This document shows, one piece after another, positions 1 through 64,000 of a DNA stretch of 64,000 nucleotides. Position 1 is the stretch's first letter. Each line of letters opens with the position of its first letter. The notes beneath the pieces were generated by a model that saw only the letters and a list, made by a program, of their open reading frames with translations, ran no database searches and was not told the DNA's origin. The translations under genes were made by a program, and so were the position numbers. Origin of the DNA: Cafeteria roenbergensis (taxonomy: Eukaryota; Sar; Bigyra; Bicosoecida; Cafeteriaceae); the NCBI GenBank assembly GCA_008330645.1, contig VLTN01000006.1:434001-498000 (forward strand), written 5' to 3'.

Positions 1-738
1 GGCGGCTGCCGCGGCAGCCGCCGCTCGCGCAGCCTCAATATCGCCTGGCCCTTCCTGCGCGAGTCCGACGCCGGCCACGTCGAGCGGGGCCCTGTTCCAT
101 GGTCCGCTCACTTCAAGGCTAACTTTAGCGGACGTAAGTGCGAGAGGCAGCACCATAGGGCCAGGGAGAGCAACCCCCATGGCTGTGGGCGCGTTGAACC
201 TCGCCAGAAGCGTTTGAAGCGTCGCATGCACGGGCAGCGTCTGTGCCGCAACTGCACGAGCAGCGCGGTGGCAGCGCTGCGCCGCATCCAGCGGAAGCCT
301 AGGCCTGCGGCCGGCCCCATCTGGCTCGCCTCGGCCCGAAAAGGGCGCCGATCCGTGGACACCCAGGCACACGTCGACAGCTGCCAGCATCGCTTGGTCC
401 TCCACAGAGAACACTTTTGCGCGCAGCACGGCATCCGAGAACGCCACGCGGAAAAGCTCAGGCCACAGGTTCCCCGCGATGCACTGGCTCGCCAGCAGGC
501 CAGCGAGGCCGCTGCCGAGCAGGTCGGGGGCCTCCAGCTTGCCGATGGCGTCGGCCGCCACTGCGGCTGCCTGCTCCGGGTCCGAAGCCAGCTTCATCCA
601 ACGAACCGGAGACGCTGCCCCATCGGAACTTGCGCACCGGCTTCCGCGCAGGATGTTCGCCCCGAGGAACGGCGCGCGATGCACCACACGGGCTGAAAGC
701 CTCTCGGTGACTCTTGCGTGGCGCGCCGCATTCAGCAT
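1..738 (-). CDS. Unrecognised protein, probably mitochondrial, cut by the left edge
   Basis: An uninterrupted minus-strand frame runs to base 1 with no stop, so the C-terminus lies outside the window; 246 residues are visible from the ATG at 738. I chose this start because it opens an Arg-rich, acid-poor leader (MLNAARHARVTERLSARVV) typical of mitochondrial presequences. The frame also stays open to an ATG at 927, but that extra 63-residue stretch looks like translated GC-rich leader. The body is non-repetitive and protein-like, for example FRVAFSDAVLRAKVFSVEDQ, with Leu/Ala-rich helical stretches and a poly-Ala run at the edge. No family was recognised; a helical-repeat organelle RNA-binding protein is possible. 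It lies downstream of the cap methyltransferase on the same strand. Confidence 0.6.
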   Translation of the reverse strand, partial: MLNAARHARVTERLSARVVHRAPFLGANILRGSRCASSDGAASPVRWMKLASDPEQAAAVAADAIGKLEAPDLLGSGLAGLLASQCIAGNLWPELFRVAFSDAVLRAKVFSVEDQAMLAAVDVCLGVHGSAPFSGRGEPDGAGRRPRLPLDAAQRCHRAARAVAAQTLPVHATLQTLLARFNAPTAMGVALPGPMVLPLALTSAKVSLEVSGPWNRAPLDVAGVGLAQEGPGDIEAARAAAAAAAA

Positions 739-1126
739 CTGCCCCGCCACCCGACGCCAACGTTGGCTCGCCCGCCTTCCTCTGGCACACCCAGCTACGC
801 AACTGGGTCGCGCGCCGTCCAAGGTGCAGGCAGCCCTCGCTGGTGGGACGGAACGCCCTCCGGCCCTCTGTCGGCTTCGCGGCTCTGTTCTGACGATTGC
901 GCCTGTCGCGATGCAACCAGAGCTCATGCCGCAGGCCCGCGCTGGCGCGGTGGGGCCAGCAGGCAACTCCTGCAGGGACGAAGCCGACGAGTCACATCGT
1001 CGCCACTCTGTTGCGCTCCCTGAGTGGCGCTCGCTCGAATGGAGTGTTGCCGGGGCAAGGCTTGGCTTCGCAAAGCACCGCTTGAGCACAACGCGCTCCT
1101 CACTCACGCGCCCCGGTCTCACAGCC
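739..1126. other. Spacer between two minus-strand genes
   Basis: About 390 bp between the end of the cap methyltransferase gene and the chosen start of the left-edge gene. It must hold the 3' end of the former and the promoter and leader of the latter. I see no repeat, RNA gene or recognisable promoter element. Confidence 0.5.
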
Positions 1127-3880
1127 TCACTCAAGCTCGTCTTCGTCGTCTCCGCCGGCATAGCTGAACAGCGGCTCGTCTTGGGTGTCGCCTGCGAGGG
1201 CAATGTCCCCAAACGCGGCTGCCTGAGCGCCTGCCGCCGCCGCTGGCAGCGCAGGCTCCTCAAATGGTGCCCCCCCATCCAGCGGGGCGGCAAAGTCGGC
1301 GCCTTCGACGCCTCCTTCGCCAAGATTAGAGTCCTCTGCCGCGCTGAACGCAGGATCCTCTGGTGCAGCAGGAGAGGGATGGCTGGCCGCGGGGTCCGCC
1401 GCTGGGGCAAGCGCCGCATGGCTGGCACCTGGGGAATCCTGTGCCGGTGTTGCAGTTGTAGCGGAACTGGTTGTTGTCGATGCTGCTGCTGCTGGCTCCT
1501 CGAACGGTGCCGCAGCAACTTCGGCTGTGGGGGCGGGAAGAGGGGGAAGCGCCGGCTCTGCCGCCGCTGGTAGCTGCGTCGACGACGCTGCTGCTGCTTG
1601 TGCAGGCCCAGCGAAGCTGGCTGCGGAAGTGACAACGGCGCCCTCTTGCTGCAAGGAGGCAGGCGCCGAAGGCACTGCTGGCGGAAGGCTCGAGGGGAGG
1701 GCTGGGAGGGCTGGCGCAGAGCCCCTTGAGGTGGGGTCAGTGCCGCCGACAGCTGCAGCAGCAGACGAGGAGGAGGGCGGGGGGAGCGAGGACAAGGGGG
1801 CAGCCTGACTTGCGTCCTGGGGCGCCGCGAGCTCGGCCTCCGCTTCCGCCTCCGCCTCCTCATCCTCCTCTTCCTGCCCAGCAGCACCGGAGGCAGCCGC
1901 AGCAGCAGCAGCAGCAGCAGGTGCTGCGCTCGCCGAGGTCCCAGCCACGGCCACGGCCGAGTCGGTTGGCGACGACGCGGGCAGCTTCCTGGCGCTTGCA
2001 GGCATGCGGCTGGCCCGCTGCTGCGGCGTCTCCGCCTCGAAGGGAGGGAGCGGGGCAACCCCGCCGCCCTGGCAGGACCCATCGGGGCTCACCACCAGGA
2101 CAGAGTGTCGGCTGAGCATGGTCGCGCTCTCCAAGGGCTTGCCGGGCGCGGTCCGCCTCGGCGCTGGCACTGGCAGCGTGGGGCTGATGGAGTCGTCCCG
2201 CCTGAAGGCGAACACCCGGTAGAGACCCGCAGCGCGCCACTGGGCGTCGTTGAAGGTGCCCCCTGCGTCGAAGACCTTCATGCGCTCAAGCAGCCTCACG
2301 TACTGGTCGCGAGGGGGCACGCCCGCCTCGGAGGCGCTGGACCCGGAGTGCGGCCCGTGGTCGCCCTGTCCCCCGCCGTATGCCTCAAAGAACTGGTGGA
2401 AGTTGCAGCCGCCAGCAGCAAAGTCGCTGGGCGGGGGGGGCACGTCGCCCTCAGCCGCGCGAACACGGCCCACGCCTTCCACGGGCACGAGCCCGACGGA
2501 GCGTGCAAGCCGCTCCAGTAGCTGCGGCGGCACTAGGTACTCCGTGACGTGCTCCACCGCCTCCTTGAGATAGAAGGAGTACGCCATGCCGAAGGGGTCT
2601 CCTCCCCCGGCGTAGGAGCGGGCGATGGTGCTTTTGGGAAATGTCACGTGGCAAAAGTCGCTCCCGATGCGGAGCGCGTCGACGTCGAGACCCGCTCGCC
2701 GGGCGGGCCCTTCGGCCTCGTACAGCGGATCTCGCCGCTCGACGTGCGGGCGCGGCTCTGCCAGCTTCGCGGCCAGAGCCTCCAGCGTGCCTTCCGCCGC
2801 CACACTGCCGTCGTCCGCCCGCGACGCGGCCTTGGACCGGGGGCGCTTCCGCGACGGCTTGCCCCCTGCCGCTGCCGCCGCTGCGGTTGCAGCACCCGCC
2901 TTGCCGGCATCAGGGCTTGCGTCGCCACGGTCTTCGCCGCCTGGGCCTGCGGCGGAAGCGTGCGACTGGCCCTCGGTCTTGGGCCGCTTTGCGCCCGGCC
3001 CCCCCGTTGCCTCGGCCTCGCGCTCCTCCCTCTGCCAGAAGAACGGGTCCTTGTCCTCCGGGGGGGCCACGGCGGTTTCACGCATTTGCCTGGCGTGCTC
3101 TTCGCGCATGGCGCGCACGAGGGCGTGGCTGTCGGCGATGGTTCCGAGGAAGACGCCGCCCGGCCTGAGCCTGTCCCTGATGTTCGCGAAGAAGGTTAGG
3201 GCGCGAGCCTCCGACTGAAAGAGGTAGTGAAGCGCGAACTGGATGGAGATGCAGTCGAACTGCTCGCCGGGGGCGAGGGCAGGGAAGCAGCGGAGGTCGA
3301 CGGCACCCAGGTCAGCGCACACGAGGCGGCCTGTCATCATGCTCGCGCCAGAGTTGTCGCTTGAGAAACGCTTGGCGCCGTTGGCCAGCGACTCCGAGCT
3401 GATGTCGATGCCGACGTACCGGCGCACGCCCTTCTCCCGCCACTTGGCGAGGTCGCCTAGCTTGCCGCACGCAAGGTCAAGGACCGAGTTGCACTCGCGC
3501 GGGGCGCAGGCCATGATCAATACCGACTTTACCCAGTTCTGAAAGCGGCGCAGGTAGATGAGCTCGGACTGCGAGCGAGCGGCGCGGCCAACGTCCTTGA
3601 CCTGGTCGTACGCCGTGGCAACAGCCGCTGCCGCGCTGTCCACCGCGACTCGCCCGGCCCCGCCGAAGTCGCCGGCCGAACTGTCGTCCGCGGCGTAGCT
3701 GATGCCGTAGTCGTCCGGAGCGGGCGCAGCCATGGGCGGCGACACCGGCCTCGACGGCTGGTTCCGCCGCGCAGGGTTCTCATAGCTGGATTCGCCCGTA
3801 GACGGGTTGAAGTAGTACTGCCTGTTGGTGCTCCGGCTCGTGTGGACGGCCCAGCCGGGCGGCGGCGGTCCATCGGCCAT
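1127..3880 (-). CDS. mRNA cap guanine-N7 methyltransferase with an N-terminal WW domain
   Basis: Transfers a methyl group from S-adenosylmethionine to N7 of the guanosine cap on nascent Pol II transcripts (RNMT/Abd1 family), in the nucleus. It is intron-less, 917 aa, with an ATG at 3880. Residues 6-37 form a WW domain: Trp10, a central YYF, and a closing Pro36; the second signature Trp is a Tyr (SSYENP). The catalytic fold begins near residue 108. SAM motif I is VLDLACGKLGD (133-143), followed by YVGIDIS, then FDCISIQFALHY, the substrate-side EYLVPP, CNFHQFF and the closing AGLYRVFAFRR. A charged insert of about 120 aa (poly-Ala, KRPRSK) sits in the middle and the last 280 residues are Ala/Pro/Ser-rich and probably disordered. 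WW domains of other Pol II factors bind the phosphorylated CTD, so CTD recruitment is a reasonable inference. Head to head with the RRM gene. Confidence 0.9.
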   Translation of the reverse strand: MADGPPPPGWAVHTSRSTNRQYYFNPSTGESSYENPARRNQPSRPVSPPMAAPAPDDYGISYAADDSSAGDFGGAGRVAVDSAAAAVATAYDQVKDVGRAARSQSELIYLRRFQNWVKSVLIMACAPRECNSVLDLACGKLGDLAKWREKGVRRYVGIDISSESLANGAKRFSSDNSGASMMTGRLVCADLGAVDLRCFPALAPGEQFDCISIQFALHYLFQSEARALTFFANIRDRLRPGGVFLGTIADSHALVRAMREEHARQMRETAVAPPEDKDPFFWQREEREAEATGGPGAKRPKTEGQSHASAAGPGGEDRGDASPDAGKAGAATAAAAAAGGKPSRKRPRSKAASRADDGSVAAEGTLEALAAKLAEPRPHVERRDPLYEAEGPARRAGLDVDALRIGSDFCHVTFPKSTIARSYAGGGDPFGMAYSFYLKEAVEHVTEYLVPPQLLERLARSVGLVPVEGVGRVRAAEGDVPPPPSDFAAGGCNFHQFFEAYGGGQGDHGPHSGSSASEAGVPPRDQYVRLLERMKVFDAGGTFNDAQWRAAGLYRVFAFRRDDSISPTLPVPAPRRTAPGKPLESATMLSRHSVLVVSPDGSCQGGGVAPLPPFEAETPQQRASRMPASARKLPASSPTDSAVAVAGTSASAAPAAAAAAAAASGAAGQEEEDEEAEAEAEAELAAPQDASQAAPLSSLPPPSSSSAAAAVGGTDPTSRGSAPALPALPSSLPPAVPSAPASLQQEGAVVTSAASFAGPAQAAAASSTQLPAAAEPALPPLPAPTAEVAAAPFEEPAAAASTTTSSATTATPAQDSPGASHAALAPAADPAASHPSPAAPEDPAFSAAEDSNLGEGGVEGADFAAPLDGGAPFEEPALPAAAAGAQAAAFGDIALAGDTQDEPLFSYAGGDDEDELE

Positions 3881-4167
3881 GTCTCCGTTCCCGGAGCGCT
3901 GCGCGCTGCGGGTCCTGGTTCCACGGAAAGCGCGGTTCGCGGGGCCACCCCAGGCAAGCCGCTGCAGCTGACCGCCCCCTCCAGCCTTCCAGGGGTGTGG
4001 GGAGGGCCTGCGCGCCCGCGGCCGCTCGAGCTCTGCCGCTCCCGGATCAAGCTTTGCTCGGCGGTCCCTCTGCCGGACGCGCGCTCCGGGAGTGCCCCGC
4101 CCGGGTGCGGTGGCATTGAGCGGCGTTTAGCCTCAGGAGCACTCTGCGCCGGAGAAGGGCGGCTGCA
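3881..4167. promoter_or_regulatory. Short head-to-head spacer, likely bidirectional promoter
   Basis: Only 287 bp separate the ATG of the cap methyltransferase (minus) from the ATG of the five-RRM gene (plus), so both 5' leaders and promoters must lie here. No TATA box is visible. Inferred from position alone. Confidence 0.45.
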
Positions 4168-7100
4168 ATGGCGTTCCGGGACGAGGGCACAGACCAAGAC
4201 ATCGCGGCAGCGCCGCAAGGGGGCGATTCGCCCGCCGAAATCGTGGCGGCCGAGCCCGCGGCCGCGGACGGCGCCCCCGCGGGCGGCCAGAGCAGCCAGG
4301 GCGCACAAGCCCAAGGTGCGCACACCTTTGGCCCCGCGAGCAGGGCCGTGCCGGCCACGGGCCACCACAAGCCGTGGCGCCCTCGAATCCTTTGCTGTTG
4401 GATGAGCGGCCTCGGCGCAACGTTGCGGCTGACCAACTGCAAGCAGAGGAAACGAGTCGCGCACTGACGCTCATGCGTGCGAAGGCCCAGTGTGGCCCTT
4501 CCCTCGCTCGCGGGGGGGGGCGGGCCGCCGGGTGCTTGGACACTTTGACTTGCTCGCCTGTGTCGAGCCTTGTGTTGAGCGAGCGCTTTCGCACCATTTG
4601 CTGTCCCGCAGAAGAGCTTGTCCTCAGCGGGCTCCCGTGGAACGCTACCACGGACGATGTGCTTGCGTTCCTTTCGCCTGTCGTGCCCGAGGGAGGGACT
4701 GAGGGGCTGTTCATGACGTACAACAGCGCGTGAGACTCGGGGTCCGCCGCAGGGGTATGTTCCTTTTGGCCTTGAGACGCGCCTTGGGCCCGCTCGACGC
4801 GTGCGGGCGCGCGCCCTCGGTCTTGGCATCCGCCCTGCGTGCGAGAGGGGGCTGGGAGCCGTCTCTGTGGGTCTCCCTTCGGCCTCCTCCGGAGCCGATT
4901 GTCGCAGTGCGCCTCACTCCCCGTCACCGTTCGTTCCGCAGTGGCGACGCGTACGTGAAGCCGTCTTCGGAGGCGGACGCAACTGCGGTGCTTGCCATGA
5001 GCGGTCGGGAGCTCGGCGCGCGCGTGGTGCGCGTTCGAAAGGCGAGGCCGGGAGAGGCCGACTGGGCGGCGACCAACTTCGCGCATCCCCCCAACGGCGA
5101 CTATGCCGGCGCTGTCCGCATGCGGGGTGTTCCCCACGATGCTGATGAGGTGAGTTTTTTTTTATAATAGCTGGGCTGGGGGCTGCCGGTTGTGCCGACG
5201 GGTCGGCCATCCGGGAGCCGGCACACCCCCACCCCCCTCCGTTGTGCGTGGCACCGCCACGAGTTTGCTCGCCCCGCCAGCGCGCCGTCACGCTCTAGTA
5301 TGTTGTTTGCCTTCGCGGCCTGTGCCACGTGGCCCATGCCTCATCTTTGTGTCCCACCCCGCCACCCCATCGGACCGACCCGCCTCTCACCCCAGGCTGC
5401 GGTTCGCGCATTCTTTGCTGGGTTCGACCTGAAGGACCCTCACGGAGACGTGGACCCGCCAGTGTTCTTTGCTGTCACGCGCAACGGGCGCCCCACAGGC
5501 GAGGCCTTCGCCGTGCTCGGGACGGAGGAGGAGGCCGCGCGCGCTGTGGAAGAGCTCTCGGGCAAGCCTTTCGCAACGGCCGACGGGTCCGCGCCAGACG
5601 TTGCGGCGCGGTCTGACGACGCGGAGGCCGCCGCCTCTGCCCCGTCATCAGCGGACGCAGCAGCGGCTGCGCCCGCCGCGGACGCAAGCAGCTCGGTGAC
5701 TCTGACGCGCGCCATCAAGGGCGAGGTGTACGGCAAGCAGCTGCAGGCGCGCGGCCGCCCGACAGTCTTCTCGACAACGGGCGCCAACGCTGTCGGTGCG
5801 GACGCCGCAGTGGCAGAGGAAGCCACTGCAGCCATGGACGAGGCCACCGCCGGCCTCATGCCCGCCGCCTTCGTGCTCCTCCGCGGGCTGCAGTTCAGCG
5901 TGCAGCCTGACGAGGTGCGTGCCTTCATGGCGCCGGCGGCCGTGCCGGCGGACGGCGTCTTCCTCACCACTGGCAGGGACGGCAGGCGCGACGGCCGCGC
6001 AATCGTGGCTCTGTGCCGGGCGGAGGACGTGGACGTTGCGCTCGCCAAGAACAAGGAGTATCTTGGGTCTCGCTACGTGGAGGTTATGACCGTCACTCCT
6101 GACGCCGCGGACAGGGCGACGGGCGGAGCGCTCACGCGGCCCGGGGGCGGGTTCAACGGGGTGGTGTACCTCCGAGGCCTCCCGTTCTCGGCCAAGCCCA
6201 GGGACGTGAGAGACTTCATCGCAGCCCACCCGGTGGACCAGGACTGCGTGTGGCTCACCAACGACGCCTCTGGCCGCGCTTCCGGCGACGCGTACCTCGA
6301 GTACAAGACGGAGGCCTCGGCCGCAGCGGCCGCAGCCGCGCTGGACGGGGCTGACATGGGCGGCCGGCGCGTGCAGGCCAGGCAGACCAACCGCCGCGAG
6401 CTCTGGGGCGCTCTGGCGCGCCCCGGTGCCGTGAACCAGCGCCGGGACTCGCCTCCCGACAACTGCATCCACATGCGCGGCCTGCCCTTCGAGGCGTCGG
6501 ATACCGACGTGCAGCAGTTCTTCGCAGGCTTCGACCTCGTCAACGCAGTCGTTGCTCGCGACCCCTCCTCCGGCCGCCCCACCGGCAGCGGGTACGTGCA
6601 GTTTGAGAGCACTGCCATGGTGTCCAAGGCGCTCGCGCGAAACCGCTCCGAGCTGGGAGGCCGCTACATCGAGCTGTTCCCCTGCAGCGAGCTCGACGTG
6701 GAGGCGGCGCTCAAGGGCGGGCCGCCCAGCGGCGGCGGACCGGGCAACTTCGACAGGATGGCCGGGCGGGGCGGCGGCCGCGATGGCGGCTACGGGGGGC
6801 GTGGCGGCGGTGGCTACGGCGGCGGCCGCCACGGCGGGTATGGTGGCGGCGCGGGTGGCTATGGGGGAGGCGGGTACTCTCGCGGCGGTGGGGGCGGCTA
6901 CAGCGGTGGGGGCGGAGGGTACGGCGGCGGCGGCGGGTACGGCGGCGGCGGCGGCTACGGCGGGGGACAGCATGGCGGTTACGGCGGCCATCCTGCCGCC
7001 GGGGGCCCGCAAGCTTATGGCGCCCCCGCAGGATACGGCGGCCCGCCGCCCCCGGCCTACGGTGGACAGCCTGCATACGGTGCTGCTGCCCCCCCTCAGT

Positions 7101-7276
7101 ATGCCCCGCAGTACGCGGCGGCCCCGCCTGAGGGCTATGCTGGCGCGCCGCCCCAGGCCTATGGCGCCCCCCCTGCGCAGGGCTACGGCGGCGCCCCGCC
7201 CAGCTACGGCGCCCCGCCCGCCCAAGGATACGGCGCCCCGCCCCCCGCCCAGGGCGGGTACGGCGGCGCCTACTGA
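4168..7276 (+). CDS. Five-RRM hnRNP F/H-like RNA-binding protein with Gly/Tyr-rich tail
   Basis: Four exons inferred: 4168-4315, 4612-4729, 4942-5149 and 5396-7276, joined in frame into 784 aa. Five quasi-RRMs of the hnRNP F/H, GRSF1 and ESRP type follow one another. Their RNP2-like strands are LVLSGLPW (about res 52), GAVRMRGVP (about 145), FVLLRGLQF (about 315), VVYLRGLPF (about 414) and CIHMRGLPF (about 515). The RNP1-like strands lack the usual aromatics, as is normal for quasi-RRMs. The first RRM is split by intron 2 and the second by intron 3. From about residue 600 the tail is Gly/Tyr-rich (GGYGG), then Pro/Ala/Gln/Tyr-rich: a low-complexity region typical of RNP granule and splicing factors. 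Probable role: G-tract binding in splicing or mRNA processing. Introns have GT(G)-AG ends; one contains a T10 run. Confidence 0.88.
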
Positions 7277-7630
7277 TTCCCGCGTCTGAGTGTCTGGCAG
7301 CCGAGTCCAAGCTGCGGCGTCAGCGAGCGCGTTCCCCCGGCGCCTTGTTCGCGCGCTGCCCGGCCCACTCACCGTGCGCTCGCGGCACAGAGCCAAAGAT
7401 CGGACTGCTTTCCATGCAGGTCGCACGCCTGCGTGGCCCAGTCCAGCCGACTGCCTGCTGCGACGGGCAAGCTGCAGGCGAGTTGGAGTTGCGTTGGGTT
7501 GCTCTGCCGCGGCCGTCGCGCAACGACTGGGTGTTGCTCTCCCCTGCCGGCTGCCGCGCGCTCGCACAGCCGAGCAGCGCGCGGCGAGCCGAGGGCCGGG
7601 TACACGGCCCCGTGCACCAGTGCTCGCGCC
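7277..7630. other. Tandem-gene spacer
   Basis: About 350 bp between the stop of the five-RRM gene and the first ATG of the next plus-strand gene. It holds a 3' UTR and a promoter; no motif recognised. The downstream frame stays open back to about 7433 but without an ATG. Confidence 0.5.
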
Positions 7631-10600
7631 ATGCCGCTGGGCGCAATCGCCAAGGCGCGCAAGCAAGACTTGCAGCGCCGGCGCCACCGCGCCAGGACGC
7701 ACGAGCAAGTGTTTGGCTTTGAGCGAATTGTGGCGCAGGCGGAGGCTTCGCTGGAGCCAGTCTTTTGCGTGTTTGCGGACATGATGCTCTCTCTCCCAGA
7801 GGAGGACGCCGCCAGCGACGGGGACCGCCTGGACGTGGAGCGCCAGTTGGAGGCAGACGTGCTGCGCCAGGGCGACTACGGCGACGACCACCCAAACGCG
7901 GAGCTCCTCACGGAGCAGGACGGGCTCCCGGGAGCGGGAAGAGGTCGTCGTGCGAGCGTCCGCGGGGACACAGCCCAGGGCGTGCGCCTGTCAGCGGAAG
8001 CGCGGACCGAGAGCGCCGCCGTGCCTCCGCTTGACGCGCGCGGCGGTCGCGCCAAGCAGCGCCGGAACTCGCTCTTGGCGGCTTTGCAGCCAACCACAAG
8101 TGCCGCGGGCGCGCCTGTTGCGTCCTCTGCAGGGCGCGCGGCAGGCCCTGTGCCCGCGAGCGCGGATGCGGCTGCAGGCGCAAGCATCGACGGCACAAGC
8201 AGGCGCCTGCGCAGCGCACGGCTGCGGCGCGGCCAGTCCCAAGGCGGCAACGCGCTGCGCTCCCTCCTCGCGCCCCGCGCGCCCCGCGCGGCCTCCCCCA
8301 TCCCCGTCGGCGAGTGGGCGGCTCCCGCCAGCGGGGAAGCCGCTCCGTCTGGACCTGCCGCACGAATGCCCGCTGAGAGCTCCGACTCTCCGTCCCACGA
8401 CAGCGACGAAGACGACGAGGACGACGGCACCCAGGTCAGCCTGGTTGACGACCCCTTTGCGGCCAACGCTGACTGGAAGCCCGAGCCTCGGGGCCGCGAA
8501 ACCGCGGCAGCTGGTGCCCCGGCTGTGGCGCCACGACCCTCCGAAGTGCCGTCGTGCGGTACAGTCGCAGCGGCCCCGTCAGCAGCGGCAGCGTCGTCTC
8601 CCGCGGAGGATGCAATCGCAGCAGCGAAGGCGAGCGAAGCCGCAGCAGCGCCAGCACCAGCGGCGTCTGAGGCAGGCGCGCCCTCGGCGCCCCTGGCGCT
8701 ATTCGTCGCGGGAGAGCAGCACTTCGCTAGCCTCGACGCCGGCAGCGGCGGCGGCGCGCGCGCCTCAGGGCCCGGGGCCGCCTCGTCCGCTGCCAAGGGC
8801 GCCGCCTCGTCCGCCGCCTTTGCGGCGACAGGGGCGCGGTCCGCGGCCGTCGCCGCGAGCGCCGCGCCCTCGAAGCCCCGCCCTCCGCAGCGGCGGGCGG
8901 CAGGGGCCTTGCCGGGCCGCGCCGCGCCGGCACCCACCTCCCCCAGGAGCATGGCGAGCGGAGCCGGCACCGCCATCAGCTCCGTTCTGCCCCTGCAGCT
9001 GGATCCCAGCTCTGACGAGCTGGTGCGGGCGGGGCTGCGGCTGCGCGGCGACGGGCGAGGCGGCGTAGAGGCGGTGCAGCGGCGGCGCCCCCGGGAGGCG
9101 CAGGTGTTCATGCGGCCGGGAGCCAAGGCGTCGGCTCTGCCAGTCATGCTGGCGTCCAGGACGGACGGACGCTCTGACGCTCCCGGGCAGGATCAGAGCG
9201 GTGCGGGGGGCGGCGGCGCCGGCGGCGGTTCCGGCGGGGAGGCTGCCGCACCCGCGTCAGGTGCCCTGGCCAGGGTGCGACGCGGCCCCGCTGCCTTTCG
9301 CATGAGCTCTGCCGGCTGGAGGGGCTTTTGCAAAGTGCTGCGCGAGCAGCTTCCCAGCCGCCCTGTGGGCGCCAGCCTGCACCAGGCGACGTCGCGGTTT
9401 CGCGGGAGCAAGTGGAGGAAGCCGTCCCGGCCCCCAACCGTGCCTCTCCCCGACCAGGGCGGGGTGGCGCGGCTCTCGTCGTCACAGGTGCCGGCGCCGT
9501 GGGCGGGAAACTCCGCTCCGCTAGTCACACTCCGCATCCGCCGGGTCGTCGCGGCAAGCGCGACCCCGCGCATGTTCAACAGCCCCACGGGAGGCGGCCC
9601 CGGCGTGGACACGGAGCTCTGCGGGACGGCCGAAGACGGCCTTGGGTCGACGTCCGTCGCAACGGACAGCGTGATGCCACTCGGCGGAAGCATGACGGCA
9701 GGGGAGGTGGAGGCCGCCCGGGCCCCAGCGGCGCCCGTGGTGCTTGCGCGCACCGGCTCTCACCAGGCCACCGCTCAGGTGTGGACGAGCGGGGCGGTCA
9801 CGCCGCCGTCATCGGGAGAAGGCGAGCTTGCCATGTCCGGCGGCATTGACCTCGGGCTGGGCAACGACAGCCCCCGCTCACGGCGCAACGTGCCTCGCCT
9901 GGACCTGAGCGGGCTTCCCGCCGACTCCGGCCCCTCCGGCAGCTCGCGCGGTGCGGGGCGACAGGCGGATGCAGCGCCGAGCGAAGCACCGGCTGGCCGG
10001 CGTGCGCTGGGGTCAGTGCAGCCGGGGCGGCAGCCAACGGCGGATCGCGACGTGTCTTTGGCTGGGGGGAGCCACGGCCGGGACAGGGCGGTGATGCCCA
10101 CTCCCCAGATGCGAACGTGGCAGCCCGCGGGGAGCAGCCCGGCAACGGCGGATGCGGGGCCGGATGCGGATGCGGATGCGGATGCGGATGCGGATGCGGT
10201 GGCGGTGGCGGAGGCGGAGCTCCGCCCTGCTTCGGTCAAGTTCTCGGCAGCCGGTGTCTCAGCGGGTCTGGACGAGGAGCACGCCGCGGAGAGGCTGGCC
10301 TCTGCGCAGCTCGCGGGCGAAGGCTCTGCCACGCTCCATGTCGCTCACGGCGCTCCAGCGGCTCAGAGCGGAGGCGGGGGCGCTGCCGATGCTGGAGCCG
10401 CAGGGGCCGCGGTCAGGCCCGCGGGCGCAGACGGAGGCGCCGACGGCCAGTCTCTGGGGGGCGGCGCGGGCGGCTGGCTGGGCGCGGCGGCCGCGCTTGA
10501 GCCGTCCTGTCTCCTGAGGTCGGCGAGGCTACCTGCCTCCGAGCCGCAGGGGGCGCCGCAGGGCGGCCAGGGGGGCGGGTCCGCCCGCGCTGGCACGGCG

Positions 10601-12514
10601 GTTTCGTGGGCTGCAGAGCAGTCGCCAGGCCGCGCGGGGGCAGGGGCGGGCGGCTGGACCGACAGAAGCAGCAGCGACCGCGGAGGCGGAGGCGGAGGCG
10701 GAGGCGGAGGCGGAGGAGCAGGCTCCGGGAGGCGCGGCGCAGGGCGCATGCTCGTGCCCAACCCCAACGGCCGCGGGGCAGTTGATGCGACGGCTGATGG
10801 ACCGGAGACAGGCGGTCAGCTGCTCATTCCCGCAGGGCCTGACCCCACGGGGGTAGGCGTGCGGCTGTCGACGCAGCTGGACGAAGCCGCTGCCACCAGC
10901 GTGTTCGCAAACGTGGTGCGAGCAGGCGCCTCGGCCCTGGACGTGGACGACTTCAGCACCGCGTGCACGCAGCTGGCGGCGGCGGTGTGGCCGGGGGCGT
11001 CCCGAGAGGCCGCCCTTGACAGGCTGGTGGTGTTCTGCCGCCGCCTGCCCCAGGTCGCGGCCTGCGCCCCCACGCTGGACGCTGAGCGCAAGACAGGGCA
11101 GGCGGGGCGGCGAGGCGGGCGTGTGCCCCGCAAGGCTGGGGCTGGCCGCGCAGCTGCAGCAGGCGCCGCCCGAGCCGATGCCGAGCCCTCCGCCGGAGCT
11201 GTGTCCAGCAGTGCTGGCATTGGCAGAGCCGATTGTGGCAGAGCTTCGGCGGCCAGTGGGGCGTCTTCGATGGGAAGGGCGGCTCCGCAGGCGGCCGGAA
11301 GCGGGCGGGCAGCCGCCCTGCGGCTCGGCTCCGCTGCTCTGTACAGCTCCGCGAGCTCAGCAGCGCACGCTCTGAGTCTGTCCCGGGGGGAGACCGAAGG
11401 GTGGCTGTCGGCGCGGGAGGGCGCGCTCGGGCCGTGGCAGGCCGCGGGGGCGGCGAGGCGCGCTGGCACCGGTGGCGCCGCTGCAACGAGGGGCGTCGTC
11501 CACACAGCGAGGGGCGCGCCTCGTGAGGGCGCGGGGCAAGCCGGGTCCACGTTGTCTCCGGGCGATGTGGGCGGGAGCCTGTCGGCCCGCGGCCCGCTGG
11601 CGGCGTCGGCGACAGGCGCTCGCGCGTGGGCCGCACGAATCGGTGCCCGCGCTGCGACCCGCGGGCGACGGTTCGTGCGGCATGGCGGCGAGCCGTCGGG
11701 GGCCGCTGCGCCTGGCCCCGAGGTCCCCGTCGCGCCCGCGCCTCGCCCGGCAAGGCCGGTGGCGCCGACGCCCGGACATGCTGCGCCCGAGCTGGCCGGG
11801 CGACGTGGGGGCGAGGGCGTGCGAGCGGCCATGCTGGCCGCTCGGTCGCGGGCGGGGCGCATCCCATCGCCGGACCCGCGAGCCTATTCGGCTGCAGGCA
11901 GCGAGGGCGGCGTTGAGGACGCCGTTGGCGATGGCTCTGACTCAGAGGGCGGAGCGGCCGCGGCAGCGGCAGTGTCTTGGCGAGGCTCTGGCCCCAGCGG
12001 CGGCGGCGGTGGCGGCGGCGGCGGCGGCCGGTTCGGCGACGGCGCTGCGGCTGAGGGCAAGGAGGAGCGTCGCGATGCGGCGGCCGGCGCTCTACGCGGC
12101 GGGGGCGACTGGAGGGCGCGGACGAAGCACGAGGAGGCGACCGCCGCTGCCGAGGACGACGCTGAGAGCAGAGCTGCGTTCGCTGTCTTCAAGCGCTTCT
12201 GCAGCTCGTGGGGGGGCGAGCACGCTGCTTCGCTCGACGCTGCGGGGTTCGTGGAGCTCTGCCGGCGCCTCCGGCTGCTGGTGCCTGACGGGTCGAGCCG
12301 GGCGCGGCCTGGGGGCGCAGGAGGCGGGGCGCTCACCGCAGTGGCCGCTGAGCAGGTCTGGGAGCGGTGTCGCGGGCCGGGGGCGGTGCTGATGAGGTGG
12401 CCCCAGTTCCGCCGTGCGATGAAAGAGGTGGGGGCGCGGGCGTTCCCCGGTAGCGTGGGCGAGGCGGCGTGGTTGCGGGTGCGACGCGTATTGCGACTGT
12501 GCCAGTCAGTGTGA
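7631..12514 (+). CDS. Very long disordered protein with p25-alpha (TPPP)-like segments
   Basis: One exon of 1627 aa from the ATG at 7631. Most of it is Ala/Gly/Ser/Arg low complexity, including a (GATGCG)n run encoding Asp-Ala near res 845 and Gly-rich runs near 1020 and 1460. The C-terminal segment (about res 1513-1616) resembles the p25-alpha domain: an AFAVFKRFC helix, then FVELCRRLRLL, LTAVAAEQVW, WPQFRRAMKEV and ARAFPG, matching the family order 'F-kF ... F-kLckd ... vD--F-kvk ... i-yeeF--aL-ela-k-fpg'. Pieces of a second copy seem scattered: LEPVFCVFADM near res 45, MSSAGWRGFCKVL near 558, and LDVDDFSTACTQLAAAVWPG near 1101. p25-alpha proteins bind microtubules and occur in ciliated organisms, so a cytoskeletal role fits the NEK and MORN genes here. 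The domain call is by eye. Confidence 0.55.
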   Translation: MPLGAIAKARKQDLQRRRHRARTHEQVFGFERIVAQAEASLEPVFCVFADMMLSLPEEDAASDGDRLDVERQLEADVLRQGDYGDDHPNAELLTEQDGLPGAGRGRRASVRGDTAQGVRLSAEARTESAAVPPLDARGGRAKQRRNSLLAALQPTTSAAGAPVASSAGRAAGPVPASADAAAGASIDGTSRRLRSARLRRGQSQGGNALRSLLAPRAPRAASPIPVGEWAAPASGEAAPSGPAARMPAESSDSPSHDSDEDDEDDGTQVSLVDDPFAANADWKPEPRGRETAAAGAPAVAPRPSEVPSCGTVAAAPSAAAASSPAEDAIAAAKASEAAAAPAPAASEAGAPSAPLALFVAGEQHFASLDAGSGGGARASGPGAASSAAKGAASSAAFAATGARSAAVAASAAPSKPRPPQRRAAGALPGRAAPAPTSPRSMASGAGTAISSVLPLQLDPSSDELVRAGLRLRGDGRGGVEAVQRRRPREAQVFMRPGAKASALPVMLASRTDGRSDAPGQDQSGAGGGGAGGGSGGEAAAPASGALARVRRGPAAFRMSSAGWRGFCKVLREQLPSRPVGASLHQATSRFRGSKWRKPSRPPTVPLPDQGGVARLSSSQVPAPWAGNSAPLVTLRIRRVVAASATPRMFNSPTGGGPGVDTELCGTAEDGLGSTSVATDSVMPLGGSMTAGEVEAARAPAAPVVLARTGSHQATAQVWTSGAVTPPSSGEGELAMSGGIDLGLGNDSPRSRRNVPRLDLSGLPADSGPSGSSRGAGRQADAAPSEAPAGRRALGSVQPGRQPTADRDVSLAGGSHGRDRAVMPTPQMRTWQPAGSSPATADAGPDADADADADADAVAVAEAELRPASVKFSAAGVSAGLDEEHAAERLASAQLAGEGSATLHVAHGAPAAQSGGGGAADAGAAGAAVRPAGADGGADGQSLGGGAGGWLGAAAALEPSCLLRSARLPASEPQGAPQGGQGGGSARAGTAVSWAAEQSPGRAGAGAGGWTDRSSSDRGGGGGGGGGGGGAGSGRRGAGRMLVPNPNGRGAVDATADGPETGGQLLIPAGPDPTGVGVRLSTQLDEAAATSVFANVVRAGASALDVDDFSTACTQLAAAVWPGASREAALDRLVVFCRRLPQVAACAPTLDAERKTGQAGRRGGRVPRKAGAGRAAAAGAARADAEPSAGAVSSSAGIGRADCGRASAASGASSMGRAAPQAAGSGRAAALRLGSAALYSSASSAAHALSLSRGETEGWLSAREGALGPWQAAGAARRAGTGGAAATRGVVHTARGAPREGAGQAGSTLSPGDVGGSLSARGPLAASATGARAWAARIGARAATRGRRFVRHGGEPSGAAAPGPEVPVAPAPRPARPVAPTPGHAAPELAGRRGGEGVRAAMLAARSRAGRIPSPDPRAYSAAGSEGGVEDAVGDGSDSEGGAAAAAAVSWRGSGPSGGGGGGGGGGRFGDGAAAEGKEERRDAAAGALRGGGDWRARTKHEEATAAAEDDAESRAAFAVFKRFCSSWGGEHAASLDAAGFVELCRRLRLLVPDGSSRARPGGAGGGALTAVAAEQVWERCRGPGAVLMRWPQFRRAMKEVGARAFPGSVGEAAWLRVRRVLRLCQSV

Positions 12515-12901
12515 CGCGAGCAGACGAATGCGCTGGTTTCTGTGCGTGCCGCGCGCACGGGGGGCGCAAGGGGGGCGCAACTTTGCTGCACAGAGTCGCG
12601 CGTGACAGTTTCAGCGACTCTTGCGCGCGCGGGGAACAGCGGAGCAGAAGCGGGGGTGCAAGCGCCCCGCCAAAGGGATTGGGCAATGGCCCTTCAGCCA
12701 CACGCAGGCGCACACGTCTGCTGCACAAGAGCCATGCCAAGCGCAGCCAGTGACCGGGGAGGGGGGAGGGGCGGAGTTCAGCACAAGGGCGAGGACGAGT
12801 GCGGAGATGCGCCCGGCGCTCGAGCGACGGGCCGGATCAAGGGCGGATGGCATCTTGCAATATACATACCCTGACCTGGGGGTGCTTGAAGCGCAACGCG
12901 G
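12515..12901. other. Convergent spacer
   Basis: About 390 bp between the stops of two converging genes. Only 3' UTRs are expected; nothing else was recognised. Confidence 0.5.
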
Positions 12902-14077
12902 TCAGCGCTTGGCCGCAGCGCTGCGTGCCCGCGCGCGTTTCGTCCTGGAGCTCACAGGCGCAGCAGAAGCCGCCTCGTCTGCCTTGGGTGCCGGGCTTGG
13001 CGCCCGAGCGCGCTTTGGCGCCCTTGCAGGGCTCGGGCCTCGGGCCGGTGACGCCTTGCCTCGGAGCCTCTGGGCCTTCGCAGCCGGTGCGGCTTGCGCC
13101 GCCGACGAAGCCGGCTTGGCCGCCGGCTTGGCCTTGGCCGCCGGCTTGGCCTTGGCCGCCGGCTTGGCCTTGGCCGCCGGCTTGGCCTTGGCCGCCGGCT
13201 TGGCCTTGGCCGCCGGCTTGGCCTTGGCCGCCGGCTTGGCCATCGCCTTGGCCGTCGGCCCAGCAGCTGCTTCGTGCATCGTCTGCGCAACGAAGCGAGC
13301 TGCTGCAGCGAGCGACGCGGCGTGCACGTCATCCTGGGTCAGGTCGTTGCGCTTAAGGAAGGACTTTTGGGCCTCGCAGCTGTGATTGCCCGTCTCAACG
13401 GTGTGAAGCACGCACGAGGCCGCGCACGGCATGCTTTCTATGGCGGCTCGCAGCTCGGGCAGCGGGCCCATCGGGTCGCGATCCCCAGTGCAGAAGAACG
13501 CCGGAACCGGAAGGGCTTCCAGGGGGGCCGTGCGGAATGACCCTCCGCCCTTGAGGGGGTACCCGAAAGCCAGCACGCCACGGATGGGCACGCCGCTGAG
13601 GAGGGGGGATCCTGAGGCATCCACCTCAACGTCAGCCGCGTGGTGCTCGGCCCCGAGAGAGATGCAGCCCACACGCGACCCCATACTCTTTCCCGCAAAG
13701 AAGAGCGCGTCAACCGGCCCGGCCAAGCGAAGCGTCTCGCGCGCAGCCTCCCAGTAGTGGGGCGCAAGCTTCTCGGCCTTGCGCACCCCCGGAAAGTCGA
13801 AAGAGTGACACAGGGCGCACCCCTCCAGAGTCTGCAGGCGCTCCTTCCACGCCACCATCCACGGGTGCGACGACGGCGCCCCGGCGCCGTGGGCGAGCAC
13901 CACGGCGAAGCGGAAAGGAGCGCCAGTTGAAGCTGCCATGGCGGAGCTGGTGCCGGCAGACCTCGCCGGAACAGACGACCCGGACAGCAGGCCCGTCTCA
14001 GCGCCCGGGTGGGGCCCTGCTGCGGCAGGGGTGCTGCTCCCGAGCAGCGCGATCGGCCAGCCCCGGGGAAAGCCCAT
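12902..14077 (-). CDS. TEX30/KANSL3-type alpha/beta-hydrolase with Lys/Ala/Pro repeat tail
   Basis: 391 aa from the ATG at 14077; an in-frame ATG at 13939, just before the first core strand, would give 345 aa. The core has the TEX30/KANSL3 order: oxyanion strand VVLAHGAGAPSSHPWM, then the nucleophile elbow GKSMGSR (Ser), FGYPLK, the acid strand FFCTGDRDPM (Asp) and GNHS (His), so the Ser-Asp-His triad looks intact. The substrate is unknown for this family. The tail is unusual: six to seven PAAKAK hexapeptides encoded by an 18-bp tandem repeat, then an Ala/Lys/Arg/Pro stretch with RAPKRARAPSP and TKRARARSAAAKR, which looks like nuclear or DNA-binding basic sequence. The hexapeptides resemble the composition of the H1-like proteins encoded in the 36-45 kb array. 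Head to head with the next gene. Confidence 0.82.
   Translation of the reverse strand: MGFPRGWPIALLGSSTPAAAGPHPGAETGLLSGSSVPARSAGTSSAMAASTGAPFRFAVVLAHGAGAPSSHPWMVAWKERLQTLEGCALCHSFDFPGVRKAEKLAPHYWEAARETLRLAGPVDALFFAGKSMGSRVGCISLGAEHHAADVEVDASGSPLLSGVPIRGVLAFGYPLKGGGSFRTAPLEALPVPAFFCTGDRDPMGPLPELRAAIESMPCAASCVLHTVETGNHSCEAQKSFLKRNDLTQDDVHAASLAAAARFVAQTMHEAAAGPTAKAMAKPAAKAKPAAKAKPAAKAKPAAKAKPAAKAKPAAKAKPAAKPASSAAQAAPAAKAQRLRGKASPARGPSPARAPKRARAPSPAPKADEAASAAPVSSRTKRARARSAAAKR
13116..13241. repeat. 18-bp coding minisatellite (PAAKAK)
   Basis: Nearly perfect tandem copies of the 18-mer GCCGCCGGCTTGGCCTTG (plus strand), about seven units, in frame inside the hydrolase gene. The copies are almost identical at DNA level, indicating recent expansion or active homogenisation. 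Confidence 0.93.
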
Positions 14078-14419
14078 CGCGGGGCCGCTTGCTGCGGCAG
14101 AGCGGTGGATCGATTTCGTGTTTTCGCCAGTCGTCAAATCCCAATGACCGCCCAGCCCGCCATGCAAGGACTGGCAACCCAAGGAGCGAGCTCACAGTTC
14201 ACGCCCATGCCTACGAGCGACCCGCTCGCCCCGCGTCTCCCGCCTTGCCCCCGTTGTCGCAGGTCAGTTCGCAAACCCGCGCGGCACACAGGCTCGGCCG
14301 GCAGAGCTGGGCGCCGGTTTGCTCCCAAGCCGGGAAGGCGCGGCTGCTGACGGCGGCGCCCGCTGCCGGCCCCCACCCCCGCTGCTCGGGTGCGAGGACC
14401 CCCCCCACCCCCCGGAAGA
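14078..14419. promoter_or_regulatory. Head-to-head spacer, likely shared promoter
   Basis: 342 bp between the hydrolase start (minus) and the start of the small complex-I-like gene (plus). If the downstream ATG of the hydrolase is used the spacer is 480 bp. No core element identified. Confidence 0.4.
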
Positions 14420-15080
14420 ATGGCTGCCGCTTCTGCCGCCATGGCTGTCGCCAGGGCCGCCCGCGCGCCCGCCAGCGCGCGCGGCGTGACCGCCGCCACT
14501 GCTCGCGCCGCCGCGCCGCGCCGGGGCATGGCCGTGTACCGCGACTTCCCCGAGATGGGCATCAAGAAGCAGCCCTTCATCGAGGTGGGTCCAGTCGCCT
14601 TGCTCTCCCCGGCTGCGCGGGCTGCTGGGCCCCGACCGCGCATGCTGCTCCGCGGGCTGCGTCGGGCGCCTGAGCCAATGCGGAGGCTCAGCCTGCGTCC
14701 CCGCCTGTCCGCCGCCACCGCACGGCGCCCTGCCCCCACCTCCACTGCTCCGCCCCGCCTTGACTGCTGGGAGCCCCGCAGAAGAACGAGATCCGCAGGG
14801 AGACGACGTTCTACAAGTGGAAGCCCGGCACGGACAACTACTTCAGCGTGCTGATGCTCGTCGGCGTGATTCCCGCCCTCCTCTACGTCGGGAACCGCAG
14901 CGACCTCGTGAGCCCCCATTCCGCTGCTCGAGTGTTTCTATGTCGCTGGCGCGCCGTGGCTTGGGGCGCCCTCGCCCCACATGGCCCAGCTGCCGTGCCG
15001 CGCTTGACTCGCTGCCCTCGCAGGTCACCAAGGCCACCAAGAAGCGCGGCAGCAAGACCGCCCAGCAAGACTACCTCTGA
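14420..15080 (+). CDS. Small single-span mitochondrial protein, NDUFB4/B15-like
   Basis: Three exons inferred: 14420-14584, 14782-14907 and 15024-15080, giving 115 aa. The first about 35 residues are Ala/Arg-rich without acids, as in a mitochondrial presequence, and end near RRGMAVYRDFPEMG. Exon 2 carries ETTFYKWKPGTDNYF followed by one hydrophobic helix (SVLMLVGVIPALLYVGN), and the protein closes with a short basic hydrophilic tail ending QQDYL. Length, the charged segment before a single span, and the short tail match the accessory complex I subunit NDUFB4 (B15), especially plant and algal forms, but similarity is weak and other single-span respiratory subunits are possible. Both introns have GTGGGT or GTGAGC donors and GCAG acceptors. 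Confidence 0.6.
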
Positions 15081-15363
15081 GCAAAGAGTGCGGACGCCGG
15101 GGTCCTTTTGAGGCGCATCGTGTTGCTTGGCTTTGTCGTGGCGAGCTGCTGGCGTTGGGGCTCGAGCGTGCCCCCGCTGAGTGCCCTGCTCGGCCGAAGC
15201 TGATACATTCATTTTTGAGGCTCGACAGCCAATGGGCGACACTCGAAGCACACCGAGCTGGCGCGGAAGCCTCGCCTGCAAGGGTGCGCGCACGCACGCC
15301 GCGGCGACGCCGGGCAGCCCACGCCGGAGCCGAGAGGCGTGCCGCAGCCTTCGCCGCCGTCGC

Positions 15364-16680
15364 TCACGAGCCGCCCCCCCCGCTGGCCTCCCGGTCCGCC
15401 AGCTCCGGCGCCAGGTAGTACCGCACCCCGTGCAGGGAGTCATCGCGCCACACCACGCCATGGTCCTCGGCCTTCTCAATGAGCGACTGGGCCACGGGCA
15501 GCGAGACCCGCCACAGCGCCGCGAGCTCGGCCGTGCCGACGAATGCGGCCGCCCACCGGTCCTTGGGCGCCGAGTCTGCCGCGCCCAGCCTCGAGGCCAG
15601 CAGAGCGCGCAGCCGCGTGACTGCCCGCGCGGCGTCGTGCTCGCGCCCCTGCAGCACAAGCACTCCTGACTGCAGCCTCTGGAGCGACATGCCGACGTCC
15701 ATATCCCCCATCAGCAGCGACGCCTGCATGACGTCATCCGGGGACACCAGGTCCGTCCCCCGCGCGCGATTGTAGCGGCAGTATGCCTCCGAGAGCAGCA
15801 GCACGCCGCCGGCCCGCGCCAGGTACGGCCGCATCACGACCGCCAGCTGCGCCGCCAGCTCCTTGTGGTAGCGCTGCCCAGCCGACTGCTTCGTGACCGG
15901 GTTCGCAATGCCGAGGTCGGCCATGACAGAGTCCAGCCGGGAGGGAGCGCCCCCCCCTGCCGCTGCTCCTGCTCCCACGCCAGCGCCAGCGCCGGCAGCA
16001 GCGGAGGCAGCCGCCTCTGCCGCGCCGCCGGCCTCTGCCTCCCGCGCTTGCTTCGCCTTGAACCGGCGAACGAGCGCCACCATCGCGCGCGCGTGCTTCT
16101 CAAGGGAGTTGATGTCGGAAAAGGCTTCGTCAACCATGGCGCGCTCCGTCGCCAGCCTGTTGGCATGCGCCTGCCGCAGGCCCCCGATGCCGAGCAGCAT
16201 CTCCTTCGCGCGCTTTGGCGCTGGTTCTGCGGTCTCCTTCACCCAGGAGCGCTCTGAGAGGGACGACCGAAGCTTGGCAAGGAAGGCCTTGGCAAAGGCG
16301 GCCCCTGCCTGGAAACTCAGCATGATTTCCGCCCGCCGCCTAGGAGCAGCAGCCGCTGCCGCGGCGCCGTCCTCGCCCGCTGGCGGGTCCTCGACGAGCG
16401 AAAGCACCACCTTTGCAGACTTGAACCACGATGCCTCGATGAAGCGCACGTCCTTCACGAGCTCGAGCGGCCAAGCCGTCGACAGCGCAGGTCTGGAACT
16501 GTGCAAGAACAAGACCCTGTGGGTCGTGACCACGGCTTCACCCCCGCGACGGTCCATGACTTTGTCCCCGTTGACGTAGAGGTCGACGCGGGGCTGCGAG
16601 TCGCGCAGCAACTCTCCTTCCGAAGCCAGGAAGGCCAGCGCGCCCGAGGCGTCGAAGCTCGGCGAGCTCCCCAGCTCCAT
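15364..16680 (-). CDS. VPS36: VPS36, ESCRT-II subunit
   Basis: 438 aa, one exon; start at the ATG at 16680 because the GLUE domain begins directly after it. The N-terminal about 150 residues form a GLUE (split PH) domain, with LYVNGDKVMDRRGGEAVVTT, the core strand HRVLFLH and a closing long helix ending AFLAKLRSSL. A linker containing GIGGLRQAH and a poly-Ala/Gly stretch leads into the EAP30-type tandem winged helices (LDSVMADLGIANPVTK, then YCRYNRARGTDLVSPDDV and QSGVLVL), ending in GVRYYLAPELAD. This is the usual Vps36 order; no NZF zinc-finger insert as in yeast is present. Function: links ubiquitinated cargo and phosphoinositides to ESCRT-III assembly on endosomes. Confidence 0.88.
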   Translation of the reverse strand: MELGSSPSFDASGALAFLASEGELLRDSQPRVDLYVNGDKVMDRRGGEAVVTTHRVLFLHSSRPALSTAWPLELVKDVRFIEASWFKSAKVVLSLVEDPPAGEDGAAAAAAAPRRRAEIMLSFQAGAAFAKAFLAKLRSSLSERSWVKETAEPAPKRAKEMLLGIGGLRQAHANRLATERAMVDEAFSDINSLEKHARAMVALVRRFKAKQAREAEAGGAAEAAASAAAGAGAGVGAGAAAGGGAPSRLDSVMADLGIANPVTKQSAGQRYHKELAAQLAVVMRPYLARAGGVLLLSEAYCRYNRARGTDLVSPDDVMQASLLMGDMDVGMSLQRLQSGVLVLQGREHDAARAVTRLRALLASRLGAADSAPKDRWAAAFVGTAELAALWRVSLPVAQSLIEKAEDHGVVWRDDSLHGVRYYLAPELADREASGGGGS

Positions 16681-17439
16681 CGCAACTCGCCGCGGACTGC
16701 CGCGACCCGGAAGGCTCACAGGGTCCCTGGGACGGACCGGCCAAGCACACCGGCGCGGTGCTGGCTGGATAGGGGCTGCGCGAGGGTGTGGCCGGGCCAG
16801 GAACCGCGAGTTGTATCCGGGATTGCGGCCCTCGCAGAGCAATGGCCATAGTTGCAACAAGTTGGCCGGAGCTCTGAGTTTGCGCGCAGTGGGCCTGCTG
16901 GCCCAGGCAGCTTGGTGGACCGGGAAGCAGGCGCAGGAACGAAAGTTGAGTGCCATCGGGACACATACCCGGCGGCTCCTCGCGCTCACAGGGCGCTGTG
17001 GTGGGCTCCGTTGTGCCGGTTCTGGCAGCGGTGTTTGCACCAGGCAAGGCGGCTCTCGTCCGAACGCGCCCAAGCGGGACGGCAGTCCCACCCGCTTCGG
17101 GCGCCCCGGTACAGCGAGCCCCTCGCGTCTCCCTGCTGGGCCAGGCTGCTCGTTCTGCACCGCGGGCCGCGGAGCAAGCGTCGAATCGCCGCTCTCCGCT
17201 TGGCAACCGCAACTGCACCGCTGGAGCCGCGAGCCCCGCGACGACGCCGGCCCCGCTCGCGCGGGGAACTGGCGCGTCTCCGCGCCGGTGGAGTGGCTGG
17301 CCCGAGCACGCCGCACACTCCCGGAGGCCCGGCCCGTCAGTCGGGTGCGCGCGCTGCGTTGGCGGATGACAAGCTCTGCCGGCGCTACTCCCCCTGCTCG
17401 GCGCGCACAGCGGCACCAGCGAACTGGGCGCGGGAGCCC
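16681..17439. promoter_or_regulatory. Divergent spacer between VPS36 and the C2-WW gene
   Basis: About 760 bp of GC-rich sequence between two divergent starts. The VPS36 frame stays open far upstream, but without an ATG or any family similarity. Promoters for both genes are expected here; none could be pinpointed. Confidence 0.4.
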
Positions 17440-20227
17440 ATGGCGAGCAAGATTTTCCGCAAGCCGTCCGACCGGCGGATGCCTTCGGAGGATGAGAGGC
17501 TCTGGAAGTCGAAGGCGATGCGCGAAGAGGGCCCGGACACTTGTGAGGGGCGCCACCAGGCGCGGAGAGGCGTCGCAGGCCCAGGGTTCTGCACCGGTTT
17601 GCCGCGCGGCTGGCGCGCCGCGCCGCCCGCTGCCCCCCCCCTCAGCCGCGCGCGCGCGCGACCCCCGCGCCTGCGTGCAGCGCGGCACACGGACCGTTGC
17701 TCCCCGTGGCCCATGGCTCCCACGCCTCGCACTGCTGCGCGCGACGCCGGGATCCGAACCTCGCAGACGTTCACGGCGACCTCATCGCCTCGCTGTTTAA
17801 CCGCATGCTCGCCTTGTCGCGGCGGCAGCGAGACGAGCTCTACGGTGGCAGCGTCCTCCTGGTCGGCGTGCTGGAGGGCCGCGGCCTGCCCATCGCCGAC
17901 AGCGACGGCCTGTCGGACCCGTACTGCGTCGTTACGCCCCTCGACCACCACCGCAAGGACATCCGTCGCGAGAAGCGGGTGACGCGGACCATTTCCAAGA
18001 CGCTGAACCCCGACTGGTGAGGTCCGGCGGCGGGGCTGCCACGTGCCGTTGTCTCGCGCGACCGGCCGGGGTTGTTGTGCGGGAGTTGTTGCGCCAAATG
18101 CACCTCACCGGCTCGCCCCCGCCCCCGTCGCCGCCCCCGGCATCCACGCCCTTCGCCGCTTCCGCCCGCCACCTCTCCTCGGCGCCCGCCCCATCGCCCC
18201 CCACCCTGCAGGGACGAAGTTCTGTACTTTGGCACAGACGTGGACCTGGACGAGTTTGCGTCGCTGCGAATCAAGGTGAAAGACTACGACGCAATCGGGA
18301 GCGACGACCGCCTCGGCGAGATCACAATCTCCATGGACGACATTCGCAAGCACACCCACGAGTCTGAAGACGGTGAGCTGGACGGGAAGCTTGGCCCCGC
18401 GCCCCTCGCACCCGCGCCGCAACCAGCAAGCCAACAAGCGACGCAGCTGCCCGCTGGTTCTCTGCTCCGCCACCTCTGCTGCCACCCTCCCCGCCGCTGC
18501 CGCCGCTATGGCACCCCCCCTCGCCGCGTGTCTCTGCGCCCGCAGGCTACTGGGATGTGACGCTGCCTCTGGCCCAGACAACGAAAACCTCCATCAAGGC
18601 CTGTGGCACCGTTCGGTTCCAAATCCTTCTGCACACGCCCCCGCCGGACCCCAAGCCCAGCCACATCACCGTGCGCGTTGCGGAGGGCCGCAACCTCATG
18701 GTCGCGGACTACACGGGCAAGTCCGATCCCTACGTCAAGGTGAAGCTTGCCACGCGCACCAACGACCACGTCGAAGGAAACGAGTCCGTTCTCACGCGGT
18801 GGATCCCGCAAACCCTCGACCCGGACTGGCAAGAGGTGTTTCGCTTCGGCCTGCCCTCGCTCGCAGCAGCGGAGTCGGAGGAGAGCGAGACCGGCGCCCC
18901 CCCCGACGCCCCCCGCCACGCCTGCAAGGGCGACCCCTACGTGGCCCAGGCCCTCGTGTTCACGGTCAAGGACCATGACAACGTGGGAACTGACGACCCC
19001 ATGGGCGAGGTGGTGGTCAGGTTTTCAAGCCTGTTCGGGGACGAGGACGCCGTCATCAGCCGTCGCTCCCTTCGCGTTGACAGGTGGTGGCGCGTCATGC
19101 CTGGAAAGGGCGTGTCATCGCGGATGGCTGGGAAGCTCGGGCACATTCACCTCGACATCACCCTCAGCTTCGGCGGCTCAGTCGAGCTCCTCCCGGCGGG
19201 CTGGCGCGAGGCCGTGGACGACGCAACGGGCGAAACCTACTTCTTCAGCCTCAAGACGGGCAAGAGCCAGTGGGAGCCGCCGGCGGAGCTGCTTGAGTCC
19301 GAAAAGGCCCTGGACGCCCTCGAGGCCCACGAGGAGGAGGCGGCCGCGGAGGCGGCCGCGGAAATGGGCGTGGACGCTCTTGTGCCGACGCAGTCGGGTC
19401 ACAGGTCCACCCTCATGTCGACGGCGGGGGGCGCCGCGCTGGCCGCCTCGTCGTCCGCCGGCGCGGCTGGGGCGCCGTCGTCCAACCCGCTGGACGCAGT
19501 AGCGGCCAGCCCGGCGCCTGCCCCGGATGCGGCCGCTGAGCCCACCACAGCGGCGGCCGCATCTGGCGCTGGGGACGGCAGCGACAGCTCCGCGCCGGCG
19601 GCAGAGGGGGCTGACAGCAAACAGCCGGAGGAGCCCGACGCCTCGTCAGAGGCCGCGCAGCCCTCCGACGAGGGCGATGCCAAGAAGGCCTCCGACGAGG
19701 GCGATGCCAAGAAGGCCGCCGACGAGGGCGATGCCAAGAAGGCCTCCGACGAGGGCGATGCCAAGAAGGCCTCCGACGAGGGCGCAGAGGGGCTGACCAT
19801 CTCGTCCCCCGCCCCGTCTGGGGCGTCAAGCCCCGTCAGCTCCCCCGCGGCCGCGCTCTCCCCTGGAGGCGAGTCCACTGGCAACCCGCTGCTCGACGCC
19901 GCGCACGAGGACGAGGAGGCGGCAGCCGTGCCTGCCGACGCGGGCGAGCGCGAAGAAGTGTTCTTCGAGCGCATGCGGGCGCAGGCGCAGGCCAAGAAGG
20001 ACGCGGCGCGGCGGGAGCGGCAGGCGCGCATCGCAGCCATGTCGCCCGAGGAGAAGGCCGAGCACGAGGCCGCGCAGCGCGCCGAGGAGCGCCGCGAGAA
20101 GCGCAAGCGCCGTATGATGTCAACGCAGCTCAAGGCCTACGCGAGCGGGGGCGGGCGCGCGTCCATCGTTGGAGGGCCGGCCAGAGGACGGGGCCGGGGT
20201 CGCGGGCGCGGCCGGGGCAGGGGCTAG
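17440..20227 (+). CDS. Double-C2, WW-domain protein with acidic/Lys repeats and RG tail
   Basis: Four exons inferred: 17440-17542, 17767-18016, 18212-18372 and 18546-20227, giving 731 aa. C2A lies at about res 62-170, with ADSDGLSDPYCVV in loop 1 and VKDYDAIGSDDRLGE in loop 3. C2B lies at about 210-350, with ADYTGKSDPYVKV and VKDHDNVGTDDPMGE. Both keep the Asp set that coordinates Ca2+, so Ca2+-dependent phospholipid binding is expected. A WW domain follows at about 386-418 (LPAGWREAVDD, then SQWEPP), as in NEDD4-like proteins, but no HECT domain is present. Next come four to five copies of SDEGDAKKA, then a charged coiled-coil-like region (EEKAEHEAAQRAEERREKRK) and a C-terminal RGRGRGRG run. 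The RG tail suggests RNA contact. I know no standard family with this order. Confidence 0.85.
19668..19786. repeat. 27-bp coding repeat (SDEGDAKKA)
   Basis: Four to five tandem 27-bp units in frame in the C2-WW gene; one copy has Ala for Ser. Near-identity at DNA level points to slippage-type expansion. Confidence 0.92.
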
Positions 20228-20548
20228 GGCTTGCGACCCAAATCAGGCGCGGCCGCCTGGCGCGCCGTGCGGCCAACGCCGAAACCCCGCTCTTCGACTT
20301 GACGTGCCCAAACGCGCTCAGCTCGTCGCGGGGCGCGCAGCAGGCCGCGTTGATGTCCAGTGTGATGCGTGCCTCCGTGTCGGCCATTTCATGAATGTGA
20401 TTGATTGCAAGTTGCACTGGCCGCGCTGCTTTGCGCGGCGAGCGGCGCCGCGGGCACGAGAAGCGGTGCGAACTGCCTTCCAGTGAGGTCGCATATTGAA
20501 TGGCAGATGCAGTCTGTGCGCGCATCACGCCAAGCCGCGGGCAAGCGC
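20228..20548. other. Convergent spacer
   Basis: About 320 bp between the C2-WW stop and the Rab stop, both pointing inward. Expected to hold two 3' UTRs; nothing else seen. Confidence 0.5.
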
Positions 20549-21566
20549 TCAGCACGAGCACCCGCTGCTGCTGCTGCCGCCCGGCGGGCCGTCCAGCCTG
20601 ACAGTCGTGCGCCGAGGAGCCATGGTGCTCCTTGGTACCTTGTTTGCAAGGCTGGTGAAGAGTTCGGGCACCCCCTCGCGGGTCAGCGCGCTGGTCTCGA
20701 AGTACGACGCGCCAATTTCGGCTGCGAAGGCCAGCGCGTCCTCGCGCGACACCTGCCGTTTTCCAGCATTCGCAATATCCAGCTTGTTGCCGGCAATGCC
20801 GATGACAATGCCTTCCGGAGCAGTCGCCCGCAGGCTCGTGACCCACTCGCGCGCGCTTTCGAACGAGCTGTACTCGGTGAGCGAGAACACGACCACGCCG
20901 ATGTTGGCTGCGCGGCAGTAGATCTTGGCAAGAGACTTGTAGACTTCTGCGAAAGGGACGATGGGGCGCAAGGCGGGCTCTCACAGCGAGGCCAAATGAC
21001 AGGCCGAGGGCGTGGGCGGGGACCGGGGGCGGGGGACTGTACGGCCACAAGGCACAACTTGCAGCTTGCCTTACCTTGGCCGCTTGTGTCCCACACGTCG
21101 AGCGCCACGGCCTTTCCATCGCTTAGCTCGAGGGAGGTCGAGATGAAGCTACCTGCAGCGCGAGCGGGACCGCGGCGGTGCAAGACAGGCGGCCGAGTGA
21201 AGCAAGCACAAACTGGAGCCGAACTGCAATGCAAGGCTGCGAGCGGCAACGCCATCGAACCACTGCCCCCCCCCGCTGCCAGGAAGGGGCGCATCTCGCG
21301 CCACCCGCCACGCGCCCTGGCACGCGTAGCATCGGGTGCTTGCCGCATAGCGGCCGGCATGACGGCGCCTTGCCACTGGCTGGGCGGGACGGGAGAATGG
21401 CGATCAGCGAGCTGGCGGGCCTTCGCTCACTGCCCACGGTGGAGACGATGTGCGGATCAAAGTGGCCGCGCACGAAGGTGTGCGCAAGCGAGGACTTTCC
21501 GGTCCCGAGGGAGCCGACAAGCACCACCTTGTACCGCGTGTCCGGCTCCTCGCTGGGCACCTCCAT
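20549..21566 (-). CDS. Rab5-like small GTPase
   Basis: Three exons on the minus strand: 21566-21431, 21152-21075 and 20979-20549, joined in frame into 214 aa. All G motifs are present: P-loop GSLGTGKSS (18-26; the usual Ala-Val is replaced by Gly-Thr), switch I with STVGSSF, the Mg/gamma-phosphate strand WDTSGQE, GNKLD for guanine, and ETSA. The SSF/SAREW and STVG pattern is closest to the Rab5/21/22 group, which controls early endosome fusion. The C-terminus is GCSC, a double-cysteine geranylgeranylation signal. The GQ|E join places an intron inside the switch II loop, and the sequence after it is EPALRPI instead of ERLRPI-like, so either the third exon begins slightly differently or switch II has one extra residue. 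Confidence 0.88.
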
Positions 21567-22008
21567 GGCAGACTCGCGAGCTCGGCACTTGCTGTCCGAG
21601 ACACACGCGGGGCAGAGTCAACGGGAGCCACGCCGCAACGGGGCAGCAGAGGCACACGCGGCGCACAGCCGGAGCGGCGGGGAAGCGGGCCGGCGGGCTC
21701 CTTGCGGCGGAGCCTGGCTGTGCGCGCTGGTTCCGCCGAGGCCCCGGCGCCGCTGCGGCGAGTATTCGCAGGTGGGAAATATTCGCGAACGCCTCCCGGC
21801 ACCGCCACATGCGGGCCATTCGCCAGACGACGCGAGCAGCATCCGCAGCCTGGCAGCGCATGGCCAGCGACCTGGCGCCTGTGCCGATGTCTGCCGCGGC
21901 TGCCCGCGCCTCGTCGGGGTTGAGCGTGAGGGCGTGCTCGCTGCCGCTGGCTCCGCCACTCTGCGCCCGCGCCCACCCCGAAAGACGCGGCCCCGAGCGC
22001 CCCGCTTC
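21567..22008. promoter_or_regulatory. Head-to-head spacer, Rab and NAXE
   Basis: 442 bp between two divergent ATGs. Likely contains both promoters. It includes a slightly AT-richer patch (GGGAAATATTCGCG near 21774), but no defined element. Confidence 0.4.
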
Positions 22009-23025
22009 ATGGAGTCCTCGCAGCTCTTGCGGGCAGACGATGCGGCGTCGGTGGATGCCGAGCTGATGTCGTCGCCGGGGTTTTCTGTCGACCAGCTCAT
22101 GGAACTTGCAGGCCTTGCCGTCGCCACAGCGGTCCACAAGGAGTTTGAAGGCCTCGCCGCCGAGCGCGGGGGCTGCCTCCGTGTCCTGGTGCTGTGCGGT
22201 CCCGGCAACAACGGCGGGGACGGCCTCGTGGCAGCGCGACATTTGGCTCATTTCGGCCACAAGCCCGCGGTCGTATACCCTCGCATGGGCAGCTCCGACG
22301 AGGCCAAGCGGCTGTTTGGCGTGAGCACCGATTGCTGCGCACGCGCTCGCCTACCGCGAGCACCGCCTCTCCGTCTCTCCCACGCACACCGCCGCTGACC
22401 GGGGCACTCTCTCGGCATGGCTTGCCCTCTCGCCAGCGCAATGCGGGCCCCAGGCACCGAGCTCGCGCCCTGCCGCCCCGTTCTCAGAAGCCCCTTGCCC
22501 ACCCCAGACCACTCTCCGCGCGCCTGGGTTCCTGCACTGCGCTTGCAGAATCTGCTTCGCCAGCTGGAGGACCTGGACGTGCCTGTCGTTCGCGATGCGA
22601 CCCCTTACAGCGCTGACGTCATCCGCTCGTCCGCCGACGTCGTGGTGGACGCGCTCTTTGGCTTCAGCTTCAAGCCCCCAGCGCGAGAGCCCTTCGCCTC
22701 CTTGCTTGCGGCCGTGGCCGAGGCGGCCTCCCCCGCCGAGGCGGACGGCGAGTGCGTGCGTCTTGCGTCAGTGGACGTGCCGTCAGGGTGGGAGGTGAAC
22801 GACGGCCCTCAGGAGGGGTCGCCCGCGCTCAGCCCGCACTGCGTGGTGTCCCTCACGGCCCCTAAGCCGTTTGCTCGCCGCCTCGGAGCAGCCACGGCCC
22901 ACTGGCTGGGGGGGCGGTTCGTGCCGCCATCGCTCGCGCGTCGCTTCGGCGTCGAGGGATACGCAGCCCTCTACCCAGCGGCAGAGCAGGTGGTGAGGCT
23001 CGACCCCGCCGCTATGCCGTGGTGA
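22009..23025 (+). CDS. NAXE: NAD(P)H-hydrate epimerase
   Basis: Repairs damaged NAD(P)H by epimerising R-NAD(P)HX to the S form, so that the dehydratase NAXD can act. Two exons, 22009-22320 and 22549-23025, give 262 aa, a normal size for the YjeF_N domain alone. No NAXD-like C-terminal fusion is present, unlike bacterial Nnr. Signature pieces in order: the N-terminal helix SVDQLMELAG, the Rossmann strand VLVLCGPGNNGGDGLVAARHL (catalytic and phosphate-binding loop), VVYPR, the K+-site region VVVDALFGFSF, ASVDVPSGWEVNDG and a closing YPAAEQVVRL. There is no obvious signal or transit peptide. The intron falls between the first and second nucleotide-binding halves, in phase 0. The stop overlaps a GTGAGT, so a further 3' exon cannot be excluded. 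Confidence 0.92.
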
Positions 23026-23473
23026 GTGCAGCGGCGTCGTGCTGGCGGGGCCGTGCGTGTTGGCTGCATCGGGCGCGCCGCGGGCCGCTTTGCAAGCTGG
23101 CGTGCGCGACAAGCCGAGCGCCCGGCCCCGCCTCGTTGAAAGTGCAAAAGCAGCAATGACCTGCTGCGGCAGAGGGAAAGGCCCACTTGTTTCAGCTAGC
23201 TTCTTTGCACACACGGCACCGGTTGCTGGCGGAGAACCTGTCGGCTCGGCAGACCGCGGCTTCGCGACGTCAAATCCCTCAAGCAAGCGGCCGCTGCTGA
23301 TCTTCAGCGGCTTGAACCGAACCGCCCACCACAAACCCGAGCCGCGCAGCCGCTGCCACAAGCCCGCAAGCGGCCTGCTTCGGCTTGCTGCCCCCACCCG
23401 ACACCGCCCCGGCGGCACCCACTCTGCGGCGGCTCAACCGCCGCCGCCGCCGCGGCCACCCGCGGTCTGCGCG
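23026..23473. other. Convergent spacer
   Basis: About 450 bp between converging stops of NAXE and the large membrane protein. No RNA gene or repeat seen. Confidence 0.5.
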
Positions 23474-26400
23474 TCACGCCCGCCCTGTCTCGGCGCTTGC
23501 CTTGCGGCAGAGCGCTTGCCACCGCCACCGCAGCGGCCCGTTGAGCAGCTCCGCAACGGACCGGGGCGACATGGGCTCCGTGTCGCGCCAGAAGAGCGGG
23601 CGGGCGTCCAGGTCAGGGTCTGGACCAGTTATCTGCCAGCGGCGACCCAGCTCAGGGAACCGCTTGCGCCAGTGGCCCACGGCTGCCCGGGCCGCTGACA
23701 GCAGCCGGCTTGCTTCGGCACACGCGCGGTCGGTGGGCCGGTGCCGCTGGGCCTGGGGTCCGACGCCGCCCGTCCTGGCCTCCTGCGACGGTAGCTGCAG
23801 CCGCTCCTCGGGAACGCGGGCCTCCGCCATTCCGCGAGGCCAGGGCCACGTCAGGCAGGACCCGACGGCGTCCTCCTCCTCATCGGGGGCGTCCGCACTG
23901 CCGTCGTCCCCCTCCTCTCCGTCGGCGGCCCTTCCGCCCAGGCCCTGCGGCAGCGGCAGCTGGCTCGAGAGCGCGTCCTCCCCCTGCGCCATGGCCACCA
24001 CCCTGGCGGTGCGAAGCCACCAGCTGGCCTCCAGCAGACACGCCCACGTACCCTGGTAGAGCTGCGTGACCGCCGCCGACCGGACCAACGCCCGGGCGCC
24101 GTCCTCACGCGAGGCGCTGAACGCCCTGCCGCAGGATGGATCCACGGCGTCAGCTGCGGCCCCCAGCCGGCGCGACGCCTGTGCTCCCCTTCCGGTGGCC
24201 TGAACCAGGTCCTTCCACGGCGTCCTGACCAGCGCAGCCCAGGCCTGCTCGTTCGTGTTGGGCAGCATGGCCCAGCGGAGGGCGAAGTAGGACCGTGCGG
24301 CCCCGGACCCGGCAGAGCCCCCGGCAGACTCCATGCTTTCCCATGCAGCCTCTGAGGCGAGCAGGAGGGCTGCGCCAGCGTCGGCGTTGCACGCGCCGGC
24401 GGCCGCCGCTGCCGCCCGCCTCGCGGATGCAACCACGAGCGCGTCCACGTCCACCTGCGACAGAGCCGACGGCGGCGACAGCGGCGCGTCGCTCATAGGC
24501 AGAGCCATGGAAAGATCCCGCAAGAGCCGCATGTTGGCCGAAGCGACGACGCTGGCGAAGCCGTTGGCCGCAGAGGGCTGGAACGGGTCCATGTCCGACC
24601 ACCGACCGGCCCAGGCCACGTCGGAGGAGGCCGAGCCGCGCGCAGCAGCGGAGACGTTCCGAAGCAGGCTCGGCCCGGGCGCGTCGCCGGGGCCGCGGCC
24701 GGCGGAGGAAGGCCACGTGGCCGCTGGTGACCAGGGCCCGCTCGCCACCACGCCCGTGGCGCCGGCCGCAGCTGCCGAGAGCAGCCGCCTGCCCCACTGC
24801 CTGGTGAAGCACAGCGCCGCGCTCCAGCCCCTGGCCTGCCCGAAGAGGTCCAGCTCTGCCAGTGCTGAGCGACGCATCGCCAGGCGCGAGGCTCCGGGAA
24901 GGAGGCTCATTGCGGCTGCGGCGGCCGCGTCGGCGGCACGAGCAGCAGGTCCCGCGCCCGCGGCGGACGCTGCGCCGAAGCCGCCAAGCTTTGCGTTGGC
25001 CCTCGAGGGGCTGAGCGTCGCAGCAGCGCGCCGCCACTGGGCCGGGTCCAGCAGCGGGGAGGTCTGCGCCGAGAGCAGGAAGTCTCCCGCTGTGAGCGAC
25101 GTCGAGACGCGGAGCGACGTCGGCGTGGCGTTGAGCAGCGCGCCCCATCCCAGAGCCATTGAGGGCTCCTGCAGAGCCAGGGCCGCGGCAGCGGTGGCCC
25201 CCGTGCCTGTCGAAGGGACGCCTGCTTGGCGAGAGACTGACCCGGCAGCAGCGCTTGCAGCAGCAGAGGCAGCGGCCACCAGCATGGACTGGCCGCGGGC
25301 GGAGCGGGCTTCGTCTGCTGCCAGCGGCGGCGGCAGCGGCGGCACCACAACCACCGCCTCCCGGCCCCGGGAAGGCTTCCCGCACCGGATCCCGGGCCAG
25401 TCCGCCATCGCGGGGGCCTCGCCGCCCAGCCCCAGCCCCCGCAGCAGCGGCCCCAGCGCGGACCCGGCCGCCTCCAGCACCGAGCCATTGTGGGCCTGGG
25501 CGTCAGCGGCCTCGGCCTCGGCCAGCAGCCTCGCCCCGCTCGCCAGGCGGCACACTCGCGACCGCTGCCGCGCCTCTGTGAGGGGGTGGGCGCCGCCGGA
25601 CGCATCCCCAAGCCTCCCTGCCACGTCCGCTGGGTCAAAGCTCTCGATCGCGTCCGCAACCGCTGCCACGACGTCGGCGTGGCGCAGGGCAAAGCCAGCG
25701 ATGTTGCGCGAGCCGTACCCTGCCCGCGCCGACCACGAGCCCGACGGCACAACTACCACACCGTCAGCAGGCACCCGAGCAAGAGCCTCGTGGAACCGCG
25801 CGCGGAGGATGGCGCGCAGATGCAACGGGTGGGCCGCGTCGCAGGGCAGCGGCAAGCGAGAATCGGCCTCCGCCTCCGCCTCCGCTTCCTCCTCCTTCGG
25901 CAGCGCCGCTCCTGCGGCAGCGGCGGCGGCGCTGCCGGAGGCGCCGGCACCAGAAGCAGCGCCCGCACTGCCAACGGCAGCGGCTGCACCGCCCGGAGCG
26001 CCACCGGCGGCGTCTCTGCACAGCCGCGGCGGGACGGACAGCTCAAAAGTCTTAAGCATCACACGCAGGCCATACCTGCGCTGCAGGCGCGCCACGCACG
26101 ACCCCAGGAGGCGTCCCAGCGCTGCCGCGCGGGCGCCGTGGATGCTGTCCGCGGACCATACCGCGTCCCCTGGCTGGCGCGGACCCGGAACGCCGGCACG
26201 CTCCAGCTCCTGCCCCAGCAGCGAGTACGTCGTCAGGTCCTCCAGGTCGTGCTGGAGCAGCACCAGGCCGTTCATGCGGGCTCGAATGAGCGCCTTCACC
26301 GACCCCGCCTCCAGGGACGAGCACTCCGCCGCGACCCTCCCCACGTCCACGAACCCGTGCGACCGAAGCGGGGAGTAGAACCCGACGTCCGGCAGAGCCA

Positions 26401-28228
26401 GGAGCTGCCCTTCCATCCCGAGCCAGCGGTCCGAAAAGGCAGGAGGAGCGCTGACCAGCGGGAACTCGGACGTCGGCAGAGCTGTGGCAACGCGGTTCGC
26501 GAACCCGGCGTTGTTCGGGCAGGACGACGGGCAAGAGAGGAGGGCGGCGGTCGCGGCTTCGTAGCCGAGACTCCCGCTCTCGGTTCCAGATTCGCCGCCG
26601 CCGTCGCCGCCGCCGCCGCTCCTGGGGCGGCCGTCGCCGCCGCCGTTGGCCGCTGCTGCGGAGCGCACGAAGGCCTCGCTCTTGTGGGGTGCTCCATCGC
26701 CAAGGCTGACCCGGCGCCGGTGGTCCGGCCCATCCCCGGCTCCTGGCCCGACGACTGCCGAGCTGGAGGCCGTCGCCGCTTCCGATGCTGCGGTCGGGCC
26801 GCCTGAGGCACCACGCCGCGCGCTGTCGGGCTCACCCGATTCGCTCCGCAGATCGTCCGCGTCAGCCGCGGAGTCTGTGAGGGCGCCTTCTGCGTAGAGC
26901 AGCGAGACGACGTCCCCCGGGTCCGTCCCCCTCTCGAGTGCGTCGCTCACGTCCGCAAGGGCGAAAGAGAGGCCAAGGCGGCCGAACGCGCGAACAGCGA
27001 CCGTTGCCCCGTCCCACGCGTCGCTCACTACCTCCCCCGCAAAGGGCCAGGGCAGCGCCGGCAGAATGTTGGTCACGGACCCTGCGCCGCCGCAGGGCAG
27101 GAGAACGTACCGCTCTGCAGCTGGGTTCAGGCGCCGGCACCGGCCGTCCGCTGGAGAGGGCCCGAGCGGGTCGCCGCCCTCCCCCTCGGCCCCGGAAGGC
27201 GGAGATGGCGGCGACGGCGACGGGGAGGGCGCCGCCGCGGCATCGCCGTCCGCCGGCCGCGCGGCGCCCGCAGCGGCCGCTCTGGTCTCGAGTCGCTGCC
27301 GCTCCGTCGACTGGTGCTTCAGGAAGGCAGTCACGCCCCGATGCGCCTGGCGCCGCCTGCCCCTAGGGGCGGCCGCGCCGCTCGACGCGATCCGCGCCAG
27401 GTGCACGTCTGATCGGCGGCGCAGCAGCTCCTCCGGCGAGAGGGGTTGCCCCTGGTCGCTCTCCGCGTCGGCGTCCTCGTCGTCCGCCTCGGGCTCCTCG
27501 TCCAGCCGCGCCAGCGCCGCCTCTAGCTCCGCCCCAGTGGGGGGGTCTCCCTCCTCGTCGCCCGCGCCGATCCTCCCGACGGCTCCAGAGCAGTCGAGGT
27601 CAAAGACGAAGCGCCTTCGGGGGGCGCGCGGGTCGCAGGCCAGTCGCTCCATGGTCAGGGCCAGCTCGGCAAGTGCCGCGTGGTCGTCGTCGTCTGTCGA
27701 GTCGGAAAACGGAGAGGCCGGTGCGGGCAAGCCTGCGGGCGTCGCCGGGCCCGGCGCGGTCTGCTCGCGCTGCGCGCCCGACGCCTGCGCCCACTCCTGT
27801 ACGCGCTGCTTTCGCGCCTGGACGGCCGCAGAAAAGCGCCCCCGCAACTCTTCGAGCCGCGGGTAGTCACCACCCACGCCCACACACAGCCGGAGCGCGC
27901 CCTCCTGGTGCAGCACCAGGAAGGGCCGCAGGCCAGCGACGGCGGCCCACGGCGCGTCCTCCACTGCCCTGGCTGTCAGCACCAGCTCCATGAGGGGCGC
28001 CTCGCGCCCCCCCGGCCCCGTAGAGTTGAGAGCAGGTGCCTCCTCCGGGGCATGCGAGGCCATGCATACAGGGTCCCTGGCCTGGGAGTCGAAGCCCATC
28101 CTTGAAGCGGCCACTGCAAGCAGCGCGCCGAGGGCGAGCGCGCCGGCTGCGAACGCGCGCACGCGGCGGTACGCGTCTTCCGTCGCGCGCGCACGGGGGT
28201 TCTCCTTCACAGGCCTGCTGTCGAACAT
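23474..28228 (-). CDS. Large single-pass membrane protein, unknown luminal domain
   Basis: One exon, 1584 aa from the ATG at about 28228; upstream the frame is open but lacks an ATG. A basic N-terminus (FDSRPVKENPRARATEDAYR) precedes one hydrophobic helix at about res 25-45 (AFAAGALALGALLAVAA), giving type II topology with a very large luminal or extracellular part. That part alternates ordered stretches, such as FSDRWLGMEGQLLALPDVGF, LIRARMNGLVLLQHDLEDLT, GLRVMLKTFELSVP and AMLPNTNEQAWAALVRTPWK, with Ala/Gly/Ser/Pro inserts, several acid-rich. The run of strand-helix pieces around res 630-1000 is loosely reminiscent of (beta/alpha)8 glycosidases (GH67 or GH20 types), as expected for a Golgi-type anchored enzyme, but no catalytic motif could be assigned. 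Treat the function as unknown. Divergent from the NEK kinase gene. Confidence 0.7.
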   Translation of the reverse strand: MFDSRPVKENPRARATEDAYRRVRAFAAGALALGALLAVAASRMGFDSQARDPVCMASHAPEEAPALNSTGPGGREAPLMELVLTARAVEDAPWAAVAGLRPFLVLHQEGALRLCVGVGGDYPRLEELRGRFSAAVQARKQRVQEWAQASGAQREQTAPGPATPAGLPAPASPFSDSTDDDDHAALAELALTMERLACDPRAPRRRFVFDLDCSGAVGRIGAGDEEGDPPTGAELEAALARLDEEPEADDEDADAESDQGQPLSPEELLRRRSDVHLARIASSGAAAPRGRRRQAHRGVTAFLKHQSTERQRLETRAAAAGAARPADGDAAAAPSPSPSPPSPPSGAEGEGGDPLGPSPADGRCRRLNPAAERYVLLPCGGAGSVTNILPALPWPFAGEVVSDAWDGATVAVRAFGRLGLSFALADVSDALERGTDPGDVVSLLYAEGALTDSAADADDLRSESGEPDSARRGASGGPTAASEAATASSSAVVGPGAGDGPDHRRRVSLGDGAPHKSEAFVRSAAAANGGGDGRPRSGGGGDGGGESGTESGSLGYEAATAALLSCPSSCPNNAGFANRVATALPTSEFPLVSAPPAFSDRWLGMEGQLLALPDVGFYSPLRSHGFVDVGRVAAECSSLEAGSVKALIRARMNGLVLLQHDLEDLTTYSLLGQELERAGVPGPRQPGDAVWSADSIHGARAAALGRLLGSCVARLQRRYGLRVMLKTFELSVPPRLCRDAAGGAPGGAAAAVGSAGAASGAGASGSAAAAAAGAALPKEEEAEAEAEADSRLPLPCDAAHPLHLRAILRARFHEALARVPADGVVVVPSGSWSARAGYGSRNIAGFALRHADVVAAVADAIESFDPADVAGRLGDASGGAHPLTEARQRSRVCRLASGARLLAEAEAADAQAHNGSVLEAAGSALGPLLRGLGLGGEAPAMADWPGIRCGKPSRGREAVVVVPPLPPPLAADEARSARGQSMLVAAASAAASAAAGSVSRQAGVPSTGTGATAAAALALQEPSMALGWGALLNATPTSLRVSTSLTAGDFLLSAQTSPLLDPAQWRRAAATLSPSRANAKLGGFGAASAAGAGPAARAADAAAAAAMSLLPGASRLAMRRSALAELDLFGQARGWSAALCFTRQWGRRLLSAAAAGATGVVASGPWSPAATWPSSAGRGPGDAPGPSLLRNVSAAARGSASSDVAWAGRWSDMDPFQPSAANGFASVVASANMRLLRDLSMALPMSDAPLSPPSALSQVDVDALVVASARRAAAAAAGACNADAGAALLLASEAAWESMESAGGSAGSGAARSYFALRWAMLPNTNEQAWAALVRTPWKDLVQATGRGAQASRRLGAAADAVDPSCGRAFSASREDGARALVRSAAVTQLYQGTWACLLEASWWLRTARVVAMAQGEDALSSQLPLPQGLGGRAADGEEGDDGSADAPDEEEDAVGSCLTWPWPRGMAEARVPEERLQLPSQEARTGGVGPQAQRHRPTDRACAEASRLLSAARAAVGHWRKRFPELGRRWQITGPDPDLDARPLFWRDTEPMSPRSVAELLNGPLRWRWQALCRKASAETGRA

Positions 28229-28662
28229 GCTCGCCTCCCCGCTTTCGAAGCTGGGTCGCGCGCGAGGCCTCGCGCGCCCTGCTCGCGCTGCCTTCGCTGG
28301 AGCGGCTGTGGCGCACTCCCCGCCGCCCTGCCGCCGCAAGGGCGTTCGGGTGGAACGCGAGTGGGCTGGCAGCCGCTCGCGCGAAGCGGGCCTCGGCGCG
28401 GGTGCGCCTGCCGGCCGGTGCGGCACTTGCGGACTCGGCCCAGTGCTGGCAGAGCCCAAAGGGTTGCCGCAGTCGGGCGACGCACACAGCTACCCGTTGC
28501 CCGAATCACCGCGCCCAGCGCTTCGCGTCGAGGACCCACGGAGCCCAGGAGACTGCCCTTGCTCGCCCAGAGCACCCCCTTCCCCTTGGTCGCGCAGCAG
28601 CCGCCGCCACGCCCCCCCGCCCGAGGGCGGCCTCGCAACAAAAAAAGTCCTGCTGCTCGCAA
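28229..28662. promoter_or_regulatory. Head-to-head spacer upstream of the NEK gene
   Basis: 434 bp between the membrane-protein start (minus) and the NEK start (plus). An A7 run sits about 30 bp before the NEK ATG. Probable shared promoter region, inferred from position. Confidence 0.4.
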
Positions 28663-31614
28663 ATGTCTTCAGTGGCCGCCGCCAAGCCGCGAAGCAGCGC
28701 CAAGGACTTCGTCGTCCTTGCGAAGCTCGGTAAGGGCGCGTTTGGAACCGTCTACAAGGTGCAACGCAAGCAGGATGGCAAGGTGTACGCTCTCAAAAAA
28801 ATCGCCATCGGCAAAATGCCTCGTCGGGACCTGCTTGACACCATGGGAGAGGTACGGTGAGCCGTGGCGATTCCACGGGACGGCAGACGCGCGAGGACAG
28901 TGAAGCCCAGCCGCAACGTGCTCGATCAGTCGCTCGGCGTCGCGCATTGGCGCTGGCTGGCAGCGCCAGCGGCGAGTGCTCCTCGCTGCACGGATCAGTC
29001 TCACTGGCTATGCCCGCGCTGCGCCCCGACTGCCACGCATGACTCTGCTGCGCAGGCTTTTGGCCTCCATTAGCCATGCCAACATCGTCCGGTTCGCGGA
29101 GGCGTTCATCATCGAGGTGCGTGCTGTCGCGGAGGCGAGCGCCTCCGGGAGCTGCTGGCGTTTTTCCCAGACCGCTTTCGTTCGACGACTCGCACCGCTC
29201 CCGGCCGGCTGCCCGACCCCCACCCGCGCTGCCTCTCCCTGCTCCGAAGCTCACGACTGCGCCTGCCCGAGTCCCGCAGAAGTCGATGGAGCTTTGCATC
29301 GTACAAGAGTTTGCCGACGGCGGAGATCTGGCAATGCAAGTTGAGCAACTGAGCAAGGCGCGCCGCTACATGGCGGAGGAGCTGATCTGGACGTACGCGA
29401 TCCAGGCCCTCGAGGGGCTCACACACCTGCACTCCCTGGGCATCCTGCACAGAGACTTGAAGCCCGCAAACATCATGCTATGCCTCGATGGCACGATCAA
29501 GCTCGGGGACCTCAATGTTTCCAAGCTGGCAAAGTTCAGCCTGGTCAAGACGCAGATCGGCACCCCCTACTACATGTCCCCCGAGATCTGGAACAACAAG
29601 CCCTACGGCGACAGGTCCGACATGTGGGCCCTCGGCTGCGTCATTTACGAGCTCGCGGCTCTCAAACCCCCATTCCAGGGCCGCAACATCGACGAGCTCT
29701 CTCGCAAAGTCCAGGCGGGGTACTTCCCGCGGGTGCCGGCGCACTATTCCAAGGACCTCGAGGAGCTGATTTCGTCCCTTCTCCGCAAGAACGCTCGCCA
29801 GCGGCCGAGCGCATCCGCGCTCCTAAAGTCTGGCCTGATCACCAAGAAGCGCGCGGAGCTCAGGCGCTGGATGGACGAGACACGACGGGTGAGAGATGCG
29901 GGGACGACGGGGCCTGTCATTAGCAAGCTGGAGCTGCGCCCTTTGTCGCGCGGCCGTTGCCTGCGCCCCGCCGCCGAAGCCCTGTTGCTCGCGACTTGCC
30001 CTGGCGCCTCAAACCTCTGCGCTGCTGCTGCTGCTAATGCTGCGGCTCGCTGGTGGATCGCTCTTGCCCTCGCAGGCGGCAGAAGATTTCCACGAGAGTG
30101 CCAACAGCAACCTGCTCGGCACGATTGCAGTGCCGGCGCGCATGGACGCTCGCAGCGTGGCGCAAATCCAGCTCCCGTCACCACAGTACCACCGCCCCGC
30201 CGCAAACTCGCGCAAGTCGTTTGGCGGGAGCCACGGCGCTTCCTCTGACAAGTCGGCAGAGCCAGCAGTCGCGGCCGCAGCGGCAGGAGCGCCAGGAGGC
30301 GATTCGGGGCTCTACCGGCCGCACGTGCACGAGCCGCCCCGCGCTGGAGGCGGAGGGCGCATTCCCGTGGCGTCCGACCTCCCCAAGCGCTACGAGCAGC
30401 CTGGCGTCCCGGGTGGGAGGAGCGATGCATGGGGCGGCGCCGGGGCGGCAAGAGGCGGTGGAGCGGCGGCTGGCGCAGGTGGCAGGGGTGGGGGCGTCGG
30501 GTCCGTGGCTGAAGCGCGTGCCCGGGCTCGGGAGGAAGCCAACCGCCTCATGGCTGACGACGAGAGGCGCCGCAGGGGCGCAAGCGAGCCCCGGGCCGCG
30601 TACGGAGGCGCGGCCTACGGAGGCGCAGCCTACGGCGCGGCGGCGTACGGCGCCCGGCCGCACGCCGACCCCCGCCTGCCCTCGCTCCCAGTCCCGGCCG
30701 TTGGGAGGCCGTCGGCCCGCAGCCGAAGCGAGGACCCTGCCTCTGCCCGTCGCGGCTTCGTGCCGAGCGTGCGGCCGTCGTCGCGCCTGGTCGGCCCGAA
30801 CGGCGCTGAGTACGCTGCGTACCGACCTTCGGCGTACGCGGCAGCGCGCGCCGGTGCCTACGGAGGGCCGTCCAGCCGGGGCTCAGCGCGTGGTCCGCCG
30901 TCGAGGGGGAGCTCCCGGGGCAGCAGGGCAGGATTCACACCGCGCGGCGGCGCGGCCGCGCGCGGCGCTCACGGCCGGGCGTACGACTCGCGCCTCGACC
31001 TCGTGGCTGACGCCTACGGGGTGCGCGGGGCCGGCCGGGCCCGCCCGACGAAGCAGGCGCCGCACTGGGACTCGAGGCTGCACCCTGCTGGCGGGGGGCG
31101 ACGAGGGCCGTCATCGCGAGGCGGCGACGGCGGGGGGAGGCTCCCCTCCAGAGGAAGCGTCTACAGCGACAACGGGAGCAGGGCGGGGCCGTACGCCCAG
31201 CCGCGCGCCTCACGGGGGGACCTGCCCAGCGTGCGCGGCTTTGGCCGGGGAGCCGGGCACGAGGACTCGTCAGCGTACGGAGCGAGGCCCAGGCCGTACG
31301 CTCACCCGAGCGCCGGAAGCCGCGGGTACGCTCCCGAGCCGCGTGGCTACGGCGCGTACGCTGCTGCGGCGCCGTCTTCCCGCGCCGGTGCCGCGTATGC
31401 GGCCCCCAGCGCCAGGGCCGGCGGAGACTACAGTGCCGGCGGTTACGCCGCCAACCCTTCCGCGCGAGGGCACGGGGGCTACGCCGCGGGGGGTGCTCGG
31501 CGAGGCTCCAACGCCTCATACGCGTCCGGCTACGGAGGGGCATACCAGCCGTCCGCTGCTGGCATCCCATCGGCCAGGTCGGGCAAGGGCTCCATGCCGT
31601 CGTGGTGGGGATAG
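28663..31614 (+). CDS. NEK (NIMA-related) Ser/Thr kinase, FA2-like
   Basis: Four exons, 28663-28856, 29056-29116, 29280-29888 and 30076-31614, give 800 aa. The kinase domain (about res 15-275) has the Gly loop GKGAFGTV (23-30), YALKK (Lys), GEVRLLASISHANIVRF across the first join, the catalytic HRDLKPAN (142-149) and TQIGTPYYMSPEIW, SDMWALGCVIYEL. The DFG motif reads DLN (162-164). This, with the activation-loop sequence, recalls the FA2/CNK-type NEKs of algae and ciliates, which act at cilia and in microtubule severing; the metal-binding Asp is kept, so activity is expected. The 500-residue tail is Ala/Gly/Ser/Tyr/Arg-rich with repeated AYGG and SSRG motifs and is probably disordered. The lineage assignment to FA2 is by eye. 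Confidence 0.88.
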
Positions 31615-32144
31615 CGTCTGGCGCTCGTCCTGTTGAGCCACCTGGTCGTCTCGACGGGCACCGCGTCGCGCGCTCCAGGCCGGACCAGCGCCTGCTTGGC
31701 GCTTGTCCATGGTGGCGGCACGCGCAAGTTCGTCGAATCGCTGCCGGCCACTTGGCCGGACCTGGCGAAGGTGCCGCTGTGGTTGTGGTCGCGTGTGCTT
31801 GTGTGTTCCCATTTGGCCAATCCTCAATGGATGCGCGTTCGCGCAGAGCGCCGTTCCTGCGCCCGAAAGGCCTGCCTCGCTGCTGCAGCCATCCGCACCA
31901 ATAGCGGCGAGAGGTTGGTCGCAACTTGGCTGCCTGAAACGCACTCGTGCAATGGAGCCTGACCAGCAGGGGAGCAAAGATGCGGACGAAACATTCGAGC
32001 GCATCGGGAAGCAATATTTGCGCACGCAATAGCAATCACACCATCGTGCTGCACCGAAGCAGCACCGCTTGAGAAGGAAGAGGGGGCGGCCGACCGGGGG
32101 CAGGGGCCCCGGAGACTGGGCACCGGGCCGGAGGGCAATCCATG
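31615..32144. other. Convergent spacer
   Basis: 530 bp between converging stops, less GC-extreme than the coding DNA. No gene, repeat or RNA recognised. Confidence 0.5.
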
Positions 32145-34934
32145 CTACCACCACGGCAGCGCGCAGCAGGCCCTGCTCGGCCCGCACCACGACTGCTCGC
32201 CGCCTTCAGACCGAGCCTCCGTGAGGGATGGGTCGTCACTGGCAGCAGGGGGCACAAGTGCGGTGCCTTGGTCGGCAGGGGGGGAACCGGATTCCGCGGG
32301 AGCCGGCGACGGCGGGTCCTTGCGCTTCGGCAAAACGAAGCGGTTTCGCTGGCCAGCCGCTGGCTGGTGCTGCCCCGAGACAGACGAAGATGCCGCGTGC
32401 TGTGGATCGCTTGCCTCGCCCACGGGGGTCCGGTCCCCCTCAGGCTCCGGAAGGCAGCGGGAGGCGTCGTCTCCGAGCGACCACTGCACGCTAGCTGAGC
32501 GGAAGGAAGCGCTGCCTCCAATGCCGGCGACCCCATCAAGAGGCGGGCTCCACCCCATGTGATGCGCACCTTGCGAAAGGTCCAGTGGCTCCGGATCCGT
32601 GTCGTGCTCGGCCCACGCGGTGCTGGAGGAGCCAGCCTCGCCAAAGCCGCCAAAATGGCCAGCTCGGTGCTGTCGAGAAGCCGACTGCGACCGAGCACCC
32701 GCCATTCCGCCCATCGGCTCACCGAGATCCCCACCCCGCCTCCACACGTCAAGCTTCACTGCGGCCGGCGGGGTCGGCTGCTCGAGCACCTCCCTGACAG
32801 CGTCCAGCTTCGCCTGCTCGTCGGCGCCCACCACCTCGCCCATTCTGGACACGCAAAGGTCAACCTTGGCGGCGATGTCTCTCCCTAGCCGCGCAGCCCA
32901 ACCCAGCAACGAGGCGGCGCCCTCCGCCAGCGCTGCGCTGGCCTCTTGACCGCAGCCCTCCACCAGACAGGTGAGCGCCAGCACGGCAGATGCCACGTCG
33001 AAACGGAGCTTGTCCTCGGCCTCCACGCGGCCGCGCCACCGAGCCAGAGTGGACCGAAACAAGCAAAGCACCCACCTGCGGGCGCCGCACTCGCGAAACC
33101 GCTGCAAGATGGCCGACTGCGGCCGCGAGGCAGCCGCTGCCGCCGGCTTGACGGCAGATGCAGCAGCTGCGTCAAACGGATCGGGCGTTGAAGCTTCAGC
33201 GCCACCATCCTGGTCTTCAGAGCTGGCCCGGCACAGCGCCCAGAGAACTCTCGCTGCCTGCACGGCGGCCAGGTAGGGCACGCCGGCGGACATGCGCTCG
33301 GAGTTACCGGCCTCTGCGAGGGGCGCAGCTACCTCGCACACCACGTCGACCAGCTCGATGCAGTCCGATGCCACAGTCGCAGGCACCTCCCGTGAGGCCT
33401 GTGCGAAGTGCGAGAGAGAGCGCAGCGCCGTTTTGGCTGCCCATGCCAGCCTGCCCCGCCATCGAGACCGCGTCAGGGCGCCGGCGCCTGGCGTAACAGG
33501 CGAAAGCACATGGTCGGGAGTGCCGGTCCGGCCCGAGCCGGGCTTGGAGGCCAAGACTGGCAGCAGCTGAAGGACGCTGCCGACGAGGTTGAGAAAGGTG
33601 AATCTGGCAGGATCAAGGACTGGGGCGGGAGCGGAGGACGGCGAAGCGGGGTGCGCCGGTGGGGCGAACGACGGGGGGTGAAGCGTTGCCGACGGCGCAT
33701 CGACCAACATGCCAGCGGGGGGCGCGGGGGGCGGCTCAGTCGGAGGGGAGAGCACGTCTGCCTTGTCAGCGGCGTCGCTTGCACGGTCGGGCTGAGCAGG
33801 AAGCTGAGCGTCGCTCGCTAGGCCCGCCAAGGCGATGGCCACGTTGCTCGGGGCACGAAGGCACAAATCTGCCAGCACCAGGAGGCAGCTGGCCGCGGCG
33901 CTTGCGCCGCTCAGCGTTTCGAAGAAGATGTCGTGGACGGTGCAGGCCAGCAGCCATGAGACTCCGTTAGCGCTGAGGGCTGCTCGAGCGAAGCTGTCGT
34001 CTCCGTTACTGCAAGCCAGGAGCAGCCGTGCAGCTGCCTGGTGCTGCGAAGCGTCCACGCTATCGAGCGCAAGCAGCTTGCCCATCACAGCCAGGGCGAC
34101 ATCCGCCACCGGCGCGTGCGGCCAGAGACTGAGCCCCCTGCCATACGCAACGCTCACAGGCACGAGAGCCGCCAGAGCGGACATGGCGGCGGTGACGCAC
34201 GACGAGGAGTAGGGGCTGGCGGCAGCAGTTGCCAACGTCTCTCCCTCGGCTCCAGGGCCCGCTGCCGCGTTCTCCGCGTCGGAGCTGTCCACCAAGTCGA
34301 TAACTGGGTCGCTTGCCCTGGCGAGCACAACTCTCCAGAGGGACGGCATCCCGCCGCCTGCCACCAGCACGCGATGCGAGGCGGAGTTCTGGTCCACCGT
34401 CGCCGCGATGCGGAGCACGGCCTGCTCGGTCTGCTGAACCAAATGTCGCGGAGGATCAGTGAGGCTTGAGCCTGTCGGCCGCGGCAGCAGCTTGAGCAGC
34501 GAGGAAAGCTCACCCAAGCTCGCCTTGCGCGGAGAGAGTGCGCTGGATGATCGCCGGTACCCCCAAGCTCCTGGCGACGGGCTCCCGCGGCGGTCGTCAC
34601 CTGTCCCACTTGCGAGCTGCGGTGCTACCAAGTTCTGGGCCCGCAGGGCTGGCTGGGGCCTTTCTCGCCTCCCGGCGACGGCCGGACGCGGACCGTGGCG
34701 AGCGGAACCCGGAGTGTCTCCGCGGCCGAAGCGCCCTGTCGCTGTTGCACGCGGCGGCTGGATCGCACCGGCATCAGACGGCTGAGACGGCGAGCCACCC
34801 TGGCCCGAAGCGGGCGCACTGGTGCCCGCCTCTTGGGCGGGAGAGGCTTGGGAGCCCGCTGAGGCTTCAGCGATCGCCACGCCGCGGGCCTGGGCCGCAG
34901 CCGTAGTGCCTGCTTCTCGGTCCAAGCTAGACAT
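32145..34934 (-). CDS. Alpha-solenoid-like protein of unknown function
   Basis: One exon, 929 aa, from the ATG at 34934 (MSSLDREAGT); the 12 codons before it have no ATG. The first about 150 residues and the last about 200 are Ser/Pro/Ala/Gly-rich and look disordered. The middle, about res 150-690, is Leu/Ala-rich with amphipathic helices of ARM/HEAT character, for example VTAAMSALAALVPVSVAYG, LLALDSVDASQHQAAARLLL, LLVLADLCLRAP, AAKTALRSLSHFAQASRE, YLAAVQAARVLWALCR and VASAVLALTCLVEGCG. No catalytic motif or known family was recognised; a scaffold role is the most one can say. Its 5' end faces the first tRNA-Tyr gene. Confidence 0.72.
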   Translation of the reverse strand: MSSLDREAGTTAAAQARGVAIAEASAGSQASPAQEAGTSAPASGQGGSPSQPSDAGAIQPPRATATGRFGRGDTPGSARHGPRPAVAGRRERPQPALRAQNLVAPQLASGTGDDRRGSPSPGAWGYRRSSSALSPRKASLGELSSLLKLLPRPTGSSLTDPPRHLVQQTEQAVLRIAATVDQNSASHRVLVAGGGMPSLWRVVLARASDPVIDLVDSSDAENAAAGPGAEGETLATAAASPYSSSCVTAAMSALAALVPVSVAYGRGLSLWPHAPVADVALAVMGKLLALDSVDASQHQAAARLLLACSNGDDSFARAALSANGVSWLLACTVHDIFFETLSGASAAASCLLVLADLCLRAPSNVAIALAGLASDAQLPAQPDRASDAADKADVLSPPTEPPPAPPAGMLVDAPSATLHPPSFAPPAHPASPSSAPAPVLDPARFTFLNLVGSVLQLLPVLASKPGSGRTGTPDHVLSPVTPGAGALTRSRWRGRLAWAAKTALRSLSHFAQASREVPATVASDCIELVDVVCEVAAPLAEAGNSERMSAGVPYLAAVQAARVLWALCRASSEDQDGGAEASTPDPFDAAAASAVKPAAAAASRPQSAILQRFRECGARRWVLCLFRSTLARWRGRVEAEDKLRFDVASAVLALTCLVEGCGQEASAALAEGAASLLGWAARLGRDIAAKVDLCVSRMGEVVGADEQAKLDAVREVLEQPTPPAAVKLDVWRRGGDLGEPMGGMAGARSQSASRQHRAGHFGGFGEAGSSSTAWAEHDTDPEPLDLSQGAHHMGWSPPLDGVAGIGGSASFRSASVQWSLGDDASRCLPEPEGDRTPVGEASDPQHAASSSVSGQHQPAAGQRNRFVLPKRKDPPSPAPAESGSPPADQGTALVPPAASDDPSLTEARSEGGEQSWCGPSRACCALPWW

Positions 34935-35438
34935 GCAAAGCGGTCCCCCACAACGCCCCGGATGCTGCAAGACGCGCCCTTGCTACCTGGAGATGCCCAC
35001 AAGCCCGATGCCAAGCTCGGCGCAGGCGCGACAAGTGCCGTGGAGTCAATTGCCCTGAGGGCGTGAGACTGGCGGCCAGCTAGCTACGCGCCAAGAATGC
35101 CGTGCACGAAACAAACGGTCCGACTCAGAGATAGTGCCAAAGGGGCTTGCGAACGACCTGGCGCAACCTCTGAGTGCCAGCAGTTGATGGCGCGAGCGAA
35201 CTCTGCCGAGGGCGTCGTGAGCGTTTCCAACGTGCCCGAAGCGCAAACAGGCAAGGCGCCCAGCGCGGCTCGCTCTCCCCGGGGATGATTGAGGCGAAGC
35301 ACGCCAAGCACGGGGCGAAGGCGTTACGCGCGTGACCCAGTGGAGGGAAACAAACGATGCCTCGAAGGAAATGAGGGCCAGAGCTTTGAACGGTGGCATG
35401 TTTTTGTAACCAAAACTCAACTCGCCAAACATGAAATC
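34935..35438. other. Spacer between solenoid gene and tRNA-Tyr
   Basis: About 500 bp, clearly less GC-rich than its left neighbour. It should contain the solenoid gene promoter. No internal repeat or gene seen. Confidence 0.5.
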
Positions 35439-35512
35439 CCGGGCATGGCACAGTTGGTTAGCGCACGAGATTGTAGTTCTTGGGGTCACCGGTTCGAATC
35501 CGGTTGCCCGGA
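35439..35512 (+). tRNA. tRNA-Tyr (GUA), copy 1, intron-less
   Basis: A complete 74-nt cloverleaf. Acceptor CCGGGCA pairs with TGCCCGG, with discriminator A; the C1-G72 pair is typical of eukaryotic tRNA-Tyr. The D arm is GCAC/GCGC (one A-C mismatch). The anticodon stem CGAGA pairs with TCTTG around loop TTGTAGT, anticodon GTA. The T arm is ACCGG/CCGGT around TTCGAAT. Internal A box and B box (GGTTCGAATCC) are canonical. A T5 Pol III terminator follows (GATTGTTTTTGC). No intron interrupts the anticodon loop. CCA is not encoded. Confidence 0.96.
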
Positions 35513-36204
35513 TTGTTTTTGCTTCGGTTCGTGTGGGAAGGCTCTGCCAGCACGCTGCTACAATGAGGAATTGGCACGGCGGGGCAGCAGCCACTCGTTG
35601 GAGGGAACGTACAACAATCACGCGGACGCAAAGCGCAGCACGGGAACTTTGGGGCGACCGGCCCGCACAAGGAGGTCGAAGCCGACCGCCTTCCCGTGAA
35701 GATCCCCTGTCGCCTCGCCTCGCGTCGCCTCGCCTCCAGGCCCCTGCGTTCGAGCGACCGCCCGCTCGACCGACCCTCGTGCGTGTGCGTCGCTGTGACG
35801 GGTCTCCTCGCGTGACGCCGCCGCGGCCCGTCGTCCAAACAACACACTCGCGCGCCCATTCGGACCGGCACCGTCAGGCCGCACGCTCCGCCAACACACG
35901 CATCGCGACCACGCCACGCCGTCGGCGCACACACGCACCGCCGCCCCTCCGCCCCACGGCTACACACCACCCGATCGGCCCGCCACCACCGCCGACCGCA
36001 ACACACCAACCCCCCAAACACCCCGCCCTCGCACACCGCCCGCGCCACCCTCCGCCCGCACGCCCGCCCGACCCCGCCCGCGCGCCGCAGCGACGGGGGA
36101 CGCGGCCGGGGGACGCGGCAGGGGGGGGCAGCGCGCCGACGGCGAGGGACGGGACCACCCGACATCCGCATTCGCCAGGGCCGCCGCAGCGGCTCCGGGG
36201 GCGA

Positions 36205-36967
36205 TCAGGCCTTGCCCTTGCCCTTGGCGCCGCCCTTGGCCGGGGCCGCCTTGCCGGCGGCCTCCTTCGCCGGGGCCGCCTTGGCCGGGGCGCCCTTCGC
36301 GCCGCCCTTGGCCGGGGCCGCCTTGCCGGCGGCCTCCTTCGCCGGGGCCGCCTTGGCCGGGGCGCCCTTCGCGCCAGCCTTGCTGCGAGTCGGGGCGGGA
36401 TCACGCAGCCGCGCACGCCAGCACACACGGGAGAGTGACGGGGCGCCGGCGAGGAGGGGCGGACGGACCGACCAGCCGCGCGCGCGCGCGCAAGCCGCCC
36501 CTGCTCCCGGCTCGGACCAGCAACCGCCATCGCGCCGCCACGTCAGTCGCCGCGCCCCGCCCTCGCGCGCGCCGATACGCCGCCCGCGCGGCCCGCCACG
36601 CCATGCGCAGCCGGTCGTGCTCACCCCTTGGCGGCGGGCTTGTCCTTCCCGGCCGCGGCCTTGTCAGCGGCGGGAGCCTTGGCGGCAGCAGCAGCGGGGG
36701 CCTCTGCGAAAACCAGCAGCCGGGCGGAACACACACGCGCACACTCCACCGTCGCTGGGCACGCCGTGCGCCAGCACACACACACGCACACGCACACGCG
36801 CCCTGTCCCCGCCGCCGCGGACGCGCGGTCGCGACTGCGGCCCGCCGGCCCACATGGCGAGCGCGCGCAACGCCACAACACGAGCGCCACTCGCCACGGC
36901 CTCGCGCGCCCCTCCGCCCGCACCCGCGCGCCGCCGCGCCGCCCCGCGACTCACTCTTGCCGGGCAT
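36205..36967 (-). CDS. H1-tail-like Lys/Ala-rich basic protein, array copy A
   Basis: Three exons on the minus strand: 36967-36955 (13 nt), 36703-36625 (79 nt) and 36382-36205 (178 nt). Donors are GTGAGT and GTGAGC, acceptors CGCAG; phases match exactly and the joined frame is 89 codons plus TGA. The protein starts MPGKKAPAAAAAK and ends GGAKGKGKA. By my count it has about 39 Ala and 21 Lys, the rest Gly and Pro, with four acids, and no Ser, Thr, Arg, His or aromatic residue. Exon 3 encodes a 24-residue unit (GAPAKAAPAKEAAGKAAPAK core) twice. Composition and length match the C-terminal tail of linker histone H1, and tail-only H1 proteins of about this size occur in kinetoplastids and other protists. 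Likely nuclear and DNA-compacting; this is inference. Confidence 0.78.
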
Positions 36968-37730
36968 CGTCGCAAGCACTCGCTCGAGAGTCGAGGGGAG
37001 AGGAGTGCTCTTCCGCGGGCCGCTGCGGGCGGGCGGGGGCGGCTCTGCAACTCCCAGTCCGATGGCTCTCGCGCTCCCCGAATCCGCCTCCGCCTCCGCC
37101 CCGCGCACGAGGCCCCTCGACTGCCTTGGACCGCGCGCCGGGCCGACTCCGCGCGCTGTACGCCCCCCTTCTCTGTCCGCGCCGCCCCCCCCCCCGGCCC
37201 GTGCCGCCCGGCCACCCACCCCGCTCGAGCCACGCACACAACGCTCGCCCCGCCCGCTGCCCTTCCTCCCTCGCCCTCCGTTCGACCGCCCGCCCCACCG
37301 ACCGCTCGACCGACCCTCGTGCGTGTGCGTCGCTGTGACGGGTCTCCTCGCGTGACGCCGCCGCGGCCCGTCGTCCGAACAACACACTCGCGCGCCCATT
37401 CGGACCGGCACCGTCAGGCCGCACGCTCCGCCAACACACGCATCGCGACCACGCCACGCCGTCGGCGCACACACGCACCGCCGCCCCTCCGCCCCACGGC
37501 CACACACCACCCGATCGGCCCGCCACCACCGCCGACCGCAACACACCAACCCCCAAACACCCCGCCCTCGCATACCGCCCGCGCCACCCTCCGCCCGCAC
37601 GCCCGCCCGACCCCGCCCGCGCGCCGCAGCGACGGGGGACGCGGCAGGGGGGAGAGGCGCGCCGACGGCGAGGGACGGGACCACCCGACATCCGCATTCG
37701 CCAGGGCCGCCGCAGCGGCTCCGGGGGCGA

Positions 37731-38485
37731 TCAGGCCTTGCCCTTGCCCTTGGCGCCGCCCTTGGCCGGGGCCGCCTTGCCGGCGGCCTCCTTCGCCGGG
37801 GCCGCCTTGGCCGGGGCGCCCTTCGCGCCGCCCTTGGCCGGGGCCGCCTTGCCGGCGGCCTCCTTCGCCGGGGCCGCCTTGGCCGGGGCGCCCTTCGCGC
37901 CAGCCTTGCTGCGAGTCGGGGCGGGATCACGCAGCCGCGCACGCCAGCACACACGGGAGAGTGACGGGGCGCCGGCGAGGAGGGGCGGACGGACCGACCA
38001 GCCGCGCGCGCGCGCAAGCCGCCCCTGCTCCCGGCTCGGACCAGCAACCGCCATCGCGCCGCCACGTCAGTCGCCGCGCCCCGCCCTCGCGCGCGCCGAT
38101 ACGCCGCCCGCGCGGCCCGCCACGCCATGCGCAGCCGGTCGTGCTCACCCCTTGGCGGCGGGCTTGTCCTTCCCGGCCGCGGCCTTGTCAGCGGCGGGAG
38201 CCTTGGCGGCAGCAGCAGCGGGGGCCTCTGCGAAAACCAGCAGCCGGGCGGAACACACACGCGCACACTCCACCGTCGCTGGGCACGCCGTGCGCCAGCA
38301 CACGCACACGCACACGCGCCCTGTCCCCGCCGCCGCGGACGCGCGGTCGCGACTGCGGCCCGCCGGCCCACATGGCGAGCGCGCGCAACGCCACAACACG
38401 AGCGCCACTCGCCACGGCCTCGCGCGCCCCTCCGCCCGCACCCGCGCGCCGCCGCGCCGCCCCGCGACTCACTCTTGCCGGGCAT
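37731..38485 (-). CDS. H1-tail-like Lys/Ala-rich basic protein, array copy B
   Basis: Exons 38485-38473, 38227-38149 and 37908-37731, the same 13, 79 and 178 nt lengths and splice sites as copy A. The encoded 89-residue protein is identical as far as I can read. The CA/CG microsatellite in intron 1 is shorter than in copy A. Confidence 0.78.
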
Positions 38486-39260
38486 CGTCGCAAGCACTCG
38501 CTCGAGAGTCGAGGGGAGAGGAGTGCTCTTCCGCGGGCCGCTGCGGGCGGGCGGGGGCGGCTCTGCAACTCCCAGTCCGATGGCTCTCGCGCTCCCCGAA
38601 TCCGCCTCCGCCTCCGCCCCGCGCACGAGGCCCCTCGACTGCCTTGGACCGCGCGCCGGGCCGACTCCGCGCGCTGTACGCCCCCCTTCTCTGTCCGCGC
38701 CGCGCCCCCCCCCGGCCCGTGCCGCCCGGCCACCCACCCCGCTCGAGCCACGCACACAACGCTCGCCCCGCCCGCTGCCCTTCCTCCCTCGCCCTCCGTT
38801 CGACCGCCCGCCCCACCGACCGCTCGACCGACCCTCGTGCGTGTGCGTCGCTGTGACGGGTCTCCTCGCGTGACGCCGCCGCGGCCCGTCGTCCGAACAA
38901 CACACTCGCGCGCCCATTCGGACCGGCACCGTCAGGCCGCACGCTCCGCCAACACACGCATCGCGACCACGCCACGCCGTCGGCGCACACACGCACCGCC
39001 GCCCCTCCGCCCCACGGCCACACACCACCCGATCGGCCCGCCACCACCGCCGACCGCAACACACCAACCCCCCAAACACCCCGCCCTCGCATACCGCCCG
39101 CGCCACCCTCCGCCCGCACGCCCGCCCGACCCCGCCCGCGCGCCGCAGCGACGGGGACGCGGCCGGGGGACGCGGCAGGGGGGGCAGCGCGCCGACGGCG
39201 AGGGACGGGACCACCCGACATCCGCATTCGCCAGGGCCGCCGCAGCGGCTCCGGGGGCGA

Positions 39261-40015
39261 TCAGGCCTTGCCCTTGCCCTTGGCGCCGCCCTTGGCCGGG
39301 GCCGCCTTGCCGGCGGCCTCCTTCGCCGGGGCCGCCTTGGCCGGGGCGCCCTTCGCGCCGCCCTTGGCCGGGGCCGCCTTGCCGGCGGCCTCCTTCGCCG
39401 GGGCCGCCTTGGCCGGGGCGCCCTTCGCGCCAGCCTTGCTGCGAGTCGGGGCGGGATCACGCAGCCGCGCACGCCAGCACACACGGGAGAGTGACGGGGC
39501 GCCGGCGAGGAGGGGCGGACGGACCGACCAGCCGCGCGCGCGCGAAAGCCGCCCCTGCTCCCGGCTCGGACCAGCAACCGCCATCGCGCCGCCACGTCAG
39601 TCGCCGCGCCCCGCCCTCGCGCGCGCCGATACGCCGCCCGCGCGGCCCGCCACGCCATGCGCAGCCGGTCGTGCTCACCCCTTGGCGGCGGGCTTGTCCT
39701 TCCCGGCCGCGGCCTTGTCAGCGGCGGGAGCCTTGGCGGCAGCAGCAGCGGGGGCCTCTGCGAAAACCAGCAGCCGGGCGGAACACACACGCGCACACTC
39801 CACCGTCGCTGGGCACGCCGTGCGCCAGCACACGCACACGCACACGCGCCCTGTCCCCGCCGCCGCGGACGCGCGGTCGCGACTGCGGCCCGCCGGCCCA
39901 CATGGCGAGCGCGCGCAACGCCACAACACGAGCGCCACTCGCCACGGCCTCGCGCGCCCCTCCGCCCGCACCCGCGCGCCGCCGCGCCGCCCCGCGACTC
40001 ACTCTTGCCGGGCAT
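39261..40015 (-). CDS. H1-tail-like Lys/Ala-rich basic protein, array copy C
   Basis: Exons 40015-40003, 39757-39679 and 39438-39261, intact, same protein as copies A and B. The poly-C tract upstream of this gene (near 40231) is the longest of the array, which accounts for the long period between copies C and D. Confidence 0.78.
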
Positions 40016-40799
40016 CGTCGCAAGCACTCGCTCGAGAGTCGAGGGGAGAGGAGTGCTCTTCCGCGGGCCGCTGCGGGCGGGCGGGGGCGGCTCTGCAACT
40101 CCCAGTCCGATGGCTCTCGCGCTCCCCGAATCCGCCTCCGCCTCCGCCCCGCGCACGAGGCCCCTCGACTGCCTTGGACCGCGCGCCGGGCCGACTCCGC
40201 GCGCTGTACGCCCCCCTTCTCTGTCCGCGCCGCCCCCCCCCCCCCCCCCGGCCCGTGCCGCCCGGCCACCCACCCCGCTCGAGCCACGCACACAACGCTC
40301 GCCCCGCCCGCTGCCCTTCCTCCCTCGCCCTCCGTTCGACCGCCCGCCCCACCGACCGCTCGACCGACCCTCGTGCGTGTGCGTCGCTGTGACGGGTCTC
40401 CTCGCGTGACGCCGCCGCGGCCCGTCGTCCGAACAACACACTCGCGCGCCCATTCGGACCGGCACCGTCAGGCCGCACGCTCCGCCAACACACGCATCGC
40501 GACCACGCCACGCCGTCGGCGCACACACGCACCGCCGCCCCTCCACCCCACGGCCACACACCACCCGATCGGCCCGCCACCACCGCCGACCGCAACACAC
40601 CAACCCCCCCCAACACCCCGCCCTCGCACACCGCCCGCGCCACCCTCCGCCCGCACGCCCGCCCGACCCCGCCCGCGCGCCGCAGCGACGGGGGACGCGG
40701 CCGGGGGACGCGGCAGGGGGGAGAGGCGCGCCGACGGCGAGGGACGGGACCACCCGACATCCGCATTCGCCAGGGCCGCCGCAGCGGCTCCGGGGGCGA

Positions 40800-41555
40800 T
40801 CAGGCCTTGCCCTTGCCCTTGGCGCCGCCCTTGGCCGGGGCCGCCTTGCCGGCGGCCTCCTTCGCCGGGGCCGCCTTGGCCGGGGCGCCCTTCGCGCCGC
40901 CCTTTGGCCGGGGCCGCCTTGCCGGCGGCCTCCTTCGCCGGGGCCGCCTTGGCCGGGGCGCCCTTCGCGCCAGCCTTGCTGCGAGTCGGGGCGGGATCAC
41001 GCAGCCGCGCACGCCAGCACACACGGGAGAGTGACGGGGCGCCGGCGAGGAGGGGCGGACGGACCGACCAGCCGCGCGCGCGCGAAAGCCGCCCCTGCTC
41101 CCGGCTCGGACCAGCAACCGCCATCGCGCCGCCACGTCAGTCGCCGCGCCCCGCCCTCGCGCGCGCCGATACGCCGCCCGCGCGGCCCGCCACGCCATGC
41201 GCAGCCGGTCGTGCTCACCCCTTGGCGGCGGGCTTGTCCTTCCCGGCCGCGGCCTTGTCAGCGGCGGGAGCCTTGGCGGCAGCAGCAGCGGGGGCCTCTG
41301 CGAAAACCAGCAGCCGGGCGGAACACACACGCGCACACTCCACCGTCGCTGGGCACGCCGTGCGCCAGCACACGCACACGCACACGCGCCCTGTCCCCGC
41401 CGCCGCGGACGCGCGGTCGCGACTGCGGCCCGCCGGCCCACATGGCGAGCGCGCGCAACGCCACAACACGAGCGCCACTCGCCACGGCCTCGCGCGCCCC
41501 TCCGCCCGCACCCGCGCGCCGCCGCGCCGCCCCGCGACTCACTCTTGCCGGGCAT
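40800..41555 (-). pseudogene. H1-tail-like gene, array copy D, frameshifted
   Basis: Exons 41555-41543, 41297-41219 and 40978-40800. Exons 1 and 2 match the other copies, but exon 3 is 179 nt instead of 178: one extra A (T on the plus strand, near 40902) in the codons between the two 24-residue units. From there the frame shifts to Arg/Gly/Gln-rich sequence, passes the normal stop and continues to about 40468. It is either a young pseudogene, an altered long protein, or a sequencing error in a GC-rich repeat. Confidence 0.7.
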
Positions 41556-42333
41556 CGTCGCAAGCACTCGCTCGAGAGTCGAGGGGAGAGGAGTGCTCTT
41601 CCGCGGGCCGCTGCGGGCGGGCGGGGGCGGCTCTGCAACTCCCAGTCCGATGGCTCTCGCGCTCCCCGAATCCGCCTCCGCCTCCGCCCCGCGCACGAGG
41701 CCCCTCGACTGCCTTGGACCGCGCGCCGGGCCGACTCCGCGCGCTGTACGCCCCCCTTCTCTGTCCGCGCCGCCCCCCCCCCCCGGCCCGTGCCGCCCGG
41801 CCACCCACCCCGCTCGAGCCACGCACACAACGCTCGCCCCGCCCGCTGCCCTTCCTCCCTCGCCCTCCGTTCGACCGCCCGCCCCACCGACCGCTCGACC
41901 GACCCTCGTGCGTGTGCGTCGCTGTGACGGGTCTCCTCGCGTGACGCCGCCGCGGCCCGTCGTCCGAACAACACACTCGCGCGCCCATTCGGACCGGCAC
42001 CGTCAGGCCGCACGCTCCGCCAACACACGCATCGCGACCACGCCACGCCGTCGGCGCACACACGCACCGCCGCCCCTCCGCCCCACGGCCACACACCACC
42101 CGATCGGCCCGCCACCACCGCCGACCGCAACACACCAACCCCCCAAACACCCCGCCCTCGCATACCGCCCGCGCCACCCTCCGCCCGCACGCCCGCCCGA
42201 CCCCGCCCGCGCGCCGCAGCGACGGGGGACGCGGCCGGGGGACGCGGCAGGGGGGGGCAGCGCGCCGACGGCGAGGGACGGGACCACCCGACATCCGCAT
42301 TCGCCAGGGCCGCCGCAGCGGCTCCGGGGGCGA

Positions 42334-43088
42334 TCAGGCCTTGCCCTTGCCCTTGGCGCCGCCCTTGGCCGGGGCCGCCTTGCCGGCGGCCTCCTTCGCC
42401 GGGGCCGCCTTGGCCGGGGCGCCCTTCGCGCCGCCCTTGGCCGGGGCCGCCTTGCCGGCGGCCTCCTTCGCCGGGGCCGCCTTGGCCGGGGCGCCCTTCG
42501 CGCCAGCCTTGCTGCGAGTCGGGGCGGGATCACGCAGCCGCGCACGCCAGCACACACGGGAGAGTGACGGGGCGCCGGCGAGGAGGGGCGGACGGACCGA
42601 CCAGCCGCGCGCGCGCGAAAGCCGCCCCTGCTCCCGGCTCGGACCAGCAACCGCCATCGCGCCGCCACGTCAGTCGCCGCGCCCCGCCCTCGCGCGCGCC
42701 GATACGCCGCCCGCGCGGCCCGCCACGCCATGCGCAGCCGGTCGTGCTCACCCCTTGGCGGCGGGCTTGTCCTTCCCGGCCGCGGCCTTGTCAGCGGCGG
42801 GAGCCTTGGCGGCAGCAGCAGCGGGGGCCTCTGCGAAAACCAGCAGCCGGGCGGAACACACACGCGCACACTCCACCGTCGCTGGGCACGCCGTGCGCCA
42901 GCACACGCACACGCACACGCGCCCTGTCCCCGCCGCCGCGGACGCGCGGTCGCGACTGCGGCCCGCCGGCCCACATGGCGAGCGCGCGCAACGCCACAAC
43001 ACGAGCGCCACTCGCCACGGCCTCGCGCGCCCCTCCGCCCGCACCCGCGCGCCGCCGCGCCGCCCCGCGACTCACTCTTGCCGGGCAT
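42334..43088 (-). CDS. H1-tail-like Lys/Ala-rich basic protein, array copy E
   Basis: Exons 43088-43076, 42830-42752 and 42511-42334, intact, same lengths, splice sites and protein as copy A. Confidence 0.78.
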
Positions 43089-43863
43089 CGTCGCAAGCAC
43101 TCGCTCGAGAGTCGAGGGGAGAGGAGTGCTCTTCCGCGGGCCGCTGCGGGCGGGCGGGGGCGGCTCTGCAACTCCCAGTCCGATGGCTCTCGCGCTCCCC
43201 GAATCCGCCTCCGCCTCCGCCCCGCGCACGAGGCCCCTCGACTGCCTTGGACCGCGCGCCGGGCCGACTCCGCGCGCTGTACGCCCCCCTTCTCTGTCCG
43301 CGCCCCCCCCCCCCCCGGCCCGTGCCGCCCGGCCACCCACCCCGCTCGAGCCACGCACACAACGCTCGCCCCGCCCGCTGCCCTTCCTCCCTCGCCCTCC
43401 GTTCGACCGCCCGCCCCACCGACCGCTCGACCGACCCTCGTGCGTGTGCGTCGCTGTGACGGGTCTCCTCGCGTGACGCCGCCGCGGCCCGTCGTCCGAA
43501 CAACACACTCGCGCGCCCATTCGGACCGGCACCGTCAGGCCGCACGCTCCGCCAACACACGCATCGCGACCACGCCACGCCGTCGGCGCACACACGCACC
43601 GCCGCCCCTCCGCCCCACGGCCACACACCACCCGATCGGCCCGCCACCACCGCCGACCGCAACACACCAACCCCCCAAACACCCCGCCCTCGCATACCGC
43701 CCGCGCCACCCTCCGCCCGCACGCCCGCCCGACCCCGCCCGCGCGCCGCAGCGACGGGGGACGCGGCCGGGGACGCGGCAGGGGGGGCAGCGCGCCGACG
43801 GCGAGGGACGGGACCACCCGACATCCGCATTCGCCAGGGCCGCCGCAGCGGCTCCGGGGGCGA

Positions 43864-44620
43864 TCAGGCCTTGCCCTTGCCCTTGGCGCCGCCCTTGGCC
43901 GGGGCCGCCTTGCCGGCGGCCTCCTTCGCCGGGGCCGCCTTGGCCGGGGCGCCCTTCGCGCCGCCCTTGGCCGGGGCCGCCTTGCCGGCGGCCTCCTTCG
44001 CCGGGGCCGCCTTGGCCGGGGCGCCCTTCGCGCCAGCCTTGCTGCGAGTCGGGGCGGGATCACGCAGCCGCGCACGCCAGCACACACGGGAGAGTGACGG
44101 GGCGCCGGCGAGGAGGGGCGGACGGACCGACCAGCCGCGCGCGCGCGCGAAAGCCGCCCCTGCTCCCGGCTCGGACCAGCAACCGCCATCGCGCCGCCAC
44201 GTCAGTCGCCGCGCCCCGCCCTCGCGCGCGCCGATACGCCGCCCGCGCGGCCCGCCACGCCATGCGCAGCCGGTCGTGCTCACCCCTTGGCGGCGGGCTT
44301 GTCCTTCCCGGCCGCGGCCTTGTCAGCGGCGGGAGCCTTGGCGGCAGCAGCAGCGGGGGCCTCTGCGAAAAACAGCAGCCGGGCGGAACACACACGCGCA
44401 CACTCCACCGTCGCTGGGCACGCCGTGCGCCAGCACACGCACACGCACACGCACCCTGTCCCCGCCGCCGCGGACGCGCGGTCGCGACTGCGGCCCGCCG
44501 GCCCACATGGCGAGCGCGCGCAACGCCACAACACGAGCGCCACTCGCCACGGCCTCGCGCGCCCCTCCGCCCGCACCCGCGCGCCGCCGCGCCGCCCCGC
44601 GACTCACTCTTGCCGGGCAT
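43864..44620 (-). CDS. H1-tail-like Lys/Ala-rich basic protein, array copy F (outermost)
   Basis: Exons 44620-44608, 44362-44284 and 44041-43864, intact. It is the first copy in transcriptional direction. Only about 160 bp of array spacer lie upstream before the sequence changes to unrelated, less GC-rich DNA, so its promoter is at least partly different from that of copies A to E, which have the full spacer including the poly-C tract. An A replaces C just upstream of the intron 1 acceptor (GCGAAAAAC against GCGAAAACC on the plus strand). Confidence 0.75.
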
Positions 44621-44780
44621 CGTCGCAAGCACTCGCTCGAGAGTCGAGGGGAGAGGAGTGCTCTTCCGCGGGCCGCTGCGGGCGGGCGGGGGCGGCTCTG
44701 CAACTCCCAGTCCGATGGCTCTCGCGCTCCCCGAATCCGCCTCCGCCTCCGCCCCGCGCACGAGGCCTCTCGACTGCTTG

Positions 44781-45824
44781 GACGACTTCTCCGTTTTTTT
44801 CCCTCCCCGTTCCTGCTGTTCCTGCGCTTGTTGGCCCGTCCCTGTTGGTGAGTCAGGCTGTGCATGTTTTTCTTCCAAGAGCGATTCGCATCACGATTCT
44901 TTTACGTTTACGACAGGTGTGGAGATGTGTGCTTTTGCTGTATTAGGGGCTCGTCTGACTTTCTTGCCGCCTCTGTCTTTCGCGACACTGTTTCGCCCCT
45001 GGTTTCTTCTCACCGGCTGCTTCGTTGCTTGTTTGTGATTCAAACCTGGTGCTTGCTGTCCCCTTGAGTTGAGCGGCCGCCGCCTTCAGATACGGAAGCT
45101 TCCCCGGGCCTGCTCTGCCTCATGGCAAGCGCGGGCCATCCGACCCGCTCGCAAGCTCGCCCTCTGGGTGGGCCCACCGGCTCGAGCCCACGTGGGGCTC
45201 AACAGCCGCACCCCGTACCCCCCGCACGCTCGCGCCCCGAGTGGTGTGTTTGTGCTCAACTCGATCGTTCGACTGCCCGATGGCCGGTCAAATTCATATG
45301 TTCATCGTGTTGTTGCTATTTTGTTTAACCTTTGTGCCTCAACAAGCTTGCACCCACCTCGTCCGCACAAGCTTTACTCTGATAACCTTCACTGTCTCAT
45401 CAACAGTCGCTACATGTCACACACAATGCACAGCTCGAAAGTCGCCGACTCCCGTCTGCACGCTGAGCATCTGCAGCGCCAAGCCCTGTCGGGTGCACCC
45501 CGACTGTTACAATGCATTCGCTGCTCTCTCTCGACCGATGAGGTCTTGACACCGTGAACAGTCCTGCCATGACTAGGCTGTCCCGTTCGATTCCTTCTGG
45601 TGGGACTCTGTCCGAGCTGTTCGCGGAAGGATAAAGTGCGCGCGCCACCTCCACTGCGATGTCCCCATGCATTCCAGGTCGCAGTCAGAGTTGGGGTGTT
45701 TCGTGGGTGCATCTCGTTCGGAGAAGTCGTTGATTTGCATTCAGAATTCATCATCTACCATCGACAGTTTGTGACAGAGGTCAAACTATAAATACCTGTC
45801 ATTTCCCGCTGCGGTCGCAAAATC
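44781..45824. other. Less GC-rich kilobase between array and tRNA copy 2
   Basis: About 1 kb of visibly lower GC, with T-rich runs (CCGTTTTTTTCCC near 44810, TTCTTTTACG near 44898). Short open frames exist in all directions but none looks like a protein. It begins exactly where the array homology ends and should contain the promoter of copy F. A TATAAATA at about 45786 lies roughly 37 bp before tRNA copy 2. Otherwise nothing recognised. Confidence 0.5.
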
Positions 45825-45898
45825 CCGGGCATGGCACAGTTGGTTAGCGCACGAGATTGTAGTTCTTGGGGTCACCGGTTCGAATCCGGTTGCCCGGA
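45825..45898 (+). tRNA. tRNA-Tyr (GUA), copy 2, intron-less
   Basis: Identical over all 74 nt to copy 1, including the AATC before and GATTGTTTTTGC after. A TATAAATA box about 37 bp upstream resembles the upstream TATA element used by Pol III in some eukaryotes. Confidence 0.96.
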
Positions 45899-46222
45899 TT
45901 GTTTTTGCCTTCGTTTCATCAACCTCCGCCCCTGTCCACCTCCAACCGCCTCAGGACCGCAACCCCAGCTTCGGCAATTGCGAGTCTTGCGCCTTCGGCG
46001 GCCGGAGCGCGGTGCGCTTCGAGGTGATTCGTCGCGTGTCCCACATCCCGTTTCGTGGTTTCCCAATGCAGGTTTGCGATGGACAAGAACCTCAGCCGTC
46101 CGGCCCCCGCTTCTGCAAAGCAAGAGAAGCAGACTTCCGGGTTCAACGCTCTGTGGCATGTGTCCACTCAAGTTTTGTGGCAACGTTACAATGGCAAAAT
46201 TTTCCACCTTCGACATGAAATC
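45899..46222. other. Spacer between tRNA copies 2 and 3
   Basis: 324 bp, moderately GC-rich, with no gene recognised. The last bases before copy 3 (CGACATGAAATC) resemble those before copy 1 (AAACATGAAATC), so copies 1 and 3 share slightly more 5' flank than either does with copy 2. Confidence 0.5.
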
Positions 46223-46296
46223 CCGGGCATGGCACAGTTGGTTAGCGCACGAGATTGTAGTTCTTGGGGTCACCGGTTCGAATCCGGTTGCCCGGA
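46223..46296 (+). tRNA. tRNA-Tyr (GUA), copy 3, intron-less
   Basis: Identical to copies 1 and 2 with the same T5 terminator. A long open frame on the same strand runs straight through it from 46055; this is the reason to place the start of the following EF-hand gene downstream at 46514. Confidence 0.96.
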
Positions 46297-46513
46297 TTGT
46301 TTTTGCTTTCGCGCCCGTTCGGCCCTGCCCGCGCGTGGCTGCCCGGAATCGCTGGGCTGCGTTTCGATTGTCTGCACCTTCGGCTTCGCCGACGCTCAGG
46401 AGAGCGTGGCGCGATTTGCGCCCCGGCTCTGCCAAGTTTCTGATGGCGTGGCTGCGACAGAGCAACCGAGTGTCTCGCGCGCAAATTCGTTGCACCGGTC
46501 GTTGGCCTCCGCC

Positions 46514-49500
46514 ATGGAGTCTCGCCGGGTGCGCTCTGTGACGATGGGGTCAACCAACCTGGATGTTCGCCCCCATATCAAGCGGGGGGCGTCGCCCCGA
46601 GCACGTGCCCCGCAACGGCTGGCATCGCGCCGACTTGCCGAGCAAGTGCTGCCCCGCGGCGCTGATGCGGCTGGCCGAGCCCGCTCGCCGCGACCGCTGG
46701 CTTTGTCAGAGCGAGCAGGAAAGAGACACAAGGAGCACAGCGACTCGGCCGCCGGCAAGCGGGCAGGGGCAACAGCAGCTGCGGTCACGGCGCGCCTGGC
46801 CGCCCCTGCCAGCAGAGGCAACGCCGCCGGTTCCCCGCGCCAGCGAGGACTTGCGGGCGCGAAGCCGCGTGGTCGCCCGTCAGCAGCCGACGAAGGCTCA
46901 TTGCGGGCGGCGGCGATCGCGTTGCACCGCCGGGACACTAAGACATTGCCGCCGGAGTCCTTCTCGGCGTGCGGCTTGCTCAACAGGCTGGACGCAATCG
47001 CTGCTGCCCCAACCAGCGCCAGTGACGTGGTCGAGACCGTGGCGCACAGACGCCCCGCCAGGCTCATGTCAGCAGCTGCCGCCAACTCGTCACCCCCCGC
47101 GCGTAACAGTCTCGAGGCGTTTGCTGAGTCGCACAACCAGGGTGCCAGTCCGCCGCCCTCGCCGATTCGACCAGGGGCCAGCCACGCAGCCCGGTCCGCG
47201 GCCATCTTTCGCCCGCATCGCCCAGACGGCAGGCCCGAGGTGGGGCGGCTTGGATTCGGAGGGACTCTGCGCGGCGAAGTGGCGTTCGTGCGAGCGGAGC
47301 ATAGCGGCGACCCCGGAGCAGGGGCCGTGGCCCAGGGGGAGCAGGGAAGCCCGCCCAGCGGTGGAGCTGCCTTCTTCCAGGAGCTGGGAAGGGACTTCCA
47401 TGCCAATGGCTCACATCCCGCCGCTGGGCGTGGTCCGGCTGGGCCCGGCGTGAGCGAGGGAGGTGCGGCCCTGCAGAGGGGCGGTTCAAAGGACGACGCA
47501 ACGGACAGTCAAGGTGGAGCTATTGAGGGCCGTGGACGACCAGGGGCTCTCCGGGCTGGCCCAGGAACCTCAGGCAAGGTGACGCTGTCGTCAAGCCATC
47601 GCCCGGCGCGCCGTCCGCCGCCGGTGCGCTGGAATGGGGGGCGCACCGGGCGGGGCGTTGCGCCCCGCCCCGGAGCAACGCACCCACCGCCCCTCGGCGT
47701 CGAGGGCCCGCGTGTCCCTGCCGTTGCGGAGGCCGTCCGCGGGATCCGTGCGTCGCTCACGGACGTTGCCTTCAGCCACCTGTGTGCAGAACTCGAGGCA
47801 CAGGATCGGGACCGGTCCGGCACCGTGGGGTGGTCAGAGTTTGGCCGGGCGGTTTCGCGGCTGTTGCCTGGCACCCCTGCGCAGAGCATGAGCGACGTGG
47901 AGGCGCTCCTCGCGGGGGCGGGCCTGCGGCTTCGGCCGGGCAGGCGCGTCCAGTACTTGCGGTTCTTCGACCGAGTGGTCCCGACGCAGGAGGAGGCGCA
48001 GCGCGTCGCGACGGGGGCGTGCGACCCCGCAGAGGTGATGAGCGGGGGTGTGGCTGTTGCCCGGGCGATGCGAGCGGAGGAGGCCATGCGAGGGGCCGCT
48101 GCGATGGCCGCTGGGCTGCGGCAGAAGGCTGCGTCGCCGCGGCAGCCCGGCGGCCAACGATCCACGCCTCGCGCTGCCGGCTCTGGCCCGTCAGAGGCGG
48201 GAGTGGCTTGCAGCGGCGACGGCACGGGTGGCGCGGGAGCAAGTGACGAGCACGGCGCAGGGGGGGGACGGGAGGCGGGGGAGGGCCCTGCCATGGCGAT
48301 CCCAGACATGGACGCGATTGTGCAAGCGGCAATGAACGGGGAGGCACCGGTCGCGGAGGTCACCAAGCGGGACGGCAGCGACAAGAGGGCGAGCATGCCC
48401 GGGCTGGGGGCGGTATCGAAGCGGGTGGCGGCTCTGCAGGCCAAGGAGGAGGCGGTGCGGGCGCGGCTTCGGCTCTTGTCGGACAAGCCCGTGCCAGTCA
48501 CTGCAACGGACGTGTTCGAGCTGATGAGGGGCAGAGCCGTGCGGTCAAGCACGCAGCGGGCGTTCAGGAGCATGGACGCTGACGGCAACGGGGTGCTCGA
48601 CGCCGAGGAGATCAGGTCAGCTCTGCGCCGGCTGAAGCTGGATCTGCCCCCGGACCAGGCTCGGGCGCTCGTGGCAGCAATCGACGTCAACGGAGACGGC
48701 TTGGTTCAGTGGGATGAGTGGGTCGCCTTCGTCAACGACAGGCACAGGGAAACCTTGGCGCAGGAGGCGGTCAGCGCCAGCGCGGGAGATCCGTCCTCGC
48801 GCCGGCACAACCCTCCGCCGCCTGGCGCAACTGCAACTGGCAACCGACGCGGGCTGGTGCGGGCGGCGGAAGCGACGTCGTTGCTGCGTTCCATCGTCAA
48901 GAAGGCACCCCACATGGTAAGCTCGCCATCGCGGCACTCCCGGCCACGTTTGCACGCGCAGCGCCAGCCCGGGAAGGCGCGAGTTCGTCCCTCCGGGGCT
49001 GCCGCCGCGACGGCAGACCCTGCCTCGCGCTGCGCTTTCCAGTTGCCGCCTTCCCGCCCCAGTCTCGTCCCCGCATGTCTCTTGCCGCCACGGTTGCTCC
49101 GCATCAGCGCCGCGGTTCCCCCCCCCCTCCCCTCCGCCCTTGCTGCACCCACCTCCAATCTGCTGCCTTCTCTTTGCGCGGCTGCGTTCGCAGGTGGAGG
49201 CGCTGCCCCTGACTGTGAGCGAGTGCCGCGCACTCGTCCGAAGGCTCGACACAGGGGCAACGTCGTTCGTGAGGGTGGCGGACATTGAGCGCTACCTCCT
49301 GGCAGAGGCGGCACGGCGGACCAAGCCCGGTGTGGCAACTGTGGTGGACGGCGCCGCGACGCTGTCTGCTCGTGCCGGCGCCATTGGGGTCGCAAGGGAG
49401 GGTGCAGCCCCGGCAGCGGCCGAGGCGACAGACTTTGCTGTTCCCGAGCACGTGAGAGAGGCCGCCAGGGGGGTGGCCAGCCTCTGCGACACGAACGGGG

Positions 49501-50959
49501 ACGGCTGGGTCCAGGTGGACGACGTTGCTGAGGTTGCAAGGGCGCTGAGTCGCCACACCGTGCTGGGCAGGACGTCGGCCCAGGGGACAGTGGAGGGCCG
49601 GGCGGCGCCTGCGGCCGGTGGGACGGCTTCGGCCGGCGCGGAGCAGACAGGCCCTCCGGCCTCGCCGCTGAGCGGGTCTGCGCGCGCCGGCGAGGCGGCG
49701 GCAGCAGCGCACCCGTGCGTGGCAGAGGCGGCCGAACGGGCAGCCAGGAACGCAGCGCTGGGCGACGGACCCGCTCGGGTAGCGGAGGTTTGGATGGTGG
49801 AGGACAGCGATGACAGCGACGGCGACGCGGACGTTGGCTGGGGAACTGGGTGGGACTCCGGGAACGCCGCTGCGCAAGCAGCCGCAGCGGTGCCGCGGCT
49901 TGCGATTGAGCGGGTGGCCCTGCCCTGCCCGGCTGGCTCGGCCCCTGCTGCGGCCGCAGACCCGCTGGACGGGGCTGCAGCTGGCTGCGCGTCGGCTGTG
50001 GATACGACCACGCGGCAGCGCCTCGCACACCGGGCCAAGCGCAGGCGCGCGTTCGACTCGGTGGGGGGCACTGGGCTGCGCTTCGTCGGAGCGGGGCGGG
50101 AGGGCACGTTCGCGTGCGCGGAGGCCGCGGCAGCGGGCGAGGCGGTGGCGGGGGACGAGGCGCGGCTGACGGGTGCCGGCTCTGACGCTCGAAGCAGCGG
50201 CGCCTTGTCGGCGCGCGGCGAGCGATCGGCCACCTCGTGGCGAGGCCCGTGGGTCAGCGTCCCAGTTGCTGGGGGCAAGGGTGCCCCCGACCACGGTTTC
50301 GCGCGCAAGGGGAGGGCGGAGGGCGGGTGCCGCTCGGCACGGCTTCACAGGCGGGCTGTTGCAAGTGCGCTTGCCACCGCACGGTTCGACCCCTGCAACC
50401 CGCTGGCATTCGAAGCGCTCGCAGCGCGCGGCTCCCGCGTGCCAGCGACGAGGCTGCAAGCCAAGGCCGCGGAGCTGGCCCAACCGACCCATCGAGTGGT
50501 TGTGCCGCTGGCAGCCGCCCCCAGCAGCTCGGCAGAGGGCGGATCGCAGGCACGGTTCGTGTCGTCGGCGCGTGCCTCCATGGAGTCGGGGTGAGTGGGC
50601 GGCGCATTGCGGTGCTGCGCCCGAGGCTTGGGTGCTGGCGATGCTGGCGGTGCTGGCGGTGCTGGCGGTGCTGGCGGTGCTGGCGGTGCTGGCGGTGGTG
50701 GTTGCCGGCGGTTCTGCGCCGCAATCACACTGCCGTTCGTGTTGCCAACGACCCAACTCTTCGCAATACCCTCCCCCTCCCACTCCCCCTCCTTCCTCCC
50801 GCTCCTTTCCCCGACCGCAGACTCACGGAGGACGCAGGAGCAGCGCGGGTAGCCGCTGCCGAGGAGCGCATTGCGAGGCTGAGGGCACGCAAGGAACGGG
50901 CCTTCGGGCACGTGCTCGAGACGTATCGCAGGCAGAACGAGGCCGAGCAGCGACGGTGA
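46514..50959 (+). CDS. Multi-EF-hand calcium-binding protein, largely disordered
   Basis: Three exons, 46514-48916, 49194-50590 and 50821-50959, give 1312 aa. The ATG at 46514 is the first after tRNA copy 3 in this frame. The first about 390 residues are Arg/Ala/Pro-rich. One EF-hand-like site is DRDRSGTVGWSEF (about res 433). A canonical pair follows near 685-735: DADGNGVLDAEE and DVNGDGLVQWDE, both with all six ligand positions. A further good loop, DTNGDGWVQVDD, lies in exon 2 (about res 900), preceded by LDTGATSFVRVADIE. The rest of exon 2 is low complexity; exon 3 encodes a charged coiled-coil-like end (AEERIARLRARKERAF). Expected to be a Ca2+ sensor or cytoskeletal scaffold. Its overall style (isolated helical modules in Ala/Gly/Arg filler) resembles the p25-alpha-like protein at 7.6-12.5 kb. 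Confidence 0.82.
50640..50703. repeat. 9-bp intronic minisatellite
   Basis: Seven or so direct copies of GCTGGCGGT in intron 2 of the EF-hand gene, close to its 5' splice site. Non-coding. Confidence 0.92.
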
Positions 50960-51898
50960 GCGGCTGGGAGGCAAGCGGGCTGACAACTGGCGTGCGCTCG
51001 CGCCCGCGCGCTGAGGGAGGGATGGGCGCTTTCGTGCGGCGGTCGGGCGGGCTGGCTTCAGGGCCACATTGGCGCTCCTAGAGTCCGTTGCTCATCGCTG
51101 CAGCTGCGTCTGCTGCTGCCTGTGCGGCGTGTCTTGGGCTGACCGGTACGCAGATACGAAGCTCGAAGTGCCCGCGCCAGGGATCTTCGCATCGCTCAGA
51201 CGGCCCGGGACGACGGACGGCGCCAGGCTGCCCTCGCCCGGGAGACAAGGGTCGGGAAGCGGGCAGTGTTCGGCAACGGCGTGTCGCCTGCTCTGGACTC
51301 TGGCTTCACCGTCGCACCGGTGCTTGTGGAGTCGAAACACGAGGAGGGCAAACTTGGCTGGCGCGCGTGATGGCGAGGGGAAGCGGTGCAAACAGCACGC
51401 TGCAACCCGTGTGGCCCAGAAGTACTGACCTCTTTGCGTTAACGATAGTGCGTGCGGTATCTCCCCCGCTCCCCCGCACGTGGTCCTCCGGGCGCGGCGC
51501 TGAGGGTGGCCATGCTGGCGTGCTTTTTGGCGTTGTCAAGCGACAGCGCCCTGTTCCACCTCGCGCCACCGACGCGCGACTTACAACCCGCACCTGCACC
51601 ATGAACACACGCCGCGCACTTGGGTCTCGCTCGCGACGTGGTCCAAGCGTGGCGCGAGCGCTCATGCTACGCGCAGTGCAGGGAGGTCAGCTTGTGCAGC
51701 CGCAGCAGGAACCCTCCTGGTGGAGACCACAGCCACAATGCGGCGCCTTTTCCATCGCTCGCCACGGCGACCAGTCCACCCATTCGCTGCTTGATCGGCT
51801 CGTTCCGGTGCAATCGCCTCGCCAGCGCCTTGCCAAGCACAATATTTGGCAACTGGCTAGCATTATCGCCTTTGCAGCAACTCGTTCCCACTGGCGAC
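50960..51898. other. Tandem-gene spacer of 0.94 kb
   Basis: Between the EF-hand gene and the BLOC1S2-like gene. One frame is open through much of it on the plus strand but has no protein-like features. Contains a GTTAACGATAG patch near 51438. Nothing supportable seen. Confidence 0.45.
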
Positions 51899-52655
51899 AT
51901 GGCCTCAGGCCAGGGCGGGGAGACGTTCGAAGAAGGGGCGGGAGCCAGGCGGGAGGCCGCAGCTGCCATTGCGCAGGCGGCGGCGTCATCTGTCGCCCAC
52001 CACGCCTCGGGTGAGTCCGGCACTGCTGCCTTGTTGGAGCCGCGCCTTGGCCTGCCTAGCGCTTGGCCAGTCGCCGCGCCGCGCGCCCTCTCGTTGTGGA
52101 ACCGGCCCGCAGCAACCAATACCAGCATCGACGCACTCATCACGGCCCACGGACTGGTCGAGAGGCAGTACGACGCAGTGGAGTCCAGCTTCGCGGCGGC
52201 GCGCGAGCTCAAGGAAGCATCCGCCAAGCAGCGTGAGCCGGCGCTGGGCACACGAGGACGTCTTAGCCTTTCTTGCCTGCACCCGCCCTTGCGAACCCGC
52301 GCAGCCATAGCACGCAAGCGCGAGCGGTCGACCCTCACGCGGCGGCAAGCTGCAACTTGCGGCGCTGTTGCTCCATGCCCGCAGACGAGAGCATCAAGGG
52401 GCACCTCGCAGCGCTAGACGACATAGAGGCCGCAATCTCTTCCATCGAGGCGGGCGCTGCGCGGATGGACGAGGTGACGCTGGACTTGGGTGAGCAAGGC
52501 GCGCAATCGCAGGGGCGCGCGGCAGTTTCCTGCCCCAACGCGCCTCCCAGACCACACCGTCCACCTCTGAAGCCCCAGCCATTGCACACCCGACTCGCAT
52601 ATCCCACTCTTGCTTGCTGCTTCCCGGTGCAGAGGCTGCTCTTCGCAAGAGGTGA
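51899..52655 (+). CDS. Small coiled-coil protein, BLOC1S2-like
   Basis: Four small exons inferred: 51899-52010, 52113-52232, 52385-52489 and 52633-52655, all phase 1, joining to exactly 119 codons plus TGA. The N-terminus is acidic and Ala-rich. From about res 38 it is one long helical heptad region: SIDALITAHGLVERQYDAV, then FAAARELKEASAKQH, then HLAALDDIEAAISSIEAGAA, RMDEVTLDLEAALRKR at the end. The 'ID-IE--I-s-E-aa--mDe-t--LE' ending and the small size match BLOC1S2, a subunit of BLOC-1 and BORC that works in endosome and lysosome positioning and fits the Rab and VPS36 genes nearby. Coiled coils are easy to mis-assign, so the family name is tentative, but exon phases and protein-like sequence support a real gene. 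Confidence 0.62.
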
Positions 52656-52911
52656 AGCGTGTCCGGAATGCTCGATATTGCGTGATTTTCATGCGTGCGC
52701 ACGTGGGGGCCGAACGATAGGTTGGCACTCCTTCTATGGAATGCAGCAAGCAATGCCCGAGAGGCAGATTGCGACCACGGGCAAGCAATGGCAGCACGCT
52801 CGAGCGCGAGCCACACCCGCTGCTCGCGAGCTGTTGGCGGCCGGCGGCTCTGCCGGGTCCCGCGGTGCTGCGCGGCAAACACAGCCTGCACTCGCCCCGT
52901 AGCTTGTTCCC

Positions 52912-54591
52912 ATGGCCGACGAGGACGGCGTGAGTGCCCCGCGTACCCAAGGCGCGGCGCGCGCAGGCAGCCCGTGGCCGAGGCGTGCCGCAGAACGCCG
53001 GGGGGGCACCTCTGGGCGGTTTGTGCCGTTGCGAGCCGCTGGGCGCACTCGCGCAGCGCGTCGCCGCGTTGCGCCTGGCCTGGCCACCGCGACTCGCGTT
53101 TCCGCGGTGGTGTGCGCTCCCCCCCATCCCAACGCAGCCCCCCCCCTACGCGTGGGTTTCCGCGGAGCCGCTGCCGGAAGGCGCCGAGGAGCCGGAGTCC
53201 GCCAAGTACGTCAAGGCGCCTGGCAAGTGAGTCAGGGGCGAGCCCTGGGTGCTTGCGGGTGGATGATGCGCTCCTCGCGCAGCACCAGCAACGTCTTCCA
53301 GCCGACGGAGCGTACTGGGCAGTTCTGGCGGCTGGCCCCAGGCCAACCCGCTGCATGCGCAAAATCGCGCCTCTGCCCGCATCCGGCCCGCCACCATCCC
53401 CTGGCGCACCGACCCCCTTCCAGCCCTTGTCCTCCGCGCCTTGCCTACGCCAACCACTGCTCGGCTCCCCCTTCCCTTCCCCGTCTCCGCTTCTGCTGTG
53501 CAGGGCGAAGATCACCTACCCTAATGGCGACACATTCGACGGCACGTTCAACGCCGACAAGGCCAAGCACGGCCGTGGCAAGTACGTCTGGACCAAGGAG
53601 CTCGGCGAGGAAGGGCCGAAGAATGCGTGGGTGCCCCTCAACGAAGAGGGCGACGCCGCGGCGCTCCCCGAGGCCCGAGTCATCGCTTACGACGGCGAGT
53701 ACAAGGACGGCCTGCGTCACGGAATCGGCCGGATGACCTTCCCCAACGGCGACGTATACCACGGTGCGTGGGAGGCTGGCACGCCCAACGGACAGGGGAC
53801 CTACTACTACGCGTCGGGGGACTTGTACTCGGGCCAGTGGAAGGCCGGCAAGAAGGAGGGGCGTGGCGCGTACGTCTACAAGGCGGACGACAGCCAGCTG
53901 GTGAGAAGCTGCCCCGAGCCGCTGCCCCCATGGCCGCCAACCCTGCTGTCCGCCACAGGCGCGACGCCTTGTCAGTCTCTCGCTGCTCCGCCAGCCCACG
54001 CCGCCCCCCCTGGCCCACGCCGCCCCGCTAGACCATGCCACCCCCCTGGCCCACGCCGCCCCGCTAGACCATGCCACCCCCCCTGGCCCACGCCGCCCCG
54101 CTAGACCATGCCACCCCCCTGGCCCACGCTGCCCCTCGCGTTGCCCCTCTGGCGATTCGTGGGTCTCGGCCGCGCGGCAGCCTGCGTCCACCCCCCCCCC
54201 CCCAACCGCTCCCTTGGTCCGTTGCACTGCCTGCCTCTGCTCGCAGGTGGGAATCTGGGAGTCGGGAACCCTTACGACTGGCAAGTGGGTGTGGGCAGAC
54301 GGCACTTCGTGGCACGGGTCCTTCCGCGGCAACCGCCCGTTCGGCAGAGGCGTGTTCTACTTCCCTTCGGGGAACATGCAAGACGGCGAGTACCTCGAGA
54401 AGAAGGGCGAGGACGAGGAGGACGGCGACGGCGACGAAGAGGACGCAGCGCCGCGCCCACTGGTCTGGCGTGGAGGCGCAGTGGTGCCCGGGACGGCCGA
54501 CTCTCGGGACCTGCTTGCTCCCCCCCCAGCAGCGGATTCCGGCGCCTCTGCTGCTGCGGCTGCCAGCGCGGAGTCCAAGACCGCAGAGTGA
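52912..54591 (+). CDS. MORN-repeat protein, radial spoke head RSPH1-like
   Basis: Four exons, 52912-52929 (18 nt, MADEDG), 53138-53226, 53504-53900 and 54247-54591, give 282 aa. At least five MORN repeats follow a short acidic N-terminus: YPNGDTFDGTFN, YDGEYKDGLRHGIGRMTFPN, GDVYHGAWEAGTPNGQGTYYY, SGDLYSGQWKAGKKEGRGAY, then VGIWESG and WHGSFRGNRPFGRGVFYF. The C-terminus is Glu/Asp-rich then Ala/Pro-rich. Repeat number, position and acidic end match RSPH1, a radial spoke head subunit of motile cilia; other MORN families (junctophilin, PIP5K) have extra domains not seen here. It follows the BLOC1S2-like gene by 256 bp on the same strand. Confidence 0.8.
53993..54130. repeat. 36-bp intronic minisatellite
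   Basis: Three and a half imperfect copies of a unit of about 36 bp containing CCCCGCTAGACCATGCC, within intron 3 of the MORN gene. C-run length differs between copies. Confidence 0.85.
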
Positions 54592-55434
54592 TTGTGGCGC
54601 CTGGTCCCAGTGCCCGTTTGCGTTCCCCAGGGCGCGTTGCGTGCCCCCCAAGCACCCTGATCTTTCCGCTGCCGCCCTCGCGCACTCAAGCCCCTGACTG
54701 CAATGCCCCAGGGGCGATTGCCCGAACTCCCGCTGCCGCACCCAAACCCACCACGAGGACATTACGGGGTTGGTTTGCAAACCAAGGCAGCTGCGTGAAG
54801 ATAGATGAGCCATTGTCTGGTGCCCGGTCAGGCGGTGGCAACGCAGCGCCGGAAGCTCACCGGCGAAAAGGTCTCGCTGTGGTTGGCAGCCAAGTCGAGG
54901 GCCAACACGCAGGCCAGTTCACACAGTCGCAATCGCACGCACGCGCGCCCTTTGGACCCCAATGAGTCAGTCACTGGCATGCGGGCCAAAGAGCGCGGTG
55001 CGAGGGATGGCCAACGTGAGGACGACGGTCGGACTCGAGACGCATTTGCGACGAGCGGCGGGAACGGAGGCCCTGGCAACGGCGTGGCAAGGTTGCTGGA
55101 CATTGGGCCGCGCAGTGCCGCGAGGGGCCGTCGCCGCTTCAGAGGAAGCTGCGCCGCTGCCACCGCGCACCGCTGCAATCCCCGGTCCACCGCAACACCG
55201 CCGCTGCCCGCCTGCCGTCTCCGCGGCTCGCCGCGCATGCGAGCCCGCACACACACACACACACTCGATCACACAAATACACACAAATGCACGGCTGGCG
55301 CTCGGCCGCCTCGAGGCCTTGCTCGGGGAACGGGAGCGGCCAACGAACACCACGGCGCCCCCTGGCACTCGATCGCGTCAGCATGCCGCGTGCCTTGCGT
55401 TGGCGCTGGGTTCGAGTTGGCAGAGACGTTGCTA
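54592..55434. other. Convergent spacer
   Basis: About 840 bp between the MORN stop (plus) and the giant-gene stop (minus). It carries a CA microsatellite at about 55247-55264, followed by ACACAAATACACACAAATGC. No gene or RNA recognised. Confidence 0.5.
55247..55264. repeat. CA dinucleotide microsatellite
   Basis: Nine uninterrupted CA units, then a degenerate ACACAAA-type extension to about 55285. Confidence 0.9.
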
Positions 55435-58400
55435 TCAGCGCCAGCGGCCCTTGGGAGGCGCACGGGTCTGCCAGAGGCCGCCTCCTGCCGAGCCCTCAGC
55501 TCCAGCGTCGCTGCGGCGCCTGCCAGCGGCGCTGCCCTCCGCGCTGCTGGCGCCACTCCGAGACCGCGCGCGCGTGGCCGGGTCGCGAGGCTTCTTGCCC
55601 GAGGCCTGGCCGGCAGCGGCGCCGACGCTCTCCGGTTTGCCAGCAGCCGCTGTCCCCAGCATGTCGTCGTCGTCGGCCCCCTCCACAGACGGGCCCAGCG
55701 CGATGAGAACGGCGTTCGGGCCCTCCGTGGCGCCGCTGAAGGACCAAGGACGGCGGCCTGCGCTGCCGCCTCCGCCCCTCCACCGCCCTTCCCCGTCCTC
55801 CTCCTCGCCTGCGCCTGCCGGGACCTCGCCCAGCCCAAGCCCCACAGCAGAGCCCGTGAGGGCCCTCGACTGGCGGCCCGCGGCCCCCCTCCTTCCCGGT
55901 GGCGTGCCGGCCGCCCCAGCAGCGGCCCAATCCTGCTCGGCCTCAGGCCGGGGAGGCTTGCCCCTGGCGGCCTGCCCGGCAACGCCTCCGGCTGGGGGCC
56001 GGCCCGCGCCCCCCGGGGACGCGCCGCTTGGGCCTGTCCCGGACGCGAGGCTCTGAGTCGAGTCAGCGGAAGGGAGCCTCCGGTGCGTGAGGGAGCGACA
56101 GCTGCCGCCGGCTGCCTTCGTGGGCGAGGTGGACGGCGCCGCGCTGCTCTGCCGGCGCAAGCTCGCTGCGGCCGCTGCGAAGGAGCGGCGACGGCTCTGC
56201 GCGTCCGACCCGCGCGGCGCGGAGCCGCTTGCGGAGGGGGCTGGGCTGCCGGGGGAGAGGGCGCCCGAGGGCGGATGCAGGGCGGGCCCGGCCAGGCTGG
56301 CGACGGGGGGCGCGCCGTCGGCGAAGTGGGCTCGGCTTAGCGGCGACGACCCGGCGGTGCCGCGGAGCGGGTGCAGCCCGGGACGAGGAGAGGAGGCGGC
56401 CGAGGACGGGGGCGATCCGTTGCCGTGGGGGCTGGGAGCGGCCTCGTCCGCACTGGAGCTCGTGCCCCCGTGCGTGGTCGGGGCCGGGGACGGGTGGAGA
56501 CCGCCTCCCGGCGGAGCGAACGTGGTCGCGGTCGGGCGGCCGGTCGTGGCTTGGCCCCCTGCGGTGGCGTCGAAGGAGTCCGACGAGGCCCTGATATGCA
56601 GCGGCGAGGACTGGGCGCCGGCCTCGTGCCCCGTGAGGCCGGAGCGGATGCCGTCAAAGCCGGAGATGGAGTCCGGGTCGAGAGAGGCCCCGCCAGCCAC
56701 GCCGAACATCGCCGACTCGAGGGGTGAGTGCACGCCGTCGTCGCCTATGGCCCCGCCCAGCGAAAGGATCGACGCCTCCCTGCCGCGCGTGAGGGCGTCG
56801 TCCCCCCAGATGCCAGACGGCTCCCGACCCAGGCTCAGCGCCGCATCGCTTCCCCAGCGCTGCCCCTCGTCGCGGCCCGAGACGCCGGGCGAAGCCCCAA
56901 GCGACAGAGGCACGCTCTCTGCGTAGGGGACTCGCCCGTCGTCAACCCCGCTCAGGTGGCGGCCGTGCCCAGACAGACCCAGGTCATCGCGCTCGCTCAC
57001 CGGCTCCAGCAGCTGGGACTTGCTGGCTTGCCTGAGCTGGTGCTGCGGGGATGCATCCCCGCCAAAGGGGGGAGTGGCAGCGCCTGCGTTGGGGGACTGC
57101 CCCATCACCGGGGTGGTCACCACCCCAAAGTCCGACATGGTGCGGCGGTTCGGAGCTGAGAAGAGCTGGCCGGAGTCATCGGGAAAGGCGCTGGAGGCGC
57201 GCGCCGAGCGAGAAGTGTCCTGGCGCAAGGCGATGGGCGGAGGCGGAGTGCCGCTGCTTGCGGAGTGGTGGTGGTGATGGTGCTGCTGGTGGAGGTGGTG
57301 CAGCTGACCAGGGGTCGTGAGCAGGGGAGGGAGGGGGCCCATGCCGGGGCGGGAGGGAAGGCCCGCTCGCCCGCCCCCGCCTGAGGCGCCAGCGATGCCT
57401 GCTCCGACCATGGCACCGCCGCCCGACGCCGTGCCGGGGAGGAGGCTGGGCGCCGAGTCGGACGCCGAGAGGCGCGCCTGCCCGAGCGAGTGGGGGACGG
57501 GGCCGCCTGCCCACAGCACGCCTGAGGTGGAGTGCGCAGCGTGGGCGCTGCTCGCTTGCGCAGAGGGCATGCTCACGACAGCACCACCGGCGGCAGCTGC
57601 GGCCGCCGCAGCTGCCGCCGCCGCAGCGGCAGCCGCGTGCTGTCTCTGCTGGTGGTGATGGTAGAGCTGCTGCTGGTAGAGCTGCTGCTGGTGGCGCTGA
57701 AGGAGCTGCTGCGAGTGCAGCGAGCCGCCCGCCTGAGGGCCGACCAGGAACTGCGCCGCCCGGCCGCCGCCGCCGAGCCCGCCTCCAGCCTCCGCCACAA
57801 AGCCGGCGCTAGGAGGGGTGTGGGTGGCTGGGGACTGGCCGGGGAGCGTGTCCCAGCCGGGGTGCAGCGGCGGCCGCAGGGGGCCCTGCTGCCCCATCAC
57901 CGGCACTGCCGTGGAAGGAGCCGCGGGCCCACCAGCCGTGTCCGGCGGCGGGGCCACTGGCACCCAGCTCACCCCTGGCCCGGGCATCGCGCCCATGTCC
58001 TGTCGAGTCCAAGGCATGCCTCTCGCCGGGGTGCTGGCTACCGCTGCTGCTCCGCCTGGCTGGCTCACGAAGGGAGGCAGCGGGTGTCCCTGCGAGCCAG
58101 CCACAGTCGCGCCGGGGGGTGCGGCTCCCGCCTCCCCGGGCACGCTCGCGCTACAGGTCTCCCCGGCACCAGCAGATGCCGGCGGCGCCATCTCCGTGGC
58201 CGGCTCTGCGGCCGCGTCAGCAGCTCCAGCAGCGGCGGTCGGTTGCGTTCCCGCCTCCTCGTCGCCGTCGTCCCCGTCCTTGCCTCCCGCCGGCTTCTTG
58301 GAGTGCTTCACTCCACCGCGCTTTCCCCGGCCCCGCCGCCGTCGCTTCTTGGTCGGGGACGAGTCGTCGCCTGCGCCAGCGTCGCTCGCGCCGTTGCCCG

Positions 58401-61400
58401 CGTCACCGCCGCCGCCGCTCTGGCCAGCTCCGTCGCCATCCCAGGGGAATGCGTCGCCGTCGCCGTCGCCTCCCTGGTCGTCGTCGTCACCCGCAGTGCT
58501 CTGCCTCGGCTGGAGCTCCCGCCCGCCGGTGACGTCCCCGGCCTGGTCCTCGGCACCGGTGCCGACCCCAGCGGGCTCCTGCGACGCCGTGGACGCTGCA
58601 GACGCAACTGCGGAGATGGCCCTCTGACCAGCCTCGCTGGTTTCCGCCCCAGCGGCCGTACCGTCAGTCGTTGCAGCCCGCACGGGCGTTGTCTGGTCAG
58701 CCCCAGGCGCGGCGGTGGGCGGCTCAGCCGCCCCTCCACCAGCCTCGGGCGGCGTGCTGGCCGCCGCCGCGCTCTCCCCGCCCGCCAGGTCTGCGGCGGC
58801 CGGTGCGGCGGCTTCTGGAGCGTGCGCGGCCGCAGTCTTTGGCTCCACGTCGGGCGACGAAGCCTCTGGCTCTGGCGGGGCGGGGTGCTCCTTGAGTCTG
58901 ACGTCCGGATTGAACTGGTGGTTCTGGCACATGATGATTCCAGCCGCCTCGCCAGCAACCTCGAGGAACCGTTTGAGGCCTCCGTGGCGCGCCTTGACCT
59001 CCCCGATGGCCCGGCGGGCACCTCCCTGGTCGTGCAGCTGCTTGCCAAGCTCGCCCACCTTGATTGGGCCGCGCCGGCGCAAGGTGTCCACCACCACGTC
59101 CAGCAGCCCCGCGATGGACACCTCAGCATCAACCAGCCGCGCCGACTGGGCCAGGGCCGAGTCGGGGTCGGCCACGTCCTTGGCAGGGGCCAGCGTCTCG
59201 CTCAGGGGAGGCAGCGCCTCGGATGCGTCGAAGGCCTCAGGGGGCTCGCCGGCGGCCTCGGAAAGCCACGGCGCAGTGGCCACGAGGCGCGGCGGCTGGC
59301 TGCTGGCCTTGACTATCTCCAGCGCGCAGGTGAAGGCCGGGTCCGTGGGCGGCACCACTGGGGACGCGGGCTGGCTCTCGGCGGCGTGGTGGCCGGCGAG
59401 CCGGCCTTGCCAGTCGCTGGTGACCAGGCTTTGCGGAGACACCCCGACCCGCGCAGCGACGCCCACAGCAGCAGCAGGAGCCAGGGACGGGGACGCGCAG
59501 CGCCACACGCGAGCTGCGGCCCAAACCGCCGCAGCACGAGTGAGCGAGGCGCCGCCCCATTCCGCCCAGCGCTCGGAGCCCGACACTCTGGCTGCCACCG
59601 CTGCACCGTCAGCGCCTGCGCCGCCCGTCATGCCGCCCAGAGCCGGCGATGCCATCACCGCCCACAGAAGCGCGTCTCCGCCCGGGATGCCGAAGAGCAT
59701 GGACGACGGAGTCAGAGCCGGCTGCCCGTCTTCGGCGCGGCCGCCGATGGGGGAGCGCAGGAGCCTGTCTCCCCCCCCGCCCCCCCCCCCGCCGCCGCCG
59801 CCGCCGCCGCCGCCAAGCAGCCTGGTCTCGGATGACGCAGTGGGAAGCATGTGGCCGGGAGACGCGGGCGCGGTTCCCGAGGTGGCGCCCTGCCTGGCAG
59901 AGCCGGGACCGACGAGGATGCCAACCGACGCGGACTTGGTCCAGGCCATCGCGGCGCCCGCACCGGTCGGCGCGGCGCCGTGACGCGGGGGCGCGCCGGG
60001 CCGAGCTGCCTCCGGCGCTGCCGACTTGGCCGCGGAGTGTGGAGATGGCGACCGCGCCGGGGCGGGCTTGGAAGGCGCCTCGGCCTGCTGGTCGCCTGGC
60101 TGTGCGACGCCCAGCGCGAGCGTCATCCCGCGGAGCACCTGGCGTGCGGTGCGGTCCTCCTTCGCCGTCGCTTCAGCCCAGGCCAGAACGGGCGCTGTGG
60201 CGTCGCGGGGCGCAGAGGTGGCCTCGGGGGCGACCCCGGTCCAGCTCTCTCCGGTGTCGAAGGCCGCGGCTGCCACGCCACGGGCCAGGGTGATGACTGC
60301 AGCGCGAGCGCGGCGCTGCAGTGCGCGGAGGGTGGCGCGCGACCAGCCCTGGCACGCGTTGAAGAGCGGGTCGCAGGGGTGCAGGCACACCACGGGAAGG
60401 GCGGCGTCGCCAGCGAAGGTCGTCAGCGGGTCCCGTGCGGGCCCCTGCGCGTGCCACGCTGCAGGGGCAGCGGCTGCGTCGCGATGCTGCCCCGTCGCCC
60501 AGCGCTGGTCGGCTGAAGCGTGCGACCAGTCGGGGGTGCCCGGGACGGCAGCCGGAGGAGGCATTGGCGGTCGCACAGCCGCCGCGTCGCACACGCGGGC
60601 GACAGAGGCGTGGGCGGCGACGGCGGTCTGGGCGATGAAAACGGGATTCGAGGCGGCAGCGTCGGGGTCAGCCGCACCGGCAGACGCGGCGATGGCGGCG
60701 CGGGCCGCAGTGGCCCTGCCGGACGCCCGGCGGGCGCACCTCCAGGCAAGCTTCTCTAGGTGCAGTCCCGACACGACGGACATGACGCGGGCGGCCGCGC
60801 CCATTGGCTTGTCGGAGGGGCCTTGGCCCTCAGCCAGGTAAGCAAGGAGGGCGGGGGGCAGCACCCATGCGGGCAGGAGGGCGAGGGACGCCGCTGCGCG
60901 GCGGGACTCACGCCTGACCGACGTCTCCACGCTGCCGCCCTGCGTGGACGACGACCCGCGGTGCTTCTTGGCGGTGCCCGCGTCCGACACGGGCGAGGAA
61001 CGGTTTCCGCCCGACTTGGACGACTCGCCGGAAGGCTCGCGCCTCTCGCGGGAGAACTTTCCGCCGCCTCCGGCCTCACCGAACGGGCCCGAGGAGCTCC
61101 GGCCCCTGCCACCGCCGCCGCCGCCGCCGCCGCCTGAGCCGCCTCCCCGCCCCTTCTGGGGGCCCGTCACGGCGCGCATCACGTGCGCCATCAGCGAGCC
61201 CGGCCCGCGCCAGGGCACCGCCGTGCGACGGGAGCCCGCCCCTCCTGCCCCCCGGTCGCGAGAGCCGCGGTGGCCGCGAGCCCCGCTCCGGCGGCGAGGA
61301 GGCTGGTCTCCCTGCCCCGCCGACGACTGCTTCGCCTGCGGCGAGAGGCCTGCCGAGAAGGACGAGCCTGAGCACGACCTCGTGCTCTGCACTCCCTCCA

Positions 61401-64000
61401 CGCCTGCCAGCGAGCGGACCACCAGAGCCTCGTCGGCAGAGCCTGGCGGGGGACAGAGGGCAGGGGCCTCCCGCCCCTCGACGCACTGCGACGCGGCGAT
61501 GGCCGAGAGGGCTGCTGGCACCGCCGCCAGAGGCAAGGGCCCGCCGAGGGCCAGGGCCTCCGTCGCGGCGTCGAAGCGCACCAGGGCCAGCAGCGCCCAC
61601 GACGCCGCCACCACGGGGACCAGCCTGGAGGCGCCCCGCTGCGCGAACACGTTGATCAGGCACACCACGAGCAGCGCCAGCGGAGGCTCCCGCCCGTCGT
61701 CCAGCAAGCCCCTGTGCGGCGCGCCAGCACCGCCCACGCCGCCGTGCGCGGGGTCCGGGTCATCCTCGTCGTCGCCGCCGTGCGGCCCGCCTCCCGATCC
61801 CACCGTGCTGGTCCCGTCCGCGCCGGGCCCCGCCGAGGCGCTCGCCCCCGCGCCGCTCTGGAGCGCCGCGCGCATCAGCTGGAGGGCCCGCACAAAGGCG
61901 TCCTCGTGGCCGATGCGCGCGTTGACGCAGCGGATGAGGGAGGCGAGGGCCAGGCCCCGGGTGTCGTTGGCAGTGACGGTGACGGCGATGCCATCCACGC
62001 GCAGGCGGAGCACAGCCGGCGGGGGCGCCGCCGCCTCGAGCCCCCAGCTGCCGAGCACTCCTGAGGAGGACGAGGACGTGGCCATGCTGTCGATGACCAT
62101 CACCCTGCGAGGCCGCCACGGGGGCAGCATCGCGGCAGAGCCGCCTCCCCCGGACACGTGGTCGTCCTGTTCAGTCTCTGAGGCGGTGGAGCGAGGGCTG
62201 CCGCCGGGAGAGGCCCCTCCCTCGTCAGCCCGCTCGGCGAGGGAGCCGGAGGCTGCGGGGCGGGGCGACGCGCTCGCGGAAAACACCGAAGACCACCACT
62301 CGGCCTCCAGCGTGGGGGAGTTGTCGCTGCTGTCGGCGCGGACGGCCTCGTCTGCAAGGGGGTGGTTCGCCTCTCCGTGCGCTGCTGCAGCGGTCTTGGT
62401 CCATGAAACCGCGTCGAGGGGGCGGGCGGCGCCCGCTGCGAGCCTGGGCGTGGCCGCGGGGGGGATGCGCCGGCGCACAGCGTCGTCCAGGGCCGAGCAG
62501 GCGGCAGCGAGCGCCCCGAGGGTCGAGGCCGACGTCGCAGCGACAGGCGGAAAGGCCCTGGCGCCGCTTCTGGGGACGCAGGCCGGCTGTGGCTCCGCCG
62601 ACCCTGCCTCTGTGGCAATGCCAAGCAGCTCGGCCGGGTCGTCGACACGCGCTCCGCCTGCGAGCGCGGCCCAGAGCGCGGGGTCCAGCGGCAGCGACCG
62701 GCCAGCAACGGCTGCCACGGCTTCGAGCGCCAGGGCGGCCGCCGCTGCCGCCACGGTCGATGCCGCACGACGGATGCCGTCGTTGGAGGAAGCGACGGAT
62801 CCAGGGCTCGCCTGCACTGAGTGCAGTCCCGGAGAGCGCGCAAGGGCGGCCGAGCGCCGGCCGGGAGTCCTGCTTCGAACGGAGGAGCAGCTGGCCTGAG
62901 AGGCGTGCAGAAGGAGGTTCGGGACCAGCGCGCCGCCCGCAGGACCTCCTGATGCCGAGGTGATGCCGGTTTCCGTGGGGGGCGGAAGGTGCTCAGCGAC
63001 GCTGGCCGCCACTGCCTCGGCCGCGCCCTGCGACGCCACGCGAAGGCACCGCGCGATGACAGAGCTGCAGCGGCTGGCGGCAGCCTCGAGGAGGGACCGG
63101 GAGTGGTCCGCCGCCCGCGTGTCAGCCTCGGCCTGCAGGGCGCCTGTGACGTCAACGGAGGTGGCCGGCGAGGGCATACCAGGGGGAGAGCCCATCGCGG
63201 TGGGCGGGGCGGCGCCCGCGTCCGGCGAGGCCGCGGCGGAGCGCGTGAGCAGCTGCGACGAGGCCTTGGCGGCGGCCTGCTGGTGCTGGGCAAGCGAGGG
63301 TTGCAGCCTGCCGTGGCGGCGCGTGGCGGCAGAGGAGGAGGCCGCAGACGGCGCGCCAGCCCTAGACTGCGAGCCGGTGTGGGAGAGCACAGCGCCGGTG
63401 AGCGACGCGACGGACACGCGTACGGGCGAGCTGAGCCGCGCGGAGGGCGCCGCGCCCGCCCAGTGGTGCGCCGGGGCGGCCGGCCGGAGGAGCAGGGAAG
63501 CCGAGGCCGAGGCGGCCGAGACGGCTCGCGCCAGCCAATGGTGGTCCTTGTTTGGCGGCACAAGCACGGTGAGCGACACGCCGTCCCCCGGCAGAGCTAG
63601 GCGCGTCACAGTGAGGCCAGCGGGCACCACAACGCACTCTGTGGCAGCGTGGACGATGGCCGCCACGGCCGCGGCCACGGACGTGCGGGAAGCTGCGAGC
63701 AGCGGCGTGGGCTCGAGCGCCGCGAGGACGGCACCGCACACGTCGCTCAGCGCCTTGATCGATCGCAAGGCAGGGGCAGAGGCCTCTGACTGGTCCCCGC
63801 CCTGCAGGACAGACCGCGCGACGGCCACGGCTGCCTCGCCCGCCACCATTGCGTCGTCGATTGAGCCAGCCTCGATGAGGTGCCAGGGCGTGCGGTCGCG
63901 GGGGCTCGCCAGCGGGCCCAGGCGGGCTGCGTCGCCTCGGCCAGAGAGGCTTGTCGCGGCGCTGCCCCCGCGACGGTCGTGCCCACGCTGCGGGCGCTGG
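55435..64000 (-). CDS. Giant low-complexity protein with LOTUS/OST-HTH-like module, 5' end outside window
   Basis: A single minus-strand frame from the right edge to the TGA at 55435, over 2850 aa. The first in-frame ATG is at 63849, but the 50 codons upstream to the edge are also open and protein-like (DRTPWHLIEAGSIDDA), so the true start is probably outside. The N-terminal half has Ala/Leu-rich helical stretches among Ser/Gly filler. At about res 1580-1655 (counted from 63849) lies a compact module: LLDVVVDTLRRRGPIKVGEL, GELGKQLHDQ, HGGLKRFLEVA, NHQFNPDVRL. It matches the OST-HTH/LOTUS-like winged helix seen in RNA-granule proteins ('GGLKkFLE ... f--np-v-L'). A basic stretch KKRRRRGRGKRGG follows, then Gln/His-rich (about 2040-2100), a 16-Ala run, and a Ser/Pro/Gly-rich end. 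Probably an RNP scaffold; the domain call is by eye. Confidence 0.75.
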   Translation of the reverse strand, partial: QRPQRGHDRRGGSAATSLSGRGDAARLGPLASPRDRTPWHLIEAGSIDDAMVAGEAAVAVARSVLQGGDQSEASAPALRSIKALSDVCGAVLAALEPTPLLAASRTSVAAAVAAIVHAATECVVVPAGLTVTRLALPGDGVSLTVLVPPNKDHHWLARAVSAASASASLLLRPAAPAHHWAGAAPSARLSSPVRVSVASLTGAVLSHTGSQSRAGAPSAASSSAATRRHGRLQPSLAQHQQAAAKASSQLLTRSAAASPDAGAAPPTAMGSPPGMPSPATSVDVTGALQAEADTRAADHSRSLLEAAASRCSSVIARCLRVASQGAAEAVAASVAEHLPPPTETGITSASGGPAGGALVPNLLLHASQASCSSVRSRTPGRRSAALARSPGLHSVQASPGSVASSNDGIRRAASTVAAAAAALALEAVAAVAGRSLPLDPALWAALAGGARVDDPAELLGIATEAGSAEPQPACVPRSGARAFPPVAATSASTLGALAAACSALDDAVRRRIPPAATPRLAAGAARPLDAVSWTKTAAAAHGEANHPLADEAVRADSSDNSPTLEAEWWSSVFSASASPRPAASGSLAERADEGGASPGGSPRSTASETEQDDHVSGGGGSAAMLPPWRPRRVMVIDSMATSSSSSGVLGSWGLEAAAPPPAVLRLRVDGIAVTVTANDTRGLALASLIRCVNARIGHEDAFVRALQLMRAALQSGAGASASAGPGADGTSTVGSGGGPHGGDDEDDPDPAHGGVGGAGAPHRGLLDDGREPPLALLVVCLINVFAQRGASRLVPVVAASWALLALVRFDAATEALALGGPLPLAAVPAALSAIAASQCVEGREAPALCPPPGSADEALVVRSLAGVEGVQSTRSCSGSSFSAGLSPQAKQSSAGQGDQPPRRRSGARGHRGSRDRGAGGAGSRRTAVPWRGPGSLMAHVMRAVTGPQKGRGGGSGGGGGGGGGRGRSSSGPFGEAGGGGKFSRERREPSGESSKSGGNRSSPVSDAGTAKKHRGSSSTQGGSVETSVRRESRRAAASLALLPAWVLPPALLAYLAEGQGPSDKPMGAAARVMSVVSGLHLEKLAWRCARRASGRATAARAAIAASAGAADPDAAASNPVFIAQTAVAAHASVARVCDAAAVRPPMPPPAAVPGTPDWSHASADQRWATGQHRDAAAAPAAWHAQGPARDPLTTFAGDAALPVVCLHPCDPLFNACQGWSRATLRALQRRARAAVITLARGVAAAAFDTGESWTGVAPEATSAPRDATAPVLAWAEATAKEDRTARQVLRGMTLALGVAQPGDQQAEAPSKPAPARSPSPHSAAKSAAPEAARPGAPPRHGAAPTGAGAAMAWTKSASVGILVGPGSARQGATSGTAPASPGHMLPTASSETRLLGGGGGGGGGGGGGGGDRLLRSPIGGRAEDGQPALTPSSMLFGIPGGDALLWAVMASPALGGMTGGAGADGAAVAARVSGSERWAEWGGASLTRAAAVWAAARVWRCASPSLAPAAAVGVAARVGVSPQSLVTSDWQGRLAGHHAAESQPASPVVPPTDPAFTCALEIVKASSQPPRLVATAPWLSEAAGEPPEAFDASEALPPLSETLAPAKDVADPDSALAQSARLVDAEVSIAGLLDVVVDTLRRRGPIKVGELGKQLHDQGGARRAIGEVKARHGGLKRFLEVAGEAAGIIMCQNHQFNPDVRLKEHPAPPEPEASSPDVEPKTAAAHAPEAAAPAAADLAGGESAAAASTPPEAGGGAAEPPTAAPGADQTTPVRAATTDGTAAGAETSEAGQRAISAVASAASTASQEPAGVGTGAEDQAGDVTGGRELQPRQSTAGDDDDQGGDGDGDAFPWDGDGAGQSGGGGDAGNGASDAGAGDDSSPTKKRRRRGRGKRGGVKHSKKPAGGKDGDDGDEEAGTQPTAAAGAADAAAEPATEMAPPASAGAGETCSASVPGEAGAAPPGATVAGSQGHPLPPFVSQPGGAAAVASTPARGMPWTRQDMGAMPGPGVSWVPVAPPPDTAGGPAAPSTAVPVMGQQGPLRPPLHPGWDTLPGQSPATHTPPSAGFVAEAGGGLGGGGRAAQFLVGPQAGGSLHSQQLLQRHQQQLYQQQLYHHHQQRQHAAAAAAAAAAAAAAAAGGAVVSMPSAQASSAHAAHSTSGVLWAGGPVPHSLGQARLSASDSAPSLLPGTASGGGAMVGAGIAGASGGGGRAGLPSRPGMGPLPPLLTTPGQLHHLHQQHHHHHHSASSGTPPPPIALRQDTSRSARASSAFPDDSGQLFSAPNRRTMSDFGVVTTPVMGQSPNAGAATPPFGGDASPQHQLRQASKSQLLEPVSERDDLGLSGHGRHLSGVDDGRVPYAESVPLSLGASPGVSGRDEGQRWGSDAALSLGREPSGIWGDDALTRGREASILSLGGAIGDDGVHSPLESAMFGVAGGASLDPDSISGFDGIRSGLTGHEAGAQSSPLHIRASSDSFDATAGGQATTGRPTATTFAPPGGGLHPSPAPTTHGGTSSSADEAAPSPHGNGSPPSSAASSPRPGLHPLRGTAGSSPLSRAHFADGAPPVASLAGPALHPPSGALSPGSPAPSASGSAPRGSDAQSRRRSFAAAAASLRRQSSAAPSTSPTKAAGGSCRSLTHRRLPSADSTQSLASGTGPSGASPGGAGRPPAGGVAGQAARGKPPRPEAEQDWAAAGAAGTPPGRRGAAGRQSRALTGSAVGLGLGEVPAGAGEEEDGEGRWRGGGGSAGRRPWSFSGATEGPNAVLIALGPSVEGADDDDMLGTAAAGKPESVGAAAGQASGKKPRDPATRARSRSGASSAEGSAAGRRRSDAGAEGSAGGGLWQTRAPPKGRWR

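Follow-up and report, generated by a model that had tools for sequence, protein, structure and literature searches.

A six-copy tandem array of predicted three-exon genes for an 89-residue, tail-only H1-like protein in Cafeteria roenbergensis

Array layout and gene copies

The 64,000-nucleotide stretch of Cafeteria roenbergensis DNA analysed here (referred to as the window) contains six direct tandem units, arranged head to tail on the minus strand from position 35756 to position 44783, as delimited by blastn of both ends against their neighbours and by alignment of the units. A preliminary description of this DNA had placed the array at 35765-44780; the location stood, but homology reaches slightly further. 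The minus-strand ATGs of exon 1 lie at 36967, 38485, 40015, 41555, 43088 and 44620, and the resulting ATG-to-ATG distances of 1518, 1530, 1540, 1533 and 1532 bp bear out the proposed six copies of a unit of about 1.53 kb. Unit 1 is truncated at its low-coordinate (3′) end. Copy 6 shares with the other copies no more than about 163 bp of the sequence preceding its ATG. The array is flanked by tRNA-Tyr genes, one on the left and two on the right. The window itself is eukaryotic DNA with a GC content of 64 to 79% per 2-kb step, and its frames match an mRNA cap methyltransferase with a WW domain, RRM, VPS36-like, C2/WW, EF-hand and MORN proteins, an alpha/beta hydrolase and a protein kinase.

Each unit carries one predicted gene on the minus strand. 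Copy 1 (36205-36967; exons 36967-36955, 36703-36625 and 36382-36205), copy 2 (37731-38485; exons 38485-38473, 38227-38149 and 37908-37731), copy 3 (39261-40015; exons 40015-40003, 39757-39679 and 39438-39261), copy 5 (42334-43088; exons 43088-43076, 42830-42752 and 42511-42334) and copy 6 (43864-44620; exons 44620-44608, 44362-44284 and 44041-43864) each code for 89 residues. Their predicted exons of 13, 79 and 178 nt are consistent in phase in these five of the six copies, as had been claimed, with GT-AG introns in all six. The exception, copy 4 (40800-41555; exons 41555-41543, 41297-41219 and 40978-40800), has a one-base insertion that lengthens exon 3 to 179 nt and causes a +1 frameshift, so that the gene read as it stands would give 200 residues; this copy is either a pseudogene or the product of a sequencing error. 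The frame is thus conserved in five of six copies, in agreement with the preliminary description.

In all copies but copy 1, where it reaches 251 nt, intron 1 is 245 nt long; intron 2 measures 240 nt in four copies and 242 nt in copies 1 and 6. The donors GTGAGT and GTGAGC, and acceptors that both end in TCGCAG, are found in every copy. Elsewhere in the window, GTGAGT occurs 12 times (15.2 expected under a first-order Markov model) and GTGAGC 48 times (52.8 expected), neither being enriched, and the acceptor hexamer TCGCAG occurs 64 times (63.4 expected). Since these hexamers are not enriched over the Markov expectation, a match to the splice motifs alone carries little weight. Introns of the same type do occur in the window, since a Nek-like kinase gene joined at comparable introns of 199 nt (GTGAGC...GCGCAG) and 163 nt (GTGCGT...CCGCAG) matches positions 2-260 of the 263 positions of the Pkinase profile (E 6.6e-60) and, across both joins, NEK1 chain 4apc_A (E 4.1e-63). 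Two surplus residues lie close to the second join, so that the position of that join is approximate. Cafeteria is described, in the available part of the source, as having a GC content of about 70% and 1.67-1.89 introns per gene (PMC6972860). We infer from the sequence that the three-exon gene would be transcribed and spliced.

The units are nearly identical, with pairwise identities of 99.02-99.93% over the ungapped columns of the six-unit alignment. Substitutions occupy 22 columns of this alignment, of which the spacer holds 13 and the upstream part 5 (four of these where copy 6 is frayed); introns 1 and 2 hold two each, and the CDS, which makes up 270 of the 1,518 bp of the unit, holds none. 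Of 12 indel events, the only one to fall within the CDS is the copy 4 insertion. The array and the near-identity of its units, including spacer variants common to copies 2 and 4, suggest gene dosage and homogenisation; unequal exchange or gene conversion would hold the copies near-identical.

Coding evidence and competing gene models

None of 5,000 dinucleotide-preserving shuffles of the 270-nt CDS yielded at least 21 Lys together with no Arg; the shuffled sequences had a mean of 6.7 Lys (maximum 12) and a minimum of 4 Arg. Among 5,015 stop-free 90-codon frames sampled outside the array, 7 had at least 15 Lys (maximum 18) and 35 were devoid of Arg. Lys does not occur in the remaining five frames of the spliced sequence, which abound in Arg, Gly, Pro, Leu or Ala. 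Shuffles and comparison with other frames thereby rule out a chance frame as the source of the composition. Exons 2 and 3 are alike in their Ala/Lys/Pro composition, which stops where the splice sites are; the introns translate to text that contains Arg, Ser, Trp and Cys. The absence of CDS substitutions among the 22 columns has a binomial probability of about 0.013, or about 0.03 when the four frayed-end columns of copy 6 are removed, both values being affected by gene conversion, which makes the columns non-independent. Codon choice was also compared with the surroundings: GCA encodes none of the 39 Ala of the CDS vs 92 of 562 in four other ORFs of the window, while AAG encodes all 21 Lys, which is normal for the window. 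Each intact unit is probably a genuine gene.

Two other accounts of the repeat were weighed against the spliced gene model. A satellite-like repeat, non-coding or in decay, that looks coding only because the DNA is GC-rich would be in keeping with the high GC content, with the long chance frames present (2042 aa on the plus strand and 1531 aa on the minus strand) and with the frameshift in one of the six copies, but it is contradicted by the shuffle test, the phased splice sites and the lack of CDS substitutions. Moreover, spacings of 1540 and 1532 bp are not divisible by three and so prevent the plus-strand frame from continuing through all units. We consider this account very unlikely. The same spacings support the earlier view that the long opposite-strand frame is spurious, and plus-strand coding was ruled out on this ground and because the frame returned only a chance-level Pfam match. 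Even less credible, to the point of being nearly dismissible, is an ORF without introns that would read through intron 2 straight into exon 3. Copies 2-5 do have an in-frame ATG 49 codons ahead of exon 3, and no stop intervenes, but copies 1 and 6 have none in intron 2, since their 2-nt length difference shifts the frame. Besides, the translation changes abruptly at the CGCAG acceptor from text containing Arg, Ser, Trp, Leu and Cys to text rich in Ala, Lys, Pro and Gly, and exon 2, which is equally rich in Ala, Lys and Pro, is cut off from exon 3 by an intron that has in-frame stops (unit 2). With the ATG in only four of six copies, the intronless frame was rejected.

The 89-residue product and its relation to H1-like proteins

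The five intact copies of the spliced gene encode an identical protein of 89 aa (MPGK...KGKGKA-stop) composed of 39 Ala, 21 Lys, 14 Gly, 10 Pro, 2 Asp, 2 Glu and 1 Met. This agrees with the earlier account of a product with about 44% Ala, 24% Lys and otherwise only Gly, Pro and four acidic residues. The protein has a calculated mass near 7.87 kDa (before any Met removal or modification) and a net charge of +17, contains no Arg, Ser, Thr, Tyr or Cys and no aromatic residue of any kind, and places a Lys mostly every 4-5 residues along an Ala/Pro/Gly backbone; it is probably disordered. Exon 3 contains an in-frame 72-nt (24-aa) tandem repeat present in 2.3 copies (37746-37908 on the minus strand in copy 2), detected by TRF and by self-match at a lag of 72. 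TRF found it in all six units, with a period of 72 and 96% matches in five and a period of 73 and 94% matches in copy 4.

No Pfam family matched the 89-aa protein at E values up to 10, and the PDB sequences gave a single match, to a low-complexity stretch (E 4.1). Canonical linker histones H1/H5 are marked by a globular winged-helix domain (Pfam Linker_histone). A globular H1 domain was found in none of the 15 stop-to-stop ORFs of at least 40 aa overlapping unit 2 (Pfam, E up to 10), a scan by ORF that a domain split over small exons could escape; the sole match among these ORFs was to DUF746, at a chance-level E of 1.2, in the 2042-aa plus-strand frame. By the globular-domain criterion, the protein is not a canonical H1/H5. 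Replication-dependent histone genes carry a 3′ histone stem-loop in their mRNA. This element was absent from the 5 Rfam matches obtained at E up to 10 between 35700 and 38500, and an Rfam scan of the whole window at the gathering threshold returned three tRNAs and no histone stem-loop, so by this criterion the array does not consist of replication-dependent histone genes either. Protamines are Arg-rich, and the protamine-like class raised in the preliminary description does not suit a protein with no Arg.

Being a single small, basic, Lys/Ala/Pro-rich domain with no globular part, the protein belongs to the tail-only H1-like class, which is defined by composition, so that membership does not establish shared ancestry. 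The parallel drawn at the outset with kinetoplastid tail-only H1s was apt: the available part of the source describes the H1 of T. brucei as consisting of one Lys/Ala/Pro-rich domain and mentions five H1 genes and "polymorphic H1 gene arrays" (PMC3486875). The same excerpt attributes to T. brucei H1 polymorphic copies and N-terminal Ser/Thr that are possibly phosphorylated, features that the Cafeteria protein does not share (PMC3486875). In contrast to the kinetoplastid genes, the five intact Cafeteria copies encode one identical protein, each from three exons. Trypanosome genes mostly lack cis-spliced introns.

TgH1-like from Toxoplasma gondii, also a unicellular eukaryote, is a closer match in size than the kinetoplastid H1s, being described in the part of the article available as a 91-aa, H1-tail-like protein without a globular domain, a likeness drawn from description rather than from alignment (PMC9769792). 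According to the same text, TgH1-like is phosphorylated at Ser43 and ubiquitylated at Lys45, and mutation of these sites changed its location and chromatin compaction, whereas the 89-aa protein has no Ser or Thr (PMC9769792). The tails of Sargassum H1s are likewise Lys-rich and poor in or free of Arg, but they are joined to a globular domain and, in the data available from the source, contain 26.1-37.8% Lys, compared to 24% in the tail-only Cafeteria protein (PMC10858212). Arg makes up 0% of three of the six C-terminal domains of Sargassum H1s, and an H1 tail without it is therefore nothing unusual (PMC10858212). The suggestion that missing Ser, Thr and Arg is odd for an H1 therefore survives for Ser and Thr and not for Arg. 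Both tail-only H1s compared here, from T. brucei and T. gondii, carry phosphorylatable Ser/Thr in the accounts available, and, judged by the sequence, the missing Ser and Thr is a real oddity beside them.

Bacterial Chlamydia Hc2 and Pseudomonas AlgP are also described as resembling the H1 tail, with Hc2 varying in the number of its lysine-rich pentamers, but no Pfam match ties the 89-aa protein to them. In other protists, the available excerpts mention a search for dinoflagellate linker histones by BLAST and Pfam (PMC4751559) and one H1 variant in a diatom (PMC4504042); neither alters the interpretation. A search for relatives in IMG/VR and GTDB contigs retrieved 264 and 588 peptide-pattern stretches, respectively, none of which was confirmed by tblastn at E 1e-3, and neither a DNA pattern of exon 3 nor the tRNA-Tyr DNA had an exact match in IMG/VR; the search for relatives is weak, the query being of low complexity and both collections non-eukaryotic. 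Among the matches listed for open-licence PMC papers on tail-only or multi-copy H1 and on Cafeteria histones, we recognised no prior report of the protein or the array. The feature is most likely a variant of already known tail-only H1-like proteins.

Putative chromatin role

We think it fairly probable that the intact units are real spliced genes for a cationic equivalent of the linker-histone C-terminal tail, a tail-only H1-like chromatin protein. By analogy with such proteins, the 89-aa product may be abundant and nuclear and may bind and compact DNA. It would bind between nucleosomes without sequence preference, and its positive charge would neutralise phosphate charge and promote compaction. 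Such activity is reported for the single-domain H1s of kinetoplastids and Toxoplasma, and Lys/Ala/Pro-rich tail-only H1s are established chromatin proteins in T. brucei (PMC3486875) and T. gondii (PMC9769792). The homogenised six-copy array would supply the protein in bulk. Because a protein with no Ser, Thr or Tyr cannot be regulated by phosphorylation of these residues, its control would need to rely on modification of lysines, on gene dosage or on transcription.

The genes may also be real while their cationic, low-complexity product acts outside chromatin, in RNA, polyphosphate or ribosome binding, in stress protection or in the templating of scales or minerals. Composition alone does not settle the ligand, and the parts of two articles available to us offer precedents: a part in the spacing of polyphosphate granules has been published for AlgP, an H1-like protein of bacteria (PMC9239181), and TgH1-like is nucleolar as well and associates with ribosomal proteins (PMC9769792). 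Yet the Lys spacing, the Ala/Pro/Gly/Lys composition, the small size and the multi-copy dosage fit the descriptions of single-domain H1s, and no hydrophobic stretch resembling a signal peptide was seen by eye in the 89 residues. A job outside chromatin thus seems unlikely, though it deserves serious attention.

Within the preferred reading of a tail-only H1-like chromatin protein, we propose only tentatively, and with some doubt, that the bulk linker protein of this lineage could be a phosphorylation-blind, core-less H1 controlled only by lysine modification and gene dosage. Descriptions of tail-only H1s come from a small number of protist groups, in which phosphorylation reportedly matters. 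If the proposal is true, a phosphorylation-blind version would separate charge-driven compaction from the phosphorylation switch in a form testable in one organism.

The longest tryptic peptide of the protein is 8 aa and exon 1 contributes only 13 coding bases, which makes such a gene easy to miss in annotation and proteomics. The array would clearly exemplify the kind of dosage-amplified gene that tends to elude both simple ORF calling and standard tryptic proteomics.

An H1-tail-like repeat at the end of an enzyme frame

An alpha/beta hydrolase frame on the minus strand (window 12905-14191; Pfam Abhydrolase_11, E = 9e-25) has a series of KAKPAA repeats and a basic tail at its end. An H1-tail-like repeat is thus also present in this genome as an extension on an enzyme.

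Surroundings and spacer of the H1-like gene array

The array of six head-to-tail units coding for the 89-aa Lys/Ala-rich protein is flanked by three intronless tRNA-Tyr genes of 74 bp, all on the plus strand, with one on its left (35439-35512) and two on its right (45825-45898 and 46223-46296). The three loci have in common a stretch of approximately 94-98 bp with 98-100% identity. Within the spacer of unit 2, the sense strand was seen by eye to be GT-rich at 37465-37560 (-), approximately 170-265 nt beyond the stop codon of gene copy 2, the gene of that unit, and this stretch is a possible candidate for a 3'-end formation element.

Other coding regions of the window

The Nek-like protein kinase gene (+), whose top match among PDB sequences is NEK1 (E = 4.1e-63), contains two GT-AG introns, 28857-29055 and 29117-29279 (+), in the part examined (28691-30000). 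At 1127-4123 (-), one open frame of 998 aa combines two domains, an mRNA cap guanine-N7 methyltransferase and a WW domain. Repeats of the DAKKASDEG/DAKKAADEG type are found at 19676 (+) in a reading frame inside the C2/WW ORF region (18377-20224).
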